In this document: piece after piece, positions 1-64,000 of the stretch
Numbering within the stretch: the stretch's first letter is position 1
How the letters are laid out: each line of letters begins with the position of its first letter
Source: a bacterium A37T11
Lineage (GTDB): Bacteria; Bacteroidota; Bacteroidia; Sphingobacteriales; Sphingobacteriaceae
DNA length: 64,000 nt
Direction of reading: 5' to 3'
Assembly: GCA_900109895.1 (NCBI GenBank)
Contig: FOBR01000014.1
Span: forward strand, 62,001 to 126,000
Notes under the pieces: generated by a model
What the model was told of the DNA's origin: nothing
Database searches by the model: none
What the model saw: the letters and a program-made list of their open reading frames with translations, nothing else
Made by a program: the position numbers and the translations under genes

Positions 1-85
1 GCCCTGTTTTATCGTCTTTTTTACTGCAAGAGAACGTGATTCCTATTATAAAAATGATCACTAGTATTGCTTTTGTCTTTATCAT
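1..85 (-). CDS. Small lipoprotein, partial (runs off left edge)
   Basis: Only the first 28 codons are inside the window, too few for a domain call. They read as a lipoprotein signal: M-I-K-T-K start, a hydrophobic stretch and a lipobox ITFSC followed by SKKDDK. The start and lipobox resemble the neighbouring upstream gene (MTKTK...MMGSC-SKKNENK), so the two are probably tandem paralogues on one transcript, 18 bp apart. The product should be anchored in the inner or outer membrane by its lipidated cysteine. Function is unknown. Confidence 0.6.
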   Translation of the reverse strand, partial: MIKTKAILVIIFIIGITFSCSKKDDKTG

Positions 86-103
86 ATTGAATGTGTTCGG
101 ATG

Positions 104-547
104 CTATTTTATTTTGGTGAAAGTCTGTTGTACCACGTTTTTGTTAGCCTTATGGTCAACCGTGAATTCAGTAATTATTTGAATGTCAAATTGTGTCTTT
201 GAAAGGCTAACAATATCAAATACTTCCGAGACAGGATCTTCTCCACCTTCATTTATGGTTAATTTATTTTCTTCAATACTATAGGTAGAGGATCCATCGG
301 TAGAAGGGTCAACAGAGCCATCTTTATGAAATGTAATAACACCTTCTCCAACTTCATCAGGTCCTTTTATGTCTTCCTTGGTCTTAACACCATCTATATA
401 AGTGGTCTGAATAATCCGGGTTATTTTCCAGGTACCAATAATCAAGGTTTTGTAATCGTCTGGCGATTTGTTTTCGTTCTTTTTGCTGCATGATCCCATC
501 ATCGCAGCAATAAATAGTAGGGTCAGTAATGTTTTTGTCTTTGTCAT
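104..547 (-). CDS. Lipocalin-like small lipoprotein
   Basis: About 147 aa. I start at the ATG of MTKTKTLL because it directly opens a lipoprotein signal with lipobox MMGSC; the longer frame adds 15 non-hydrophobic residues. The mature part begins with a polar linker, then LIIGTWKITRI, which is the opening strand pattern (GTWK) of the lipocalin-like domains common in Bacteroidota lipoproteins, followed by alternating beta-strand sequence (DGSSTYSIEENKLTI). No catalytic motif is visible. Role in the envelope is unknown. It is followed by a second, similar lipoprotein gene at the window edge. Family assignment rests on pattern only. Confidence 0.75.
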   Translation of the reverse strand: MTKTKTLLTLLFIAAMMGSCSKKNENKSPDDYKTLIIGTWKITRIIQTTYIDGVKTKEDIKGPDEVGEGVITFHKDGSVDPSTDGSSTYSIEENKLTINEGGEDPVSEVFDIVSLSKTQFDIQIITEFTVDHKANKNVVQQTFTKIK

Positions 548-703
548 CAATTTTATTGTTTTGTTTTGAAATGTTCTTTGGTAACCCTGCAAAGTTCCTT
601 AATTCATCAAAAATGCACTTTCGAATTTGTTGCAAATCCGTACGATTATGTTGCATATTGTATTAATGCACCCCAAAAATTGTCTGAATGGCTTGGTTAA
701 AAA

Positions 704-738
704 CTACAAATTTTCTACAGAATTCTCTTTTAAGTTTG
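704..738 (+). promoter_or_regulatory. Response-regulator-type site plus -7 element of the HD/two-component operon
   Basis: Two CTACA half-sites lie 11 bp apart (704 and 715), the usual one-turn spacing of OmpR-family direct repeats. The second is part of TTTTCTACAGAAT (711-723). Seven bases later comes TAAGTTTG (731-738), a good Bacteroidota -7 element, with no TTG -33 box, as expected for an activated promoter. The same 13-mer lies 6 bp from a -7 element ahead of the TonB receptor gene that starts at 5762. Autoregulation by the adjacent regulator is inferred. Confidence 0.55.
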
Positions 739-748
739 TTTTTAATAT

Positions 749-1357
749 ATGGATATGGACACGAATGAATGGCTTACGAATCTTTCCAGGTTTGTAGTAA
801 AAATGTTTACTGAACAAAGTCGTCCAGAACTAGTATACCACAACCTGGAACATACAAAAGGCGTTGTTATACATGTGCAACAACTAGCAAATCATTACCA
901 TTTGTCTCCAAAAGATTATTTTATCTTATCTGCTGCCGCCTGGTTTCACGATATTGGACATCTGTTTGGTGTGATCGCAGGCCATGAAGAACGTAGTGTT
1001 GAAATTATGAAACATTATTTTTCAGAGCAGGCAATAGATAAAGAATGTATGGAACGGGTACAAGAATGCATTTTGGCAACCCGCATGCCCACTAATCCAA
1101 CAACCCTTTTACAACAAATCATTTGCGATGCGGATACTTTCCATTTGGGCACGGATGAATTTTTTTCTACAGATCCGTTAATTTATCGTGAACTGGAGTT
1201 AAGATTGGGCTGTTGCATAGGAGGGCAGACACAAAAATCTATTGATTTTCTTGAAATGCACCAATTTTATACCGACTATTGTAAAGAGAGGCTTACGGAG
1301 GGAAAACGAAAAAATATGATTTATTTGGCTTCATTAATTCAAAAAGCTCAACCATGA
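749..1357 (+). CDS. HD-domain metal-dependent phosphohydrolase
   Basis: 202 aa, cytosolic, no signal peptide. HD-superfamily metal ligands are visible: H31 and H35 in YHNLEHT, the HD pair H67-D68 in AWFHDIGH, and a later aspartate in ICDADTFHLG. The order H...HD...D is that of small HD hydrolases acting on nucleotides or other phosphate esters; the substrate cannot be read from sequence. The stop overlaps the response-regulator start by 4 bp (ATGA), so the two are translationally coupled. That makes it likely that the hydrolase works with, or is controlled by, the two-component system. The -7 element ends about 10 bp before the ATG, so the mRNA leader is very short. Confidence 0.85.
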   Translation: MDMDTNEWLTNLSRFVVKMFTEQSRPELVYHNLEHTKGVVIHVQQLANHYHLSPKDYFILSAAAWFHDIGHLFGVIAGHEERSVEIMKHYFSEQAIDKECMERVQECILATRMPTNPTTLLQQIICDADTFHLGTDEFFSTDPLIYRELELRLGCCIGGQTQKSIDFLEMHQFYTDYCKERLTEGKRKNMIYLASLIQKAQP

Positions 1358-2028
1358 AAATCCTGATTATTGAAGATGAAGAAGAATTGGCTCAAAGTAT
1401 GGTAAAGTACCTTTCATCCCAACTTTACATGTGTGAGGTTGCTGCATCTTATGCTGATAGCCTGGATAAGATACATCAGTTTTCCTATGACTGCATCTTG
1501 TTAGATTTGATGCTACCCGATGGTAATGGATTAAATCTTTTAAAGGTGATTCACGAAGAGAAAAAACAAGAAGGGGTGATTATTATATCGGCTAAAAATT
1601 CACTTGAAGATAAATTATATGGCCTAAATACAGGCGCTGACGATTATTTAGCTAAACCTTTTCACCTTTCCGAACTCGCAGCAAGAGTATTTGCGGTAAT
1701 TAGAAGAAGAGCTTTTGGCAATAGCAATATTATACGTCATCAGGAAATAAAGATTGATGTACTGGCAAAAACGGTTTTTGTTCATGAACGGGAGGTCATT
1801 TTTACCAAAAGAGAATTTGACCTTCTGTTGTACCTAGTGGTGAATAAGAACAAAGTAGTATCTAAAAATGCCCTTGCTGAACATTTGACAGGCGATTTTT
1901 CTGACATGATGGATGATTTTAATTTTCTGTATGCACACATAAAAAATATTAAGCATAAACTGACTGAGGCTGGTTCAAAAAACTACCTGAAAACAATTTA
2001 CGCCTCGGGTTATAAGTGGGAGGAATGA
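1354..2028 (+). CDS. OmpR-family DNA-binding response regulator
   Basis: 224 aa. Receiver domain (about 1-115) with acidic pocket E7-D8, phospho-acceptor D51 in ILLDLMLPDG, S79 in the switch position and K101 in YLAKPF. The C-terminal half (about 128-222) is a winged helix of the OmpR/PhoB type (FTKREFDLLLYLVV; YASGYKWEE at the end). It is coupled by ATGA overlaps both to the HD hydrolase before it and to the histidine kinase after it. Direct repeats of CTACA upstream of this operon, and a related inverted pair upstream of the nearby TonB receptor gene, are its most likely targets (inference). Confidence 0.95.
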   Translation: MKILIIEDEEELAQSMVKYLSSQLYMCEVAASYADSLDKIHQFSYDCILLDLMLPDGNGLNLLKVIHEEKKQEGVIIISAKNSLEDKLYGLNTGADDYLAKPFHLSELAARVFAVIRRRAFGNSNIIRHQEIKIDVLAKTVFVHEREVIFTKREFDLLLYLVVNKNKVVSKNALAEHLTGDFSDMMDDFNFLYAHIKNIKHKLTEAGSKNYLKTIYASGYKWEE

Positions 2029-3311
2029 GTCGATTACTTCAAAAGCCGTTAAAACTCATCATCATCTATTCGTTGATCGTTGTAGCTTTTAGCATACCGG
2101 TGTATTATTATGTCATCAATAATATATGGAATGCTGAACTGGATGAACATAATCAACTGGCTGCAGAATACACCAGGAATAAATTGGCTCATGTCAATTT
2201 GGATGAACATGAGCTAACCCGCTTGTTGAGCTTTTGGAATCTGGTAATGCCAGGTGCCCTCCTCGTGCCTGCGACCACGGCAAATTTTCCTGCTGATAGT
2301 GTGTATACCATTAGCAGGACCGATAAGCACGTTAGTTATGAACCTGTTGATTCTTTTAGAGGATTAATCACCTACATCCGCATCAATGGCAAACCTTATA
2401 AACTCACCATTGAAACCAATAGTGAAGAGGCTGTGCCTGCACTTCGGGTTATTACTTCCATTACATTATTGTTCTTTTTGGTGCTTATCGCTGGATTTAT
2501 CTTATTGAACCGCTATGTATCATCGCGTGTATGGAAGCCTTTTTGGCAAACTTTATCCAAATTAAAAGAATTTGATTTACACAATGAATGTCAACTACTT
2601 TTGGAGAAGAGTGATATTGTCGAATTTGATGAATTAAACCGGGAGGTGAATAAATTAATAGACCGAAATGTGGCAACTTTTCAATCTCAAAAGCAATTTA
2701 CAGAAAATGCCAGTCACGAACTGCAAACTCCCCTGGCAGTAATGCAGTCAAAGTTGGATTTGCTGTTGCAAGAAAAAAATTTAAATAAAAGTCAGCATGT
2801 GCTGATACAGGATATTCTTAAAGCATTAAACCGTACAGCCAAGATCAATAAAAATTTGTTAATGCTGGCTAAAATAGATAATCAACAGTTTGATTTGGTT
2901 GATGATGTCAATTTAAATTATGAACTGAATGAAATTATTCAATTAATGCCGGAGGATTTGCAAGGGAAAAACTTGAGGGTAAATGTGCGTATGAATCAGG
3001 ATGTAATTGTGCGTATGAACAATGTGCTCGCTCAGATTTTAATCCAAAACTTGTTATCCAATGCGTATAGGCACAGTCTTCCCGGTGCCATCATTGAAGT
3101 TAGTTTGACCTCCGAAAAACTGGAAATAGCGAATACCGGGCTGGAAAGTTTAGCTAAAGAAAAACTTTTTAAACGGTTTTCAAAGCCTTCAAGGGGTAGT
3201 GGTACAGGTCTTGGTCTGGCCATCGTAAGCCAAATATGCTATCGGTATGGTTGGGCAATTGATTACGAGTTCAGCAATAAAAAACATGTTTTTACGGTCC
3301 ATTTAAAATGA
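2025..3311 (+). CDS. Sensor histidine kinase
   Basis: 428 aa. I use the ATG at 2025, which forms an ATGA overlap with the regulator stop and is preceded by GGGAGGA; an in-frame GTG nine bases earlier is less likely. Membrane segments at about 10-30 and 142-162 enclose a periplasmic sensor region of about 110 residues with no family I recognise. The HisKA H-box has H231 in ENASHELQTPLA. The ATP domain shows an N-box (LLSNAYRHS) and a G2 box (GSGTGLGLAI); the G1 region (IANTGLES) is less canonical. It is the cognate partner of the upstream regulator. The last 9 bp overlap the convergent TonB receptor gene. Confidence 0.95.
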   Translation: MSRLLQKPLKLIIIYSLIVVAFSIPVYYYVINNIWNAELDEHNQLAAEYTRNKLAHVNLDEHELTRLLSFWNLVMPGALLVPATTANFPADSVYTISRTDKHVSYEPVDSFRGLITYIRINGKPYKLTIETNSEEAVPALRVITSITLLFFLVLIAGFILLNRYVSSRVWKPFWQTLSKLKEFDLHNECQLLLEKSDIVEFDELNREVNKLIDRNVATFQSQKQFTENASHELQTPLAVMQSKLDLLLQEKNLNKSQHVLIQDILKALNRTAKINKNLLMLAKIDNQQFDLVDDVNLNYELNEIIQLMPEDLQGKNLRVNVRMNQDVIVRMNNVLAQILIQNLLSNAYRHSLPGAIIEVSLTSEKLEIANTGLESLAKEKLFKRFSKPSRGSGTGLGLAIVSQICYRYGWAIDYEFSNKKHVFTVHLK

Positions 3312-5762
3312 TGGTAAGGAATTTAGATACGATTTTTCCTTTTCTTTATCATCTTTAATCATCATTTTTCCAAATTGGTAGCTTAGGCTGATTCCAAATG
3401 AACGATAAGGTATCTGCCTAAACGTACTGGATATATACCTTGCTGTATTAATGGTGGTAAGTTGATTGACATATTTATTAAATGGGTTGGTCGCAATGAT
3501 ACCCAAACTGACATTTTTATGTAATATCTGCTTCTTTATCGCTATAGTATACGAAATGGATTGAGGTTGCTTACCTTGAATGCTGTTAAATGATGATTTG
3601 TACTCGCCAAATGCTTCAGCGACTAAATCGTTTTGAAATTGGTAAGAAACATTCATGTTTAGCCGGTAATTGATACCGTCTGTTTTATTGCCCCCATCAA
3701 ATTGGTTGACGACATGGCGGTTAAAAATCATTAGGTTTTCGCGTATGTTCAACGCTTTGGTTATGGGAACAGATGAGGTGATGAGCATACCCGTGTTATA
3801 TTCAGTACCAATATTTCTGCGGTTGGTGATGGAAACTTGATGATATACAGAATCCCCGATCTGGTAGGTTGGATAATAAGCTGTATACGTCTTGATATCA
3901 TTGCTATTAATGCGTTCAGTAAAGGCTATATACATATTTCCGCCACCGGTGAAGTCTTTGCTATATCCCAATTCAAAATTGTTGCTTATCTCTGGTTTCA
4001 GAAGTGGATTGCCGGTGGTAATGTTATAGGGGTCACTTAAGTCTAGAAATGGATTTAATTCGTTGTCTGGCCTTTCCAAGCGGTGGGTATATGCTAGTTT
4101 AACTAACTGATTGTTGGAAAATTGATGGGATATGATGGCTGATGGTACCCAATTACCATAAGATGGCACGACTATATTTCCATAATTCAGTCGTACATGT
4201 GTATATTCATAGCGTGTGCCAGCTATGACGTTCAGATAATGGAAAAGTGGGAAACTTGCTGATATATATGCGGCATAGATATTCATTTTATATGCAAAAT
4301 TGTAAGACTGGCTGGGGTCAGAAACATAATGATCAAATTCCGGATCGAGCCTTTGGGCTGTTACCATATTGGCCAGATCTTGCAAAGAGGTCTTTAATCC
4401 TGCTTCCATGGTCAGTTCAGCATTTACAGGATGTACATAATCAATGGATAAATTTTGTTGACGGTCATGTCCGGGATTCATACTGGTCGTCCCGCTAAAG
4501 GGGTTTACTTCCCCTTGGTATACTTGATATTGTGAATAACTTGTATTTGGCGAGCCAAAACTGGCATCGTATGTTAAATCAAGTTGCCTACCCGGCTGGT
4601 CAAATTTCTTTTGATAGGCTATATTCCAATCCACCGAGTGAATATTACTCCGACTGTCTGACTGCCTGTATGAGCTAGCGCTGTCTATGCCGCCCGTAGC
4701 TAAATCATAGATCTGCTGTATCTGATCAGTGGTTCCAACCAATCTTTTCTGAAGATGATCGTAAGAAAGGCCTCCACTTAAGCTACTGGTTTTAGAGATA
4801 TCCCAATTAATTCCAAATCCTGATTTGTAGGCTTTTCTGGTAAGATCGGCTTCACCATGCTGGGATAAACCGGTGGATGGCCTGCCGATGGAATCGTAGG
4901 TTGTTCTGGTTTGGCTTGAAGGTGTGGCTGACCTGAGTTGCTCGTTACCACTTATAAACAGATTTACTCCAAGGTTTTTATGGTGCAAATTTAGGTTTAT
5001 GGATCCATTTTCGAGCTTGCTTCCGCCAGACAAGCTTACATTGCCGTTCAACCCTTCCATTTTGTTATCTTTGAGGATAATATTGATGATACCGGCAGTT
5101 CCTTGGGCATCATATTTGGCCCCAGGACTGGTAATGGCTTCTACACTTTTGATTTGGCTGGCCGGTATGGATGCCAGTGCATCGGACAGGCTGCTCCCAA
5201 ACATGCTCGATGGCTTTCCATTTATTAAAAAACGAATACCCGTGTTGCCTTGTAATTCTACATTGCCATCCATATCTACCGTCACTTGGGGTACTTTTTT
5301 GAGAACGTCTGTCGCTACACCTCCTTGCAAGGTAACATCATTGCCTACCTGGTAAACAACCCGGTCTACTTTATTTCGGACTATAGGAGCTTTGGCGGTA
5401 ACTACCACCTCGGTAAGAGCATGGCTTTGGGGTGTTAAATAAATAATACCTGCATCATATGTAAATTTATCATTACGTATGGGTATGCTTGCTATACTTT
5501 TAAGTTCATATCCTAAAAAATCAATTTTTAGCGTATATAAACCAGGTTTTAAATTTGCCAATACAAATGCTCCTTTGTCATTTGTTAGCGTGCCATTGAC
5601 GGTTTTCCCTGTGGTTGCCTCTAATAAGGTTACATTTGCATATTCTAGCGTAAGTCGTGTAGTACTGTCAGCGATTTTTCCTTTTATAGTGCCCAGTTTT
5701 TGCTGACCGTAGGCATGGATAACAAATATATACAGGAAGACTGCTACCAACGTAGTTTTCAT
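3303..5762 (-). CDS. TonB-dependent outer-membrane receptor (OMP beta-barrel type)
   Basis: 819 aa. Signal peptide to about residue 20 (HAYGQ). Next is a carboxypeptidase-regulatory-like beta domain (about 24-105; GTIKGKIAD, GLYTLKIDFLGYE), then a plug domain (about 120-230; LPxxxVxxxGN and IRFLINGKPSSMFG), then a long barrel typical of the Bacteroidota outer-membrane beta-barrel family. The C-terminus ends in FGISLSYQFGK plus a charged tail. There is no SusD partner, so it may be a stand-alone receptor for a small ligand or a signalling receptor. It faces the two-component operon tail to tail, and its promoter carries the same 13-bp motif as that operon, so control by that system is likely. 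Substrate unknown. Confidence 0.9.
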   Translation of the reverse strand: MKTTLVAVFLYIFVIHAYGQQKLGTIKGKIADSTTRLTLEYANVTLLEATTGKTVNGTLTNDKGAFVLANLKPGLYTLKIDFLGYELKSIASIPIRNDKFTYDAGIIYLTPQSHALTEVVVTAKAPIVRNKVDRVVYQVGNDVTLQGGVATDVLKKVPQVTVDMDGNVELQGNTGIRFLINGKPSSMFGSSLSDALASIPASQIKSVEAITSPGAKYDAQGTAGIINIILKDNKMEGLNGNVSLSGGSKLENGSINLNLHHKNLGVNLFISGNEQLRSATPSSQTRTTYDSIGRPSTGLSQHGEADLTRKAYKSGFGINWDISKTSSLSGGLSYDHLQKRLVGTTDQIQQIYDLATGGIDSASSYRQSDSRSNIHSVDWNIAYQKKFDQPGRQLDLTYDASFGSPNTSYSQYQVYQGEVNPFSGTTSMNPGHDRQQNLSIDYVHPVNAELTMEAGLKTSLQDLANMVTAQRLDPEFDHYVSDPSQSYNFAYKMNIYAAYISASFPLFHYLNVIAGTRYEYTHVRLNYGNIVVPSYGNWVPSAIISHQFSNNQLVKLAYTHRLERPDNELNPFLDLSDPYNITTGNPLLKPEISNNFELGYSKDFTGGGNMYIAFTERINSNDIKTYTAYYPTYQIGDSVYHQVSITNRRNIGTEYNTGMLITSSVPITKALNIRENLMIFNRHVVNQFDGGNKTDGINYRLNMNVSYQFQNDLVAEAFGEYKSSFNSIQGKQPQSISYTIAIKKQILHKNVSLGIIATNPFNKYVNQLTTINTARYISSTFRQIPYRSFGISLSYQFGKMMIKDDKEKEKSYLNSLPSF

Positions 5763-5783
5763 AAACTTTTTTTATGTTGGAGG

Positions 5784-5830
5784 CAAATCTAGGAGGGCAT
5801 TCTGTAGAAAAATTGAATACATTTCTACAG
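5784..5830 (-). promoter_or_regulatory. Inverted CTGTAG/CTACAG site and -7 element of the TonB receptor gene
   Basis: A perfect 9-bp inverted repeat CTGTAGAAA...TTTCTACAG spans 5802-5830, with half-site centres 22 bp (two helical turns) apart. Read on the minus strand, 5798-5810 is TTTTCTACAGAAT, identical over 13 bp to the site upstream of the HD/two-component operon, and it lies 6 bp from TAGATTTG (5784-5791), a -7 element. The near-identical geometry at both promoters supports control by one regulator. Confidence 0.6.
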
Positions 5831-5876
5831 CATTTTTTTATCATGGTGGCTTTGCTATTGAAAATAGCTGTATTGG

Positions 5877-6776
5877 CTAAAACCAAGCCTGATAAATGCC
5901 CCAAGAAGATGTAAGTACCACGAGTATACCTACCAGAATGAGTAGGACGCGCTGATTGATTCGAGAGGCTACGTAAGCTCCGATGGGTGCTGCAAAAACC
6001 CCTCCGGTGATGAGGCCTAACACGATTTCTATATGCTGAACTCCTAAAATGAAAATAAATACGACTGTGGCAAAATAGGTGACAAAGAATTCCGCAGTGT
6101 TAACGGTTCCGATGGTTTCCCGTGGATTTTTTCCTTGGCTCAATATGTTGGTGGTAACAATGGGGCCCCATCCTCCCCCGCCGATTGCATCCAACAAGCC
6201 ACCAATAAAGGCTAAGATGGGAGCGTTTTTTACTTTATGTGGTTCGCTATTTTTCTTTTTAAACGCTTTGTAAAGAAGGTAGATACCCAAACCTAATAAA
6301 TAAATGGAAATATACGGTTTGATGACATTACCATCCAACAAGTCAGACAGCAAATAGGCTCCTAATATAGCACCTACACTGCCAGTGATCACTATTTGGA
6401 AAAAAAGCTTCTTATCTATGTTTTTGAAACGTATATGTGATAGGGCTGATACGCCTGTAGTAAATATCTCTGAGGTATGTACGCTGGCCGAGGCAAACTT
6501 AGGAGGTATTCCAAACCATAGTAATAGACTGGTGCAACTTACGCCATAGGCCATACCCAAGGCTCCATCGATAAGCTGGGCTACAAAACCTGCCAAAATG
6601 AACCAACTAAATTTTGTTCCAAATTCAAAAGCGTGGTGTTGAAACCCTATATATAATAGATTTAGGAAATAGAGTAATACAAATACTTTGAATGCAATAA
6701 TGAGCCATCCAACATGCTTTAGGGTAACTTTAGCTTTTATTTTACTTAGACTTGATGCCTGTATAGCTTTTTCCAT
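5877..6776 (-). CDS. TauE/SafE-family anion exporter
   Basis: 299 aa polytopic inner-membrane protein with about eight hydrophobic segments. Two internally related halves carry the family signature: AQLIDGALGMAYGVS near residues 66-80 and FIGGLLDAIGGGGWGPI near 190-206. TauE/SafE proteins export sulfite, sulfoacetate or related organosulfur anions. The gene lies between a serine acetyltransferase gene and a TonB receptor gene on the same strand with gaps of about 110 bp, so each probably has its own promoter. The context makes sulfite or another sulfur anion a reasonable substrate, but this is inference from family and neighbours. Confidence 0.88.
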   Translation of the reverse strand: MEKAIQASSLSKIKAKVTLKHVGWLIIAFKVFVLLYFLNLLYIGFQHHAFEFGTKFSWFILAGFVAQLIDGALGMAYGVSCTSLLLWFGIPPKFASASVHTSEIFTTGVSALSHIRFKNIDKKLFFQIVITGSVGAILGAYLLSDLLDGNVIKPYISIYLLGLGIYLLYKAFKKKNSEPHKVKNAPILAFIGGLLDAIGGGGWGPIVTTNILSQGKNPRETIGTVNTAEFFVTYFATVVFIFILGVQHIEIVLGLITGGVFAAPIGAYVASRINQRVLLILVGILVVLTSSWGIYQAWF

Positions 6777-6812
6777 GACCTGAAAATTTAATTGAATATA
6801 TTATTGACTGTA

Positions 6813-6820
6813 CAAATGTA
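6813..6820 (-). promoter_or_regulatory. -7 element upstream of the TauE/SafE gene
   Basis: On the minus strand this reads TACATTTG, a match to the Bacteroidota TAnnTTTG -7 consensus, 36 bp before the start codon. No clear TTG -33 box is seen at 17-23 bp. Confidence 0.4.
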
Positions 6821-6884
6821 TAAATTAAAACAATTAAATACTATTAATTACATAGACTAAATATCAAAAAAATTTACTGATGGG

Positions 6885-7694
6885 TCATGAATCATTTTTG
6901 GGTCCGATAAATTTCATGTTAGGTTGATGATATACGGTAGTATATGGTTCTACACTATTCGTTAACCATACATTTCCGCCAATAATAGAATGATGACCTA
7001 TTCGGGTTTCACCACCAAGTATGGTAGCGCCTGCATAAATCACGACATGATCTTCAATAATGGGGTGCCGCCTTTCGCCTGCTAATATTTTTTCAACGCT
7101 CAGTGCTCCTAAGGTTACACCCTGGTATAATTTAACATGATCTCCTATAATGCATGTTTCGCCAATGACCAGCCCTGTTCCATGGTCAATATGCAGGTGT
7201 TTACCAATTGTTGCACCTGGATGGATATCAATACCTGTGCGCTCATGGGCGTATTCAGTTAAAATACGGGGTATTAACGGCAACTTATTTAGCCACAGCT
7301 GGTGGGCCATACGGTATATACAGGTGGCCAAAAATCCGGGATAGGTACGTACCACTTCCTGAAGATTCTGTGCTGCCGGGTCTCCTTCCAATATGGCCTG
7401 AGCATCGGTCATCATGATTTCATAAATTTGCGGCAATGTTTCAAAAAATTGGGCTACAATGTAGGTGTAGTCGCAGTTTTCGCATGCTTTGCTGCTTAGC
7501 AACAGGTCATATAGCTCATTTTCGAGGATGCTGAAATGTGCTTTCAACGCCCCGATGGTCAGTATTTTTTTTGAACTTCGCTCTGGAAACAGTAAACGGA
7601 ATACATCCCTGGCCCACTCCCATATGCGCACATTACTGGGCATGTCACGGGCTTCCTGATGCCTGATAAATAATTGTTGATAAAATTTCTCCAC
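6885..7694 (-). CDS. epsC: Serine O-acetyltransferase (EpsC/CysE type)
   Basis: 269 aa. It makes O-acetylserine from serine and acetyl-CoA, the committed step of cysteine synthesis. An N-terminal helical domain (about 1-150) is followed by left-handed beta-helix hexapeptide repeats (GATIGKHLHIDHGTGLVIGE, GDHVKLYQGVTLGA). The catalytic region has the family's D-H pair in HIDHGTG and the later RHP. The start codon is GTG; no in-frame ATG is near, and a TATCTTTG element lies 17 bp upstream, which fits this start. The length and the long N-terminal domain match the EpsC form. No cysteine synthase gene is in the window. Confidence 0.9.
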   Translation of the reverse strand: MEKFYQQLFIRHQEARDMPSNVRIWEWARDVFRLLFPERSSKKILTIGALKAHFSILENELYDLLLSSKACENCDYTYIVAQFFETLPQIYEIMMTDAQAILEGDPAAQNLQEVVRTYPGFLATCIYRMAHQLWLNKLPLIPRILTEYAHERTGIDIHPGATIGKHLHIDHGTGLVIGETCIIGDHVKLYQGVTLGALSVEKILAGERRHPIIEDHVVIYAGATILGGETRIGHHSIIGGNVWLTNSVEPYTTVYHQPNMKFIGPKNDS

Positions 7695-7710
7695 GTGTAT
7701 ATTATTTAAA

Positions 7711-7718
7711 CAAAGATA
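7711..7718 (-). promoter_or_regulatory. -7 element upstream of the serine acetyltransferase gene
   Basis: TATCTTTG on the minus strand, a good match to TAnnTTTG, ends 17 bp before the GTG start. No -33 TTG is seen at the usual distance, so the promoter may need an activator. Confidence 0.5.
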
Positions 7719-7744
7719 TCATATTATGGGTTTCATTGGATGTT

Positions 7745-8896
7745 TTATAAGGCTACTGTCAAGAGTTTTTCCAGGGCTGCTTCTAATGTTTCCTGCTTTT
7801 TGGCAAAGCAAATGCGGATAACCTGCTGGTTGGTTTCTTCCTTGTAAAATGCGGCTACCGGTATGGTGGCCACTCCATAACGTATGGTAAGATCCTGGCA
7901 AAAGTCAGCCTCTTTCATTTCGGAAATAGCGCTATAATTTGCCAGCAAAAAATAAGTTCCGTCACAGGTTAACGGCTTGAATAGTGTTTCAGACAGCCCT
8001 TTAAGCAAATAATCACGTTTTTGCTGGAAAAATTCTCCTAATTGCAAGTAGAAATCTTTATCACGTAGAAAATCTGCCAGGGCATACTGCACTGGTGTAT
8101 TAACACTGAAAACGTTATACTGGTGTACTTTTCTAAATTCGGCTGTTAATGATGCTGGCGCAAGGGTATAGCCCACCTTCCACCCGGTAATGTGGTAGAG
8201 TTTGCCAAAAGACGCAACAATTAAGCTCCGCTCACGGAGTTCAGGGTATTGCAGTGCGCTGCGATGAGACAACCCGTCAAACACGATGTGTTCATAAACC
8301 TCATCACTAAGCAGGTAAATATTCGTTCCTTGGGTAAGCCGGATCAACTTCTGAAAGTCTGCATCGGTAAAAACACGGGAAGTGGGGTTGTTAGGGGTAT
8401 TGATGATGATGAGCCGCGTCTTTTCAGTAACAAGGCTTTGTACTTCATTCCAGTTTATTGAAAAATCAGGTGCTTGTAAACTGACTGCTTTAACAATACC
8501 ACCAAAAACTTCTACGCTGGGCGCATATGAATCATAAGCCGGCTCAAAGATGATAACTTCATCTCCTGGCCGTATAAGTGTACCAATGGCCGTAAATAGA
8601 GCCTGCGTACCTCCGGCAGTGACGGTAATTTCCGTGTCAGGATGATAGTCTACTTCATATAAATCGAACACTTTGGCACTAATTTGCTCGCGGAGATGTT
8701 GCACACCCGACATGGGTGCATACTGGTTTCGCCCACCCTGCATGTGTTGATTTACGAGCGATACCAGTTGGGGCGGGCAATCGTAGTCAGGAAAACCTTG
8801 TGACAAATTAATGGCCTCATGCCGGGCCGCTAATTGTGTCATTACGGTGAATATAGTGGTACCCACATGGGGTAATTTTGAATGCATTGGGTCCAT
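7745..8896 (-). CDS. Class I/II PLP aminotransferase, methionine aminotransferase type
   Basis: 383 aa, cytosolic, fold-type I PLP enzyme. Visible motifs are GGTQALFTA (phosphate cradle), NTPNNPT at about 166-172, DEVYEHI at about 199-205 and the PLP lysine K232 in SFGKLYHITGWKVGY. This last block is typical of the YbdL / kynurenine-aminotransferase-like methionine aminotransferases, which transaminate methionine or its keto acid. An alternative start at M4 makes little difference. It precedes serine acetyltransferase on the same strand after a 50-bp gap, which adds to the sulfur-amino-acid theme. Exact substrate is not certain. Confidence 0.88.
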   Translation of the reverse strand: MDPMHSKLPHVGTTIFTVMTQLAARHEAINLSQGFPDYDCPPQLVSLVNQHMQGGRNQYAPMSGVQHLREQISAKVFDLYEVDYHPDTEITVTAGGTQALFTAIGTLIRPGDEVIIFEPAYDSYAPSVEVFGGIVKAVSLQAPDFSINWNEVQSLVTEKTRLIIINTPNNPTSRVFTDADFQKLIRLTQGTNIYLLSDEVYEHIVFDGLSHRSALQYPELRERSLIVASFGKLYHITGWKVGYTLAPASLTAEFRKVHQYNVFSVNTPVQYALADFLRDKDFYLQLGEFFQQKRDYLLKGLSETLFKPLTCDGTYFLLANYSAISEMKEADFCQDLTIRYGVATIPVAAFYKEETNQQVIRICFAKKQETLEAALEKLLTVAL

Positions 8897-8988
8897 TTGT
8901 TACTCCTATAATTGCGCAAGTTTACGAAATATTACGCTTTGATACTTTATTTAAAAAAATATTATCCATTATTACAATAGACATTATG

Positions 8989-8996
8989 TAACTTTG
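8989..8996 (+). promoter_or_regulatory. -7 element of the TonB-GGT-TlpA operon
   Basis: TAACTTTG fits the Bacteroidota TAnnTTTG -7 element, 33 bp before the ATG at 9030. The 133-bp gap to the divergent aminotransferase gene is AT-rich and has no clear -33 TTG at 17-23 bp. Confidence 0.5.
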
Positions 8997-9029
8997 AGAA
9001 CATTATTGGTAAACTTAATTATTTGAACC

Positions 9030-11831
9030 ATGGAAAAATTCAACAAAATCAAAAAAATTGGTTTGCTATCCCTAATGGTATGGTTGCTTACGAGCCATTT
9101 GGGGTATGCACAAACGATCTCTGTGACTGGGGTGGTAAGTGATGAAAATGGTCCGCTAGCAGGGGCTACTGTGCGGGCGGACCCTTCGGGTTCTACGGTA
9201 CCAACCGATGCTTCGGGTAAATTTAAACTTTCGTTGGCTGCAGGTAAATATCGAATAACGGCGAGCTATACGGGTTATGATGGCCAGACTCAAACAGTGA
9301 CTGTGTCTGATGGGGCTGATCAGCAAATTAGCTTTACCCTTTCATCCACATCCTTAAGTGAGGTAGTTGTGGTGGGAAGCCGGGCTGAGCCACGTTCTCG
9401 CCTGGATTCGCCTGCCCCAGTAGATATTATTAATATTAAAAATATTACCAAAGATGTTGGCCAGGTTACGTTAAATCAAATACTGAACTATGTTGCGCCT
9501 TCCTTTAATGCAAATACCCAAGTGCTAGGAGATGCAACGGACCATATAGATCCTGCTTCGCTGAGGGGTCTGGGTCCAGACCAGGTACTGGTGCTGATTA
9601 ATGGAAAAAGGAGGCACACTACTTCGGTTATCAATATTAATGGTACGTTTGGTAAAGGTTCTGTTGGTACTGACCTGAATGCTATACCCACGGCTGCCAT
9701 CAAAAAAATTGAGATTCTGAGGGATGGTGCGGCGGCCCAATATGGATCTGATGCCATTGCCGGAGTCATCAACATTATTTTGGATGATGCTGTAAATAAA
9801 TTGACAGCCAGTGCTACGTATGGGGGTTATGCGTCCAAAAATGCCGAAGATCACTATGATGGCCAAGGGTTACAGGCAAATGTTAATTATGGCGTTCCGT
9901 TTGGTCACCATGGTGGTTTTATTAATGTAGCCGGTTCATTTGACCGCCGTGACCCTACAAATCGTCAAAAGGAATTTACTGGGACCATTTTTAATGATTA
10001 TAATAATCCTGAATTGTACCCTAATCCTACCGGCGCAGACATTACCGATGAGGAATTGAAGCGCAGGGGATTGACAAGGGCAGATTTTGTATCCCGTATT
10101 GGCCAATCAGCCAACCAAGGCGGCTCACTTTTCTTTAACGGCGTGCTTCCGGTAGATAAAAATGGCGCTGAAGTATATGCTTTTGGTGGCCTCAATTATC
10201 GTAACGGGCAGTCTGCAGCTTTTCGTCGGCAACCCGCACAGCTTACTCAAACAAACGCCAGTTTGTATCCATTAGGTTACCTTCCAATAATTGCGACTGA
10301 CAACTACGACCATTCGCTAGCTATTGGTGTGCGCGGAAATGTAGGTGGCTGGCATGCAGATCTATCCAACACGTATGGTGGCAACAACATTGATTTTCGT
10401 ACAGAAAATACACTAAATGCTTCACAGTTGGATGCTACGAAAACCCGATTTGAAGATGGTGGTTATCGCTTTTTGCAAAATACGACCAACCTTGATTTTA
10501 ATCGCTATTTTGAAAATGCCTTATCAGGAATAAATGTGGCTTTTGGTTTTGAGCACCGCTATGAAAAATACCAAATCTTGCAGGGAGAAGAAGCTTCCTA
10601 TGCCGATTATGGAAAAGCTCGTAAGATAGGTGTAGATGCAGATGGCAATGATATTACCATCCCAGACATCAATGGTAATATTCAAACCTTATTTGCGGCC
10701 AATGGGAAGGCTTACGCTGGCGGAGCACAATCTTTTCCAGGATTTCGCCCCGAAAATGCTGTAAATGCTACCCGATCTGAGGTGGCGGCATATACCGATC
10801 TTGAATTTAATTTTACACCGTCCTGGTTAGTTACAGGAGCGCTCCGATTTGAAAATTACAATGATTTTGGCTCTACACTGAATTGGAAGGTTAGTACTCG
10901 TTACAAAATTGATGAGGTTTTTGCTTTGCGGGGTGCAGCAAGCACGGGTTTTAGGGCTCCTTCGCTTCAACAGCGTTTTTTTAGTGCCACCTCCAGTATT
11001 TTTGTGGATGGAGAGATAATTAATTCAGGCACCTTTACCAATGACAGCAGACCGGCAAAATTATTGGGCATTCCAGACCTTAAAGAAGAAAAATCTAAAA
11101 GCTATAGTGTGGGACTAACAGCAAATTACGGCAAATTTAAGGCTACCGTAGATGGTTATTTCATCCGCATTGATGACCGGATTGTCTATACAGGCCAATT
11201 TACTGGAAGTAATGCTGCTGATGCTTCTGCACAGGATAAAGAAATATATACATTGCTCAATCAGGCAAATGCTTCATCTGCCCGTTTTTTTGCTAATGCT
11301 ATTAATACCGAAACTAAGGGAATTGATGTGGTACTATCCTATGCAGATTTATGGGGGGTGGGCCATTTCAAGGCTGACCTTTCTGGCACGTTTGTAAAAA
11401 CCATTCTTGTTGGGGGTGTGCATGCCTCGCCCACCTTGGCTGGAAAAGAAGCTATTTACCTGGACCAAGCCAGCCGCACGTATTTGGAATCGGCCGTTCC
11501 ACGCGTAAAAGCTAACTTAAGTCTGAATTATTCCATCAACCGCTGGGGCTTTTTTTTAAGAAATGTTTATTTTGGTCCAGTTGATGCCGCTACCAATGTG
11601 GTGGCTGATGAACAAACTTTTGGAGGAAAAGTCATTACTGACCTAAGTGTCAATTATGGCATCACCAAAAATCTCAGCCTGACCTTGGGCGCCAATAATT
11701 TGTTGGATATTTATCCGGATGAAACCATTGGGGGCAACCGCGGTGCTGGCTATTTTATCTACTCCCGAACCAGCCAACAGTTTGGAACCAATGGCCGATA
11801 TTTATTTACACGGCTGGCATTGACGTTGTAG
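9030..11831 (+). CDS. TonB-dependent receptor
   Basis: 933 aa. Signal peptide ending about GYAQ (residue 28), a carboxypeptidase-regulatory-like domain (about 30-115), a plug domain (about 125-255) with VLVLINGKRRHT and the IEILRDGAAAQYGSDAIAGV block typical of iron-siderophore/vitamin-type plugs, then a 22-strand-type barrel ending in RLALTL. It has no SusD. The next genes, 79 and 17 bp apart, are gamma-glutamyltransferase and a periplasmic thioredoxin-like protein, which suggests uptake of a gamma-glutamyl or thiol compound. That substrate idea is inference only. Confidence 0.92.
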   Translation: MEKFNKIKKIGLLSLMVWLLTSHLGYAQTISVTGVVSDENGPLAGATVRADPSGSTVPTDASGKFKLSLAAGKYRITASYTGYDGQTQTVTVSDGADQQISFTLSSTSLSEVVVVGSRAEPRSRLDSPAPVDIINIKNITKDVGQVTLNQILNYVAPSFNANTQVLGDATDHIDPASLRGLGPDQVLVLINGKRRHTTSVININGTFGKGSVGTDLNAIPTAAIKKIEILRDGAAAQYGSDAIAGVINIILDDAVNKLTASATYGGYASKNAEDHYDGQGLQANVNYGVPFGHHGGFINVAGSFDRRDPTNRQKEFTGTIFNDYNNPELYPNPTGADITDEELKRRGLTRADFVSRIGQSANQGGSLFFNGVLPVDKNGAEVYAFGGLNYRNGQSAAFRRQPAQLTQTNASLYPLGYLPIIATDNYDHSLAIGVRGNVGGWHADLSNTYGGNNIDFRTENTLNASQLDATKTRFEDGGYRFLQNTTNLDFNRYFENALSGINVAFGFEHRYEKYQILQGEEASYADYGKARKIGVDADGNDITIPDINGNIQTLFAANGKAYAGGAQSFPGFRPENAVNATRSEVAAYTDLEFNFTPSWLVTGALRFENYNDFGSTLNWKVSTRYKIDEVFALRGAASTGFRAPSLQQRFFSATSSIFVDGEIINSGTFTNDSRPAKLLGIPDLKEEKSKSYSVGLTANYGKFKATVDGYFIRIDDRIVYTGQFTGSNAADASAQDKEIYTLLNQANASSARFFANAINTETKGIDVVLSYADLWGVGHFKADLSGTFVKTILVGGVHASPTLAGKEAIYLDQASRTYLESAVPRVKANLSLNYSINRWGFFLRNVYFGPVDAATNVVADEQTFGGKVITDLSVNYGITKNLSLTLGANNLLDIYPDETIGGNRGAGYFIYSRTSQQFGTNGRYLFTRLALTL

Positions 11832-11863
11832 TTAGTGTGTAAATTTACAGCCATGATAGATCG

Positions 11864-11894
11864 GCGTTGATAAATTATGTATATTTATCAACGC
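11864..11894 (+). terminator. Perfect 11-bp inverted repeat between TonB receptor and ggt
   Basis: GCGTTGATAAA and its exact complement TTTATCAACGC enclose a 9-base loop. It lies 33 bp after the receptor stop and 16 bp before the first ggt start codon. It is not followed by a T run, so it could be a partial terminator, an mRNA-stability hairpin protecting the receptor message, or an operator. Confidence 0.5.
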
Positions 11895-11910
11895 TTATCG
11901 CTAATTTAAA

Positions 11911-13623
11911 ATGATGCATCATAAAACTTTATCGGTTATGGCTATTAAAAAATCTTTTTATATTGCATTTTACTTCATATTAGCTACTTTTTGGTTGCCA
12001 GCAGCAGGACAGTCTACCCACTTTAAGCATGGCGTGGTGGTCTCTGCCCACCCCGAAGCGTCTGCTATTGGGCTAGAAATTCTGAAAGCAGGAGGAAATG
12101 CCATTGATGCTGCTGTAGCGGTACAGTTTGCCCTTTCGGTTGTGTATCCCAATGCCGGGAATATTGGTGGGGGTGGTTTTTTGGTCTACAGACCTGCGCA
12201 CGGTACACCCGTTACCCTTGATTACCGCGAAAAAGCTCCGGCTAGGGCCTCCAGCGATATGTTTCTGGACCCGGCTGGTATTCCTATTACCCAGCTTAGC
12301 TTAGATGGTGCTCTTGCCGCTGGTGTGCCTGGATCGGTAGATGGCATGGTACAGGCTCATAAAAGATATGGAAATTTATCCTGGAGGCAAGTGCTCGAAC
12401 CGGCTATACAATTGGCAAAAATTGGTTTTCGCATTACTGAAAAACAAGCCAATGAACTTAACCATTTTCAGGAACGTTTTATTGCATTAAACCCGGGAGG
12501 TAGTCCATTGACCCGACAGGTTCCCTGGAAAAAAGGGGATACGCTGCGCCAGGAAGCATTAGCTCACACCATTTCGCTCATACAGGATAAAGGCCGGAAC
12601 GGCTTTTACGTAGGGGAAACCGCCCAAAAAATTGTCGCTACTATGCAACAGGCAAAGGGTATTATTAGCTTGGAAGATCTGAAAAATTACCATGCACAAT
12701 GGCGCAAACCAGTCATTGGAACTTATCGGGGTTATAAGGTGATATCTATGCCTCCACCTTCCAGTGGTGGTGCGGCGCTAATTGCGTTGCTTAAATCGGT
12801 TGAGGCGTATGCGTTGAGCCGCTGGGGTTTTCAACAAGATTCCACAGTGCGGTTGATCGTTGAGGCTGAGCGCCGTGTATATGCAGACCGGGCTACGCAT
12901 CTGGGCGATCCGGATTTTGTAAAAGTACCCCTAAATCAACTTTTGGACTCTGCTTATAATGCAGGCAGGTTGGCAGGTTTTTCGTTTGAAAAGGCCAGCC
13001 CCAGCTCAACCATTAGCGCCGGGGCAATTGCTCCAGTTGAAAAGGAACAAACCACGCATTTTTCTATTGTTGACAAGGACGGAAATGCAGTCTCAATTAC
13101 AACAACGCTTAATGGATCTTATGGATCGGGGCTGTTTGTAGCGGGAGCCGGCTTTTTATTAAACAATGAGATGGATGATTTTTCGGTCAAACCTGGATCG
13201 CCCAATATGTACGGGTTGGTAGGAGGTACTGCCAATGCCATCGAACCCGGCAAACGCATGCTGAGCTCCATGACACCCACCATCCTTGAAAAAGAGGGAA
13301 AACTCTATTTGGTAGTCGGAACTCCGGGGGGGTCTACCATTATCACATCGGTTTTCCAAACGATCCTTAATGTCATTGACTTTGGCCAGCCGATTCAAGA
13401 AGCGGTTTCTGCTCCGCGTTTTCACCATCAGTGGCTGCCGGATGAGGTAATGACTGAAAAAGGGGCTATAGCGGCCGATGTACGTAAAAAACTTCAGGCG
13501 AGTGGATATGTTATTAAAGAGCGTGGCTCTATAGGTCGGGTGGATGCGATTCTCGTTCTTAAGGATGGTATTTTACAAGGTGGTGCAGATCCCAGAGGGG
13601 ATGATAAGGCCTCGGGATATTAA
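11911..13623 (+). CDS. ggt: Gamma-glutamyltransferase
   Basis: 570 aa periplasmic enzyme that cleaves the gamma-glutamyl bond of glutathione and similar peptides, or transfers the glutamyl group. A signal peptide runs to about residue 34 (LPAAGQ). The precursor is processed by itself before the catalytic threonine, here T381 in EKEQTTHFSIVD; the small subunit also shows LNGSYGSGLFV, MLSSMTPTI and PGGSTIITSV, all standard substrate-pocket blocks. Length fits the family. Two starts are possible (11911 or the ATG at 11938); both leave a signal peptide. It sits between a TonB receptor and a TlpA-like protein, so glutathione or gamma-glutamyl peptide scavenging is plausible. Confidence 0.95.
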   Translation: MMHHKTLSVMAIKKSFYIAFYFILATFWLPAAGQSTHFKHGVVVSAHPEASAIGLEILKAGGNAIDAAVAVQFALSVVYPNAGNIGGGGFLVYRPAHGTPVTLDYREKAPARASSDMFLDPAGIPITQLSLDGALAAGVPGSVDGMVQAHKRYGNLSWRQVLEPAIQLAKIGFRITEKQANELNHFQERFIALNPGGSPLTRQVPWKKGDTLRQEALAHTISLIQDKGRNGFYVGETAQKIVATMQQAKGIISLEDLKNYHAQWRKPVIGTYRGYKVISMPPPSSGGAALIALLKSVEAYALSRWGFQQDSTVRLIVEAERRVYADRATHLGDPDFVKVPLNQLLDSAYNAGRLAGFSFEKASPSSTISAGAIAPVEKEQTTHFSIVDKDGNAVSITTTLNGSYGSGLFVAGAGFLLNNEMDDFSVKPGSPNMYGLVGGTANAIEPGKRMLSSMTPTILEKEGKLYLVVGTPGGSTIITSVFQTILNVIDFGQPIQEAVSAPRFHHQWLPDEVMTEKGAIAADVRKKLQASGYVIKERGSIGRVDAILVLKDGILQGGADPRGDDKASGY

Positions 13624-13640
13624 TATGAACTGTTAAGACA

Positions 13641-14888
13641 ATGAAGTATCTAGTATATACGGTAACTTTGATGGTTACTTTGGTGGTGGGGTCATTTTTT
13701 AATGGCTATGCAGGTCGGCATCCGCTTAAGGCTGGATCTGATTTAATTGGCCCCTGGCGTGGGGTTTTTACGATCAGGCCAGGTGTGGAGGTCCCTTTTA
13801 ATTTTGAGATTTCGGGCAATCCGGCTGATCTTTCCATTAGCTTTGTGAATGGTGCAGAGCATTTGAAAGCAGGACGCATTTTGGAGCGTGCAGATTCGGT
13901 ATTTGTCCAGCTTGACTTGTTTGACAATGAACTGGCGCTGAAAAAACAAGGCGACTTGTTGGTTGGTGTGTTAAGAAAACAAGATGGAAGCGGGCTACCA
14001 ACCCCCATTGTGGCTCAAAAAGGACAACTTTATCGGTTTAAAGTTTCTAATGTTCCGCCGGCTAAAGATTTTTCAGGCACTTACGATATCTCCTTTAAAT
14101 CAGCAGATGGGGAGGACACCAAATCTGTGGGTGTATTTACTCAAAAGGGTAATCATTTAACAGGAACGTTTCTTCGAGTGACTGGCGATTCGCGCTATTT
14201 GGAAGGATCCGTATCCGGGCAGGAATTTCAGCTGTCAGGGTTTATCGGCTCAAGCCCATCCCTGTTCAAAGGAACTTTTGGTAAAGACGGTTCGGTGAAT
14301 GGTGAAGTTGTTAGCGCCCGGGGCAACCAACCCTTTAGTGGCGTGTTCAATAAAAATGCCGCCCTTCCGGATGCCTACCATCTCACTTTTTTGAAAGAGG
14401 GCTACAAAACGCTGGATTTTTCGTTTCCCAATGTCGATGGTAAGCAGATCTCACTGACTGACAAAAAATTTAAGGGAAAAGTCGTCGTGCTGATGATCAC
14501 CGGTACATGGTGCCCAAATTGTATGGATGAAGCAACCTTTTTCTCTCCTTGGTTCAATAAGAACCGCGGTCGGGGGGTTGAGGCCATTGCCATCCACTAT
14601 GAGCGTAAAACCGATCCTGACTATGTGCGTAAGGCTTTAAATAACTACCGCAAGAAATTTGACATTACCTACGATCAGGTTATAGCAGGCACTCCAAGCC
14701 CTGAGGAGGTCGCGAAGTCACTGCCCGCCTTAAAGAACTTTTTGTCGTTTCCTACGGCCATTTTCATAGACAAAAAGGGCAACGTAGCCAAAATCCATAC
14801 GGGCTATAGTGGGCCCGCCACCGGAAAATACTATGATGAGTTTGTCAAAGAGTTCAACGAGGAGATTGACACGCTGCTTGCTCAGTAG
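13641..14888 (+). CDS. TlpA-like periplasmic thioredoxin-fold protein
   Basis: 415 aa. Signal peptide or membrane anchor (1-25), then about 215 residues of beta-rich sequence without a family I recognise, then a thioredoxin-like domain (about 255-410) with active site C291-P-N-C294 in [11 protein letters not shown] and the cis-proline region [10 protein letters not shown]. TlpA/ResA proteins reduce disulfides in the periplasm. Starts 17 bp after ggt, so it is probably the third gene of that operon; a thiol-handling job next to gamma-glutamyltransferase makes sense. The last 7 bp overlap the convergent bioB gene. Confidence 0.88.
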
Positions 14889-15883
14889 GCTGCGTGTTCT
14901 TCTTCCTCCACAGGCCGTCTTCCATTTTTGAAAGCCTCCCGTGGCGTTAGTCCCAACGTTTCAAACATGGCCATATCATCCAGAAAATGGGGATTGGGTG
15001 TGGTCAGAAGTTTGTCTCCTGCAAAAATAGAATTGGCACCAGCCATAAAACAAAAAGCTTGTTCTACGGTACTCATCTCATTACGGCCGGCCGATAGGCG
15101 TACGACACTTTTTGGCATCACAATACGGGTAGTGGCAATCATGCGTACCATATCCCAAATGGGTACCCGGGGCTGTTTTTCCAAGGGGGTACCAGGTATG
15201 GGTACCAATGCATTGATGGGCACTGATTCAGGATGAACGTGCATATTAGCCAAAGTACAGATCATCGAGACGCGGTCATCTACCGTTTCGCCCAGACCAA
15301 TGATACCCCCACTGCACACCGTGATCTTTGCCTTACGGACGTTTTTGATCGTATCTAGCCGGTCATCATAGGTACGTGTACTGATAATGCGTTTGTAGTC
15401 TTCTTCCGAGGTATCCAAATTGTGGTTGTAGGCATACAAACCTGCATCTGCCAAGCGTTGCGCTTGGTGTTCATTCAGCATACCCAATGTACAACAGACC
15501 TCCATTTCAAGATCATTTACGGCTTTGACCATGTCTATGACGCGGTCAAAGTCGCGATTATTGCGCACCTCCCGCCAAGCAGCTCCCATGCACAAGCGGG
15601 AAGCGCCACCGGCCTTTGCCGTTTTAGCAGCCGCTATAACCGCGTCTACTTGCATCATGGCCTGCACTTCTACTCCAGTATTGTAGCGTGCAGCCTGCGG
15701 GCAGTAGGCGCAATCTTCCTTGCAACCGCCTGTTTTTATAGATATGAGGGAACTAATCTGAACCTCTCCATAGTCTTTATTTTCGCGGTGTATACTCGCT
15801 GCCTCAAAAACAAGGTCGAGCAAGGGCTTTTGATATATATCCAGTATTTCTTGTCTGGTCCAGTTATGTCTTACAATTGCCAT
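14882..15883 (-). CDS. bioB: Biotin synthase
   Basis: 333 aa from the ATG of MAIVRHNW; the frame extends further only through a TTG and a Cys-containing stretch unlike BioB. It converts dethiobiotin to biotin with radical SAM chemistry. The [4Fe-4S] motif is C54-K-E-D-C58-A-Y-C61, and further family blocks are [33 protein letters not shown] and [10 protein letters not shown]. No other bio genes are adjacent. It is convergent with the TlpA-like gene. Expression signals upstream are not clear; a 448-bp non-coding stretch separates it from the next plus-strand gene. Confidence 0.97.
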
Positions 15884-16081
15884 TGGGTGTTGTGTTGTTA
15901 TGGAACAAAAGAACAAAAAAAAGTGTATGTAACACTCAGAAATTAAAAATCCCTTATTTTTTAATTCGTGCTGAGCATAAATATTATTATCTTTAAATAA
16001 TATTTAAATTGATTTTCAAGTAATTATAATAAAAATAAAAAATTAATTAAAATTTATACTACCATTTTAATAGACTTTATA

Positions 16082-16089
16082 TATATTTG
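16082..16089 (+). promoter_or_regulatory. -7 element ahead of the tandem hairpin region
   Basis: TATATTTG matches TAnnTTTG. It follows a very AT-rich stretch (about 15950-16080) that holds no gene I can support. Transcription from here would cover both RNA hairpins and the GreA-like gene at 16332. Confidence 0.5.
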
Positions 16090-16093
16090 CATC

Positions 16094-16168
16094 ATGAAAC
16101 AAAAACAAAGAATAAAAAATAAACATTTGAATTTCTCTTATCATCATATAGGTTTACAATTGGGTTAG
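16094..16168 (+). CDS. Possible 24-codon leader ORF
   Basis: An ATG four bases after the -7 element opens a 24-codon frame (starts M-K-Q-K-Q-R, ends G-L-Q-L-G) that stops just before the first hairpin. Translation is doubtful: no ribosome binding site would fit between the promoter and this ATG unless the mRNA is leaderless, and the second hairpin copy has no matching ORF. It may simply be RNA leader sequence. Confidence 0.2.
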   Translation: MKQKQRIKNKHLNFSYHHIGLQLG

Positions 16169-16194
16169 TAGAGGTGCCTGCCCATCGGGCACCT
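16146..16194 (+). ncRNA. Tandem RNA element, copy 1 (box plus hairpin)
   Basis: A 29-base box beginning ATATAGGTTTACAATTGG is followed by a hairpin with arms AGGTGCCTG (16172-16180) and CGGGCACCT (16186-16194), 9 pairs including one G-U, loop CCCAT, then TTCTTT. A second copy with the same box and the same loop but a different stem lies about 103 bp downstream. The stem changes are compensatory, which argues for a selected RNA structure. Each copy could work as a terminator or as a small RNA end; the family is unknown to me. Confidence 0.55.
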
Positions 16195-16248
16195 TTCTTT
16201 AACACGAAACAGCTATTGTGGTATATAACAAAGTCTCTCTCTCTCATA

Positions 16249-16300
16249 ATATAGGTTTATAATTGGTTATTAGAGGAATACCTGCCCATCAGGTATTCCT
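16249..16300 (+). ncRNA. Tandem RNA element, copy 2 (box plus hairpin)
   Basis: The box ATATAGGTTTATAATTGG continues to a hairpin with perfect 11-bp arms AGGAATACCTG (16274-16284) and CAGGTATTCCT (16290-16300), loop CCCAT, then TTCTCT. It matches copy 1 in box, loop and tail, with a longer stem of different sequence. It ends 31 bp before the GreA-like gene, so it could attenuate transcription into that gene. Confidence 0.55.
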
Positions 16301-16331
16301 TTCTCTAAAAAAGAACAGTAATAGTTAAAAG

Positions 16332-16595
16332 ATGGATGCTTCAGATAAGAAAAATAATTCAAATCAACCTGTCACCATTCAATTGCATGCTACAGTTAAG
16401 ATACGGGACTTTTACGGAAGGGACATCCATACCTTTCATTTGGTACAACCTGAAAAAGCAACTGAAGGACCCCAATATTTATCCATCGATATGCCGCTTG
16501 CCAAAAAAATACTGGGCAAAAAAGAAGGAGATATTTTTGATTTCCGAGTGATCTCAGGGGCGACTAAAAAATTTATGATCATTGAGGTCACGTAA
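16332..16595 (+). CDS. Stand-alone GreA/GreB C-terminal domain protein
   Basis: 87 aa. The sequence follows the C-terminal FKBP-like domain of transcript cleavage factors (VKIRDFYGRDIHTFHLVQPEKA, LSIDMPLAKKILGKKEGDIFDF) but lacks the N-terminal coiled coil that reaches the polymerase active site. Such short forms may bind RNA polymerase without stimulating cleavage, as Rnk-type proteins do. Its start is 31 bp after the second RNA hairpin. The final 42 bp overlap the convergent aminotransferase gene, a larger overlap than at the other convergent pairs here. Confidence 0.75.
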   Translation: MDASDKKNNSNQPVTIQLHATVKIRDFYGRDIHTFHLVQPEKATEGPQYLSIDMPLAKKILGKKEGDIFDFRVISGATKKFMIIEVT

Positions 16596-17663
16596 TGCCT
16601 TTTGTACACGTTCGTTTTCTGTGGGCAAACCTACCGTAATGCGAACCCAGGTGTGATAGGGTTCAAATACTTTGCCTACGACTATTCCTTGCTCTTTAAG
16701 TTTGGATATGACTTCTTCACTGGGTATTTTTGCATCAAAATAAATAAAATTAGACTGGGAGGTTGTGTGCTTAAGGCCCAAACCGTCTAATACCTGATCC
16801 CATTTTTTACGTTCTAAGATAATTTGTTCTGCTGTATTTTTTAAGTAAACCGTATCTTTTAGAGCGGCATCTGCCGCTACAACGGCTAGTCGGTTAAGGT
16901 CATGCGGACTGCCCAATCCCTGCTTTTTTAATAGCTTCGCTACAGGCGTGGGGGCTATGGCATAGCCGATAGAAAGGCCCGCCAGACCATATGCTTTAGC
17001 AAAGGTTCTAAATACAATCACATTGTCGCCGGCACGCGTGTTATTGATAGCCGAGCGCCCTTCAAAGTCATCTGTAAATTCAAGGTAGGCCTCATCGACT
17101 ATTACCAGCGCTTTGGAAGATATACGGTGTAAAAATGCTTTGAAACCCTCTTTGTCACTCACCGTACCCGATGGATTATGCGGATTGACCAAATAAACAG
17201 CTTTTGTTTTGGGTGTAATAGCAGCCTCAAGAGCCGGCAGGTCGTTTTCCAGCTGCGCATCAAGGGGTATTTCCACAATTTTGCCACCTACCCTGGCAGC
17301 CGCATTTACCAAGGCGGGGTATCCGGGCACGGAATAGATAAACTCACTGCCTGGCCCTGCTTCAATACCTAAATAAACACCTAATAACTCCAGGATTTCA
17401 CCCGTGATGACCTGGTCTGCAGATACCCCCTCCTTTTTGGCGATGTCTGCAATGAGGACATCACCCTCGTTTCTGGTATAGCGTGAAAGGTTTTCAAACT
17501 GTGCGGTGATCGCCTGCCTGACTGCCGGTGCCGGCCCATAAGCATTTTCATTGAGCGATAATAAAATAGGCCTCTTAGGTAATGATATTGTTTGAGCTTG
17601 GGCAGCTGCAATAGCCAGTGCCCCAATCAGGGCAAGCCCTATAGTTTTTCTTATTGTGTTCAT
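16554..17663 (-). CDS. Exported HisC-like PLP aminotransferase
   Basis: 369 aa. Fold-type I PLP enzyme with LNENAYGP, NPHNPSG (160-166), DEAY (190-193) and PLP lysine K223 in TFAKAYGLAGLSIGY, the signature of histidinol-phosphate-type aminotransferases. Unlike HisC it starts with a signal peptide (IRKTIGLALIGALAIAAAQAQ), so it should act in the periplasm; the basic part has RK rather than the twin arginine of Tat signals, although a cofactor enzyme would usually use Tat. It lies 53 bp after a SusD gene in a SusC-SusD operon and no his genes are near. Substrate unknown, probably an amino compound imported by the SusCD pair. Confidence 0.8.
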   Translation of the reverse strand: MNTIRKTIGLALIGALAIAAAQAQTISLPKRPILLSLNENAYGPAPAVRQAITAQFENLSRYTRNEGDVLIADIAKKEGVSADQVITGEILELLGVYLGIEAGPGSEFIYSVPGYPALVNAAARVGGKIVEIPLDAQLENDLPALEAAITPKTKAVYLVNPHNPSGTVSDKEGFKAFLHRISSKALVIVDEAYLEFTDDFEGRSAINNTRAGDNVIVFRTFAKAYGLAGLSIGYAIAPTPVAKLLKKQGLGSPHDLNRLAVVAADAALKDTVYLKNTAEQIILERKKWDQVLDGLGLKHTTSQSNFIYFDAKIPSEEVISKLKEQGIVVGKVFEPYHTWVRITVGLPTENERVQKALRDLNDHKFFSRP

Positions 17664-17716
17664 GGAGTTAAATATCGTGAAAATTTATAAAAACCTTCCC
17701 AAAAGGTATTTTTCAT

Positions 17717-19174
17717 TTAAGGTATCCAAAATAATTTGGCAGACACCTCATCTTTACCACCCGGCAGCGCACTGACCGCTTCTTGCAAATGAGCAGCATT
17801 GGAGTTTTGCTCTGCTGGCGGGTAATAAAAACGAAGCGGGAGTTTTCCCTGGGCTCCTTGAGGCGGGCTCACCACGTCCAGGCTGGGGTAACCCAGCCTT
17901 CTGATCTCCGTCCATGAATCCCAGTTGCGGTTGGCAAACGCAATCCATTTTTGATAGCCGACCTTCTGTTTCCAATCGCCGGCAGCCGTTGCATAGTTAA
18001 CAGCTGGCTGTGCCAGGTACTGCACGGCGTCATCGGCACTACCCCCAAGGCTGGTGATCGAAGCAGTTACCGCTGCCTGGTAGTGACTGGCTGCAGTACC
18101 ACTCACCGCAAAACCGCGTTCGGCAGCCTCCGCCAACAGAAATTCTACTTCGGCATAATCCAGTAATACGCCCGGTGCGGCAGGATCAAGCCACTTACTG
18201 CTAAACTTTGACAGTTCTTGGTTCACGCCACCAGCACCGGCAACAGCACCCGAGTATCCATTAGCAGCGTCTTTGCTGAATAAGATAGGCAAACGCGGGT
18301 CATTCCAAGTTATCAGCGTATTAATAAAAAAGGCTGCTGGCGCATAGTATGTTCCGTAAATACCTGTTACCAGATCCTGATATAGTGGGTTTGAGTTAAT
18401 CACCACACCAGCTGCATAGGGAAAATTGGCGTTATTACTGTTTCCTTCTTCGGGTCCAAACACCCCGCTTTGGATCGCTTCAGCTACTTTTGTTCGCGAA
18501 AGCGCTTGATCGGCATCGGCCAGATACAAGGCCAGCTTAAGTTTTAATGAGGCGGCAAATTTTTTCCATTTAGCCACCTTTCCTTGGTAGATCTGGTCTG
18601 CACTTCCAAAGGAATCGGCATTTACATCCAGCCCTGCTATGTCTGCATCCAGCCTTTTAATCAGGTCTTCGGTGACCGTTTTGGCATCATCGTATTTTGG
18701 GAAAGGAATTTTACGGTCCAGCGCTTCAGAATAGGGTATGTTTCCGAAAGTGTTTACCAGTAAATGGAAGCTATATACTTCTAATATATCGGTAATAAAC
18801 AATTTGTTTGTCTTTACAGCCGCCGGCAGTTTTTCACCCTCATACAGCCCCTTGGCCTGCTCCAGGTTACTCAAGGCTATGGTATAAATACGGTCCCACC
18901 ACCCTCCGGGCGCATTATTGGTCACAAATTGATAGCGTGCCTCATTAATATTGGCAGTTTGGGTCCATACTTGGCTTAATACCCTAAATGGGGAGGACGT
19001 CCATATGCTGGTAGTGTAAAGATCTACCAAACCCTTTTCTCCTGCCAGGAATACCGAATTGGCAGGAACATCTACTGGTGATTTCGGGTCAATGTTCAGT
19101 TCGTCAAAACTTTTTTCGCAAGCTGTCAAAAAGGATAGCAGCGAAATTGCTAATATAAATGTGATTGTTCTCAT
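17717..19174 (-). CDS. SusD/RagB-type outer-membrane lipoprotein
   Basis: 485 aa. Lipoprotein signal with lipobox SFLTAC, then a helical, TPR-like nutrient-binding fold of the SusD-like_2 type (SFDELNIDPKSP at the mature N-terminus; DYAEVEFLLAEAAERG and WTEIRRLGYP near the C-terminus). This lipoprotein forms the lid of the SusC channel encoded 11 bp upstream. Members of this subgroup often occur with peptide- or amino-acid-related enzymes rather than glycosidases, which fits the aminotransferase gene that follows. No glycoside hydrolase is in this operon. Confidence 0.92.
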   Translation of the reverse strand: MRTITFILAISLLSFLTACEKSFDELNIDPKSPVDVPANSVFLAGEKGLVDLYTTSIWTSSPFRVLSQVWTQTANINEARYQFVTNNAPGGWWDRIYTIALSNLEQAKGLYEGEKLPAAVKTNKLFITDILEVYSFHLLVNTFGNIPYSEALDRKIPFPKYDDAKTVTEDLIKRLDADIAGLDVNADSFGSADQIYQGKVAKWKKFAASLKLKLALYLADADQALSRTKVAEAIQSGVFGPEEGNSNNANFPYAAGVVINSNPLYQDLVTGIYGTYYAPAAFFINTLITWNDPRLPILFSKDAANGYSGAVAGAGGVNQELSKFSSKWLDPAAPGVLLDYAEVEFLLAEAAERGFAVSGTAASHYQAAVTASITSLGGSADDAVQYLAQPAVNYATAAGDWKQKVGYQKWIAFANRNWDSWTEIRRLGYPSLDVVSPPQGAQGKLPLRFYYPPAEQNSNAAHLQEAVSALPGGKDEVSAKLFWIP

Positions 19175-19185
19175 GGTTATCTGCT

Positions 19186-22100
19186 TTAAAAATTAACCCT
19201 AACATTCAGTGCAAACTGCCTAACGGTTGGAAAAACGCCATTCTGGTATCCGATAGATGCATTGGCATTATAGATCATTGGGGCAGAACTGGTCAATGTG
19301 GTAGAGGGAGCTCCCTGTTCCGGATCGGCATAGGGTAGGTTTTTTTGGATGATCCATAAATTGCGCCCTGAAAGGGCAAACGTCACCCCTTTGATTTTTG
19401 AAGCCTCGCTAAATAAACGTCCAGGCAATGCATAAGCAATAGCTACTTCCCGGAGTTTGATATAGCTGGCATCATACACATATGACTTGGCTGCCAACAC
19501 ATTGGTAGACCCAAAAGGAAGTTTGCTCCCCAACACTTTTACATCGGATGCATCTATACGGATATCATTAGGTGTACCATCAGCCTTAACCCCGTCCAAA
19601 ATAACACCTCCCCCCTCACTAAGCGGGTTTCGTAGCGGGTTGCCAAGATCATTGTTGGCCGCTGTCTCTTTCAGGATGCCTGCCCTGGAGGCATTGTCAT
19701 TATCCAATGAATAAACGTTACCACCATGGCTGGCGTCGATCAGAAAACTGAGTGAAAATTCCTTGTAGTTAAAACGATTCGTCAGGCCTCCGATCCAGTC
19801 TGGCGTAATATTACCCAGGTCAGCATTGCGGTTATCAGATTTCACATAGTAGCCGTTGGCATCTACCAAACGCTTGCCGTTCAAATAGGTATAATCCGTC
19901 CCCCTGATCGTGCCATATGGCTGCCCTACTTCGGCAGCCAGCTGTATGGCATTTTGATAAGAAGCTATGGTATATGATGGCTGGCTACCATATAATGATA
20001 AAACCTTATTTTCATTTTTACTCCAGTTGAGGGTCAGCTCATAAGTAAAATTTGTATTCTTAACCGGCACCAGGTTCAGGACAACCTCCCACCCCTTGTT
20101 CTGGATGGTACCGCCGTTGACATAGAAGTTGCTATAACCGGTAGCAGTGGATGGCGTAATGGGTGTAATTTGATTTTTGAGCCGTGAATGGTAGTAGGTT
20201 AGGTCTAGGCTGATGCGGTTGTTTAACACGGCCGCCTCCAAGCCTGCCTCATAGGTTTGGTTGCGCTCCGGACGAAGGTCAGGATTGTTGTTGGTAAGCG
20301 GATTGCTGTAAATATTCTGCCCATTGAACGGTGTGCCAGCCACATAGGTATTTTGAATACTATAGATAGGCGCATCGCTTCCTACTTCGGCATAATTGAC
20401 CCTGAATTTTCCAAAAGACAGCCAGCTTGCTTCAGGTAACAGCTTTGAAAACGTAAAGCTTCCCGACACTGCCGGATAAAAATAACTAGCATGGTCCTTA
20501 GGAAGGGCTGATGACCTATCGGTTCTTCCAGTCGCATCCAAAGCCAAAAAATCGCGATATGTCAGGGTAACCCCAGCAAAAAATCCATTCACCTGTTTAA
20601 TACCGTCATACTCAAGCGGAGCAGCAGGGGCAGAAACCGAGTTAGAAATGGCATACAGGCCTGGCACAACCAGCCCCCCACTGGTAGTAGAACCGATCGA
20701 CTGCGTATGTGTGCGGCGGATATTGGTTCCCAACAAGGCCTTTAAGTTAAAAGACTCATCCAAATTCCTGTCCAAATTAAGCAGGAAATCGTAATTGGTT
20801 TCGGCATACTTGACATCAGTACGTGCATAAGAGGATGTTTGGTAACTTCCCACTGCTATGCGGTTTTCAAAAAACTGCGTATAACTATCACGTGATATAC
20901 GGCCCGTTGCCGTTAAACCTTTGACAATATCATAGGTGCCGTATACATTGCCAAAATACCGTTCTCGGGTATCGTTGTTGTAATTCTCATAATCATTCCA
21001 ATAAGGATTATTGTGGTAAGCAGCCTTAATAATGTTACCAGATTCATTTGCGTAGCTCCCCGCTATAATGTTCCATGAGGCGTTATAGCCACGATTGTAA
21101 TCTGCACGCTGCGCATCCAGGTTTACACTTGATGGAAACCATTGCCTCAAATCACGTACATTGCTGTTGGCTGCACGGTAGTCATAAGAACTTCTGTTAT
21201 TGGCCAGCGCATTGGTATAATTGATGGCTGCACCCACCGTTAACTTCGTGGAGATATCATATGAACCGCCAAAGTTGAAAACGTTCTTTTTAATATAACT
21301 ATTAGGTGCGATGCCTTTTTCATAATTGTTGGTATACCCTAATTTGAAAAAAGACCTTTCCTGGCTTCCAATCACTAGCAGGGAGGTATTGGATGAAAAC
21401 GGCGTTTGAAAATAGTCTGAAGCTTTATTATTGCTAGCCGCAACCCAAGGGGTCGCTTTTCCATAATTAGGATTGCCTGGCACAAAAGAATCCCAATTGT
21501 ATACCGATAAGCTGGCGTCATACGCCGGCCCCCAGGCCAAGTCCTCATTGGTTATCACGACAGGCACCGGTTGTCCGCCGGACCCTATAGCCGGCGTATA
21601 ATAAAACCATCCAGACTGATCCGGATAGGCTGCATTCTTTCCGGCAGTTCCCCTTCCTTGACCATATTTCGTTTGATATTCAGGCAGCGTGGACTGATCA
21701 ATACTGCCCGTTTGCAGGCTTTGGTCCAGCACGATATCCACCGTACCCTTTTTTGAAGGGCCTTTTTTCGTATTAATCAGGATCACCCCATTCGCTGCTC
21801 GCGAGCCATATAAGGCAGAAGCGGCAGCACCTTTTAACACATTAATAGAGGCAATATCGTCGATATTGATATCCGACGCCGCATTGCCCAAATCCAGGCC
21901 ATTCCTACTCTGATTTGTATTATCAATAGGCACCCCATCCACAACAAATAGGGCCTGATTGCTCTGGGTGAGCGATTTAAACCCACGCAGGATCACGTTA
22001 TTAGTACCCCCCAGTGTACTATTGCTCGAAACCTGCAAGCCGGCCACCTTACCAGCCAGATTCTGAATGAAATTGTTGGCGGGCGTGCGATTCAGATCGG

Positions 22101-22488
22101 CGGCATTTACCTGTTGTGCAGCATAGGGTAACTGACTCTTTTCTCTCCGGATGCCTAAAGCTGTTGTAATAAGCAACGTGTCAAGCGTATTGCTGTATTC
22201 TTGTAATACTACTTCATAAAAATTGGTCGTGCCGATGGTTATTTCCCGCGGACTGTAACCTAAGGAAGTGACCTGAAGCGTAGCGTTTACAGGTACCTGT
22301 AAGTAAAAACCACCAGTGGCGTCCGTCAAGGTCAAAGCCCTGCCATTGCCTTTGATACGAATAGTCGCCCCCTCAATAGCGCCGCCACGACTGTCATGCA
22401 CCTTGCCACTGACAGGCTTCTCTTGGGCGAATCCTATTCCTGACATAAAAATGCAGGAAAAGAGTAATAACCAGTTGATTTTATACAT
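19186..22488 (-). CDS. SusC/RagA-type TonB-linked outer-membrane transporter
   Basis: 1100 aa. Signal peptide to about residue 21 (GIGFAQ), carboxypeptidase-like domain (about 25-100), plug with VAGLQVSSN, VILRGFKSL, FVVDGVPIDN and the SusC hallmark ALYGSRAANGVILINTKKG, then a large barrel ending in FALNVRVNF. It imports a substrate captured by the adjacent SusD lipoprotein, driven by TonB. First structural gene of a three-gene operon with SusD and an exported aminotransferase. An 18-codon leader ORF ending in Cys-Cys lies 52 bp upstream, which suggests cysteine-related control (inference). Confidence 0.95.
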   Translation of the reverse strand: MYKINWLLLFSCIFMSGIGFAQEKPVSGKVHDSRGGAIEGATIRIKGNGRALTLTDATGGFYLQVPVNATLQVTSLGYSPREITIGTTNFYEVVLQEYSNTLDTLLITTALGIRREKSQLPYAAQQVNAADLNRTPANNFIQNLAGKVAGLQVSSNSTLGGTNNVILRGFKSLTQSNQALFVVDGVPIDNTNQSRNGLDLGNAASDINIDDIASINVLKGAAASALYGSRAANGVILINTKKGPSKKGTVDIVLDQSLQTGSIDQSTLPEYQTKYGQGRGTAGKNAAYPDQSGWFYYTPAIGSGGQPVPVVITNEDLAWGPAYDASLSVYNWDSFVPGNPNYGKATPWVAASNNKASDYFQTPFSSNTSLLVIGSQERSFFKLGYTNNYEKGIAPNSYIKKNVFNFGGSYDISTKLTVGAAINYTNALANNRSSYDYRAANSNVRDLRQWFPSSVNLDAQRADYNRGYNASWNIIAGSYANESGNIIKAAYHNNPYWNDYENYNNDTRERYFGNVYGTYDIVKGLTATGRISRDSYTQFFENRIAVGSYQTSSYARTDVKYAETNYDFLLNLDRNLDESFNLKALLGTNIRRTHTQSIGSTTSGGLVVPGLYAISNSVSAPAAPLEYDGIKQVNGFFAGVTLTYRDFLALDATGRTDRSSALPKDHASYFYPAVSGSFTFSKLLPEASWLSFGKFRVNYAEVGSDAPIYSIQNTYVAGTPFNGQNIYSNPLTNNNPDLRPERNQTYEAGLEAAVLNNRISLDLTYYHSRLKNQITPITPSTATGYSNFYVNGGTIQNKGWEVVLNLVPVKNTNFTYELTLNWSKNENKVLSLYGSQPSYTIASYQNAIQLAAEVGQPYGTIRGTDYTYLNGKRLVDANGYYVKSDNRNADLGNITPDWIGGLTNRFNYKEFSLSFLIDASHGGNVYSLDNDNASRAGILKETAANNDLGNPLRNPLSEGGGVILDGVKADGTPNDIRIDASDVKVLGSKLPFGSTNVLAAKSYVYDASYIKLREVAIAYALPGRLFSEASKIKGVTFALSGRNLWIIQKNLPYADPEQGAPSTTLTSSAPMIYNANASIGYQNGVFPTVRQFALNVRVNF

Positions 22489-22540
22489 ATTTACTAAAAT
22501 TTGAAATGGACTAAAAAAAGTAACGAACCGCTAGTGTTTA

Positions 22541-22597
22541 TCAGCAACACATTCGGACCAATGAATCTGGCATAAGGAAAGAAAAATGGCTTTTCAT
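22541..22597 (-). CDS. Leader peptide ending in Cys-Cys
   Basis: An 18-codon ORF, MKSHFSFLMPDSLVRMCC, ends with TGT TGC just before TGA, 52 bp upstream of the SusC start. The two Cys codons sit inside a possible hairpin, GTGTT-GCTGATA-AACAC, nested in CCG/CGG. A second SusC operon nearby has an ORF ending R-I-C-C-C-stop. Tandem codons for one amino acid at the end of a short upstream ORF are the mark of translation-dependent attenuation; mycobacterial poly-Cys upstream ORFs are the known parallel. Translation is not proven. Confidence 0.5.
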   Translation of the reverse strand: MKSHFSFLMPDSLVRMCC

Positions 22598-22637
22598 ACT
22601 TATTAAACTTATTGTCTATGTATTTAATATACATTTG

Positions 22638-22715
22638 CAATAATAGGTCATTTTTATCATATTTAGAAGAAAAAAAGTATTATCAATAAAAATGACATAC
22701 ACGTGAGTATATTTG
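22638..22715. promoter_or_regulatory. Divergent promoter region with an 11-bp inverted repeat
   Basis: Perfect arms GTCATTTTTAT (22647-22657) and ATAAAAATGAC (22686-22696) face outward. On the minus strand ATAAAAATGAC is followed after 1 bp by TATTATTG (22638-22645), a one-mismatch -7 element for the leader/SusC operon. On the plus strand it is followed after 11 bp by TATATTTG (22708-22715), a -7 element for the DinB-like gene. One protein could therefore act on both promoters. A further palindrome ATGTAT-TTAAT-ATACAT lies at 22618-22634. Confidence 0.45.
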
Positions 22716-22737
22716 TAAATAATAACCATCGATTCAA

Positions 22738-23256
22738 ATGAAAATTCCATTGCCCGAGGTGTGGATGAGAGGCCCTGTTGAGGATGTCCCTCCCCTATTG
22801 CAGCCAGTAGCTCATGCATTATTACAAGCCGGAGAAGAAATACCGCAACACTTGCATGGCTTTCCTGAAGACCTTCTTTGGAAGAAACCAGCCGGTCTGG
22901 CTTCAGTTGGTTTCCACCTGCAGCATATTACAGGCGTCATAGACCGGATGTTTACCTATGCCAGGCAAGAAATGCTAAATGAAACCCAATTGGCCTACCT
23001 TGCGGCAGAAGGTATAGAAAAACCTGGTATAAATACCCCTCTACTTTTAGCAAATTTAGATTTGCAAATTATCGAGGCCATTGAATATATAAAAGGCACC
23101 GACGAAAGGCAACTGACTTCTACACGTGGTATAGGCAGGAAACAAATACCAACAACACTTATCGGACTCCTGTTTCATGCTGCTGAACACACACAACGAC
23201 ATACCGGACAATTGTTGGTTACTGCCAAACTGGTAGGAGTGGTGAACAGATCCTGA
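22738..23256 (+). CDS. DinB-superfamily protein
   Basis: 172 aa. Four-helix DinB_2-like fold with candidate metal ligands H60 or H63 (FHLQHITGV) and H147, H151, H155 in FHAAEHTQRHTGQ, matching the His triad of this superfamily. Many DinB-like proteins are thiol-dependent metalloenzymes, such as bacillithiol- or mycothiol-dependent transferases, but no specific activity can be read here. The gene lies between two SusC operons that both have Cys-run leader ORFs, and a thiol-dependent role would fit. It is transcribed divergently from the first of them and is followed by a 463-bp non-coding stretch. Confidence 0.8.
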   Translation: MKIPLPEVWMRGPVEDVPPLLQPVAHALLQAGEEIPQHLHGFPEDLLWKKPAGLASVGFHLQHITGVIDRMFTYARQEMLNETQLAYLAAEGIEKPGINTPLLLANLDLQIIEAIEYIKGTDERQLTSTRGIGRKQIPTTLIGLLFHAAEHTQRHTGQLLVTAKLVGVVNRS

Positions 23257-23388
23257 CCAATATGAACTAGTTATTTAGTAGACTAAAATAGAGTTGAAAC
23301 CTAAAAAATACCTTAAGCTTTTATAAATAGGTTGTATTTATGCTCAAAAAGGAATAAAATATATCTTAATACTTTAAAATATAAATAG

Positions 23389-23397
23389 TTAATTTGC
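23389..23397 (+). promoter_or_regulatory. Weak -7-like element ahead of the cysteine leader
   Basis: TTAATTTGC differs from TAnnTTTGC at one key position and lies 54 bp before the leader ORF. The stretch 23257-23450 is otherwise AT-rich and has no gene; a short palindrome TTTAGT-AG-ACTAAA lies at 23274-23287. Confidence 0.25.
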
Positions 23398-23450
23398 TTC
23401 GATTTAAATCACTAGCATTTACATAGTCTTTAAATATAAAATCAAACAAC

Positions 23451-23582
23451 ATGAAATTAATAAATACTTTTAAAATTGTAAATTTAGTTAAAGCGATACC
23501 GAAACCCGTTTTTACTCCCACCAGTACCACAAAGGCATCCTATACGTTTATGCGCCAAAGCATCCGTATATGTTGTTGTTAA
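23451..23582 (+). CDS. Leader peptide ending in Cys-Cys-Cys
   Basis: A 43-codon ORF starting MKLINTFKIV ends S-I-R-I-C-C-C with codons TGT TGT TGT directly before TAA, 137 bp upstream of the SusC start. An internal ATG at 23550 would give the 10-residue form MRQSIRICCC. The operon it precedes carries thiol-oxidising enzymes. A ribosome pausing on the Cys codons when cysteine is scarce could change folding of the RNA that follows. The neighbouring SusC operon has a similar ORF ending R-M-C-C. This is the best candidate in the window for a new regulatory element; translation and attenuation are inferred. Confidence 0.55.
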   Translation: MKLINTFKIVNLVKAIPKPVFTPTSTTKASYTFMRQSIRICCC

Positions 23583-23719
23583 TACCCTAAACCCCAGCTG
23601 TTGATACTGCACCCTTTGAAAGCCTAAACCGGCAGATGAGGTTATAATACATCCCTTATTAATCATTAACACCCTAGTAGCTGCCAATCGCAGCATACTG
23701 TCTATTATTAAAAGATAAA
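23583..23719 (+). promoter_or_regulatory. Leader RNA between Cys-run ORF and SusC
   Basis: 137 bp with no gene. A short GC-rich hairpin GCTGC-CAATC-GCAGC lies at 23680-23694, 25 bp before the SusC start. TGTTAAT at the leader stop (23577-23583) can pair with ATTAACA (23665-23671), so at least two mutually exclusive folds are possible. No T run follows the hairpin, so any attenuation may act on translation or through Rho rather than by an intrinsic terminator. Confidence 0.35.
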
Positions 23720-26700
23720 ATGAGATACAGCTTAAAAACTATTGTATTATTATTAATGATCAGTCCTGTTTATTCTTTAGCACAAGAGACCACGCCACGT
23801 GTCAACTCGAACCTACATGGAAAGGTACTCGATTCATTAAGCCATGAGCCCCTGCCCGGCGCTACTGTCCAAATAGAAGGAGTCACTCACAGCGTAAAAA
23901 CGGACGCTGAAGGAAATTATAATTTCGTGACAGGGCAAAAGCTACCTTATACACTCATTATTAGTTATGTGGGATATAAAACAAAAAAAGTAATTGCAAA
24001 GGTGAGTCCATTGAATATGTTATTAACTGCTGATGCAAATCAACTGGAAGATGTGGTTGTTGTAGGATATGGTACGCAAACCAAAAAAGATCTGGTAGGT
24101 TCTGTTTCCAAAATAGAAGCTGATGAAATAAATCGTATACCAGTCGCCAGTTTCGATGCACAGATACAAGGCAAATCAACAGGAATACAGGTAAACAATA
24201 ACTCTGGGGTACCAGGTGATGGTATTAACGTAAGAGTGAGGGGTACAACATCGATATTAGCAGACAATAATCCATTATATATAGTTGATGGTGTATTTAT
24301 TAATAACTCCAGCCTGCAAACCGTGCATACAGGAGGACGTACAACTTCGCCAATAGCCGATATAAACCCAACTGATATTATTAGCATGGAAGTACTTAAA
24401 GATGCAAGCGCAACCTCTATTTATGGGGCCAGAGGTGCAAATGGAGTAGTTATCATTACTACTAAAAGGGGAAATTATAACAGTGCACCAAAAATAAACT
24501 TAAATGTCTCTGCAGGGCAAGGGAAATTGTCTAAATACCATTTTTGGGAATTGAGCGATGGTCCAACAAATGCGGAAGCAGTAAATCAAAATTATATTAA
24601 TACCAGACTCGACAAGGGAATAGCGTATGATGTAGCTTATGCATCTAGGCCGTTCCGCCCCAAAATTGAGGGTGGCAGGGGCAATCCTGCTGAACAAGAA
24701 ACCTATGATCGCGTAGGAAGGGTTTTTCGAAATGCTAAGCTTAACGACTATGATCTATCATTACAAGGAGGATCAGAAAGTACTAAATATTTTATTTCAG
24801 GAGCGTATACTTCACAGGAATCTATATTAAAGGTAGCGGATTTTGAACGCGAAAGCTTAAAATTGAATTTAGACCAAAAAATCAACAATCATATTAATAT
24901 TGGCGTCAGCAATACATTTAGCAGAACGGGACGCAGTCAGGTTGGGGCAGGAAACGGATCTCAGGGAAATATTTTATCAAGCGCTGCACTGGTGCAAGGA
25001 ACTTATAATCCTATATATAATCCAGACGGCACACCTTCGTTATCAGGAAACAGGGATAACGTTGATGTAATGATAGAAGACACAGATATAAAAGCAGTAA
25101 GCACAAGATATATCGCAAATTTATTTGCTGAAATTGAAATACTTAAAGATCTTAAATTTAAAACGAGCTGGAGTCTGGACTACAATTTATATGACGAGAA
25201 AGGGTATTGGTCTGACCGCATGTTGCAAGGCCAAAATGGCGGAGATGCCATATCATCAATTTCCCAAGCAACGACCTGGATCAATGAGCAAACTTTATTT
25301 TACCGAAAAAAAATAAAAGGACATACATTTGGTATATTGTTTGGAAATACCTTACAAGGTAATACCCGCAAAAATACTACGGCTGAGGGCTCCGGATTTC
25401 CAAATAATTCCTACCGTTCCATATCCGATGCATCTATTAAAAGTAATTCTGAGTCTTGGACAGGGTCCAATTTGGCTTCCTTCTTTTCACGTATAGATTA
25501 TAATTTTCAAAGCCGTTATTTCATAGAAGCCAGTATCAGAGCTGACGGCTCTTCAAGGTTTGGATCTAAAAACAAATGGGGTTATTTCCCATCCATAGGC
25601 GGATCATGGCGACTAAAAGAAGAAAGCATTCTTAAAGATGTTTCGGCCATTAATGAATTAAAATTAAGGGCCAGCTATGGATTAACAGGCAATCAAAATG
25701 GAATTGTTGATTATGCCTCCAGTGGATTATGGACTGGTGGTGCCCCGTATGCCAATTCGGCTGGCGGTGGTTATTCCGCTGGTACGGCACCTTATCAGCT
25801 CGGGAATCCTTACCTCCAATGGGAAAAAACAAGTCAGGTAAATGTTGGTTTGGATATTGGATTATTTAACAAAATAACAATAGATGCTAATATCTACAAA
25901 AAGTACACCACTGATGCCCTGCTTAGCGCTCCTTTACCATCATCATCAGGTCATAGCAGTTATGTTGCCAACGCAGGAGAATTAAGTAATAAGGGTTTTG
26001 AATTCGGAATAGACGCCACAATTGTTAAAAGCAATTTGTTTAGCTGGAATACCAATTTCAATATCTCCAGAAATATCAACAAAGTTGAAAAATTAATTGT
26101 ACCCATTACTTATTATTCCAGGGACTGGATTCGGCTGGAAGAAGGCTATCCCGTAAATTCATTTTGGGTATATAATCAGTTATATGTGGATCCCCAAACC
26201 GGTAATGCTGTATATGAAGATGTAAATTCAGACGGTAAGATCACAGCAGATGACCGGAAAATTATTGGAACTGCCTTACCTGACTATTTCGGCGGATTTA
26301 CAAACAAATTATCCTATAAAGGAGTTGACCTATCCTTTTTGTTTACCTATCAAATAGGAAATAAAATGCTGAACTTAAACCGATTTCTTAGTATGCATGG
26401 AGGAACACGGGCTGACAGATCGTTATATAAAGAAGATGAAAATTACTGGAAAAAACCTGGAGATATAACCGATATACCACGATTTACGTCGCAAGGAAAC
26501 AATTGGACATTAGAGACAGTAAACAGATTTATTGAAGATGCGTCATTCTTGAGGTTAAAAAACTTAACTGTGGGATACGGTCTCTCAAAAGACTTAGCAA
26601 AAAAATTTAAAGTGCAGGATTTGCGGATATATATTACCGGAACCAATTTATGGCTTTACTCAAAATATAAAGGTCCTGATCCAGAATCCAACACAGATGC

Positions 26701-26782
26701 TGAGCAAATGGTACAAGGTATTGACTTCGGTACCCCTCCCCAACCAAAAACATTTCAATTGGGCATTAATGTAACCCTATAA
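23720..26782 (+). CDS. SusC/RagA-type TonB-linked outer-membrane transporter
   Basis: 1020 aa. Signal peptide (to about PVYSLAQ, residue 22), carboxypeptidase-like domain (about 33-105), plug with DVVVVGYGTQTKKDLVGSVS, the SusC block ATSIYGARGANGVVIITTKRG near residues 230-252, then a barrel ending FQLGINVTL. It works with the SusD lipoprotein encoded 11 bp downstream to import a substrate with TonB energy. It heads a run of ten same-strand genes with very short gaps, ending in the rhodanese. The enzymes in that run act on sulfur compounds, so an organosulfur ligand is more likely than a glycan; no glycoside hydrolase is present. Confidence 0.95.
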   Translation: MRYSLKTIVLLLMISPVYSLAQETTPRVNSNLHGKVLDSLSHEPLPGATVQIEGVTHSVKTDAEGNYNFVTGQKLPYTLIISYVGYKTKKVIAKVSPLNMLLTADANQLEDVVVVGYGTQTKKDLVGSVSKIEADEINRIPVASFDAQIQGKSTGIQVNNNSGVPGDGINVRVRGTTSILADNNPLYIVDGVFINNSSLQTVHTGGRTTSPIADINPTDIISMEVLKDASATSIYGARGANGVVIITTKRGNYNSAPKINLNVSAGQGKLSKYHFWELSDGPTNAEAVNQNYINTRLDKGIAYDVAYASRPFRPKIEGGRGNPAEQETYDRVGRVFRNAKLNDYDLSLQGGSESTKYFISGAYTSQESILKVADFERESLKLNLDQKINNHINIGVSNTFSRTGRSQVGAGNGSQGNILSSAALVQGTYNPIYNPDGTPSLSGNRDNVDVMIEDTDIKAVSTRYIANLFAEIEILKDLKFKTSWSLDYNLYDEKGYWSDRMLQGQNGGDAISSISQATTWINEQTLFYRKKIKGHTFGILFGNTLQGNTRKNTTAEGSGFPNNSYRSISDASIKSNSESWTGSNLASFFSRIDYNFQSRYFIEASIRADGSSRFGSKNKWGYFPSIGGSWRLKEESILKDVSAINELKLRASYGLTGNQNGIVDYASSGLWTGGAPYANSAGGGYSAGTAPYQLGNPYLQWEKTSQVNVGLDIGLFNKITIDANIYKKYTTDALLSAPLPSSSGHSSYVANAGELSNKGFEFGIDATIVKSNLFSWNTNFNISRNINKVEKLIVPITYYSRDWIRLEEGYPVNSFWVYNQLYVDPQTGNAVYEDVNSDGKITADDRKIIGTALPDYFGGFTNKLSYKGVDLSFLFTYQIGNKMLNLNRFLSMHGGTRADRSLYKEDENYWKKPGDITDIPRFTSQGNNWTLETVNRFIEDASFLRLKNLTVGYGLSKDLAKKFKVQDLRIYITGTNLWLYSKYKGPDPESNTDAEQMVQGIDFGTPPQPKTFQLGINVTL

Positions 26783-26793
26783 TAATTTGAACA

Positions 26794-28164
26794 ATGAAAA
26801 GACAAGAAATAAATAGATTGCAAGCTATTTTACTAATTGTATTCTTAATAATGAATTCATGCAGTAAATTTTTGGAAGTTGAACCTAAGAATTATGTTTC
26901 TGATGAAATCACAATTACAGATGCCGCATCCGCACAGACATCGGTGCGAGGTATATATGATGCGTTGGCTTCCAGTGGATACTATGGCCGGTCTTTCCAG
27001 TCTATAGGTTATTTATCCGGAGATAATTTACAGTTTACTGGTACTGTGGTTTATAATCAGCAATTTATTATACACAACGTACAGTCTGATAACGGAACCA
27101 TATCAAGCGTATGGACTGCAATTTACAAAGCGATAGACAGGGCCAATCATGCTATCGAAAAAATTCCAGCCATCACTGATCCGAAATTAACCAGCACATT
27201 AAAAGATCAGCTCATTGGGGAAGCTTACTTTATCAGAGCATTGGCCTATTTTGATCTGGCTAGAGTATATGGTGGAGTGCAATTATTAACTAAACCAACT
27301 TCGTCACTTGAAAATATAACCGAAACAAAGAGAAGTTCTTTAGAAGAAACTTACAATCAGGTTAAATCAGATCTGGAAAACGCGGAAAATCTTTTACCCA
27401 ACACGTTGAACCGTGTTCGGGCAACCAAGAAGACGGCTTGGGCGCTATTCGCCAGATACTACCTTTATACAAAGGAATGGGATAAAGCGAGTAGTTACGC
27501 TACCCAGCTTATCGAAGAGACTACCAATTATCCACTAATTGCCCCATATAACTCGTGGTTTGCGAACAATATTGTAGCTTCTCCAGAGTCCATATTTGAA
27601 CTCAGTTATGACCCTGCATTCATAACAGGTAATTCAGCGCACAGAAATTCATGGCAGCCCACTGAAAATGGGGGAATTAAGGATTGGATACCGAATGAAG
27701 ATTTCCTGCAATTGATTAATAACCCACTAATCGGCGGTAATCGCAATACCCTTGTAGCTAAAACAGCGTCAACTTGGTATGGAAATTTGTACTATAGATC
27801 AAACGGTACCGACCCTGCATATGTATTACGGATTGCGGAACAATACCTGATCCGAGCAGAAGCATTTGCAGAACAAGGAAACTTAGAAGCAGCATATGAA
27901 GATCTTAATGCGATAAGAAATCGAGCGGGACTAGAAGCAATAGGCTACAAGGCCTCCAGTACAACAAAAGAAACCACCTTACTCGCTATAGAAAATGAAA
28001 GGAGGCTTGAATTCGCATTTGAACCTCACAGGTGGTTTGACCTTGTCAGGACAGGAAGAGCAGCAACTGTTTTGGGGATTACCGATACAAAAAAATACCT
28101 AATGCCGATTCCATTAGTTGAAATAAAAGTAGACAAATGGCTAGAACAAAATCCTGGTTACTAA
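26794..28164 (+). CDS. SusD/RagB-type outer-membrane lipoprotein
   Basis: 456 aa. Lipoprotein signal with lipobox IMNSC (C23), then SKFLEVEPKNYVSDE, the usual SusD opening, an N-terminal SusD-like domain (ARVYGGVQLLT) and a C-terminal RagB/SusD domain (AEQYLIRAEAFAEQGNLEAA, NERRLEFAFEPHRWFDLVRTG). It is the ligand-binding lid for the SusC transporter encoded just upstream. A membrane-protein gene starts 14 bp after its stop. Ligand unknown. Confidence 0.95.
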   Translation: MKRQEINRLQAILLIVFLIMNSCSKFLEVEPKNYVSDEITITDAASAQTSVRGIYDALASSGYYGRSFQSIGYLSGDNLQFTGTVVYNQQFIIHNVQSDNGTISSVWTAIYKAIDRANHAIEKIPAITDPKLTSTLKDQLIGEAYFIRALAYFDLARVYGGVQLLTKPTSSLENITETKRSSLEETYNQVKSDLENAENLLPNTLNRVRATKKTAWALFARYYLYTKEWDKASSYATQLIEETTNYPLIAPYNSWFANNIVASPESIFELSYDPAFITGNSAHRNSWQPTENGGIKDWIPNEDFLQLINNPLIGGNRNTLVAKTASTWYGNLYYRSNGTDPAYVLRIAEQYLIRAEAFAEQGNLEAAYEDLNAIRNRAGLEAIGYKASSTTKETTLLAIENERRLEFAFEPHRWFDLVRTGRAATVLGITDTKKYLMPIPLVEIKVDKWLEQNPGY

Positions 28165-28178
28165 TACACATTTTAAAA

Positions 28179-29522
28179 ATGAGCAACTCAGAAATTTCAC
28201 CTTCCACAGCATGGAAGCAATGGGAAATAGACATATTTAGATTTACGTTTCTATTTATCATTCTTCTATCTTTCCCCCTACTTGATTACAAGTTTTATAC
28301 CACCCTATTTTCTACAGAAATAAATGTCAGATCTATTTTGGATTTGACAAAATACCTACCGCAATACATTACTGAAATCGCGTTGCCAAAATGGGGTATT
28401 GGCAGTTTTGCTAATTGGGGGGTCAGTACAATAGTAGCTATTATTCTTGCCACAGTTTGGAGATTTTACGATAAAAACAAGAGAGAATATAATAAATTGT
28501 ACTATTGGTTGCGTGTTATTGTTCGCTATCGGTTGGCAATTGGATTGATTGCCTACGGATTCGTAAAATTCTTCCCTTTACAAGTACCCTATCCTTCTCT
28601 AAGCAATCTGCACACCAACTACGGTGACTTTTATGCATGGAAAATTTATTACCATACACTTGGTATCGTTCCCAAATATGAATCGTTTTTGGGATTTGTC
28701 GAAATTGCAGCTTCAGTACTACTCGTGTTCCGAAAAACATCTACGATTGGGGCAGGGATCATCATTGGATTTTTGGGAAACGTAGTTATTGTCAACTTTG
28801 CGTATGATATTGGGGATCATGTATACAGTTCATATTTACTTCTGCTAGCACTCCTTGTTTTTGCTTATGATGCGCCCAGACTGTACAGCTTATTAATAAA
28901 ACAACAAAAAACTTTGGCTAACAAATATATTCCGTTATTATCAAGCAAAACAAAACACGTTAGAACCATCTTAAAAGTTGCGTTTGCATTATTTGCATTA
29001 ACCTTTGGATTGCTTGCTTTTCGTAATTACACAGGAAACCCTTATTTGCTGCCCAAAAATCCAGGATTATCCGGGGCATATGGATTTTATGATGTAAAAC
29101 ATTTTGTTTTTAATGGTGACACTATCCCATATTCCCTTACCGATCCCAATAGGTGGCAAAACGTTGTATTTGAAAAGTGGTCAACACTTAGCCTTAAAAT
29201 TGCCCGGCCAATAAAAATAGACCCGACAAATGGGGATGAATGGCATGACAATGATTTAGATAGGAATTATGAACTTGCAGGCACAGGAGGAAGGCACTAT
29301 TTTTCTTATTCTGCAGACACTGTAAACCACACGTTACATTTGAAGAACAAAAATAAATATTACAAAGCAGAGAAACTAGAACTTTCCTATTCTTTTCCAA
29401 ATGACAGCACTATTATCCTATCAGGATATACTGAAAAAAAAGATACTATATATGCGTTATTGGAAAGAATTAATAAAAGGTATATGCTGTTTGAAGGTCG
29501 AAGAAAGCCGGTGAAGTTGTAA
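28179..29522 (+). CDS. DoxX-like membrane protein with C-terminal beta domain, paralogue 1
   Basis: 447 aa from the ATG of MSNSEISP; the longer frame would start inside the SusD gene. Several hydrophobic segments in the first 300 residues form a DoxX-like region: VRYRLAIGLIAYGFVKFFP, then GIVPKYESFLGFVEIA and FRKTSTIGA, then YDIGDHVYS. A last membrane span is followed by about 140 residues of beta-rich sequence with IPYSLTDPNRWQ, GGRHYFSY and ILSGYTEKKDTIYALL, probably outside the cytoplasm. DoxX relatives include thiosulfate:quinone oxidoreductase subunits. It is the most divergent of four consecutive paralogues. Function unknown. Confidence 0.75.
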   Translation: MSNSEISPSTAWKQWEIDIFRFTFLFIILLSFPLLDYKFYTTLFSTEINVRSILDLTKYLPQYITEIALPKWGIGSFANWGVSTIVAIILATVWRFYDKNKREYNKLYYWLRVIVRYRLAIGLIAYGFVKFFPLQVPYPSLSNLHTNYGDFYAWKIYYHTLGIVPKYESFLGFVEIAASVLLVFRKTSTIGAGIIIGFLGNVVIVNFAYDIGDHVYSSYLLLLALLVFAYDAPRLYSLLIKQQKTLANKYIPLLSSKTKHVRTILKVAFALFALTFGLLAFRNYTGNPYLLPKNPGLSGAYGFYDVKHFVFNGDTIPYSLTDPNRWQNVVFEKWSTLSLKIARPIKIDPTNGDEWHDNDLDRNYELAGTGGRHYFSYSADTVNHTLHLKNKNKYYKAEKLELSYSFPNDSTIILSGYTEKKDTIYALLERINKRYMLFEGRRKPVKL

Positions 29523-29543
29523 GCATTAGAAAAAAATGTGAAT

Positions 29544-30911
29544 ATGGCACATACAAATAGTTTAATAAATTGGACAGAACAGCAAAAATTAGTGTTCCGA
29601 ATTGCCTTCGTAATGCTGATTTTTTTGTGCGTCCCAACCGATTTGGAATGGTATCAGCACCTAATCAACTATAACTGGAGTGCTCTTCATTGGAATTACT
29701 TATATAGCATTGCAGCTTCTGGTCGCCCCCTTGAAGTAGTTACAATACCTGGAGAAAGCGGCAGATGGGGATTAGCTAGTTATACGAATACATTTGTTAT
29801 TTTCTTTATTGCCATACTTTTAGGACTCATATGGACACGTTTGGACAAAAAGTCGCGTCATTACAACAAATTAAATTACTGGATTCGGGTAGTTGCGCGC
29901 TATCAGTTAGGATTTGCAATTATAGCCTGGGGCTACCGAAAAATAGTGCCGTTACAAATGATGTGGCCACCTACCAACTTACTGAATACACCTTTGCTAT
30001 ACATACAAGAACAAAAGATATATTGGCAGTCTATTGGAATTGTACCGTCTTACGAAATATTTCTTGGTTTTGCCGAATTTTTTTCAGGTTTCTTTTTATT
30101 ATTTCGTAAAACAACCGGATTAGGTGCGTTATTGACAGTAGTAGTTTTAGCTAATATTGTAATTATCAACCATACATATGATGGTGGGGTTCATATCCCT
30201 AGTTTCACATTTGTATTGGTTGCATTAATATTATTGTGGAGAGACTTACCAAATGTTTACGCACTATTAATAAAAGAAAAAACCATTCAACCTCACCATT
30301 ATTATTATCCCTTTTCAAAAACCTGGGAAAAATATAGCAGGTACCTGTTAAAATTTACTGGCTTTGCGATATTTGTAGTTCTTGAATTTTTTTTGCATTT
30401 ATTTGGGGAACCAAAATATCGCGTACCCGACAGGCCCGGGCTTAAAAACAAGGCTGGCTACTACCATGTAACTGAATTCCGATTGAACAATAGAACGATT
30501 GCTTATTCTCCATTCGACAGTTTGAGGTGGCAAGATGCGATATTGGAAGACTGGGCTACTTTGGCATTTAAGGTCAACCGCAAAGAAATAATAGACCAGT
30601 CAAATGGCCCTTCATTAAAACCAGGTGGTGGATTAGTAGATGATATTGACAGGGGCTGGGAATCAGCAGGGGTGCAGGGAAGGCATTTCTTTTACTATGT
30701 CGCCGATACAGTTAACCAAATTCTATATTTACAAAACAAAAACAAACTTTACCGCGATGAACGGCAAATATTGCATTATAGCTTTCCTTCAAAATCTAGA
30801 ATCCTATTTTCCGGAATAAATGAATATAAAGATTCCATTTATGTCGTATTAGATAGGATCGACATGAAATATCCGGTAATAAGTTCCCGCCATTCTGCTC
30901 AGGCTTTTTAA
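29544..30911 (+). CDS. DoxX-like membrane protein with C-terminal beta domain, paralogue 2
   Basis: 455 aa from ATG (a GTG two codons earlier is the alternative). Same build as its neighbours: a polytopic part with VARYQLGFAIIAWGYRKIVP, GIVPSYEIFLGFAEFFSG, FRKTTGLGA and YDGGVHIPS, a final span, then a soluble beta-rich domain with IAYSPFDSLRWQDAILEDW, QGRHFFYY and LFSGINEYKDSIYVVLDR. Conserved His in GGVH and RH pairs in the last domain are possible ligand or cofactor residues. It starts about 20 bp after paralogue 1. Close likeness to paralogue 3 suggests a recent tandem duplication. Confidence 0.75.
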   Translation: MAHTNSLINWTEQQKLVFRIAFVMLIFLCVPTDLEWYQHLINYNWSALHWNYLYSIAASGRPLEVVTIPGESGRWGLASYTNTFVIFFIAILLGLIWTRLDKKSRHYNKLNYWIRVVARYQLGFAIIAWGYRKIVPLQMMWPPTNLLNTPLLYIQEQKIYWQSIGIVPSYEIFLGFAEFFSGFFLLFRKTTGLGALLTVVVLANIVIINHTYDGGVHIPSFTFVLVALILLWRDLPNVYALLIKEKTIQPHHYYYPFSKTWEKYSRYLLKFTGFAIFVVLEFFLHLFGEPKYRVPDRPGLKNKAGYYHVTEFRLNNRTIAYSPFDSLRWQDAILEDWATLAFKVNRKEIIDQSNGPSLKPGGGLVDDIDRGWESAGVQGRHFFYYVADTVNQILYLQNKNKLYRDERQILHYSFPSKSRILFSGINEYKDSIYVVLDRIDMKYPVISSRHSAQAF

Positions 30912-30921
30912 TCTCAATCAG

Positions 30922-32310
30922 ATGCCAAACCATATATCTTTAACAAATATTATATCTGGAAGTTATGAAAATAGCTCATCAATATTAAAAATAATGGGTT
31001 TCCGCAGCATTTTCGTGTTTGTTGTTTTTCTGTGTATACCATTTGACCCTTTGTTCTATAGCGGACTATTTTCTATAGACTGGACTTCCTTAAGGTGGCC
31101 AACTTTGGCAGGAATAGCAAGCGGATTAGGTTCACCCAAATGGGTTAATTTGAATCCTGAGGATCAATGGGGATTATTAAGCTACATTAACCTATTAATT
31201 TCATACATAATATCATTTTTAATAGCTGTTATTTGGTCAATACTGGACAAAAAAAGAAGATCATACAGCACACTTTTCTATTGGATATTAGTGATAGCCA
31301 GATACAGGGCTGCATACGGCATTATTGCTTGGGGATATAAAAAACTCATCCCCTATCAAATGGAACTTCCTTCCATTTCTTATTTAAATACACCATTTGG
31401 TGATTTCAGAGCTCAAAAACTATATTGGCAAGGTGTTGGTATTGCTCAGCACTATGAAATTTTCCTAGGATTTGCAGAGGTATTTGCAGGTATTCTACTT
31501 TTATTCAGAAGAACTACTTCTTTTGGTGCAGCTCTATTATTCGCGATTCTAATGAATATAGCACTGGCAAATCATGCTTATGAAGGCGGGGTACACGTAC
31601 ACAGCTTTACCTTTGCCTTACTAGGATTGATTATTTTATGGCCACAATTGCCATCTATATATCAATTGCTGATACACGGACATGATGCCGAACCAAACAT
31701 CTATTATCCTTCTTTTCATAATAACTGGGTAAAATATATCAGGTACCTGTTTAAAGCCACTGGTGCCAGTGTGTTTGTCTTTTTTTTATTTTACTTGTTT
31801 ATAAAAGATGATCTAGGTTATCGCTTTCCTTACGAACAGCCTATACTCAAAAATGCTACAGGGAGATATGATGTTACTGAGTTTCGGGTCAATAATCAAA
31901 TATTACCTTATTCCCCATTTGATTCTGTCAGATGGCAGGATGCGATCTTTGAAAAATGGTGTACCCTAACGTTTAAAGTAAACCGTAAACAGCAGATGGA
32001 CCTGGACAATCAGGGAAATAGCCGGAAGAGCATTGAGATGCGGTTTGAATATGCAGGTGTTGGCGGAGGCAGGCATTATTTCGACTATCAAATAGATACC
32101 ATTAAACAACTATTGTATTTGCAGAATAAAAACAGGGCACATCGAGATCAGCAGCAAATACTACACTATGAAAGACCCAATAAGGACAGGATCATCTTAA
32201 GTGGTATTAATGAATACAAAGATTCCATTTATGTCGTATTGGATAGAAATAAACATGATTATCCATTATATCAAAATAGAAGGCCTACCAACAAAATTAT
32301 TAGAAAGTAA
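30922..32310 (+). CDS. DoxX-like membrane protein with C-terminal beta domain, paralogue 3
   Basis: 462 aa. Repeats the same architecture: IARYRAAYGIIAWGYKKLIP, GIAQHYEIFLGFAEVFAG, FRRTTSFGA, YEGGVHVHS in the membrane part; GRYDVTEFRVNNQ, LPYSPFDSVRWQDAIFEKW, GGRHYFDY and ILSGINEYKDSIYVVLDR in the C-terminal domain. The shared ending KDSIYVVLDR with paralogue 2 is exact. It lies 10 bp after paralogue 2, within the same transcript. No catalytic residues are known for this combined form; the DoxX relation only suggests quinone-linked redox or membrane-sensor work. Confidence 0.75.
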   Translation: MPNHISLTNIISGSYENSSSILKIMGFRSIFVFVVFLCIPFDPLFYSGLFSIDWTSLRWPTLAGIASGLGSPKWVNLNPEDQWGLLSYINLLISYIISFLIAVIWSILDKKRRSYSTLFYWILVIARYRAAYGIIAWGYKKLIPYQMELPSISYLNTPFGDFRAQKLYWQGVGIAQHYEIFLGFAEVFAGILLLFRRTTSFGAALLFAILMNIALANHAYEGGVHVHSFTFALLGLIILWPQLPSIYQLLIHGHDAEPNIYYPSFHNNWVKYIRYLFKATGASVFVFFLFYLFIKDDLGYRFPYEQPILKNATGRYDVTEFRVNNQILPYSPFDSVRWQDAIFEKWCTLTFKVNRKQQMDLDNQGNSRKSIEMRFEYAGVGGGRHYFDYQIDTIKQLLYLQNKNRAHRDQQQILHYERPNKDRIILSGINEYKDSIYVVLDRNKHDYPLYQNRRPTNKIIRK

Positions 32311-32324
32311 TTAAAAAAAATAAA

Positions 32325-33755
32325 ATGAACAAGTTAACTATAGAAAGTAACAGTTCCTGGTCCGGCAATCAGCTCTTTTGGTTTCGCTCGGCTTTTATAT
32401 TCTTTATTATTATGTCAGTACCTCTACAATGGTCTTGGTTTGAGCGTCTTTTTGCTATAGATATCTTTGATTTAACCTATAGGGATCTTTACGAGATATC
32501 AGGGTATAATCCACGTATATGGTCCGTACCAACTGAAAGCGGAAGGTGGGGATTAGCCAGTTTTACAGATTGGCTGATCATATTCATTATTGCACTTGCC
32601 GGGGCAGCGATATGGTCGTATTTTGTCAGAAATAAAAAGACAAAGGCCTATAATAACTTATATTATTGGATACAGGTAATTGTGCGATACCGGGTGGCGG
32701 CAGGACTCATCACTTTCGGGTATGTGAAATTATTTCCAGTACAAATGCCCGCTCCTTCTATTACTGTGCTTAATACAGAAATTATAAATATTCTTTCCCA
32801 AAAACTTTACTGGTCATCTGTGGGCATAGTTACCTGGTATGAAGTATTTCTGGGTTTTGCTGAGATCTTTGCCGGGGCATTGATGTTCTCTAGAAGATCA
32901 AGTAGTTTGGGGGCTTGCTTGACCATCGGGGTTTTATTTAACATTTTTTTAGCTAATATTTATTACGATGGTGGAGTACATGTTTACGCCTTATACTTCG
33001 TACCATTATCTTTATTTTTGCTCATCCAGGACTTTCCTAAAGTATGGCAGTTGCTGGCTAATGAAAAAGACACCCTACTTAACAGGTACAGACCCGCATT
33101 AAACCGCACCGCATATTATACCACCAGGGGTCTTAAATATTTGTTCATAGGCATATACCTGCCTTTTCAGTTCTACATCATGTACTCCAATCATTATATA
33201 GAAGTCAAAGTTAGAAAACAACCCGTTCAGGCAGGGTTAAAAAATAGTGCAGGGTATTATGAGGTTTCTGAATTTAAACTCAATGGTAAAACTATCCCTT
33301 ACTCCCCTTACGACACAGTGAGATGGCAAACCGCAACTTTTGAGAAATGGACCACGTTTACGTATAGGGTTAACAAGCCTTTTTTTCCGGATTTATCAAA
33401 CGGCGGGCCGGCCAAAAAGGACATAGACCGGAATTTTGAATATTCTGGTGTGGCAGGGGGACAACGATTTCTCTATTACGAAGCAGACACCACAAATCAT
33501 GCCCTGACTTTTTATGACAAAAATCTTCCACCAAACGTGATCAAAGGCAAGATACGGTCTTCAAAAAGGGAACGAGACCTGGCAGAGAAAAGTCGCATCA
33601 CCTTTACATTAACTTATAGCAGACCCACTATATCAAGCCTCGTCTTATCGGGATTAAACGAACAGAAGGACTCACTCTATATAGTTTTGAACAAAATTGA
33701 CAAAAGATATCCGCTGATAGATGGAAGGCGGCAATTAGCAACAAACAGCAATTAG
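32325..33755 (+). CDS. DoxX-like membrane protein with C-terminal beta domain, paralogue 4
   Basis: 476 aa, the longest paralogue. Membrane part: IVRYRVAAGLITFGYVKLFP, GIVTWYEVFLGFAEIFAG, SRRSSSLGA, YDGGVHVYA. C-terminal part: GYYEVSEFKLNGKTIPYSPY, VRWQTATFEKW, GGQRFLYY, with an insert of about 20 charged residues (KIRSSKRERDLAEKSR), then LVLSGLNEQKDSLYIVLNK. The RH pair found in the other three is QR here, so that histidine is not strictly kept. It starts 14 bp after paralogue 3 and ends 13 bp before the DUF1684 gene. Confidence 0.75.
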   Translation: MNKLTIESNSSWSGNQLFWFRSAFIFFIIMSVPLQWSWFERLFAIDIFDLTYRDLYEISGYNPRIWSVPTESGRWGLASFTDWLIIFIIALAGAAIWSYFVRNKKTKAYNNLYYWIQVIVRYRVAAGLITFGYVKLFPVQMPAPSITVLNTEIINILSQKLYWSSVGIVTWYEVFLGFAEIFAGALMFSRRSSSLGACLTIGVLFNIFLANIYYDGGVHVYALYFVPLSLFLLIQDFPKVWQLLANEKDTLLNRYRPALNRTAYYTTRGLKYLFIGIYLPFQFYIMYSNHYIEVKVRKQPVQAGLKNSAGYYEVSEFKLNGKTIPYSPYDTVRWQTATFEKWTTFTYRVNKPFFPDLSNGGPAKKDIDRNFEYSGVAGGQRFLYYEADTTNHALTFYDKNLPPNVIKGKIRSSKRERDLAEKSRITFTLTYSRPTISSLVLSGLNEQKDSLYIVLNKIDKRYPLIDGRRQLATNSN

Positions 33756-33768
33756 CAAAGGAAAAAAC

Positions 33769-34677
33769 ATGAAAAAGAAAAACAGATTTATAATTTATCT
33801 ATTCATGGGCTTGATGACCATGTCTGTGTATCAGATCCACGGCCAGATAAAAAGTAATAATGAAATTGAGTTGAATCAGTGGATTATACAAAGGAATAAA
33901 TTCCTTATTTCGGATGACAGTCCTTTAAATTTAATTGGAATTCTCACCGTTAAAGCTGGAAATCAGACCTTCGGAAGCGCGAAAGATAACGGTGTCATAT
34001 TCCCATCGGATGAGGTGCCTGCAAAATTTGGATCCGTTACTTTAGAAGATGGTCAAATCAACGTACACATAAACGACGGTTATCCCGTACGCATAAAAGG
34101 TGAGCTAATCACTGAAGACAAAATTTTTAATCCACGGTTAGAAAAGCCCGTATTTGAATATCGTTCATTCAGATGGTACTTTACGGAAAACAATGGAGAA
34201 TATGCTGTACGAATTCTGGACACAGCAAGTACATACCGACAACATTTTAAAGGTGTAAAAAGATTTCCTGTAGATCTTCACTGGCAGTTTAAAGGGCATT
34301 TTACGCCTTATGAAGAAAACGTAACTATTCCTATTACAACTGTATTGGGCATTACCAATCAACGTCCTGCAGCTGGTTTGATTAGCTTTGAGTATGAAGG
34401 AAATACTTATCAATTGGAAGCATTGAATCAAGCAGGAAAACTTTTTGTTACCTTTTCAGACCTTACTGGCAATAACGAATCCTATGCCTTTCGGTTTCTG
34501 ACCATCGAGCGGCCTGTAGGTACAAACGATATATGGATAGATTTTAATAGGGCCATCAACCCAAATTGTGCATTTTCACCTTTCGCCCCCTGTCCATTAC
34601 CCCCAGCCAAAAACAATCTACCATTAGCCGTTAAAGCCGGAGAATTAAAGTATGTAACAAATAAAGAAAACAAATAA
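33769..34677 (+). CDS. DUF1684-family exported protein
   Basis: 302 aa with a signal peptide (to about HGQ, residue 26). The family is recognised from the whole run: LNQWIIQRNKFL and the SPLNLIGILTVKAGNQTFGS region near the start, RSFRWYF in the middle, and at the end WIDFNRAINPNCAFSPFAPC followed by PLPPAKNNLPLAVKAGE. DUF1684 proteins are conserved but have no known activity; the invariant NPxCAF...CPLPP tail holds two cysteines that could form a disulfide. It sits between the DoxX paralogues and the MFS carrier and overlaps the carrier start by one base (TAATG), so the two are coupled. Confidence 0.85.
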   Translation: MKKKNRFIIYLFMGLMTMSVYQIHGQIKSNNEIELNQWIIQRNKFLISDDSPLNLIGILTVKAGNQTFGSAKDNGVIFPSDEVPAKFGSVTLEDGQINVHINDGYPVRIKGELITEDKIFNPRLEKPVFEYRSFRWYFTENNGEYAVRILDTASTYRQHFKGVKRFPVDLHWQFKGHFTPYEENVTIPITTVLGITNQRPAAGLISFEYEGNTYQLEALNQAGKLFVTFSDLTGNNESYAFRFLTIERPVGTNDIWIDFNRAINPNCAFSPFAPCPLPPAKNNLPLAVKAGELKYVTNKENK

Positions 34678-35933
34678 TGGCTTTAGCGATTGAACAAAAT
34701 AACAAAACCACATTATTTAGCGTCCTCAGTGTCCCTGTCATCGTAGCCGCATTAGGATATTTTGTAGATGTCTACGACATGCTTTTATTTGGTATTGTTC
34801 GTATTCCAAGTCTTAAAGCTCTTGGTTTGTCTGATATTGAAATATCAAAAGAAGGGGCAAGTATTTTAAACTGGCAAATGACAGGGCTGCTATTTGGTGG
34901 TTTTTTATGGGGAACATTGGGCGACAAGAAAGGTAGGCTCTCCGTCCTTTTCGGATCTATCATCACTTATTCCATTGCCAATATCGCCTGCGGATTTGTT
35001 CATGAACCATATACCTATAAAATTTGGAGATTCATTGCAGGTTTGGGGTTAGCAGGAGAACTTGGGGCGGGTATCACGCTCGTTTCTGAAAGTCTGCCTA
35101 AGAAACTGCGTCCATTTGGCACTTCCCTGGTAGGTGGGATTGGCATGTTAGGCGCAGTAGCAGCCTATTTTACCGCAGAATTGTTTGAGTGGCGGGTAGC
35201 CTATTTTGTAGGCGGAGGTATGGGTATTGCATTGCTCATTTTAAGGCTGGGAGTAAGAGAATCGACTATTTTTCAACAATTAAAAAAGAATTCAAAAGTA
35301 CAAAAAGGAAACTTTTTATCCTTGGTAAATGACCGTGGAAGGTTAAAGCGCTATTTAAAATGCATCGGAATTGGTATTCCCTTTTGGTATATCATCAGTG
35401 TGCTAGCCACATTTAGCAATGAATTTGGAAAGGCATTTCATGTAGTCGAGCCTGTAGTACCTGGATTAGCTATTATGTGGGCCTATGTAGCTATATCTAT
35501 CAGCGACATTTTTTCAGGAATTTTGTCATACAAATTAAAATCAAGAAAGAAAGCCGTTCTTTATCTCATTCTCTTTGCGTTTGTCAACAGCTTTATTTTC
35601 CTTTTCCATGGCTCAAATTCAGCAAGCCAAATGTACTTCCTTATCTTCCTGATGGGCATCGGTATAGGTTACTGGGCATTATTTGTCACCATCGCTGCTG
35701 AACAATTTGGAACTAATTTGCGTTCCACTGCAGCCACTACAGTGCCCAATATGGTACGAGGTACAGTCGTGTTGATGACTACGGCATATATATCTTTAAA
35801 AGATTCCACCGGCGTCGTCAATGCAGGGATTATTTTAGGAGCAATTTGTTTTACATTAGGAATATATTCCATTCTTACCATTTCGGAGACACACGATAAG
35901 GATATGGATTTTCTGGAGGAAATTCCAACATAA
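34677..35933 (+). CDS. MFS transporter, metabolite:H+ symporter type
   Basis: 418 aa with about 12 membrane spans. The first span has the D-x-Y-D motif (YFVDVYDMLLFG) typical of the organic-acid:H+ symporter group, the 2-3 loop has GTLGDKKGRLSVL, and RFIAGLGLAGELGAG follows, all MFS hallmarks. It should move a small organic anion across the inner membrane. With SusCD in the outer membrane and a cytosolic dioxygenase encoded 16 bp downstream, it is the obvious inner-membrane step for the imported compound or one of its breakdown products. Substrate not determined. Confidence 0.88.
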   Translation: MALAIEQNNKTTLFSVLSVPVIVAALGYFVDVYDMLLFGIVRIPSLKALGLSDIEISKEGASILNWQMTGLLFGGFLWGTLGDKKGRLSVLFGSIITYSIANIACGFVHEPYTYKIWRFIAGLGLAGELGAGITLVSESLPKKLRPFGTSLVGGIGMLGAVAAYFTAELFEWRVAYFVGGGMGIALLILRLGVRESTIFQQLKKNSKVQKGNFLSLVNDRGRLKRYLKCIGIGIPFWYIISVLATFSNEFGKAFHVVEPVVPGLAIMWAYVAISISDIFSGILSYKLKSRKKAVLYLILFAFVNSFIFLFHGSNSASQMYFLIFLMGIGIGYWALFVTIAAEQFGTNLRSTAATTVPNMVRGTVVLMTTAYISLKDSTGVVNAGIILGAICFTLGIYSILTISETHDKDMDFLEEIPT

Positions 35934-35949
35934 ATTTATTTAGAAATCG

Positions 35950-36558
35950 ATGAGCATTAAAAAAAACACTGAAAAACTTAGGAATTTTATTACCGCTTTC
36001 GCAAAGCTGCTGGAACTTACTTCGCAAGAGACGGAAATACTCAGTCAAGGCCGTATATTGCTCCTTGACCTACTAAAGACAGATGACTGGCTTGCCGATG
36101 ATTTTGCCAAGCCCCATCCTGAACATTATTCCCAATATTTACTTCATGCAGATTCTTTGGAGCGGTTTTCCGTCGTCAGTTTTGTTTGGGGTCCTGGACA
36201 ACAAACCCCTATCCATAATCACACCGTTTGGGGATTGGTAGGAGTACTTCGTGGTGCAGAATTAAGCCAATCCTACATCCGGAATGAGCTTGGATTGCTA
36301 CAACTATCGGGCAATGAAGTAAGGCTGGAAAATGGAGAAGTGGAATCCGTATCCCCCAATATCGGAGACATACACCGGGTAAAAAATGCATTTGCAAACC
36401 AAAGTTCTATCAGTATACACGTCTATGGAGGCAATATTGGTGCCGTAAAAAGATCAGTTTATAATGATGATGGTAGCGAAAAAGTATTTATATCTGGCTA
36501 TTCAAATCAATTTTTACCCAATATTTGGGACCGTTCTAACGAAATTTTGTCACTGTGA
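35950..36558 (+). CDS. Cupin thiol dioxygenase, 3-mercaptopropionate dioxygenase type
   Basis: 202 aa cytosolic cupin. The three Fe ligands are H89 and H91 in PIHNHTVWG and H142 in IHRV, and the S-x-H-x-Y triad of the family is S155-H157-Y159. Enzymes of this family add O2 to a thiol to give a sulfinate. Position 62 is Gln (YSQYLLH); as I recall the family, bacterial 3-mercaptopropionate dioxygenases have Gln here where cysteine dioxygenases have Arg, so a carboxylic thiol other than cysteine is the better guess. The residue next to the metal site is Gly, so no Cys-Tyr crosslink is expected. GTGA overlap couples it to the rhodanese gene. Confidence 0.85.
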   Translation: MSIKKNTEKLRNFITAFAKLLELTSQETEILSQGRILLLDLLKTDDWLADDFAKPHPEHYSQYLLHADSLERFSVVSFVWGPGQQTPIHNHTVWGLVGVLRGAELSQSYIRNELGLLQLSGNEVRLENGEVESVSPNIGDIHRVKNAFANQSSISIHVYGGNIGAVKRSVYNDDGSEKVFISGYSNQFLPNIWDRSNEILSL

Positions 36559-38246
36559 AAAGCAACAACCACATAATTCTTAGCATTATTTTTCTAATGA
36601 CAACTAATATTCAGACTACGTTTGCCACAATCCCTACTTATACTTCAGAACAGGTGAGGGAGGCGTTAAGAAATAAACAAGAGATCGCTTTGATTGATCC
36701 GCGGGAAGAAGATGTTTTTGCAAAAGGCCATCCGTTATTTGCAGCCAATTTTCCTATTTCAAGTATTGAAACCGATGCTTATACCCGCATACCCCGCTTG
36801 CAAACTTTATTAGTAATATATGACAACGGCGAGGGACTAGCAGAAAAAGCAGCCAAAATATTTGAACACATCGGTTACTCCCAAGTTCATTTATTATCAG
36901 GGGGACTTAAGGGATGGAAAAAATCAGGAGGTATTATTTTTGAAGATGTCAACTCGCCAAGTAAAGCTTTTGGCGAATTGGTTGAATCAAAAAGAGAAAC
37001 TCCGATGTTGTCCCCTAATGAAGTTAAGCAACTAATAGACAGTAAAAGTGACTATGTTATTCTGGATGCACGCAGGTTTGATGAATACCATACGATGAAT
37101 ATTCCAGGCAGTTACAGCGTTCCAGGAGCCGAATTAGTATTAATAGCAAGGGAACTTGCTCCCAACCCGCACACAAAGATCATTGTTAATTGTGCAGGCC
37201 GTACCCGAAGTATCATTGGGACACAGTCGTTAATAAATGCAGGCTTACCCAATCAAATTGCCGCCTTAAGAAACGGTACTATTGGCTGGACATTGGATGG
37301 TCAGACCCTGGAACATGGTGCAGACCGGCTTCCCCCAGAAGCAGAAGAAAAAAATAAAAATAAGGCTGCAACAGACAGTTGGAATGTTGCAGCAAAAGCA
37401 GGTGTTAAAAAAATTGATTTTCAAACATTAAAAACGTTTACTAAAGATCAAACACGAACTACATATCTGTTTGATGTCCGTACAGAAGAAGAATACAGGA
37501 AAGGACATCTTCCACATTTCCTACCCAGGCCAGGTGGACAATTGGTTCAGGAAACCGATCATTCTGCTCCAGTGAGAGGAGCAAGAATAGTCCTCGCGGA
37601 TGACTTAACTTATAATGTCCGGGCAAATATGACAGCCTCATGGCTTCAACAAATGGGTTGGGAAGCTTATGTATTAAGCGGTAAAAATCATTTTAACAGT
37701 CAAGAAAAAGGATTAGCTCCTCTCCATTTACCTTCGCTCCCAATAATTCCGTCTGCTAGTTATATAAAAGCAGATAAGCTTGCTAAGTGGTTAGGAGAAA
37801 ACAATACAGTAGTCATAGATTTTTCTAAAAACAGTGCATTCAGTAAAACCAGAATTCCCGGGGCGTGGTATATTCTCCGCTCACAGATTAAAGAATCTAT
37901 CGCCAATCTACCTAATAAAAAGCGATATGTCCTTACTTCTGAAGAAGGGTTAAGAGCTATTTTTGCCTATCCAGAAATTGTTACACTACTAAAAAATAAT
38001 GTGTACCTATTAGCAGGTGGAAATCAGGCATGGTCGATAGAAAATAGGCCATTAGAAGGTATTGAAGTGAAAGGAAACTATGCTTCTACACCCACTGACC
38101 GATATAAAAGACCTTATGAAGGTACCGACCATAACACAGAGGCAATGGAAAAATATTTGCAATGGGAATACGGTCTTGTTAAACAATTAGAAGCGGACAG
38201 CACCCACGGCTTTTGGGTTTTAGAAGCTACTAATCCTTCTCAATAG
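36555..38246 (+). CDS. Exported four-domain rhodanese with one active site
   Basis: 563 aa, GTG start overlapping the dioxygenase stop by 4 bp. Signal peptide to about residue 24 (TTFA). Four rhodanese-like domains follow, near 28-128, 150-255, 285-380 and 400-502. Only domain 2 keeps the sulfur-carrying cysteine, C213 in VNCAGRTRS; domain 1 has YDNGEG, domain 3 ADDLTY and domain 4 TSEEGL at that place. Rhodaneses move sulfane sulfur from donors such as thiosulfate to acceptors such as cyanide or thiols. A periplasmic form fits persulfide or thiosulfate handling by this operon. It is the last gene of the tightly packed run. Confidence 0.88.
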   Translation: MKSNNHIILSIIFLMTTNIQTTFATIPTYTSEQVREALRNKQEIALIDPREEDVFAKGHPLFAANFPISSIETDAYTRIPRLQTLLVIYDNGEGLAEKAAKIFEHIGYSQVHLLSGGLKGWKKSGGIIFEDVNSPSKAFGELVESKRETPMLSPNEVKQLIDSKSDYVILDARRFDEYHTMNIPGSYSVPGAELVLIARELAPNPHTKIIVNCAGRTRSIIGTQSLINAGLPNQIAALRNGTIGWTLDGQTLEHGADRLPPEAEEKNKNKAATDSWNVAAKAGVKKIDFQTLKTFTKDQTRTTYLFDVRTEEEYRKGHLPHFLPRPGGQLVQETDHSAPVRGARIVLADDLTYNVRANMTASWLQQMGWEAYVLSGKNHFNSQEKGLAPLHLPSLPIIPSASYIKADKLAKWLGENNTVVIDFSKNSAFSKTRIPGAWYILRSQIKESIANLPNKKRYVLTSEEGLRAIFAYPEIVTLLKNNVYLLAGGNQAWSIENRPLEGIEVKGNYASTPTDRYKRPYEGTDHNTEAMEKYLQWEYGLVKQLEADSTHGFWVLEATNPSQ

Positions 38247-38325
38247 ATATCCTATTTTCTAGGTTAATCATCTTTTAACCACAGTTTTTATTTACTTTAC
38301 ACTCGTAGGTAGAAATAAATAAAAA

Positions 38326-39255
38326 ATGAACGGAAAAATCATCATCGCCGGCGGCACAGGCAGTCTGGGAACACACCTCCTGGACCGCTTTAAAGCGACA
38401 GATAGACAACTAATCGTGTTGACGCGTTCAGCAAAAAAGTTGGATGGCAGGGATGACAGGGTGCGCTACGTTATATGGGATGGTGAGTCAATAGGCCCCT
38501 GGGCCAGAGAACTCGAAGGAGCTACCGCTATTATTAATCTATCCGGTAGAAATGTTAATTGTCGGTTCACAACCAAAAACAAGCGGGAGATTTTAGATTC
38601 AAGGGTGCGTTCTACGAAAGTGATTGGCCTTGCCATCCAACAGTGTAATACTCCTCCGCAAATCTGGATCAATGCCGGAGGTATTTCCCATTATCCGGAA
38701 ACATCCAACCCACTTAGTGAATATGACCAGACGGTAGTTAGCGGATTTCTAAGCGAAGTGTCGGAGCAATGGGAGGCTGCTTTCAATCAGGTAGACACGT
38801 CCAACACCCGTAAAGTACAATTTCGTATCGCTGCGGTGCTTGAATATGGGCAAGGCATGCTCAAACCACTCACTTGGTTAACCAGGCTGGGTTTGGGGGG
38901 AGCAGCAGGAAATGGCAAGCAATACATTTCCTGGATTCACTATCAAGACTTGGTTAGATTATTTGAATGGGCCATCCTAAACAATGATATTGCCGGAATC
39001 ATTAACGCGAGCAGTCCAAACCCTATTCAAAACAAGTATTTTATGCGTGCCCTGAGAGCTGCACTGCACGTTCCATTTGGCCTACCAAATTTTTCTTGGA
39101 CGACCAGGATAGGGGGCTTAATCATAGGTACTGAGGCTGACCTTATCTTACATGGAAACCGCATTATCTCCAAAGTTCTTGAAGAAAAACAATTCAGCTT
39201 TGATTTTTCAAGTGTAGATAAAGCCCTGAAAGACATATTTAACAAACACAATTAA
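38326..39255 (+). CDS. YfcH-type NAD(P)-dependent epimerase/dehydratase family protein
   Basis: 309 aa cytosolic extended SDR. Nucleotide-binding start GGTGSLGTHLLDRF (residues 8-21), INLSGRNVNCRFTTKNK, and a C-terminal DUF1731 domain (SSPNPIQNKYFMRALRAAL and ADLILHGNRIISKVLEE). The combination is the YfcH/TIGR01777 family, present in many bacteria without a firm activity. It begins 79 bp after the rhodanese, so it may have its own promoter, though none is clear. Link to sulfur metabolism is by position only. Confidence 0.9.
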   Translation: MNGKIIIAGGTGSLGTHLLDRFKATDRQLIVLTRSAKKLDGRDDRVRYVIWDGESIGPWARELEGATAIINLSGRNVNCRFTTKNKREILDSRVRSTKVIGLAIQQCNTPPQIWINAGGISHYPETSNPLSEYDQTVVSGFLSEVSEQWEAAFNQVDTSNTRKVQFRIAAVLEYGQGMLKPLTWLTRLGLGGAAGNGKQYISWIHYQDLVRLFEWAILNNDIAGIINASSPNPIQNKYFMRALRAALHVPFGLPNFSWTTRIGGLIIGTEADLILHGNRIISKVLEEKQFSFDFSSVDKALKDIFNKHN

Positions 39256-39357
39256 CTCATAGTTAAGTCCAAAATATTTTGCGTGTAAAAAAATAAAGAT
39301 TATCATTGCAGTCAAAGAAATACGATAAACATAATAGATTATATTCCAATTATTCAA

Positions 39358-40614
39358 ATGTCAGAAATTACCAAAAAACCCCTTTTTACCGAAGACTGGA
39401 CCGTCGTCATCCTCGGATTTATCATTATCCTGCTGGTCGTAGGCGGGCTGGCTTTACCCAATCCCAAAACCGATTGGACAAACAGTGCTGAGATAGCCTC
39501 TTTTTTTGAAGCCGGCAATCTCAAAAACCTGGTTCTTCAATTTATATTTGCCTATGTGGTTGTCGTCTTTGGTGCCCTGCTCACCGGCAAAAAGGTCATA
39601 TCCTATTTAAAAGCTTTCCCGATTATGTTTTTGTTAACCGCGGTAGCACAGCTTCTGGCAGGGAACGCCACCATGAAATTATACGGCATTGAAGCGGTCA
39701 TCTTTAGTTTGCTCATCGGGCTGCTGGTAGGCAACCTGACCAAACTGCCCTCCTGGTTTAAAGAAGCCCTTTCTGCAGAATTGCTGGTCAAGATAGGCTT
39801 GGTACTACTGGGAACGAGCGTCATTTTTGGTGATATTTTAAAAGCAGGCGGATTGGGGCTTATCCAGGCCCTTGTTGTTGTGCTCTCGGTGTGGTACTTC
39901 GCATTCTGGCTATGCAAGAAGCTAAAAGTGGATGATGAATTAAGGCTCATGATCGCCAGCGCAGTATCCATTTGCGGGGTTTCTGCTGCCATTGCCACCT
40001 CCGGAGCTATCCAAGGAGACGCTAAAAAACTCTCTTATGTGGTGTCTATGGTGCTTATCTGTGCCATCCCTATGATGATCTTTATGCCCTATATAGCACA
40101 TGCCTTGGGCCTGTCACAACAGGTAACGGGTGCCTGGCTGGGAGGTAGTATTGACACTACGGGTGCCGTTGTCGCTTCAGGCAGCCTGGTGGGCGAGGAA
40201 GCATTGAAGATAAGTACCATTGTAAAATTCTCTCAAAATGTATTGCTGGGTGTAGCCGCCTTGGCCATCTCTGTCTATTGGACCTATACCAACCATCCCG
40301 CTGGTGCAGACCCAGCCAAGAAACCAAGCCTGGGCATCATTTGGGAACGCTTTCCGAAATTTGTGATCGGGTTTGTGGCAGCTTCCCTCCTTTTTTCATT
40401 TGTACTGAACCCTCAAACAGTCGCCGCGGCTAAAGGCACCATCAAAAACATCCAGGGCCTTTGGTTTGCCCTAGCATTTACGAGTATCGGGCTTGAAACC
40501 AATTTTAAGGATTTGATCAAAAATAATAGTCCAAAACCCTTTTATGCGTTTTTGATTGCACAATTGTTTAATATTATTGTTACCTTAGTAGTGGCTTCCC
40601 TTTTATTTAAGTAG
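39358..40614 (+). CDS. YeiH-family putative sulfate exporter
   Basis: 418 aa with about 11 membrane spans; family PF03601 (YeiH), named putative sulfate exporter. Recognised from ICGVSAAIATSGAI (about 204-217), LGGSIDTTGAVVASGSLVGE (about 261-280), the motif VKFSQNVLLGVAA and the end IGLETNFKDL. Export of sulfate or sulfite would relieve a cell that oxidises organosulfur compounds, which matches its place close to the thiol dioxygenase and rhodanese. The family's substrate is not firmly proven. A 102-bp gap before it suggests separate transcription. Confidence 0.88.
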   Translation: MSEITKKPLFTEDWTVVILGFIIILLVVGGLALPNPKTDWTNSAEIASFFEAGNLKNLVLQFIFAYVVVVFGALLTGKKVISYLKAFPIMFLLTAVAQLLAGNATMKLYGIEAVIFSLLIGLLVGNLTKLPSWFKEALSAELLVKIGLVLLGTSVIFGDILKAGGLGLIQALVVVLSVWYFAFWLCKKLKVDDELRLMIASAVSICGVSAAIATSGAIQGDAKKLSYVVSMVLICAIPMMIFMPYIAHALGLSQQVTGAWLGGSIDTTGAVVASGSLVGEEALKISTIVKFSQNVLLGVAALAISVYWTYTNHPAGADPAKKPSLGIIWERFPKFVIGFVAASLLFSFVLNPQTVAAAKGTIKNIQGLWFALAFTSIGLETNFKDLIKNNSPKPFYAFLIAQLFNIIVTLVVASLLFK

Positions 40615-40687
40615 CGGACAGGTTATTTTCCTGAGGCCGCTGCGGGAACAAACCGAATTTTTATAAAATCGTAATTCTTAAATCAAA

Positions 40688-42106
40688 ATGGCTAAATACG
40701 ATGCCGTAGTAGTGGGTTCTGGTCCTAACGGGTTTGCTGCGGCTATTACGTTGCAACGTTCAGGTTTATCGGTATTGTTACTTGAAGGTAAAGATACGGT
40801 GGGCGGTGGCATGCGGACTGCGGAGTTGACGCTACAGGGATTTCACCACGATATTTGCTCGGCCGTTCACCCAATGGGGATTGGATCTCCTTTTTTCAGG
40901 TCCCTTCCACTGGCAGAACATGGTCTTGAATTTATTCATCCGGAGGTGATGGCTGCTCATCCTTTTGATAACGGGCATGCTGCGGCTTTGTATAAATCAG
41001 TGGAAGAAACTGCCGATGGGCTGGGTGTGGATAAGCCAGCCTACCTTAAGCTGTTCAAACCCTTAATAAACATTTGGCCTAACATTGACAGTGAAATGCT
41101 GGGACCGTTATTAACCATTCCAAAACATCCAATTGACCTTGCCACCTTTGGACTCAAAGCACTCCAATCGGGCAAACAAATAGCTGCCCGATACCAAAGC
41201 AAAGAAGCTCGTGGGCTTTGGTCAGGACTGGTGGCCCATAGTATGATCCCGTTGGACGACCTGACCTCTTCTGCTATAGCACTTATTCTTTCAACCGTAG
41301 GTCATATCAGTGGGTGGCCCATCCCGAAAGGCGGTTCACAAAGCATCGCCAATGCATTAGCTTCCTACTTTACATCTATTGGCGGCGAAATACAAACCAA
41401 CCAGCTGATAAGCACCATCAGCCAACTGCCAGATGCCAAAGCCCTATTATTTGATACAAGCCCGTCACAGCTGTTGGAAATTTGTGGTGATCGGCTTTCA
41501 AACAGCTACCGTCGTCGATTAAACACCTTTAGGTATGGCATGGGTGTTTTTAAAGTAGACTGGGCCTTGTCAGAACCCGTACCTTTCCTGGCAGAAGCCT
41601 GCCGAAAGGCTGGAACTGTTCACTTAGGGAACACGTTTGAAGAAGTGGCGCTTTCAGAACGACAGATTTGGGATGGCAAACATGCGGAACGGCCCTATGT
41701 GCTTTTTGCCCAACAAAGCCTCTACGACCCAGCCCGAGCCCCACATGGCCAGCACACAGGCTGGGGTTACTGCCACGTACCTAATGGATCTCAAAAAGAC
41801 ATGACGGCGACTATCGAAGCACAAGTAGAACGCTTTGCTCCTGGCTTTAGGGACACCATCCTGTCACGGCACACGTATAATACAAGCGAAATGCACACTT
41901 ATAACCCAAATTATATTGGCGGGGATATTAATGGCGGGGTTGTGAATATCGCGCAGCTTATCAACCGGCCTATATTGAGCTTATCCCCTTACAAAACCTC
42001 CGCAAAAGGCATTTATATGTGCTCAGCCTCTACACCTCCCGGCGGTGGGGTACATGGCATGTGTGGCTATTATGCCGCTACTCAGGCACTGAAAGATCTG
42101 TTTTGA
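40688..42106 (+). CDS. FAD-dependent oxidoreductase, phytoene-desaturase-like
   Basis: 472 aa. N-terminal Rossmann motif VVVGSGPNGFAAA with E at the end of the second strand (LLLEGKDTVGG), then GGGMRTAELTLQGF, and a C-terminal FAD-binding block ASTPPGGGVHGMCGYYAA. This is the phytoene dehydrogenase-related NAD(P)/FAD-dependent oxidoreductase family, which has many uncharacterised members. No carotenoid genes are near, so a carotenoid role is unlikely. It lies 73 bp after the YeiH-type gene, with an interrupted hairpin between (AGCGG...CCGCT, 40612-40642) that has no T run. Confidence 0.85.
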   Translation: MAKYDAVVVGSGPNGFAAAITLQRSGLSVLLLEGKDTVGGGMRTAELTLQGFHHDICSAVHPMGIGSPFFRSLPLAEHGLEFIHPEVMAAHPFDNGHAAALYKSVEETADGLGVDKPAYLKLFKPLINIWPNIDSEMLGPLLTIPKHPIDLATFGLKALQSGKQIAARYQSKEARGLWSGLVAHSMIPLDDLTSSAIALILSTVGHISGWPIPKGGSQSIANALASYFTSIGGEIQTNQLISTISQLPDAKALLFDTSPSQLLEICGDRLSNSYRRRLNTFRYGMGVFKVDWALSEPVPFLAEACRKAGTVHLGNTFEEVALSERQIWDGKHAERPYVLFAQQSLYDPARAPHGQHTGWGYCHVPNGSQKDMTATIEAQVERFAPGFRDTILSRHTYNTSEMHTYNPNYIGGDINGGVVNIAQLINRPILSLSPYKTSAKGIYMCSASTPPGGGVHGMCGYYAATQALKDLF

Positions 42107-42178
42107 CCATAATTTTACTAGACTTTGTATAAATCCATAATAATTGCTAATTTAGCTACGTAAACGACGAATAATTTT

Positions 42179-43267
42179 ATGTTAAAATATATTGGGAGTA
42201 TGGTGCTTATAGGCTTGTTTTTATCCTGCCAGCAAGCAAATAAAAAGAGCAAAGACCATGCGTCTAACAAAATGAATGGTGACCATTGCGTAGCTGACGG
42301 AATGCCTACCCGCTCAGGTGCTATCCGCACGGCAGCCACGCAGATGCAAGATTTTCTCGGGTCGGATGATGCCAAAATGAAATGGATTGTCGGAGGCACC
42401 TATTCAATGGGATCTGATGAATTTGAAGATGCCAAACCCATCCATCAAGTAACCGTAAAGAGTTTCTGGATGGATGAACATGAAGTAACCAATACCCAAT
42501 TTAAGCGCTTTGTGGAAGCAACAGGTTACCAAACAGTGGCTGAGCGCTCACTTGATCCGGCCGATTTTCCTAACGTGCCGCGGGATATGCTCGTGCCCGG
42601 ATCAGCCGTATTTACCCCGCCAGATCATGCTGTGGACCTAAATAACTACATGAACTGGTGGAAATATGTGCCAGGAGCTAACTGGCGACACCCAGAAGGA
42701 CCACGCAGTAGCATTGAAGGACGTGGCACAGAACCCGTCGTACAGGTTTGTTACGAAGATGCCGCCGCATATGCCAAATGGGCCGGTAAACGATTACCAA
42801 CAGAAGCGGAGTGGGAATTTGCAGCCCGTGGCGGCAAACACAGCAAGTATTACTGGGGTGATGTCATGAAACCAGGTAACAAATGGCAGGCAAACATCTA
42901 TCAAGGAAATTTCCCCGCAAAAAACACCTCTGAAGACGGATTCTTAGGGGCTGCTCCGGTCAAATCATTTTCACCAAATCCCTATGGTTTATATGATATG
43001 GATGGGAACGTCTGGGAATGGTGTGCTGATTTCTACCGCCCGGACTATTATAAAAACAGTCCAAAAGACAACCCACAGGGGCCAAATACCAGTGATGACC
43101 CGGATGAACCAGGTGCCGTAAAACGTGTGCAACGGGGCGGTTCATTTCTTTGCAATGAACAGTACTGTGAGCGATATATTGCGGGTAGCCGTGGCAAGGG
43201 CGAGATCAGCAGTGCAGGAAATAACTTAGGTTTTCGCTGCGTAAGTGATGATCCGGGGCCAAAGTAG
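42179..43267 (+). CDS. Formylglycine-generating enzyme, lipoprotein form
   Basis: 362 aa. Lipobox LFLSC (C17) places it on the periplasmic side of a membrane. FGE-sulfatase domain from about 66 to 356: MKWIVGGTYSMGSD, FWMDEHEVTNTQFKRFV, RLPTEAEWEFAARGG, YDMDGNVWEWCAD. Both catalytic cysteines of true FGEs are kept with the right spacing, C325 and C330 in GGSFLCNEQYCERY, followed by NNLGFRC. FGE converts the active-site Cys (or Ser) of sulfatases to formylglycine. Many bacterial FGE-like proteins lack these cysteines, so this one is probably functional. No sulfatase gene is in the window; it must serve one elsewhere. Confidence 0.92.
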   Translation: MLKYIGSMVLIGLFLSCQQANKKSKDHASNKMNGDHCVADGMPTRSGAIRTAATQMQDFLGSDDAKMKWIVGGTYSMGSDEFEDAKPIHQVTVKSFWMDEHEVTNTQFKRFVEATGYQTVAERSLDPADFPNVPRDMLVPGSAVFTPPDHAVDLNNYMNWWKYVPGANWRHPEGPRSSIEGRGTEPVVQVCYEDAAAYAKWAGKRLPTEAEWEFAARGGKHSKYYWGDVMKPGNKWQANIYQGNFPAKNTSEDGFLGAAPVKSFSPNPYGLYDMDGNVWEWCADFYRPDYYKNSPKDNPQGPNTSDDPDEPGAVKRVQRGGSFLCNEQYCERYIAGSRGKGEISSAGNNLGFRCVSDDPGPK

Positions 43268-43297
43268 CTATAGACAGTAAGCTTTAAGTTTTATGTT

Positions 43298-43864
43298 TTA
43301 GTGCAGCCGTTTATTGATTTGTTCTTCTACTGCTTTAAACAGCTGTATAGGTTTACTTTTTCTCCAGGGCAGGTCATCCAGTTGCCCGCCAAAATTAATG
43401 TAATAGTCAATATTACCTTGCCTGAACTCCTGAATAACATGCGGACTAAAATTAACGCCTGCAATCCAACCGTCTTCCACATCCTCAAACCACTCCTCAT
43501 AGTACAAATCGTCAGAAGAATGGAAATTCAGAACATTTTCGCCAATGAGAATGAATTTATTGATCCCCTCGGCAGTCATCACTTCCAGCACTTCTCGCTT
43601 TAGATACATTATATCGTTATTAATCGCATCGTTCCATTCACCAATAAACTCAATGATGGCATACCCCTTATCGTAATCTACAAAAAGTATTTTTAAATAC
43701 AAGGTGTTTGACCCAAAATTGTCCCATTGCGGGTGTAGCAGAAAATTATAAATCTGTTTATCAAACTCAAATTCATTGTATTCTATATTAAAAAAAGGAG
43801 ACCGTTCGTCCTCCGAAGCAATATATTCATCCCGCCACCGGTAGAAAGGTTCTATCTCGTGCAT
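43298..43864 (-). CDS. Conserved hypothetical protein
   Basis: 188 aa from the ATG of MHEIEPFY; the frame is open five codons further up to a TTG. Acidic, soluble, no signal peptide or membrane span. It alternates aromatic and acidic residues (YIASEDERSPFFNIEYNEFE, DDLYYEEWFEDVEDGW) and shows mixed alpha/beta character (LYLKILFVDYDKGYAIIEFI). I do not recognise the family. It is convergent with the FGE gene and divergent from the S41 protease gene across about 90 bp. Function unknown. Confidence 0.75.
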   Translation of the reverse strand: MHEIEPFYRWRDEYIASEDERSPFFNIEYNEFEFDKQIYNFLLHPQWDNFGSNTLYLKILFVDYDKGYAIIEFIGEWNDAINNDIMYLKREVLEVMTAEGINKFILIGENVLNFHSSDDLYYEEWFEDVEDGWIAGVNFSPHVIQEFRQGNIDYYINFGGQLDDLPWRKSKPIQLFKAVEEQINKRLH

Positions 43865-43954
43865 ATCCCATCCAATCAAAAAGCAAACATAATTAATTTT
43901 GTGGTTATTTAAATAATCATTGAAAACTGTTTAATTTCGCCATTGTTTTCAAGT

Positions 43955-45466
43955 ATGCGTCCATCAACAAAAAAAAATCTCAAAACTGCTGCCATTTATT
44001 CTGGTATATTGTTTCTCGGGTTATTACTGGGACAAAACTTTGCTGATGAAAATATTCGAAATGGACTTAATCCGGTGCTGCCATTGGGTTTTACAGAAAA
44101 AACGACAAAACTGCAGCAGGTATTGCACCTGATCAATGATTATTATGTTGATTCCTTAAACATCGACACTATGCAGAATGTGGCCATTAATGATCTTGTC
44201 TCAAAGCTTGATCCACATTCTTTATATTTTGCCCCTGAACGCGCGCGCAGGATCAACGAAGATCTTGAAGGCAATTTTGACGGTATTGGCGTTGAATATT
44301 ATACCATTAATGATACCTTGTTGGTAACTGGAATATTCCCTGGTGGCCCGGCAGAGAAAGGCGGTATCCATATTGGTGATAAGTTGCTTAGGGTTGATGA
44401 CCAGTTAATTGCTGGAGTAAAAATCAATCAGAAAGATGTAGCTGCCATGGTTCGGGGAGACCAGGGTACCAAAGTACGCATATGGATAAAAAGGGACGGA
44501 ATGGAAATTAATAACCCTTTCATCATTGTGCGCGATAAAATTAAAGTAAGCAGCATTGAAGCCGCGTATGTGATCGATACGGCAACAGCTTACGTTAAAA
44601 TAAAACGCTTTGGAGCACAAACTGCCCATGATTTTAATACGGCTATCGGCCAATTAAAGAAACAGGGTACTAATAATTTGATATTGGATCTCCGCGAAAA
44701 TGGGGGTGGTTACTTAACGGCAGCTACCGAGCTTGCCAGCCAATTTCTGCACGATAAGCAACTAATTGTATATACCCTCGGAGCGCACCATCAGCGTACG
44801 GATTATTTTTCATCGGCCACAGGCCAATTTACATCTGGAAAACTGGCCGTTCTGATCGATGGCGAATCTGCTTCGGCAAGTGAAATTGTAGCCGGAGCCA
44901 TCCAGGATCTGAAAAGGGGCATTGTGGTTGGCCAGCCATCATTCGGAAAAGGCCTCATTCAAGAACAGTTTGAATTTGGTGATGGCTCTGCCCTCAACCT
45001 TACAGTTGCTCGTTATTTTACCCCCTCCGGCCGTTGTATTCAACGGCCTTACGATAGTTTTTACGGTAATAAATATTTCGCTAATGGGGGTGGCATCAAG
45101 CCTGATATTTATATTGCTGAAGATAGCTTATCACATAATGATTTTTATAAAAAACTGCTGAATCAGGGAATAATTTCAGATTATGTATTTGAAAACCTTG
45201 TTTCCGAGATTCCTTCCTTTTCGTCTGAACATTTCATAGCACATTATAAGCTGCCTTCAAACAATTATAGAAGATTTTTAAATTTTGCCCAAAAACGCGG
45301 GATTCATGTCAATAACAGAACTGCACGGCTATCGAAATTATTAGTTGAGAGTGACATGAAAGCACTGATGGGAAAATATTTTTTTGGAACACCTTCCTTT
45401 TACAAAATAAAAAATCGGACAGATCCTAACCTCATTCGTACTATTCAAGTGCTTAGGACAGAATAA
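43955..45466 (+). CDS. S41-family C-terminal processing peptidase
   Basis: 503 aa from the ATG of MRPSTKKN; a TTG four codons earlier is the other option. One N-terminal membrane anchor (about 12-27), a PDZ domain (about 112-185; GIFPGGPAEKGGIHIGDKLL), then the S41 protease core with LDLRENGGGYL and the Ser-Lys dyad S307 (ESASASEI) and K332 (SFGKG), 25 residues apart as in CtpA. These proteases trim or degrade periplasmic proteins from the C-terminus. It is monocistronic, ends 5 bp before the convergent der stop and has no clear link to its neighbours. Confidence 0.95.
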   Translation: MRPSTKKNLKTAAIYSGILFLGLLLGQNFADENIRNGLNPVLPLGFTEKTTKLQQVLHLINDYYVDSLNIDTMQNVAINDLVSKLDPHSLYFAPERARRINEDLEGNFDGIGVEYYTINDTLLVTGIFPGGPAEKGGIHIGDKLLRVDDQLIAGVKINQKDVAAMVRGDQGTKVRIWIKRDGMEINNPFIIVRDKIKVSSIEAAYVIDTATAYVKIKRFGAQTAHDFNTAIGQLKKQGTNNLILDLRENGGGYLTAATELASQFLHDKQLIVYTLGAHHQRTDYFSSATGQFTSGKLAVLIDGESASASEIVAGAIQDLKRGIVVGQPSFGKGLIQEQFEFGDGSALNLTVARYFTPSGRCIQRPYDSFYGNKYFANGGGIKPDIYIAEDSLSHNDFYKKLLNQGIISDYVFENLVSEIPSFSSEHFIAHYKLPSNNYRRFLNFAQKRGIHVNNRTARLSKLLVESDMKALMGKYFFGTPSFYKIKNRTDPNLIRTIQVLRTE

Positions 45467-45471
45467 CTTAT

Positions 45472-46773
45472 CTATTTTTGTCGGAAAAATACCTGAATGG
45501 GAACCCCTTCAAAATTAAAATTCTCCCGCAGTTTATTCTCTACAAATCGCCGATAAGGTTCTTTAACATATTGCGGCAGGTTGCAAAAAAACGCAAACAT
45601 GGGCACACGGCCGGACACTTGGGTTATGTATTTAACCTTAATATATTTTCCTTTGGTAGCAGGAGGCGGAAAGTTTTCGATGATGGGCAACATGACATCG
45701 TTGAGTTTTGATGTGGGAATTTTTTTGATCTTATTTTCATAAACTTTGGCTGCCGCCTCTATAGTTTTGAAAATTCGCTGCTTTTCTATCACCGAAATAA
45801 AAACGATGGGTACATCCGTAAAAGGTGCTATTTTTTGGCGTATCTCTTCCTCAAAAACGGTACTGGTCTTGTTGTTCTTATCGATCAGGTCCCATTTATT
45901 CACCAATATAACCACCCCTTTCTTGTTTTTTTCAGCCAAGTGAAAAATGTTGATATCCTGCGACTCGATCCCTTCTGTAGCGTCAAGCATTAGCAGGATC
46001 ACGTCGGCTTCTTCAATCGCCTTGATTGTGCGCATGACCGAATAAAATTCAATATTTTCCTTAACTTTTGCTTTTCTTCGTAAGCCGGCGGTATCAATAA
46101 GCATAAAATCATGCCCATATTGGTTGTAATGAATTCGGATGGAATCGCGCGTGGTACCTGCAATATCAGTAACAATGTTGCGCTCCTTGCCAATCAGGGC
46201 ATTTATTAGGGATGACTTGCCTACATTTGGCCGCCCAACAATGGCATATTTTGGCAGCTGCCCCTCCTCTTCGGGTATATCCTCAAAGTGCTTTACCACC
46301 TCATCCAACAATTCACCGGTTCCGGAACCACTGGCAGAAGACAAGGGGTATATTTCCCCCAACCCAAAACTATAAAAAATGCTGGCATCATTCTGCAACA
46401 GCGCGTGGTCTACTTTATTGACCACCACGAAAACCGGTTTCTTGCTCCTGCGAAGTAGATCAGCCACTTCATCGTCCAGGTCTGTAATACCAGTGGTCAC
46501 ATCCACCATAAACAAAATCACGGAGGCTTCTTCAATGGCAATTAACACTTGCTCACGGATGGCAGCTTCAAACACATCTTCCGATCCATGCACATAACCT
46601 CCGGTATCAATCACCGTAAAAGTACGGTTTGTCCACTCCCCTTGACCGTAATGCCTGTCGCGGGTCACGCCACTGTAGTCATCCACAATGGCGCGCTGGC
46701 TTTCGGTAAGCCTGTTGTACAAAGTTGATTTACCCACATTTGGGCGCCCTACAATGGCAATGATATTTGACAT
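45472..46773 (-). CDS. der: Ribosome-associated GTPase Der (EngA)
   Basis: 433 aa, needed for assembly of the large ribosomal subunit. Two consecutive GTPase domains, each with a P-loop ([12 protein letters not shown] at about 8-19 and [12 protein letters not shown] near 180), DTGGYVHG / [10 protein letters not shown] switch regions and NKVD / NKWD base-recognition motifs, then a KH-like C-terminal domain ending [11 protein letters not shown]. This double-domain form is unique to Der. Its promoter -7 element lies about 20 bp before the start; a tRNA-Glu gene is transcribed divergently. Confidence 0.98.
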
Positions 46774-46792
46774 ATTATAAACAATTTAGCCG

Positions 46793-46800
46793 CAAATGTA
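46793..46800 (-). promoter_or_regulatory. -7 element of der
   Basis: TACATTTG on the minus strand fits TAnnTTTG and ends 20 bp before the der start. No TTG -33 box at the usual spacing. Confidence 0.45.
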
Positions 46801-46838
46801 CGTATAGGAATTGGCGTAAAATAATTTTAAGGTACTAT

Positions 46839-46868
46839 TTTGTTTTTAAATTTGAAAGCCTATCTTTG
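46839..46868 (+). promoter_or_regulatory. Promoter of tRNA-Glu
   Basis: TTTG at 46839-46842 and TATCTTTG at 46861-46868, separated by 18 bp, match the Bacteroidota -33/-7 consensus very well. The tRNA begins 41 bp after the -7 element. Confidence 0.7.
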
Positions 46869-46908
46869 CAGACCGAAAACAGAGGCACCCTGTTTCGGTT
46901 ACAATTTT

Positions 46909-46980
46909 GGCCCGTTCGTCTAGGGGTTAGGACGCAAGATTTTCATTCTTGAAACAGGGGTTCGATTCCCCTACGGGCTA
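46909..46980 (+). tRNA. tRNA-Glu (TTC)
   Basis: 72 nt cloverleaf. Acceptor stem GGCCCGT pairs with ACGGGCT (first pair G-U), discriminator A. Anticodon stem CAAGA/TCTTG with loop TTTTCAT gives anticodon TTC. T-arm GGGG-TTCGATT-CCCC. The CCA end is not encoded. A strong promoter lies just upstream. Confidence 0.97.
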
Positions 46981-47046
46981 CAAAAACCTTTATATAATCA
47001 AAGAAGTTCAAAAAACCGTTCTGGTGCTATTTACGTGTAAAATGGA

Positions 47047-48327
47047 ATGGTTAATGTTAAAAATACAAAACTTTCAGATTTTACCTTCATTTCTTTTATG
47101 ATCATGCTGTTTAATATTGAAGTAACTAGATTTTTCAACCATATAATTTTGGTGATCTCCCTGCTTATTTTTTTTAATTGCCAGGCTGGTTTTGCTCAAA
47201 GTAAGCAATCACCAAAAAGGAAATATGATGTAGCAGCATTTTTATATCCCGCTTACGTTAGTGATGATCCTCGTTTGCGGCCATTTTGGCCAAAAGGTAT
47301 GGGTGAATGGGAAACCGTAATGAATGTTCAGGAGCGGCTTCCGGGACACTACTGGAATCGGAAACCTTTATGGGGTCCAGTTAATGAGGCCGATCCTGCA
47401 ATTATGTCCATGGAGATCAATGAGGCTACCAAACATGGCGTAAATGTTTTTATATTTGACTGGTACTGGTATGATGGAAGGCCGTTTATGGAGACTACGC
47501 TGGACAATGGTTTCCTGAAAGCTGACAATAAGGATAAAATGAAATTTTACCTGATGTGGGCCAATCACGATGTAGTAAATACGTGGGATACCCGCTTGAA
47601 TGCATTTAATGAGCAAAATGTAATTTGGACAGGTGAAGTCAGCAGGGATGAGTTTGAAAAAATTTGTAAAAGAAACATTGAGAAGTATTTTAAACTGCCC
47701 CAGTATTACAAAATCAATGGTAAGCCCGTATTTATGATCTATGACATGCCGCAGTTGATAGCAGGGCTGGGCGGTGTGGACCAGACCGCCGATGCATTGG
47801 CTTGGTTTAAAGAAGAAACCAAAAAGGCAGGCTTTCCAGGGCTGGAATTACAACTGACCATGTGGTCTATCAATGTAAACCATAGCGGTTTCGATGGCAG
47901 CAAGACAAAAAATCCGGAAAATGCCTTTGTGAAAAAATTAGGCTTCACCAGTGCAACCCACTACCAGTTTGTGCATTTTAACAACCCAGATGATGATTAC
48001 ATGAACATTTTGGAACGCGTAAAAACAGAGTGGGCACGCATCGATAAGGAATTTGAGCTCACTTACTACCCACATATAAGCATCGGTTGGGACAACAGCC
48101 CCCGTACCGGAAAGAGCTCGGTAACGAGAAATAATACGCCCGAAAATTTTTCCAAAGCATTGCGAATGGCTAAAGATTATGCTGACGCACACCCTAAACA
48201 GGCACCATTAATAACGATAAACAGCTGGAACGAATGGACTGAAACCAGTTATCTGGAGCCGGACAATGTCTACGGCTATGGTTATTTGGATACTGTAAAA
48301 AAAGTATTTGTTGATGAGAATAAATAA
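47047..48327 (+). CDS. GH99/WbsX-like glycoside-processing protein, exported
   Basis: 426 aa. The first 51 residues contain a signal peptide (HIILVISLLIFFNCQAGFAQ); the in-frame ATGs at 47098 or 47104 may be the true start. The mature part reads as a TIM barrel of the GH99-like/WbsX type: AAFLYPAYVSDD, VNVFIFDWYWYDGRPFMETT, FYLMWANHDVVNTW, KPVFMIYD, and NSWNEWTETSYLEPD near the C-terminus. GH99 enzymes act on alpha-mannosides, while WbsX-like proteins are linked to cell-surface glycans; the exact activity is open. It is the only gene between tRNA-Glu and the efflux operon. Confidence 0.8.
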   Translation: MVNVKNTKLSDFTFISFMIMLFNIEVTRFFNHIILVISLLIFFNCQAGFAQSKQSPKRKYDVAAFLYPAYVSDDPRLRPFWPKGMGEWETVMNVQERLPGHYWNRKPLWGPVNEADPAIMSMEINEATKHGVNVFIFDWYWYDGRPFMETTLDNGFLKADNKDKMKFYLMWANHDVVNTWDTRLNAFNEQNVIWTGEVSRDEFEKICKRNIEKYFKLPQYYKINGKPVFMIYDMPQLIAGLGGVDQTADALAWFKEETKKAGFPGLELQLTMWSINVNHSGFDGSKTKNPENAFVKKLGFTSATHYQFVHFNNPDDDYMNILERVKTEWARIDKEFELTYYPHISIGWDNSPRTGKSSVTRNNTPENFSKALRMAKDYADAHPKQAPLITINSWNEWTETSYLEPDNVYGYGYLDTVKKVFVDENK

Positions 48328-48484
48328 ATAACTACCTGAAATACCTTTACTGAAAGAAACGATGAAAAATAAAGAGGTAATAGTAAAACAATAACTAAAA
48401 TCCCAAACAAAAGTTAACTATCAAACTTTAAAATTTACCCCATTTTTTGTCATTTAAATGCCCTAAACGCCAAAAACTAGTTAT

Positions 48485-48530
48485 TATCAAACAAGATGGT
48501 TTGATATGAAACTAATATACCTTACCTTTG
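48485..48530 (+). promoter_or_regulatory. Palindromic operator overlapping the promoter of the MarR-efflux operon
   Basis: TATCAAAC (48485-48492) and its exact complement GTTTGATA (48499-48506) flank a 6-bp spacer, a typical MarR-type operator. The right arm contains the -33 box TTTG (48500-48503), and the -7 element TACCTTTG lies at 48523-48530, 19 bp on, so a bound repressor would block RNA polymerase. A further half-site TATCAAAC lies at 48419-48426. Confidence 0.7.
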
Positions 48531-48540
48531 TACCGAATTC

Positions 48541-49011
48541 ATGGAGTATAAAGAAACAGAAAATATAAAGAACCTGGTGGCCGCAGTACTGCAGCTCAGG
48601 GTGAACATGAAAAAATTTATCTGGCAGAAGATTCATGATGAAAAGTTGGACATTACGTATGAAATGGTCCAGGTAATAGGGATGCTAGGCATTATGGGTG
48701 ATACTAGCCAGCAGGTATTGGCTGACCGGGTACATAAAAATAAAGCTAGTTTAACTTCATTACTTGATAATTTGGCCAAAAGAAAGTTGATTGTCCGTAT
48801 TGAAGATCCATCGGATCGCCGGTATAAAATTATATCTCTCACCAAAGCTGGTCGTGAATATCAAAAACAACTGGAACCACTCATGGTTGATCTTTATCAA
48901 ACACTCCATGAAGGAATCAATGTACTCAATGTAATAAACACTGTTGATACCCTCAAAAGTATGTATGAAAATATTCTTCCTGAGCATCCACAGCGTTTCG
49001 AAGAAAAATAA
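48541..49011 (+). CDS. MarR-family transcriptional regulator
   Basis: 156 aa. Winged helix-turn-helix with the MarR core: MVQVIGMLGIMGDTSQQVLADRVHKNKASLTSLLDNLAKRKLIVR region (about 41-87) and the wing DPSDRRYKIISLTKAG (about 89-104). MarR proteins are dimeric repressors released by small ligands. Its gene is first in a five-gene run and its stop directly abuts the OMF start (TAA-ATG). The palindrome overlapping the promoter, 35 bp upstream of the start, is its likely operator, giving autoregulation and control of the efflux genes. Confidence 0.92.
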   Translation: MEYKETENIKNLVAAVLQLRVNMKKFIWQKIHDEKLDITYEMVQVIGMLGIMGDTSQQVLADRVHKNKASLTSLLDNLAKRKLIVRIEDPSDRRYKIISLTKAGREYQKQLEPLMVDLYQTLHEGINVLNVINTVDTLKSMYENILPEHPQRFEEK

Positions 49012-50331
49012 ATGAAACAGTTTTTTTTAATTATAGTCATACTTGTATTTGGTCAGTTAAGCGGTATTGCACAAAGTTTGGATAGCACCTCACAGGTATA
49101 TCCTATTGATCAGCTTTTTGATATGGCCATCAAAAACAATCAGGGTTTAAAAGTGGGGAATGCCGGGCTGGAAGTAGCCCGACAACGCGTAGTAGTAGCC
49201 AAAGCCCAAAAATTGCCTACCGCCTCTGCTACCCTGACTGGTGGATATCTGGGAAATGCTACAGTTATAGACCGCGATTTTTCAAACTCCACAACGATAC
49301 CCCTACCCCATTTTTCCAATGCATTTTCCCTGCAGGCAAACCAAATGATCTTTAAGGGAAATGCTATAAATAATTCAATTGCCAGCGCCACTTTACAAGA
49401 ACAGATAGCATCCTTAAACCTTCAGGAAGATCGTTTAGATATCAAGCTGCTGGTAGCAGGCAAATATTTTGATTTGTATAATCTATATAATGAGCGCCGA
49501 GTCTATAAAGAAAATATAGCAGCAGCCAAACTACGTTTAGCACAAATTAAAAAGCACTATGAAAAAGGGATTGTGACTCGAAATGACGTCATCCGTAGTG
49601 AATTGCAATTGGCAAATTTAGGACTTGCAGTGGTATCCATTGACAATGATATTGCCATTGTCAACCAACAACTAACGGTGGCTACGGGTCTTGCTGAATC
49701 AACCATCATCTTGCCGGATACTTCCATTCTTATCCATAAACCGATGGTAAGTAATGTGGGATCATACCAAGAGGAAGCGCAAGCCAAGTATCCTGGAATC
49801 CTTGCTGCTGCAACCAATGTAAAAGTATCTGAAAAACAGGTAGACATTGCTAAAGCAGATCGTGTACCTTATTTATCTGCATATGCTGGCAATAACCTGT
49901 CTCGCCCTATAACCTCATCAAGTCCGGCAGTCGACAAATATAGCAATGGATGGCAGGTAGGGCTTTCACTCTCTTATAACATTGCCTCTTTGTATAATAC
50001 CCCAAAAAATATTAAACTAAACCGCTTGCAGCTATTACAAGCGCAGGAAGCAGAATTGCAGGTACGACAAGATAAAAAAATCGCTGTTAATACTGCTTAT
50101 ATAAAACATCAGGAAGCCATAGTCAAATGGGAAACCCAAAGAGAAAATGTGCGCTTGGCTACTGAAAATTACCGCATCACAGAAAAGAAATATCTAAATC
50201 AATTGGCATTACTTATTGATATGCTGGATGCTAGTAATGCCAAATTGCAGGCTGAACTTGATTATACAAATGCAGAGATAAACATTATATATACCTACTA
50301 TCAGCTGCAAAAAGAAACTGGAAATTTATAA
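49012..50331 (+). CDS. TolC-family outer-membrane efflux protein
   Basis: 439 aa. Signal peptide (to about GIAQS, residue 23), then two outer-membrane efflux (OEP) repeats with long alpha-helical coiled coils (LAQIKKHYEKGIVTRNDVIRSE in the first, LRLATENYRITEKKYLNQLA-like sequence in the second). It forms the outer-membrane channel of the tripartite pump encoded by the next two genes. No stretch separates it from the MarR gene. Confidence 0.92.
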   Translation: MKQFFLIIVILVFGQLSGIAQSLDSTSQVYPIDQLFDMAIKNNQGLKVGNAGLEVARQRVVVAKAQKLPTASATLTGGYLGNATVIDRDFSNSTTIPLPHFSNAFSLQANQMIFKGNAINNSIASATLQEQIASLNLQEDRLDIKLLVAGKYFDLYNLYNERRVYKENIAAAKLRLAQIKKHYEKGIVTRNDVIRSELQLANLGLAVVSIDNDIAIVNQQLTVATGLAESTIILPDTSILIHKPMVSNVGSYQEEAQAKYPGILAAATNVKVSEKQVDIAKADRVPYLSAYAGNNLSRPITSSSPAVDKYSNGWQVGLSLSYNIASLYNTPKNIKLNRLQLLQAQEAELQVRQDKKIAVNTAYIKHQEAIVKWETQRENVRLATENYRITEKKYLNQLALLIDMLDASNAKLQAELDYTNAEINIIYTYYQLQKETGNL

Positions 50332-50364
50332 TTTCAAACTATTTAAAGAAAGAATTAAAAGGAT

Positions 50365-51423
50365 ATGGCTAATACTGAAAAACGAAAATCGGGAAAAAAC
50401 AACATCAGATTCATTCTGGTTAATAGCATTATTTTTCTGTGCATCGCTTCCGCCCTGGTATACATCCTGGTTTCTTACCTGCACATAGGCGATGACAACT
50501 ATACCAATGACGCCCAGATTGAGGCCTATGTGAACCCTGTCAATACCCGTGTTTCTGCTTATATCAAGGAAATCCGTTTTCAGGAGTTAAAAAAAGTTAA
50601 AAAAGGGGATACACTTGTTATATTGGATGACAGGGAGTTACAAACCCAACTTGGGCAGGCCGAAGCAGCATATAGTAATGCTTTGGCATCTAAACAGGTG
50701 ACTTTTTCAACCATCAATACCGTAAGCAACAACCTGAAAGTGATTGACGCGAATGTGACGGGTGCGAAAGCCAGATATTGGAATGCGGAAGAAAATTATA
50801 AACGGTATGCCAGCTTGCTAAAGGACGAAGCGGTAACTCAGCAACAGTACGACCAGATGAAAACTGAGAAGGATGCTCAACAAGCTTCCTATGAATCTTT
50901 GGTGAGCCAGCGTGAGTCTGCAAATTTTTCCATCGCTGAAGCAAACAGCAAGATCGCATTGAATGATGCAGAAATAAAGCGCACGGAGTCTGCCTTAGCC
51001 ATGGCTCGCTTAAACCTCTCCTACACAGTTATAACGGCTCCTTATGATGGGGTTATGGGCCGGAGAACCATAAATACAGGCCAATTATTACAGGCTGGAC
51101 AGCAGATTGGTTCTATTGTGACCAATGACCGTAAGTGGGTGGTTGCAAATTTTAGAGAAAAGCAAATGTCACGTGTCCGCGTGGGAACAAAAATGGCCGT
51201 AAAAGTAGATGCGCTGAAGGGTAAGTTATTTGAAGCCGAAGTTACAGCGATTTCCGAGGCTACGGGTGCCAAATTTTCTGCAGTGCCCGTGGATAACTCT
51301 ACGGGTAATTTTGTGAAGGTGCAACAGCGTATACCTGTTCGCATTGAGTTTACGAGTGCAAATTCCTCCGAAGATTTGGCCTTATTGCGGGCAGGCATGA
51401 ATGTGGAGGTTAAGCTTAAATAA
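50365..51423 (+). CDS. HlyD/EmrA-family membrane fusion protein
   Basis: 352 aa. One N-terminal membrane span (about 16-37), biotinyl-lipoyl-like halves (DAQIEAYVNPVNTRVSAYI with GDTLVILDD; VITAPYDGVMGRRTINTGQ), a coiled coil between them (about 90-205) and a beta-barrel region. It links the MFS pump to the TolC-type channel across the periplasm. The gene starts 33 bp after the channel gene and is followed by the pump gene after 15 bp. Confidence 0.93.
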   Translation: MANTEKRKSGKNNIRFILVNSIIFLCIASALVYILVSYLHIGDDNYTNDAQIEAYVNPVNTRVSAYIKEIRFQELKKVKKGDTLVILDDRELQTQLGQAEAAYSNALASKQVTFSTINTVSNNLKVIDANVTGAKARYWNAEENYKRYASLLKDEAVTQQQYDQMKTEKDAQQASYESLVSQRESANFSIAEANSKIALNDAEIKRTESALAMARLNLSYTVITAPYDGVMGRRTINTGQLLQAGQQIGSIVTNDRKWVVANFREKQMSRVRVGTKMAVKVDALKGKLFEAEVTAISEATGAKFSAVPVDNSTGNFVKVQQRIPVRIEFTSANSSEDLALLRAGMNVEVKLK

Positions 51424-51438
51424 AAAAGGCCATCTAAA

Positions 51439-53049
51439 ATGCTATACGATAAAGGCAAATTTTATGCATGGGTACCTGAAAAACTCAGAGTGGTACTGCT
51501 ATGGGTAATGATCTTGCCATTATTAGTAGCTGGCGGTATGTTTGCTGCTAATGCAACGGATATGTATTCGGGCCTTGGGCGTTATGCGGAGGATTTTGCC
51601 TTCGCCAATTATTGTGCTACTATCGGAATGGTTGTAGCCTTTAGTGTTATTTTTCCCATAAAAGCCCGCTTCAGAAGTAAAGAGATTGTGGTCTTTACAT
51701 TCTTAACGATTGCTCTCATGAGTTATCTAACGGCTCAAGTTGAAGATCCTTATCTGATAGCCTTGTTTAATTTTGTGGTCGGATTTGTGAAAATCATGGG
51801 AATGATAGAGGTCGTCCTGCCTGTGATGGTGATGATCTCCCCAACTGGCGACAGGGGTAAATTTTATGCATATTTTTATCCCATCAGCATTGGATCTGGT
51901 CAGGTGAGTGCCTTTTTGATGGCATTTATGAACTATCATATAAATTGGCAGTATGTAAATTATGTAGCGACCTGCGTCATGTTGGCTTGTGCATTATTAG
52001 CTGTCGTATTTATGCATAATAAAAGGCCTGGAAAATTAACGCCTTTGCAGGGCATTGATTGGATTAGTATGGTAATGCTTACGGTCTGGATGTTACTCAT
52101 AAACTATCTGGTGGTAAATGCCAAATTTGAGGGATGGGGTATTTCTACTTCCCTTAAAATAGCTTTTGGTTGTTGGATAATCACTACTGCATTATTTATA
52201 TACCGACAGCTTCATATGAAAAATCCGTTCCTTCCCCTCGCTGTTTTTAAAAAACGAAATGTATTAACGGCATTTCTTTTAATTGGCTGCATGGGTATGT
52301 TTTCTGCTACATCCACTTTACAAACTGGTTTTTCAAACTTGTTGAAATACGACTCGCCAACCAATGCTTCACTGAATGCGGCTATGCTGCCTGGAGTAGT
52401 GACAGGCGGATTTCTGGCACTTTTCCTTTTCAAACAGAATGCCTCTATCCGGTGGATGTTTGCCATATCGTTTTCGGCTTTTACATCATATGCCATCATG
52501 ATGTATTTTAATGTTGCACCGGTCATCCAGTATGAATATTTATTATTCCCAGCCTTTTTAAAAGGTTTGGGGATGGCGCTTACTTATATTGGGGGGGGAT
52601 TTTATTTTGCCAACAAGCTTAATCCGTCTGAATTGATGAAGACTATCCCATTATTAATTGGAGTGAGGTCTTTCATTAGTACAGCTTTTTTTACAGCTGT
52701 TTTCCAATATGGGTTATTTGAAAGCCAGTGGGATAGTATTTATTCATTGGTAGGGAGAATGGATGCTTCCGATTATGCTGGCATAGATAGAGGTGGTGGC
52801 CTATCATTATATGCTAGTGTGCAAACCCAAGCGACCTTAATGGCCATTAAAAAAGTATTTGGTTACCTGAGTTTGGCAGGTTTACTCATTATCGTTTATA
52901 CATTACTTCACCCCTATCAACGGATGCACCACCGCAATGTTATACTTTGGCGTAAACGTTTCAGGCGGCAGCCAGTAGATGGATATCGCAAATATGGTCA
53001 TTCAAGCAATGGAAATGCTGAAGCTGCATCTGCAGCAGCGGCAGGTTAA
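51439..53049 (+). CDS. EmrB-like MFS drug efflux transporter
   Basis: 536 aa with about 14 hydrophobic segments, the DHA2 layout, in operon order behind an EmrA-type adaptor. It should be the proton-driven pump of the tripartite system. The usual MFS motif A is poorly kept, as is common in the Bacteroidota members of this group. The C-terminus has a basic stretch (RMHHRNVILWRKRFRRQP) and an Ala-rich end. Substrates probably include the compound that releases the MarR repressor, which is unknown. Confidence 0.88.
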   Translation: MLYDKGKFYAWVPEKLRVVLLWVMILPLLVAGGMFAANATDMYSGLGRYAEDFAFANYCATIGMVVAFSVIFPIKARFRSKEIVVFTFLTIALMSYLTAQVEDPYLIALFNFVVGFVKIMGMIEVVLPVMVMISPTGDRGKFYAYFYPISIGSGQVSAFLMAFMNYHINWQYVNYVATCVMLACALLAVVFMHNKRPGKLTPLQGIDWISMVMLTVWMLLINYLVVNAKFEGWGISTSLKIAFGCWIITTALFIYRQLHMKNPFLPLAVFKKRNVLTAFLLIGCMGMFSATSTLQTGFSNLLKYDSPTNASLNAAMLPGVVTGGFLALFLFKQNASIRWMFAISFSAFTSYAIMMYFNVAPVIQYEYLLFPAFLKGLGMALTYIGGGFYFANKLNPSELMKTIPLLIGVRSFISTAFFTAVFQYGLFESQWDSIYSLVGRMDASDYAGIDRGGGLSLYASVQTQATLMAIKKVFGYLSLAGLLIIVYTLLHPYQRMHHRNVILWRKRFRRQPVDGYRKYGHSSNGNAEAASAAAAG

Positions 53050-53116
53050 ATTTTCATATTAAAGTAATCCTTACAAGGAACATAAACAAATTGATTTCTG
53101 ATACGTTTTTTTTTAT

Positions 53117-53869
53117 ATGAAACAATTTGAAAATAAGGTAGCCATTGTAACTGGTGGCGCCGCAGGTATAGGAAAGGCAACGGCAATAGAATTCGCCAAA
53201 AATGGTGCTAAAGTAGTTGTTGCTGATTTGGCAGATGCCACAGGAACGGTAAGCGCTATCCAAGAAATAGGGGGTGAAGCTATTTATGTAAAATGCGATG
53301 TATCTAAAGATGCAGAGGTAAAAGCTTTGGTAGAAAAAGCGGTTAGTACTTACGGCGCTGTGGATTTTGGTTTTAATAATGCTGGTGTTGAATTAGGAGG
53401 CATACCACTTGATGAGGTTACTGTTGAAGAATTTGACAAAGTCATTGGCATTAATTTGCGCGGAGTATTTCTCTGCATAAAATACGAAGCTATTCAAATG
53501 CTGAAACAAGGTAAGGGCGCTATCGTAAATACAGCTTCAGCTGCTGGTATTGTTGGTGTTCCTTCACTTTCGGCATATACCGCTTCCAAACATGGTATCG
53601 TGGGTCTTACCAAAACGGCTGCCCTGGACTTGGGTAAACGAGGTATACGTATCAATACAGTGTGTCCGGGCGCAATTAGGACGCCCATGCTGGAAGGAAC
53701 GATGAAAAATAGTGAGGCGGCAGCAGCTCAAATAAATGATTCGCAGATTATGGGACGAATAGGTGAGCCTGTCGAAATTGCCAATGCAGTCATTTGGCTT
53801 TGTTCAGATGCAGCCTCTTTTGTAAATGGTATCTCCATGCCCGTAGATGGTGGTTGGGTAGCCAAATAA
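53117..53869 (+). CDS. Short-chain dehydrogenase/reductase (SDR)
   Basis: 250 aa classical SDR: cofactor motif TGGAAGIGKAT (12-22), NNAG (about 91-94), catalytic Ser in NTASAAG and Y-x-x-x-K in YTASKHG, C-terminal block INTVCPGAIRTPM and FVNGISMPVDGGW. It reduces or oxidises a small alcohol or carbonyl with NAD(P); D at the end of beta-2 (VVVADLAD) favours NAD. It lies 67 bp after the efflux pump with no clear promoter between, so it may be part of the MarR regulon and modify the pump's toxic substrate. Confidence 0.93.
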   Translation: MKQFENKVAIVTGGAAGIGKATAIEFAKNGAKVVVADLADATGTVSAIQEIGGEAIYVKCDVSKDAEVKALVEKAVSTYGAVDFGFNNAGVELGGIPLDEVTVEEFDKVIGINLRGVFLCIKYEAIQMLKQGKGAIVNTASAAGIVGVPSLSAYTASKHGIVGLTKTAALDLGKRGIRINTVCPGAIRTPMLEGTMKNSEAAAAQINDSQIMGRIGEPVEIANAVIWLCSDAASFVNGISMPVDGGWVAK

Positions 53870-53887
53870 CGACAAGGTTATTAACAA

Positions 53888-53914
53888 TTTGCCGGTACCC
53901 AGCGTACCGGCAAA
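53888..53914. terminator. Bidirectional terminator
   Basis: Perfect 11-bp arms TTTGCCGGTAC and GTACCGGCAAA with a 5-base loop CCAGC, followed by ATTATTTT on the plus strand. It lies between the convergent SDR and DoxX-family genes and is well placed to end both transcripts. Confidence 0.8.
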
Positions 53915-53927
53915 ATTATTTTAAACT

Positions 53928-54368
53928 TTATGCAATGACTTTTTTCCCTCCCCGTTCAATAGAGAGTTTTCCATCCCCTTCCACCATAAATAACAGCAAG
54001 CCAAAAAGAACAATGACTGAAAGCCACATTTCTGAATAAGGCCTGAAAATATTTTGTTGAAAGTTCACAAAGAAAACGGCTACTAAGAGTACGGGTAGGT
54101 TAAGTAGGCAGAATAATCTAGTATTTGATCCTAACGCGATCATTAGCCCTCCCAAAATGTGCAGCAAGATAATCAGATGTGCCAGTAGGCTGAGTGAAAT
54201 AGCTACCGGCACCATCACATGTGTCATCAATGTAGTAAATGCATGTAAATTAGTGGCAAAGGCAACGCCTTTCCAAATAAGGACGACTCCTAAAACTATC
54301 CTAAAATAGTCCAGCCATTTAGCGTGGTGCTGATCGCCCCAGTCCTGAATTTTTGTGATTACACTCAT
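53928..54368 (-). CDS. DoxX-family membrane protein
   Basis: 146 aa with four membrane spans, the plain DoxX fold (YFRIVLGVVLIWKGVAFATN, HILGGLMIALG, LPVLLVAVFFVN, LSVIVLFGLLLFMVEGDG). Short DoxX proteins have been linked to membrane redox and oxidative-stress complexes. It lacks the C-terminal domain of the four DoxX-like paralogues at 28-34 kb and is not close to them in sequence. Single gene between convergent and divergent neighbours. Confidence 0.88.
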   Translation of the reverse strand: MSVITKIQDWGDQHHAKWLDYFRIVLGVVLIWKGVAFATNLHAFTTLMTHVMVPVAISLSLLAHLIILLHILGGLMIALGSNTRLFCLLNLPVLLVAVFFVNFQQNIFRPYSEMWLSVIVLFGLLLFMVEGDGKLSIERGGKKVIA

Positions 54369-54494
54369 AATTTTACTTCTTTGGTTATACGATTATACGG
54401 AGAAAATTCATGATTTGCAAATTTCATTTAACTTAGAACCGTTAAAGGGCTTATTTGTTTATTTTGGCCATCATTTTATCACATTTGTAACACC

Positions 54495-55022
54495 ATGAAA
54501 AAGAAAAATACCCTGAACGATCCTGTCCCGTCGTCATTAAAAACGTCGTTTGGCCCCATAGTGTGTGATCATACCCGGATTTTAATACTGGGATCTTCAC
54601 CCGGTGACAGGTCATTATCCCTTCAACAGTATTATGGGCATCCCCAAAACCGTTTTTGGCGGGTCATGGCTTTTGTGACCAAAAGTGATGTGCCAAGCAC
54701 CTATGATGAAAAAAAAGCGCTGATACTAAATAATGGATTTGGCCTTTGGGACGTGGCACAGCACGTGATCAGGGAAGGCAGCATGGACCATGCAATCACT
54801 TTTGATGAACCTAATGATATTTCCGGGTTATTAGCGGCTCGTCCGGCTATCCGTGTGGTGGGATTCAATGGTAAAAAAGCGGAGGCTTTGTTTAATAAAT
54901 ATTTTATAAGAAATGACCGTATCAGTTATTTGTCATTACCCAGTACCAGCCCAGCCAATGCAGGAATTGGATTTGAAGCCCTGTGTAAAAACTGGAGCCG
55001 TTTATCCAAAGACATATTTTAA
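54495..55022 (+). CDS. Hypoxanthine/uracil-DNA glycosylase (Mug-type)
   Basis: 175 aa of the uracil-DNA glycosylase superfamily, resembling the DNA-deoxyinosine glycosylase group. Motifs: ILILGSSPGDRSL (active-site loop, about 30-42), GHPQNRFWRVM (about 49-59), VVGFNGKKA and SLPSTSPAN (DNA-intercalating loop, about 148-156). It would excise deaminated bases such as hypoxanthine for base-excision repair. The next gene starts 33 bp later on the same strand, so the two may be cotranscribed. Confidence 0.88.
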   Translation: MKKKNTLNDPVPSSLKTSFGPIVCDHTRILILGSSPGDRSLSLQQYYGHPQNRFWRVMAFVTKSDVPSTYDEKKALILNNGFGLWDVAQHVIREGSMDHAITFDEPNDISGLLAARPAIRVVGFNGKKAEALFNKYFIRNDRISYLSLPSTSPANAGIGFEALCKNWSRLSKDIF

Positions 55023-55055
55023 TTTAATTTGGGACTTAAGAAAAATCAAATTGAT

Positions 55056-55511
55056 ATGAAATTAAGTGCCGGGATATTGCTTTACCGTAAAAGGCTGGGT
55101 TTTCTTGAATTTTTCCTGGTCCATCCCGGTGGGCCCTTTTTTGCTAAAAAAGATAAAGGCTGGTGGACCATCCCCAAAGGAGAGGTTATGGCTGCTGAAA
55201 GTGCTTATGAAGCTGCCCTGCGTGAGTTTGAGGAGGAAACGGGCCACCGTCCAATCGGAGAAATGCTTGAATTGGCCCCCATCACCCAAAAAGGAGGTAA
55301 AGAAGTGCGATGCTGGGCGGTGCAGGGTGACCTGAATATAGATACCTTTGTTAGCAATACCTTTAAATTGGAATGGCCTCCCAGATCGGGTATTATAAAA
55401 TCTTTTCCCGAAGTAGACAAAGCTGGCTGGTTTGATTATCTGGAAGCTAAACAACTGATTAATGACCGGCAGGCAGCCTTTTTAGAAGAGGTTTTAGAAA
55501 AAGTGTTTTAA
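55056..55511 (+). CDS. NUDIX hydrolase
   Basis: 151 aa from the ATG of MKLSAGILLYR; the upstream TTG adds nine residues that are not part of the fold. The full Nudix box G-x5-E-x7-R-E-x-x-E-E-x-G is at about 40-62 (GEVMAAESAYEAALREFEEE then TG). Ahead of it is FFAKKDKGWWTIPKGE, common in the group once called NUDIX NTP pyrophosphatases of unknown specificity. It hydrolyses a nucleoside diphosphate-linked substrate. Follows the Mug-type repair gene, so a damaged nucleotide is possible. Confidence 0.92.
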   Translation: MKLSAGILLYRKRLGFLEFFLVHPGGPFFAKKDKGWWTIPKGEVMAAESAYEAALREFEEETGHRPIGEMLELAPITQKGGKEVRCWAVQGDLNIDTFVSNTFKLEWPPRSGIIKSFPEVDKAGWFDYLEAKQLINDRQAAFLEEVLEKVF

Positions 55512-55553
55512 CACTCGCCTGCTATTTGGTACAGGCTTTGCTAGGGTGGGTGC

Positions 55554-56099
55554 ATGCAGAAAAATAGAAATATCATCGCCCCAATCCTTGCAATGGGATT
55601 GTTTATATTCATGGCAAATAGCACATTTGGCCAACAGCGCAATACAGAGATCAGTACGAAGAATACCTGGATCAAAGCCGGTATAGATGTAGGTTTGCCC
55701 ATCGGCGACCTGGCTGACCGAAGTACGTTTACGTTAGGGGCTGAGGTTAAGGGTCAATTAATGTCTACTCCACACTGGGGTTTGGGCGTAACCTCGGGCT
55801 ACACCCACTACTTCCCCAAAGATGAAAATGAAAATTTTGGTTCGGTGCCAGTAGGTATTTTTGCCCGTTACTATCCTAAAACTACCGGTTTCTTCTTGGG
55901 CGCAGATGGTGGTTACAGCTTTCAGACGGGCAGCCACATGAACTCTTCCGGTGGCTTTTATGTAAAGCCCCAGCTTGGTTACCACAATAAATTCTGGAAC
56001 ATATTTGGATTTTACAACAACGTATTCCGAAGCGATGGTAAAGGTGGCAATATACAATATGCGGGTATTGGTACCACGTTTAATATTATGTTTGACTAA
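55554..56099 (+). CDS. Small outer-membrane beta-barrel protein
   Basis: 181 aa. Signal peptide to about residue 27 (NSTFGQQ), then alternating polar/hydrophobic strands ([67 protein letters not shown]) and a terminal aromatic strand ending FNIMFD. This is the 8-strand OmpA/OmpX-like barrel pattern common in Bacteroidota. No ligand is evident. Ends with a 4-bp overlap with the convergent peroxidase gene. Confidence 0.85.
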
Positions 56100-56578
56100 G
56101 AAAATAGTTTACTAAGATAGCGATCAATTTTGGCCGGGGTGGTAATGGGGCTAAAGCGTTTAATCGGGCTACCATTACTATCCAGCAGGAATTTGGTAAA
56201 ATTCCACATAATCCTGCCACCAAATATTCCAGGCAATTGCTTTTTCAAAAATTTGAAAAGCGGATGGGCATGTTCCCCGTTAACATCGATCTTTGAAAAC
56301 ATCGGGAAGGTAACACCGTAGTTAACCAGGCAACTTGCGGCGATGGAGGCTTCATCACCCGGCTCCTGGTTTCCAAATTGGTTGCATGGAAATCCAAGGA
56401 TGACCAAACCCTGATCTTTATATTTTTCATACAGTGCTTCCAAGCCTTCATATTGCGGCGTCAAACCGCATTTGCTGGCAGTATTAACTACCAATACGGT
56501 TTTGCCTATGTACGTATTCATGGGTACTGTTTCTCCCTGCAAATTTTTGGCAGAGCATCTATAGAATGGTGCTATCAT
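56096..56578 (-). CDS. Glutathione peroxidase (thiol peroxidase, BtuE/GPx type)
   Basis: 160 aa, cytosolic. Peroxidatic C37 in [14 protein letters not shown]71 in [11 protein letters not shown] and the active-site Trp in MWNFTKF form the GPx tetrad together with Asn. A candidate resolving cysteine lies near residue 83, so it probably uses thioredoxin rather than glutathione, as most bacterial Cys-GPx enzymes do. It detoxifies hydrogen and lipid peroxides. Divergent from the metallopeptidase gene across 70 bp. Confidence 0.94.
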
Positions 56579-56648
56579 TTCCCTAATAGTTTCAGGGATT
56601 AAAGTTAATCAATTTTGGTATCTTCGCGTTATATAAACATGAAAATTG

Positions 56649-57422
56649 ATGTTAACAGTCATTTTAGGCATAATCATACTATTTGTTTTGGGTTATTTAC
56701 TCGTAAAATTCCAAAACCCTGCAGTTAAAGCGGTCCCACCGGCTGATCTGCCGCAACTCTTGCAAACGCATGTCCGCTTTTATCAGCACTTGCCAGAGGT
56801 TGATAAAAAACGTTTTGTAAGCCGCGCGGCTGATTTCTTGTCTTACGTGCGGATTGAGGGGGTCGGTCTGAAGCCGGAACCTTTAGATAATGCATTGGTG
56901 GCTGCCAGTGCTATCATACCTATTTGGGCATTTGAGGGGTGGCGCTATCCAAACATCACCAATGTTATTTTATATCCGGACACGTTTAATAAAGATTTTC
57001 AGTTTGAGGGTGACGGGCGCAACACCTTGGGTATGGTGGGAACGGGCTATATGAATGGCCAGATGATCTTGTCGCAAAAGGGATTGCGAGATGGCTTTGC
57101 CCGCGATGACGGCAACAATACGGGTATACATGAGTTTGTTCATCTGCTTGATAAGACGGACGGTGATACGGATGGACGGCCGGAATATTTATTGGATGAA
57201 CATCACATTGCTCCCTGGATACGGCTGATGCACCGGGAAATGCAGCGCATCGCTGCCGGAAAATCAGATATTAATCCATACGGACTGACCAACGAGGCTG
57301 AGTTTTTTGCCGTAATTTCTGAATACTTCTTTGAAAAACCTGAAAAACTAAAAGAAAAACATCCGGAATTATACGGGTTACTGGAGGAAATGTTTATAAA
57401 AAAAACAACGGAACCACAATAA
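56649..57422 (+). CDS. MtfA-like zinc metallopeptidase (M90 family)
   Basis: 257 aa from the ATG at 56649 (a TTG one codon earlier is less likely). One N-terminal membrane span (1-20), then the MtfA domain with zinc motif H161-E-F-V-H165 in GIHEFVHLLDKTDG and FFAVISEYFFEKP, which carries the downstream acidic ligand. E. coli MtfA is a peptidase tied to Mlc and glucose uptake; the membrane-anchored form here probably has a different partner. Not linked to its neighbours by spacing. Confidence 0.92.
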   Translation: MLTVILGIIILFVLGYLLVKFQNPAVKAVPPADLPQLLQTHVRFYQHLPEVDKKRFVSRAADFLSYVRIEGVGLKPEPLDNALVAASAIIPIWAFEGWRYPNITNVILYPDTFNKDFQFEGDGRNTLGMVGTGYMNGQMILSQKGLRDGFARDDGNNTGIHEFVHLLDKTDGDTDGRPEYLLDEHHIAPWIRLMHREMQRIAAGKSDINPYGLTNEAEFFAVISEYFFEKPEKLKEKHPELYGLLEEMFIKKTTEPQ

Positions 57423-57452
57423 ACGCTTATGCAGTTCCTTTTCATCCACCCA

Positions 57453-58532
57453 TCATCGTGTTATAGCAGGGATTGGTTGTTCAGTTATACTTGGTGTCTC
57501 TCGATCTATTACCGGCCATCCATCCTTCCAGGTCAAAGGGTCAAGCATCAGTACACGGCGGCTGGCTCCTGAAGGCAATTTACCCTGCTTTTTATCTATA
57601 GCGTGGTAAAGAAACCAATCACTTCCGGCATCATCGGTGATGATCCGGGCATTATGGCCTGGTCCCACAAACGACTCATTACCCTGAAGCAACAACGTTC
57701 CCTTTCCCCGCTGTTGGATGTCCTCTCCATTTTTATCCAAATACGGACCTTCCAATTGTTTGGACCTGGCAACCAATACATGGTAAGTACTGGTCACGCC
57801 CTCACAACAACTGCCTTTTGAACCGAAGAAATAATAATAGCCTTCGCGCTGATGGATCATAACAGCCTCATAATCGCCGGCGGCAACCTTAAACTTCGTG
57901 GATAAATCCGGTACCCGGAGCCCATCATCCGAGAGAGCAACCCCATAGGTCCCTTGGTTAGATAAGTTGCTGAAACTGCCCCAAAATACATATTTCTTAC
58001 CGTGATCCTCCAAATAAAAGGGATCAATGGAATTGGGTACCCCGATCTCATTGCTCAGAAATAATTTACCGTGATCGGTAAAGGGGCCTTCGGGCCGAGA
58101 GGAAGTTGCTACGCCAATGCCCGGGTCAGAATCACCCCAGGTAGAATACGCGTAATACAAATTATACTGTCCGTTTACTAACACAACATCAGGCGCCCAA
58201 ATACCCCCTTGTTGTTTCCAGGAAGGTTTTGTATTGAACGCCTGTCCAACAACCTCCCAATTAACAAGGTCAGATGACCGTATTACCGGTACAAGCCTGC
58301 CGCCGTGCCCATCTCCCCAATCATCTTCCGTTCCATACGCATAAAACATTCCGCTATTCGGGTCTCTTACAACACTTGGATCAGCCAGTACAGGTTCAAA
58401 TACAGGATTGCGATAGGTTTTCGGTAGCGGTAATTCCGGACCAGGTTCAGGCTGCCCTGAAGAGGTCTTGCCGCAACTGATACATATCAAAAACAGCAGG
58501 GAGAACGGTGTGATCTTTTTAGTAGTTTGCAT
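57453..58532 (-). CDS. GH43 family glycoside hydrolase, lipoprotein
   Basis: 359 aa. Lipobox ICISC (C20) places it on a membrane surface. The five-bladed GH43 catalytic residues are visible: base D51 in VLADPSVVRDP, D170 in NSIDPFYLED and acid E222 in GDYEAVMIHQ. The EDDWGDGHGG and GPGHNARIITDDAGSDW blocks point to the arabinanase/arabinofuranosidase or xylosidase side of the family. The start overlaps the SusD stop by 14 bp, so it is translated together with that gene. It probably trims arabinan- or xylan-type oligosaccharides at the cell surface for the SusCD pair. Confidence 0.92.
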   Translation of the reverse strand: MQTTKKITPFSLLFLICISCGKTSSGQPEPGPELPLPKTYRNPVFEPVLADPSVVRDPNSGMFYAYGTEDDWGDGHGGRLVPVIRSSDLVNWEVVGQAFNTKPSWKQQGGIWAPDVVLVNGQYNLYYAYSTWGDSDPGIGVATSSRPEGPFTDHGKLFLSNEIGVPNSIDPFYLEDHGKKYVFWGSFSNLSNQGTYGVALSDDGLRVPDLSTKFKVAAGDYEAVMIHQREGYYYFFGSKGSCCEGVTSTYHVLVARSKQLEGPYLDKNGEDIQQRGKGTLLLQGNESFVGPGHNARIITDDAGSDWFLYHAIDKKQGKLPSGASRRVLMLDPLTWKDGWPVIDRETPSITEQPIPAITR

Positions 58533-60054
58533 TTTGAGTCAAATTAGGATTAAGATCGATATCCTGTTGAGGTATGGGATAATATTCATGTTTCCCAATA
58601 ATGAAATTTGTGAATTCAGGATCATGGTCCTTGAGCTGTGGCCCCAGGTCGCCCCAACGAAGCAGGTCTGCCCAGCGCCATCCCTCACCAGATAACTCTG
58701 TAATTCGCTCATGTTTAATCTGGGACAGGAATGCTGGCTGGTCAAGAGCTGGTTTGGCCATTGTTAAAGGTGTCAAGCCAGCACGTTTCCGTACAAGATC
58801 TACAAACTCATAAGCCTCTGACGTACGATTCAGGCCATTCAGGCACTCTGCATACATAAGTAGTACATCTGCATATCGTATCAGGCGGTAATTATTCGGA
58901 GAACGGAATCCCTCCTCATTTTTCCAGTCATCGTTCAGGAATTTACGGAACCATACGCCAGTTGCGTTCGGCCCACTCCCATAACGGCTGGCAAAACTTT
59001 GACCATATACCATGGTTGCCTGCGGCCCCCGCGAATCAGTTTGATCAAAAAGAAAAGAAGCACTTAGCCGGGGGTCACGTTGCCCGTCTGTCGTTTTTTC
59101 GACCAGAAACTCATCGATAAGCCATCGTCTGGCCGCCCCGTCACTAAAACCCACTCCCGGCGGCGCAAAAAATTGCGCAATGGATGAACCAGTGTTGTTC
59201 ACCCTGGTTTCGTCGACATCGTCGTCAGTACTTTCAGCAAGGTTCTCATTAAACTGAATCTCAAATACAGATTCATTGTTATTTTCAGTTTTCACTGAAA
59301 AATTATCATGGTAATCAGGCCTTAAATGATAAATAGATTTCCCCTCACCCGTTACCAGCCATTCAAAGGCCGTAGCAGCTTCCTGATATTTTTTCTGTTG
59401 TAAAAAGGCCTTTCCCAATAAAGCATAGGCCGCTCCGCGGGTTACCCTACCCAGGTCATCACCACTATTTGATATGGGCAGGTCCGGAATAGCTTCATTT
59501 AAATCTTTTACCACTTGTGCATAGGCCTCATCAGCACTAGCATTTGCTGGAGCATCATCTAATTTCGAAGGTTGCAACTGTAGCGGCGGACGGCCATAGT
59601 ATAAGGTTAGGTTAAAATAAAAAAGGGCTCTCAGGAATTTGGCTTCAGCAATCACCCTGTTTTTTAATGTTTCATCCATATCAATGGAAGGCACATTAGC
59701 AATTACCTGATTAGCCCTAAACACACCCACATACAATGTATTCCAGGTGCTAGCCGTCAAATCCTGATTATAGTTGGTTTGATTAAAACTAACAAGATTA
59801 TTTAGCCCGCCGTCACCGCCAGCCCCGTAACCCTCATCCGATTTTAAAATTCCATGGTAATAAATCCATCTTGAATACAGCGCCGCAGTACGATAAAAAG
59901 TACTATACACCGCATTGACGCCTTTAACGGCATCCTCACTTGTCTTCCAAAAGTCAGCGATTTGCGGAGTATTGGGGCTGTACTCATCAAAATTCCTTTT
60001 ACAGCCAGCGGCCAGTACCGCAGTCAGGAACATCCCTATTATTATCTTTTTCAT
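58519..60054 (-). CDS. SusD/RagB-type outer-membrane lipoprotein (PUL)
   Basis: 511 aa from the ATG of MKKIIIGM; the frame extends four codons to a TTG. Lipobox VLAAGC (C18), then NFDEYSPNTPQ, an N-terminal SusD-like domain (AEAKFLRALFYFNLTLYYG) and a C-terminal RagB/SusD domain (NYRLIRYADVLLMYAECLNG, KHERITELSGEGWRWADLLR). It binds glycans for the SusC transporter encoded 33 bp upstream. It ends inside the GH43 start. Confidence 0.95.
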   Translation of the reverse strand: MKKIIIGMFLTAVLAAGCKRNFDEYSPNTPQIADFWKTSEDAVKGVNAVYSTFYRTAALYSRWIYYHGILKSDEGYGAGGDGGLNNLVSFNQTNYNQDLTASTWNTLYVGVFRANQVIANVPSIDMDETLKNRVIAEAKFLRALFYFNLTLYYGRPPLQLQPSKLDDAPANASADEAYAQVVKDLNEAIPDLPISNSGDDLGRVTRGAAYALLGKAFLQQKKYQEAATAFEWLVTGEGKSIYHLRPDYHDNFSVKTENNNESVFEIQFNENLAESTDDDVDETRVNNTGSSIAQFFAPPGVGFSDGAARRWLIDEFLVEKTTDGQRDPRLSASFLFDQTDSRGPQATMVYGQSFASRYGSGPNATGVWFRKFLNDDWKNEEGFRSPNNYRLIRYADVLLMYAECLNGLNRTSEAYEFVDLVRKRAGLTPLTMAKPALDQPAFLSQIKHERITELSGEGWRWADLLRWGDLGPQLKDHDPEFTNFIIGKHEYYPIPQQDIDLNPNLTQNANY

Positions 60055-60087
60055 GTTATCGTTCAATTTGACAAGAATATCTTCTGC

Positions 60088-63000
60088 CTAAAATCCAAAA
60101 TCAATACCGAAAGATACTATTCTGGACGATGGATAATTGCCATTATCTACCCCTGGCTCCAAATTCACATTAGCCCCTACCACATCCGGATCAAGGCCGC
60201 TATAACCTGTAATGGTAAACAAGTTTTGCGCGCTGACAAAAACCCGGGCATTTTTAAACCTGGCCTTATTCAGAAAGCTTTGCGGCAAATTATATCCCAA
60301 TTCCAGGTTGCGCAACCGTAAAAAGGAACCGCTTTCCAGCCAGCGATCAGAATTGCCGCGGGCGTTGGAGGTGATCCCCCGGTCAGCAGGTGACCCACCA
60401 ACGGCATAATTAACCCCCATCCGGGGATCGTCCGTATTCCGGTTATCCGGGGTCCACGGGTTGAGGTCTTTCCGGTAATTTGAATAACCATAACTATCTA
60501 TCTCCCTTAGCACATCATTGTAGAGCATCTGGCCAAAAGCACCATATAATTGAGCCGTAAGACTAAAACTTTTAAAAGATGCATTAAATTGCAAACCCGT
60601 GGTGAGTTTGGGCCAGGGCGAGCCAGCAAAAGCCCTATCCTTGTCGTTAATATCGTCATTGGTACCACCGTCTACCAAGTTCTTATACCGTATATCTCCC
60701 GGCTGTGCATAGGCGGCTTGGCTACCGCCGGCCGATACCTCCTCAGCATTCTGAAAAATACCGTCAGTAATCAGGACATAATATTCACCCACAGCCCGGC
60801 CAACCTGTGTACGAGTATTACCAGAAGTAATGTATGACCGTGGGAGCCCGGTATCAGTGTCTATTCCCAGATTACCTAGTTTAAGCACCTTGTTTCTGAT
60901 AACACTGACATTACCCGATATATCCCATTTAAAATTGCCATTAGCAACAGGGTGGTAAGCCAAATCAAGTTCAATACCTTTGTTCTCAATAGATCCAATA
61001 TTTACCAGCGGATCTCCCTGTAAATTTCCGAGATACCCTGGTAAAGGCTGGCCCACCAATACGTCCTTCGATACAGATCGGAATACATCAAACGCCAATG
61101 AAAAGCGATTATTAAACAGCGAAGCATCCAATCCAAGGTTCGTCGTTGCTTTTGATTCCCACTTGAGATCTTCATAAGCCAACTTGGCTTGCGTAGCACC
61201 TGAGAAAACAACCTGCTGAGGCCCCAAAACAACTCCTGGGGCCTGATTCAAATACCCAGTAAATTGGTAAGGTGTCAAATTAGCAGCCCCCAGCACCCCA
61301 TACGATCCTCTGATCTTTAGATCAGATACCCAGTCGGCCTTGAAGAAACTCTCCCGGCTCAGCCTCCAGGCCAAGGCGGCTGAAGGAAAATTTCCTACCC
61401 GGTGATCCGGCGAAAAACGGGAATCCTTATCTGACCGGAACGTCAGGGTAGCCAAATATTTATCATCATACGCATAATTAATACGCCCTAGATAAGAATC
61501 GATCAAGTATTTATCAATACGGCCAGCAGACGTCATATCGCCTGTCGCTGAATTGATGGTTTCATAATATTCACCACCAAAATTTGCTAAATTATTCCTG
61601 CTTGCATAATTATTATCCGTCCGTGTAGTCTGCTGGGTATAACCAACCACACCATTTAAACGGTGTTTTCCAAATGTATAATCGTAGTTGAGCGTATGCT
61701 CAAACAAATAACTCAAAAATTGAGAACGATCTTCATTAAGCTGGCTAACATCCGGAGACTGGTTCTGGTACCATGATCCATCCCTCCGGATCGTTTTAAC
61801 CTTATCAAAACTATTTTCCAGGCCGGCATTCAGACGGTAATTGAGGCCATTGAATATTTTAAAATCCAAGTAGGCATTACCAAGCAACTTCACATAATTC
61901 CCATGGACGGAAGTAATGTTGGCCAGAGCAACCTGATTTCTGGAAAAGGTATTAACAGTGCCGTTTGAACCGTATCCCCACCCCCCCGGATTATCAGTGG
62001 TGACCAAGGCGTCACTCCTAACAGGGATGATTGGCAGACTGGTCCACATATCATACCAGGGATTCCCTGCGAAATTACCACCTTGCATCGGATTATCCTT
62101 TGAAGAGCTGCTTACCGCAAAATTTTCCCCCACCTTCAGTCTGCCCTTAGTAGCTTCTGTATTGACGCGAAAAGACATGCGGTCAAAATCACGTGCAATC
62201 AACGTTCCTTTGTCTTTGAAATATCCACCAGACAGTAAATAATTTGAGTTTTCTCCGCCGCCAGAGATCGAAGCGTTGTAATCCTGGACAATGCCTGTGC
62301 GCAACAACTCATCGGACCAGTCCGTATTTAGGCCACCATCATAGGCAGCTACTGCTGGTTGAGCAACAAACCCTCCTGCCGCATAAGCAGCCTTATTCAT
62401 GGCCACATAAGCGGGCGCATCCATCATATGATAACTTCCCGGAATGGTGGATAAGCTATATCTGGATGAAACAGCAATGGCAGCGACGCCGCCTTTTCCC
62501 TTTTTTGTCGTTATTATTACGACCCCGTTGGCAGCCCTTGATCCATAAATAGCAGCAGCAGAAGCATCTTTCAACACCTGAATGCTGGCCACATCACTAG
62601 GATTGACCGTTGTATTGGCATCGGCCAGCATACCGTCAATCACGTAAAGCGGATTTGCATTACCCGAAAACGTACTCAGCCCCCGAATATTTACAACGGC
62701 TTCCTGACCCGGAGCACCTCCATTGCGCACGGAAATGCCAGGTGACATTCCCTGCAAAGCCTCGGGCATCGAGCGGGCCACGATCTTTTGGGTATTTCCG
62801 GTATTAATTACGCCAGTAGCACCCGTTAAATCTCTTTTCTTAACTGATTGATAGCCGATGACTACCACCTCATTCAATTCATTTTGTTCATCCTCTAAGG
62901 TCACATCAATCTTGGTTTGACCATTTACCGGCACGGTCTTACTGGCTAGGCCTACTAGTGAGAACACTAATGTATCCGTTGCATCTACCCGCAAGCGGTA

Positions 63001-63222
63001 TAATCCGTTGGCATCTGTACTACTCCCTCCGGTATGCCCCTTTACTAGCACACTAACCCCCGGTAGGAGGTTACCTTTTGAATCAGTCACCTTTCCAGTA
63101 ACCTGCAGTTGAACACCTGCGTGCAGATTGCCATCCCCCGGACCAGCCATGAGTATCCTGCTGCTGATCAACAGCAAAAATATGCAGGTTATTCCAATCG
63201 TAATTTGAAATATTTTCATCAT
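60088..63222 (-). CDS. SusC/RagA-type TonB-linked outer-membrane transporter (PUL)
   Basis: 1044 aa. Signal peptide (about 1-27), carboxypeptidase-like domain (about 40-112), plug with NEVVVIGYQSVKKRDLTGA and the SusC block AAAIYGSRAANGVVIITTKKG near 225-245, and a large barrel ending RIVSFGIDFGF. It imports oligosaccharides bound by the SusD protein encoded next. It lies 23 bp after the GH-A enzyme gene, so GH-A, SusC, SusD and GH43 appear to form one transcript read right to left. Confidence 0.95.
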   Translation of the reverse strand: MMKIFQITIGITCIFLLLISSRILMAGPGDGNLHAGVQLQVTGKVTDSKGNLLPGVSVLVKGHTGGSSTDANGLYRLRVDATDTLVFSLVGLASKTVPVNGQTKIDVTLEDEQNELNEVVVIGYQSVKKRDLTGATGVINTGNTQKIVARSMPEALQGMSPGISVRNGGAPGQEAVVNIRGLSTFSGNANPLYVIDGMLADANTTVNPSDVASIQVLKDASAAAIYGSRAANGVVIITTKKGKGGVAAIAVSSRYSLSTIPGSYHMMDAPAYVAMNKAAYAAGGFVAQPAVAAYDGGLNTDWSDELLRTGIVQDYNASISGGGENSNYLLSGGYFKDKGTLIARDFDRMSFRVNTEATKGRLKVGENFAVSSSSKDNPMQGGNFAGNPWYDMWTSLPIIPVRSDALVTTDNPGGWGYGSNGTVNTFSRNQVALANITSVHGNYVKLLGNAYLDFKIFNGLNYRLNAGLENSFDKVKTIRRDGSWYQNQSPDVSQLNEDRSQFLSYLFEHTLNYDYTFGKHRLNGVVGYTQQTTRTDNNYASRNNLANFGGEYYETINSATGDMTSAGRIDKYLIDSYLGRINYAYDDKYLATLTFRSDKDSRFSPDHRVGNFPSAALAWRLSRESFFKADWVSDLKIRGSYGVLGAANLTPYQFTGYLNQAPGVVLGPQQVVFSGATQAKLAYEDLKWESKATTNLGLDASLFNNRFSLAFDVFRSVSKDVLVGQPLPGYLGNLQGDPLVNIGSIENKGIELDLAYHPVANGNFKWDISGNVSVIRNKVLKLGNLGIDTDTGLPRSYITSGNTRTQVGRAVGEYYVLITDGIFQNAEEVSAGGSQAAYAQPGDIRYKNLVDGGTNDDINDKDRAFAGSPWPKLTTGLQFNASFKSFSLTAQLYGAFGQMLYNDVLREIDSYGYSNYRKDLNPWTPDNRNTDDPRMGVNYAVGGSPADRGITSNARGNSDRWLESGSFLRLRNLELGYNLPQSFLNKARFKNARVFVSAQNLFTITGYSGLDPDVVGANVNLEPGVDNGNYPSSRIVSFGIDFGF

Positions 63223-63245
63223 TAATTTGATTAAGTACTACGCTT

Positions 63246-64000
63246 TCATTCAATGGATTGATTGTTGGTCATTTTCCGGATGAAATCAACCTCCTGCTGC
63301 CTATAGGGCGTACCGTCTCCCCTAAAAATATCATGAAACCATACCGGAGGTTCAGCTTCATAGGTCTTTGACCAACTGTCCCAGGGATAAATCGTTTGGC
63401 TTTTTCCACTTACAAAACCCCAATTGACCATGCCAACGTGATATTTTTTAGCAATGGGGAGAAAAGTTTCAAATGTGCTACCCTGGGGCCGTGCCATATA
63501 TTCGGTACACAACAATGGCTTATTATAACGCTGCAATTGCCGGATGCGTTTTTCAAAATCAGCAGGCTTGTCATAATTATGGAAGCTGATGATATCCGAC
63601 TCGCTAAGCTGTAATTTTTCTATGGGCTTAAGCGTGGAATCAGAGGACCAGTCTCCGGCCCAGATTCCAGAGGTGAGCGGCTGCGAGGGATTTACTTCAC
63701 GCGCCCATGCAAATGTCTTTTTTAGAAGGGGCAGTACATAGTCAACCTTGTTGGGAAGCTCCTGCTTTCCATAGGAAGACCCATTTGTATTGTCCGGTTC
63801 GTTCCACACATCCCAGCCCAGGATTCGGTCATCAGTAGCGAAATGACCAACCACGCCTTTCACATAATGCTCCAACCTGCTATATTGTGAACTATCTTTT
63901 AAGGCAACAATCCCTGGACTTTGTACCCAGCCAGAATTGTGGACATGAGGTTTAGGAGCCCGCTGTTTTCCGGCTTTTGGGAATGGGTCCCAGCAGGAAT
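63246..64000 (-). CDS. Clan GH-A glycoside hydrolase (cellulase/xylanase-like), partial
   Basis: The frame stays open to the window edge, so the N-terminus is missing; the visible 250 residues are the C-terminal part. At the edge it reads SCWDPFPKAGKQRAPKPHVH, in frame with the rest. Clan GH-A catalytic residues are present: acid/base Glu in GWDVWNEPDN and nucleophile Glu in LLCTEYMARP, with WGFVSGKSQTIYPWDSW near the end. This resembles the Bacteroidota exo- or endo-acting GH5/xylanase-like enzymes found in PULs. It is the first gene seen of the PUL transcript and probably acts outside the cytoplasm. Confidence 0.85.
   Translation of the reverse strand, partial: SCWDPFPKAGKQRAPKPHVHNSGWVQSPGIVALKDSSQYSRLEHYVKGVVGHFATDDRILGWDVWNEPDNTNGSSYGKQELPNKVDYVLPLLKKTFAWAREVNPSQPLTSGIWAGDWSSDSTLKPIEKLQLSESDIISFHNYDKPADFEKRIRQLQRYNKPLLCTEYMARPQGSTFETFLPIAKKYHVGMVNWGFVSGKSQTIYPWDSWSKTYEAEPPVWFHDIFRGDGTPYRQQEVDFIRKMTNNQSIE

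Follow-up and report, generated by a model that had tools for sequence, protein, structure and literature searches.

A poly-Cys leader ORF was confirmed as real in front of the susC gene of the window, the term used here for the whole stretch of 64,000 nucleotides of DNA that was analysed. It is one of about 100 otherwise dissimilar candidate leaders that end in Cys codons ahead of predicted sulfur-scavenging uptake operons across Bacteroidota. It probably serves as a cysteine-responsive leader-peptide attenuator, its translation, the stalling of ribosomes, the direction of the response, and the part played by Rho being deduced from sequence. The leaders suggest that these operons are switched on when ribosomes run short of cysteine.

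The leader ORF occupies positions 23451-23582 of the plus strand, comprises 43 codons, and is translated as MKLINTFKIVNLVKAIPKPVFTPTSTTKASYTFMRQSIRICCC, with the TAA stop at 23580-23582. Three Cys codons, TGT TGT TGT (23571-23579, plus strand), adjoin the stop and form the proposed stall site, and 137 nt separate the stop from the susC ATG at 23720; the ORF, its Cys-Cys-Cys-stop ending, and its distance from susC had been given correctly in the preliminary description. Leaders of the same kind were recovered at 96 distinct loci. The 43-codon start was preferred over an internal start that would yield a 10-codon form, because it lies in an A-rich context, AAACAACATG, similar to the one seen in Pedobacter leaders, AAACAATG; the shorter form would be possible and is not favoured. 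Bacteroidota ribosomes largely do without Shine-Dalgarno pairing. The window leader was compared with leaders of other genera, its own genus being represented by a single species in the collection.

All genes of the operon behind the leader are located on the plus strand. It begins with a SusC/RagA TonB-dependent transporter (23720-26782; TIGR04056, 783 bits) and a SusD lipoprotein (26794-28164; PF14322 and PF07980), followed by four paralogous membrane proteins arranged in tandem, each about 460 aa long (28137-33755), which are kept in the operon of relatives, are widespread in Bacteroidota, and gave no match in Pfam, NCBIfam, or the PDB. These are followed by a DUF1684 protein (33769-34677; PF07920), an MFS transporter (34677-35933; PF07690), a cysteine-dioxygenase-type thiol dioxygenase (35950-36558; PF05995, E = 3.4e-7, 30.4 bits with a cut-off of 23), and a protein with four rhodanese domains (36555-38246; PF00581, 142 bits, four stretches), so that the SusC, thiol dioxygenase, and rhodanese content claimed earlier was found as stated. 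Further downstream are an NAD-dependent epimerase-like protein (DUF1731; 38326-39255), a YeiH-type membrane protein (39358-40614; PF03601, 181 bits), and an FAD/NAD-dependent oxidoreductase (40688-42106), which is kept in the operon of relatives. PF03601, which also occurs in leader-bearing sulfatase operons, is taken here to denote a YeiH-type protein with a putative role in sulfate/sulfite export. The operons of some relatives also hold a molybdopterin oxidoreductase with a Mo-co dimerisation domain and a cytochrome c, a predicted pair whose domain composition is that of sulfite dehydrogenases. A peptidase S51 (cyanophycinase-type) gene was observed inside the same operon in several relatives, for example at 12586-13638 of the minus strand in locus L133.

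The occurrence of such leaders was determined for the window SusC and its relatives in the same family, 50 upstream regions in all. ATG ORFs with at least three Cys in the last six codons were present in 21 of the 50 regions, compared with 0.22 expected from dinucleotide shuffles, and those with at least two Cys in 33, compared with 3.6 expected. This comparison is the unbiased test for Cys, and its counts refute a chance origin for the leader family. A scan of named genomes carrying the membrane protein of the operon gave 80 loci. The leaders end in two to six Cys before orthologues of the window operon (SusCD, rhodanese, YeiH, and sulfite-dehydrogenase-like genes) and before sulfatase-SusCD operons, and were present, among the Sphingobacteriaceae and others in the scan, in Pedobacter, Mucilaginibacter, Daejeonella, Arcticibacter, Sphingobacterium, Niastella, Ferruginibacter, Longitalea, Cnuella, Paracnuella, Larkinella, Dyadobacter, Pontibacter, and Flavobacterium; by group, these are Sphingobacteriaceae, several Chitinophagaceae and Cytophagales, Pontibacter, and Flavobacterium. 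Among the operon-bearing genomes scanned, no leader was found directly at susC in Chitinophaga, Runella, Siphonobacter, Fibrisoma, Spirosoma, and Emticicia. Another gene ends 31-34 nt before susC in Chitinophaga, and susC is therefore not first there. Emticicia has a leader ending in QCCC and a stop about 4 kb upstream of susC, directly behind a SAM riboswitch (RF00162, 60 bits; L201, 1121-1355), and this leader precedes a cluster with YceI-like, cysteine desulfurase, and O-acetylhomoserine-sulfhydrylase-like genes and then SusCD (genes named by eye).

Relatives of the SusC proteins of two leader-bearing sulfatase operons in the genome of the window were included as well, and Cys leaders were found at 24 of 36 family loci, a few of which are represented twice. 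In 20 loci that were read further, most had SusD and CxPSR sulfatases and several also had rhodanese-type proteins and YeiH; over the leader-bearing relatives, CxPSR sulfatase, rhodanese, YeiH, molybdopterin-oxidoreductase, and cytochrome c genes were recorded. The link between leader and sulfatase is not absolute, since five loci at which no leader was detected (L304, L308, L310, L312, and L313) still hold sulfatases. A poly-Cys leader before a non-SusC gene was observed in L225 (reverse complement, ORF stop at 17427), where MPLFKRQGCCCCC and its stop are located 75 nt before a phytanoyl-CoA-type dioxygenase-like protein, named by eye.

Leaders elsewhere in the genome of the window were sought by pattern. 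A total of 56 susC genes were found, and exactly three of them have an upstream ATG ORF that ends in at least three Cys. The two further leaders, MKNRFLLISPVLSFKMVSKSWMSYLCCC and MKIYMHFSLPHRMCCCC (each followed by a stop), both head SusC-SusD-sulfatase operons, one sulfatase being confirmed as PF00884, and in all three the SusC domain starts at almost the same distance from the ORF stop (233, 236, and 238 nt). When the threshold was lowered to two Cys among the last six codons, six of the 56 susC genes were obtained, the three leaders among them, compared with 3.1 expected, which is near background. Given this restriction to 3 of 56 susC genes and the sulfur genes downstream, the poly-Cys leader follows sulfur operons and not susC in general. 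A poly-Cys ORF before a TonB receptor at C12 (L008) has a TTG start and 8 codons, is weak, and was left out of the counts. Behind a sulfatase operon of the genome (L074, reverse complement, 15516-18225), genes for a family 2 encapsulin-like protein and a cysteine desulfurase with a long N-terminal extension were observed, by eye a sulfur-storage compartment pair.

Because a minimum of two Cys among the last eight residues was the criterion by which the 96 distinct leaders were chosen, the 32-fold enrichment of Cys in that segment is partly built in; Met, which was not a selection criterion, is enriched 2.7-fold there. The median leader length is 31 codons (range 5-62). Cys is the final residue in 58 leaders and is followed by one further codon in 23. 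Both TGT (249 occurrences) and TGC (115) are used, and therefore the amino acid is kept rather than the DNA word. In ten Pedobacter leaders, two of which are identical, the Cys cluster has 100% identity and the remainder of the peptide 38%. Conservation of the terminal Cys codons among relatives, which had been put forward as the check on the original proposal, was thus borne out by the shuffle counts and by Pedobacter, and a cluster that is kept while the peptide around it drifts, as would be expected of a cysteine-responsive leader attenuator, was found both over the 96 leaders and within the ten. On this comparison, the conserved item is a short run of Cys codons beside the stop and not a protein. 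The residue preceding the Cys cluster was observed to be Met in 30 of the 96 leaders; the leader may count methionine too, or may carry an internal start.

Promoter elements were sought upstream of the leaders. An exact -7 box, TAnnTTTG, is present within 130 nt upstream of the leader ATG at 74 of 97 loci compared with 12.9 expected, the candidate boxes mostly lying 9-60 nt before the ATG. Leaders are thus predicted to sit just behind a Bacteroidota-type promoter, at the head of a transcript whose start is predicted and not mapped. The candidate -7 box of the window, TTAATTTG (23389-23396, plus strand), has one mismatch to TAnnTTTG and is about 55 nt before the leader ATG. A 17-bp dyad, TCTAY-N7-RTAGA, which is probably the site of an undescribed sulfur regulator, was found near the promoter at 74 of 97 loci compared with 1.6 expected, and at 2 of the 56 susC controls of the genome; in L173, for example, it is located about 84 nt before the leader ATG. 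When four Pedobacter genomes were scanned less strictly, the dyad turned up not only at the leaders but also upstream of a gene that by eye is TauE/SafE-like (L321, one Pedobacter) and at further sites without clear meaning, a reversed-pattern control being nearly as frequent in two of the four genomes. The leader region of the window has no TCTAY-N7-RTAGA dyad. An element there, TTTATAAATAGGTTGTATTTATGCTCAA (23320-23347, plus strand), resembles by eye one upstream of the genome's second leader (L016) and is a possible regulator site that would replace the dyad of the relatives.

The spacer between leader and susC varies from 57 to 387 nt across loci and has two recurring hairpins. The first is strong and is preceded by an A-run before its 5' arm at 43 of 96 loci compared with 0.8 expected, with T-rich DNA after it at one, so that by sequence it resembles a minus-strand terminator; it is missing from the window. 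The second has the loop GUAACGCCAAUCAC (AACGCCAAU) 63-75 nt before susC, or the reverse complement UCAAUUGGCGUUG 43-50 nt before it, and its stems covary at most loci: AGATCAG/CTGATCT, AGTTTCGGT/ACCGAAGTT, GGGCAG/CTGCCC, GCCGG/CCGGC, and TGAAACAGGA/TCCTGTTTCG. A family search with the loop sequence alone returned further Cys leaders, three of them before a susC-like gene (L232, L235, and L237) and another in L231, where no downstream gene was read. The GCTGC/GCAGC hairpin reported just before the SusC start is present in the window as UAGUAGCUGC-CAAUC-GCAGCAUACUG (23675-23700, plus strand; z -3.5). It retains the GCCAAUC core together with the outer stem, some of the loop having been converted to stem, and is, as far as kinship can be judged by eye, a divergent member of the conserved GUAACGCCAAUCAC-loop family.

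No pseudoknot or other intramolecular partner was found for the conserved loop. Rfam gave no known family at the window leader region and none in the susC upstream regions of seven relatives, the sole match, Flavo-1 in L133, lying elsewhere in that locus. The consensus fold of a mixed-genus alignment was uninformative because the length of the first hairpin differs between genera. In the window, no sense-strand intrinsic terminator was found between leader and susC, and across loci T-rich DNA follows 1 of the 77 best hairpins; a classical terminator/antiterminator attenuator was rejected on these counts. The words TGTTAAT and ATTAACA, for which a switch had been suggested, both occur, and their pairing is no better than in shuffled sequence (z +0.68; mean -0.3 over the 96 leaders); no pairing of any kind between the Cys end and downstream RNA gave a signal over the 96 loci. 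The spacer directly behind the leader stop (23583-23674, plus strand) is C-rich and G-poor and is a candidate Rho-loading region, a role proposed from its base composition; the 137-nt intergenic region as a whole has 35 C and 19 G. C exceeds G in the first 70 nt behind the leader stop at 57 of 69 loci, a modest bias that is shared by descent.

Sensing of cysteine by the ribosome is proposed because of the Cys codons, their place at the stop, the ORF heading the predicted transcript, and the sulfur genes downstream. Of the original idea of ribosome-based poly-Cys attenuation, the kept Cys codons and the sulfur operons stand, and the TGTTAAT/ATTAACA switch does not. The first ORF of the transcript would be the short leader, with Cys codons directly before its stop: three in the window leader and as many as six in relatives, often accompanied by Met. 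With ample Cys-tRNA, the ribosome would finish and leave, and the transcript would be aborted or silenced before susC, most likely by Rho loading on the C-rich RNA behind the stop. With cysteine short, the ribosome would stall on the Cys codons and cover the stop and the RNA behind it, Rho would be blocked, and the operon for import and processing of organic sulfur would be expressed, with an antisense RNA perhaps acting alongside. The terminator counts favour Rho or translation over a classical terminator, and a Rho-type mechanism is preferred because there is neither a sense terminator nor pairing of the Cys end, the excess of C over G lending modest support. Evidence against the attenuator is that the Cys end and the downstream RNA form no base-pairing switch, that the C-over-G excess is modest and shared by descent, and that the operon is without a recognisable leader in some genomes (Runella, Siphonobacter, Spirosoma, and others), as are some sulfatase operons. 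The cysteine dioxygenase and sulfite genes may alternatively function in disposing of sulfur, in which case induction by cysteine shortage would make less sense.

Other explanations were weighed against this one. That the window holds an ordinary short ORF across the TGTTGTTGT stretch, arisen by chance, is extremely improbable: the leader is one case within an AT-rich intergenic region, but the counts of susC leaders in the genome, the shuffle test, the leaders of relatives, the promoter position, and the Cys enrichment over 96 leaders all oppose it. A sensor formed by the peptide is quite improbable as well: in that reading, the Cys cluster of the nascent chain would detect copper, zinc, or thiol oxidation, and the ribosome would be arrested or released in response, on the model of CruR and copper. 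The arrangement of a Cys-rich peptide before a TonB-dependent transporter with a long intergenic region is that of CruR; however, C-terminal Cys would still be inside the ribosome tunnel at the stop, the 96 leaders vary in Cys number and spacing and have no conserved CXXC or arrest motif, and the downstream genes are sulfur genes and not metal genes.

Control primarily by antisense RNA, with the leader as partner, is rather unlikely. In such a scheme, a short minus-strand RNA ending at the minus-strand terminator behind the leader would bind the 5' region of susC by a UUGGCG/CGCCAA kissing-loop interaction and repress it, and leader translation would modulate access, as in IncI/IncFII plasmids. 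The A-run hairpin and the conserved loop with covarying stems are consistent with this; a kissing pair would account for a loop tolerated in either orientation, and the loop is without an intramolecular partner. UUGGCG is also the loop motif of the ColIb-P9 inc RNA target, according to the title of a paper cited in PMC10724649, and fits the YUNR U-turn rule (PMC6562991), and sRNAs that repress susC mRNAs are known in Bacteroides (PMC11697453). Against it, a minus-strand -7 box is not above chance (11 of 58 compared with 8.8 expected), and in the window the second hairpin is divergent and the minus-strand terminator absent. It is unlikely, although conceivable, that the elements form one composite sulfur switch, in which a cysteine-counting leader peptide would be combined with a cis-antisense RNA bearing the UUGGCG kissing loop and with the 17-bp sulfur-regulator dyad. 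If true, an arrangement so far known from plasmid copy-number control would be present on chromosomal SusCD-sulfatase and sulfite operons.

Carbohydrate import under the control of glycan sensors is the role for which SusCD systems are chiefly known. The findings favour cysteine-responsive attenuation and point to a SusCD class that is devoted to supplying sulfur and is controlled, via the ribosome, by the cysteine status of the cell. The signature of a Cys-ending leader, the 17-bp dyad, and the AACGCCAAU hairpin would serve to find sulfur-scavenging operons and to predict the role of unassigned SusCD pairs. As the preliminary description had supposed, no Cys leader was found described for Bacteroidota or SusC genes in the open-access literature.

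In the leader attenuators of the trp, his, and leu operons, a short leader contains codons for the amino acid concerned, and tnaC stalls at its end against Rho. The leaders described here differ from these in that no sense terminator/antiterminator was found and in that the Cys codons are at the stop. IncI/IncFII plasmid replication control (PMC10724649) combines a leader peptide with an inc/CopA antisense RNA; the leader ORF followed by an antisense-looking UUGGCG/CGCCAA hairpin is similar, whereas a chromosomal nutrient operon is concerned here, the antisense RNA is a candidate, and no pseudoknot partner was found near the start codon. FopS, a paralogous sRNA family, represses PUL mRNAs by a 5' seed (PMC11697453); the proposed post-transcriptional control at the susC start resembles that by the FopS/GibS sRNAs of Bacteroides PULs, although FopS has no Cys leader. 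In Bordetella, a stalled uORF has been shown to place a TonB-dependent transporter under the control of Rho (CruR/bfrG), CruR being a DUF2946 protein of about 145 residues that senses copper by CXXC and has a RAPP arrest motif (PMC9426467). A uORF before a TonB-dependent transporter, a long intergenic spacer, and, as proposed here, a stalled ribosome acting against Rho are shared with CruR, whereas the present leaders have 5-62 codons, end in Cys codons, and lack DUF2946, CXXC, and RAPP. The leaders also resemble those of mycobacteria, for which cysteine-directed attenuation by poly-Cys leaderless sORFs was proposed (Shell 2015, PMC4633059) and for which the title of Canestrari 2020 (Mol Microbiol 114:93; cited in PMC9094748) reports cysteine-responsive attenuation. 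In both, a short ORF with a C-terminal Cys cluster precedes genes of sulfur metabolism, the ORF here being first on the transcript by its predicted start. The present leaders, predicted from sequence, differ in phylum, in their SusCD and sulfatase targets, in a spacer with conserved hairpins, and in not being leaderless, the predicted 5' UTR being tens of nt long; they would extend cysteine-codon attenuation from mycobacteria to another phylum.

Follow-up and report, generated by a model that had tools for sequence, protein, structure and literature searches.

A probable sulfur-responsive SusCD acquisition locus with a candidate cysteine-sensing leader in a Sphingobacteriaceae bacterium

The window, by which we mean the whole stretch of 64,000 nucleotides analyzed here (contig FOBR01000014.1, positions 62,001 to 126,000, of the Sphingobacteriaceae bacterium A37T11), carries ten collinear open reading frames (ORFs) on its plus strand between positions 23720 and 38246, separated by gaps of 10 to 16 bp or joined by overlaps of 1 to 28 bp (Table 1). 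These ORF coordinates confirm the ten same-strand genes with short gaps and small overlaps described in an initial annotation made from the sequence alone, and profile matches showed that its SusC, SusD, DUF1684, MFS, thiol dioxygenase, and rhodanese calls were sound. Both boundaries of the locus had to be moved. SusC begins only at 23720; position 23451, taken as the start of the locus, is the ATG of a distinct 43-codon ORF whose product terminates in consecutive cysteines (poly-Cys leader). The end of the locus at 38246 was set too early; by comparison with relatives, the locus runs on to 43267. More specifically, the SDR, YeiH, FAD oxidoreductase, and FGE genes at 38.3 to 43.3 kb are probably parts of the same locus, because operons of relatives carry YeiH, FAD oxidoreductase, and SDR genes. 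FGE is the probable last gene, and FGE homologs sit after sulfatases in operons led by poly-Cys ORFs. The YeiH protein passed the cut-off of PF03601 (180.8 versus 24.5 bits) and scored below that of TIGR00698 (88.9 versus 232.6 bits). An Rfam search of the window locus returned only a sub-threshold group II intron match (38011-38139).

Table 1. Features of the locus, with positions numbered from the first nucleotide of the window.
Feature	Position	Strand	Basis
Poly-Cys leader ORF, MKLINTFKIVNLVKAIPKPVFTPTSTTKASYTFMRQSIRICCC*	23451..23582	+	Sequence; same kind of ORF 5′ of SusC in homologous loci
Hairpin directly before SusC (TAGTAGCTGCCAATCGCAGCATACTG, loop CCAATC)	23670..23701	+	Best local hairpin, -11.6 kcal/mol, z -2.8
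SusC/RagA TonB-linked outer-membrane transporter	23720..26782	+	TIGR04056, 783 bits, E 4e-235, above cut-off
SusD-family lipoprotein	26794..28164	+	PF14322, PF07980
DoxX-like membrane protein with C-terminal barrel, copy 1	28137..29522	+	Paralog alignment; no Pfam match of its own
DoxX-like membrane protein with C-terminal barrel, copy 2 (GTG start as listed)	29538..30911	+	Paralog alignment
DoxX-like membrane protein, copy 3 (modelled)	30922..32310	+	AlphaFold pLDDT 86.4; lipocalin-like residues 308-445; weak DoxX_2/DoxX/MauE matches
DoxX-like membrane protein, copy 4	32325..33755	+	Paralog alignment
DUF1684 protein	33769..34677	+	PF07920, E 4e-37
MFS transporter	34677..35933	+	PF07690; best NCBIfam match (TIGR00895) below cut-off
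Predicted 3-mercaptopropionate dioxygenase (3MDO) ortholog, CDO_I family	35950..36558	+	phmmer against solved 3MDOs; conserved key residues
Rhodanese, exported-looking, four rhodanese stretches, PA2603/TST type	36555..38246	+	phmmer E 3e-177 to 1yt8
TIGR01777-family SDR, recurrent module gene	38326..39255	+	Above cut-off; 5/44 operons
YeiH-family exporter	39358..40614	+	PF03601 above cut-off; 29/44 operons
CrtI/CrtO-like FAD oxidoreductase	40688..42106	+	NCBIfam/Pfam; 30/44 operons
Formylglycine-generating (sulfatase-modifying) enzyme-like protein (FGE), probable end of locus	42179..43267	+	PF03781, E 1e-75

The dioxygenase is predicted to be a 3MDO ortholog. Among solved proteins, phmmer matched it to 3MDOs and their close relatives (6xb9, 4qma, 3uss/4tlf, 4wvz) at E-values of 1e-70 to 1e-77, namely 2.5e-77 for Av3MDO (6xb9) and 4.7e-72 for Pa3MDO (3uss/4tlf), with identity to 3MDO of ~60%, whereas cysteine dioxygenases were far poorer matches (best E 0.002). 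Alignment to Av3MDO showed that the three histidine iron ligands (H90, H92, and H142) and the S155-H157-Y159 triad, both described for 3MDO (PMC8050391; PMC10966181), are kept, and that R168, the carboxylate-binding residue of Av3MDO (PMC8050391), is present at the aligned position. These matches and residues bear out the earlier proposal of a dioxygenase of thiol-carboxylate type and indicate the 3-mercaptopropionate kind. Directly 3′ of it lies the rhodanese gene, whose product is orthologous to 1yt8, a protein of solved structure. The two genes also adjoin in proteobacterial loci (Azotobacter, Vreelandella, Hydrogenophaga, Dryocola, Enterobacter, and Thiothrix), and 3mdo-tst of P. protegens has been described as apparently forming one transcription unit (PMC12947264). 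The pair is an already known unit, and the initial view of the gene set as an undescribed pathway must be narrowed to this extent. As in the Pseudomonas unit (PA2602-PA2603 type; PMC12947264), the orthologous dioxygenase and rhodanese genes are adjacent and in the same order, but there they form a two-gene unit, whereas in the window they stand downstream of SusC, SusD, four DoxX-like, DUF1684, and MFS genes.

Only three of 399 genomes of the window's family carry the pair, in each case downstream of SusC-SusD and an MFS gene. A neighborhood search with DUF1684, dioxygenase, and rhodanese as joint queries had been suggested; the latter two do recur together, but DUF1684 was not found in the neighborhoods of the other two 3MDO loci. 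Variovorax paradoxus reportedly catabolizes 3,3′-thiodipropionate and 3-mercaptopropionate by a route with a 3MDO step and an FAD oxidoreductase acting upstream. The window locus has a predicted 3MDO and an FAD oxidoreductase that may or may not be related to the one in that route, but is without its CoA-transferase and desulfinase genes, and no genes for sulfinate-CoA desulfination were found in it.

The four proteins initially called DoxX-like are indeed paralogous membrane proteins, copies 2 to 4 each being 37% identical to copy 1, but only copy 3 matches DoxX, DoxX_2, or MauE, and does so below cut-off. None of the four passed a curated Pfam cut-off (best for DoxX, PF07681, 16.9 versus 23.6 bits), the DoxD/DoxA families (thiosulfate:quinone oxidoreductase, DoxDA) gave no Pfam match at E up to 1, and hmmsearch of PDB sequences with the DoxX-like profile returned nothing. 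An AlphaFold model of copy 3, built from 48 relatives, has a helical membrane part and, at the C-terminus, a beta barrel; residues 308-445, which make up the barrel, align with lipocalin-like folds at Z of about 7 to 8.6. The membrane part had no confident structural match. The top Foldseek match of copy 3, to vitamin K gamma-carboxylase (E 0.009), was too weak to be used. From the weak DoxX/MauE matches and the gene context, we infer a quinone-linked thiol/disulfide function.

The DoxX-like profile matched 230 of 399 genomes of the window's family and a minority (22 of 395) of a phylum-wide sample. We read 44 gene neighborhoods, excluding the window. SusD follows SusC in all 44 operons, and 43 have DoxX-like genes. 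A CrtI/CrtO-like FAD oxidoreductase gene is present in 30 operons and YeiH in 29; 13 encode a SoxC sulfite dehydrogenase (TIGR04555, above cut-off) together with a cytochrome c, 10 an S51 cyanophycinase-like peptidase, four an MBL-rhodanese protein, two TauE, and two the 3MDO-rhodanese pair. The conserved core of this module is SusC-SusD-DoxX(2-3)-FAD oxidoreductase-YeiH, to which 3MDO-rhodanese is a rare add-on. At least one clear sulfur gene is present in 37 of the 44 operons; no sulfatase was matched in any of them. Glycoside hydrolases, whose presence in orthologous loci the initial annotation had named as evidence against its sulfur reading, were recognized neither among the labelled genes and those scanned in the 44 operons nor among the window operon genes (Pfam/NCBIfam). 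Polysaccharide utilization loci likewise have a SusC-SusD pair heading the operon, but they carry glycan-degrading enzymes, whereas here sulfur enzymes and exporters take their place. By eye, a GH43-like gene adjoins some loci, mostly in divergent orientation.

The strongest evidence for a sulfur role, absent from the initial annotation, is the poly-Cys leader. The window ORF MKLINTFKIVNLVKAIPKPVFTPTSTTKASYTFMRQSIRICCC has TGT TGT TGT as its last three codons before the stop (peptide end RICCC) and stops 137 nt upstream of SusC. We defined a leader as an ATG ORF upstream of SusC that is 12 to 75 codons long and has three or more Cys within four residues. Such leaders lie 5′ of SusC in 30 of 41 module loci, counting the window, versus three of 60 control SusC genes, 30 from the window genome and 30 from three relatives (Fisher p 2.5e-13; the loci are related by descent, and the counts are not fully independent), and at a rate of 0.7% in first-order Markov shuffles of the same upstream regions. 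Two of the three control leaders (contig C16) themselves head SusCD operons with sulfatases (PF00884), and among 29 homologs that other genomes encode for one of the two SusC proteins, 21 have a poly-Cys leader, followed by sulfatase and FGE genes in most neighborhoods read. Leaders were also found in two module loci outside the family (L254 and L257); some relatives have none, including the closest 3MDO locus (L011).

The 53 leaders collected have the following features: (i) their median length is 31 aa, with the last Cys 0 to 4 residues from the end; (ii) Cys is encoded by TGT 171 times and by TGC 69 times; (iii) N-termini are diverse and length is not conserved, only the terminal Cys run being kept; and (iv) 46 of the 53 have a Bacteroidota -7 box (TAnnTTTG) no more than 90 nt 5′ of the leader ATG, versus 8.7% in shuffles. 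The window leader has no exact TAnnTTTG box within this distance. The varied N-termini, together with the separate set of sulfatase SusC genes, argue against simple inheritance of the leaders. No described family in NCBIfam matched the leader peptides, and a genome-wide search for the promoter-ATG-polyCys pattern proved too loose to use. As far as sequence can tell, the pattern is that expected of an amino-acid-sensing leader peptide, and it supports, together with the sulfur genes of the operons, the sulfur role initially proposed for the system.

Strong hairpins (z < -2) lie between leader and SusC in 43 of 53 cases. Hairpins below -11 kcal/mol precede 33 of 41 module versus 18 of 60 control SusC genes, controls often having one too. 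A second element, with a loop containing GTAACGCCAATCAC or, in other loci, TCAATTGGCGTTG, is present in most upstream regions of the module (30 of 41) and of the sulfatase type (19 of 29), versus two of 60 controls. A covariance model of the first type of this second element, built from 31 sequences, many of them from these same loci, gave 44 strong matches in sulfur loci and nothing above 18 bits in controls; L092 and L262, both outside the training set, scored 67 and 73 bits. The window upstream region did not match this model of the relatives' element; positions 23583-23735 as a whole have a folding z of -2.2. Neither a recognizable intrinsic terminator (window leader region) nor an Rfam leader-region family (window locus and relatives) was found, and the Cys run did not pair with loops downstream of it more than expected by chance (mean z -0.46). 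From alignment A3, RNAalifold recovered only four pairs, because hairpin 1 shifts in sequence and register between subtypes.

Sulfur amino-acid content was also low. Cys plus Met make up 0.43% of SusC residues in the module and 0.21% in sulfatase loci versus 1.21% in control SusC (p about 1e-10 and 1e-11, respectively), and 0.78% in the window SusC. The SusD, DoxX-like, S51, and TlpA-like proteins are low as well, and the 202 aa of the window 3MDO include neither Cys nor, beyond the start, Met. The contrast shrinks inside single relatives, many of whose SusC proteins are low in Met, and for this reason we treat composition as supporting evidence only.

Taken together, these data make it quite probable that a cysteine-sensing leader heads a sulfur-responsive acquisition locus here. 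The explanation we favor, and consider likely, is that cysteine shortage induces a SusCD locus for sulfur scavenging via leader-peptide attenuation. By sequence comparison, the genes 3′ of the leader act on reduced sulfur, and the sulfur role is well supported; the substrate and the termination mechanism we infer. When Cys-tRNA is scarce, a ribosome would stall on the leader Cys run and alter leader RNA folding or Rho access, such that SusC and the following genes are expressed. SusC and SusD would then import an organosulfur compound into the periplasm, for which a thiol- or disulfide-carboxylate akin to 3-mercaptopropionate is the likeliest candidate, and the DoxX-like proteins may carry out thiol/disulfide redox with the quinone pool. 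The MFS protein would move the acid inward, and 3MDO would turn it into a sulfinate, from which enzymes encoded outside the locus would free sulfite; the rhodanese would transfer sulfane sulfur, and YeiH would export surplus oxidized sulfur. That 3-mercaptopropionate itself is the physiological substrate is a tentative suggestion. For the three 3MDO loci, our guess is a carboxylate bearing a thiol or disulfide; for the wider module, it is something else.

The most serious alternative, though an unlikely one, is dissimilatory sulfur oxidation, in which thiols, thiosulfate, or sulfite would be oxidized for electrons (DoxX-like proteins to quinone, SoxC with cytochrome c) rather than for cysteine synthesis. 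SoxC above its cut-off beside cytochrome c in 13 of the operons points this way, and DoxX-like membrane domains and YeiH export would fit oxidation and disposal. However, a Cys-sensing leader and low Cys plus Met suggest shortage rather than surplus of sulfur, sulfatase operons bear the same kind of leader, and SoxC could merely detoxify exported sulfite. Genes for DoxX, rhodanese, and TlpA-like proteins are also met with in redox stress, and Cys runs could bind metals; on these grounds, the locus might serve a response to thiol or sulfite stress, with the Cys-rich peptide acting as a small metal- or electrophile-binding protein instead of an attenuator. We regard this as improbable: leader length and N-terminus vary and just the terminal Cys run is kept, and SusCD importers and sulfatases would not be expected in a stress response. 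An ordinary glycan utilization locus with incidental sulfur genes, to which the SusC/SusD pair and the GH43-like gene beside some loci could be fitted, is already disfavored and highly improbable, given operons with no recognized glycoside hydrolase and with sulfur genes in 37 of 44.

The closest known regulators for a cysteine attenuator of this kind are actinobacterial ORFs of the poly-Cys leader type, found at the Mycobacterium cys operon and at cbs in Bifidobacterium, for which cysteine-responsive attenuation has been proposed or reported (PMC1262725; Canestrari et al. 2020, as cited in PMC13236596). Common to both groups are a short upstream ORF and a Cys run by the stop, ahead of sulfur genes. 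The actinobacterial leaders precede biosynthetic or assimilation genes, whereas the Bacteroidota leaders precede outer-membrane SusCD importers and are mostly preceded by a -7 box and often followed by a conserved hairpin element. The literature searched contained no Bacteroidota cysteine leader and no SusC-DoxX-sulfur report, an absence that is not proof of novelty.

More broadly, and with somewhat less than even confidence, we propose a family-wide, perhaps phylum-wide, cysteine-starvation regulon of Bacteroidota, in which poly-Cys leaders would control sulfur-dedicated SusCD importers (organosulfur, sulfate esters), an undescribed structured element would lie between leader and SusC, and DoxX/lipocalin proteins would form a new periplasm-facing thiol/quinone redox class. 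If true, this would be the first cysteine attenuator described in Bacteroidota, as far as the searched literature shows, and would tie a widespread, uncharacterized DoxX/lipocalin membrane family to sulfur. SusCD loci are by default read as glycan systems; the leader signature would reassign many of them to sulfur scavenging, and the sulfur nutrition of Bacteroidota would become testable from sequence alone.

Analysis of the composition of the window proteins revealed that the depletion of Cys and Met is extreme in the aminotransferase-type operon, their combined content being 0.27% in SusC and 0.21% in SusD, and that the HisC-like aminotransferase contains neither residue across the 369 amino acids following its start. 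Upstream of this operon lies the ORF MKSHFSFLMPDSLVRMCC*, and the operon is probably a second sulfur-responsive operon in the window.

Poly-Cys leaders, i.e., short ORFs ending in a Cys run and proposed to sense cysteine shortage, were also detected at two of the three SusCD operons, with sulfatase genes nearby, at 70-97 kb of G000 contig C16 (control loci L159 and L160), namely, MKNRFLLISPVLSFKMVSKSWMSYLCCC* and MKIYMHFSLPHRMCCCC*. At L254, a SusC-SusD-DoxX-like locus outside the family, an additional poly-Cys ORF, MNWLLLQNHYHSLYGRCCCCNSTC, precedes a second TonB-type receptor adjoining that locus.

Between leader and SusC, the loop motif reads TCAATTGGCGTTG at eight loci (L094, L095, L098, L111, L113, L225, L230, and L245), approximately the reverse complement of ACGCCAATCAC, the motif of the remaining loci.

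Features in the window
Feature	Position	Strand	Remark
TonB receptor, then gamma-glutamyltransferase (TIGR00066), ResA/TlpA-like protein	9030-14888	+	
SusC-SusD-exported HisC-like aminotransferase operon	16554-22488	-	divergent
Rfam group-II-D1D4-4 match	38011-38139		within rhodanese gene
Separate DoxX gene (PF07681, above cut-off)	53928-54368	-	outside main locus

The group-II-D1D4-4 match scored 28.8 bits, below the cut-off of 49, and is probably due to chance. At the gamma-glutamyltransferase-type operon of the window, a search for a poly-Cys leader found none. Its TonB receptor (933 aa) has a Cys plus Met content of 0.11%, and the operon looks like one for acquisition of glutathione sulfur.
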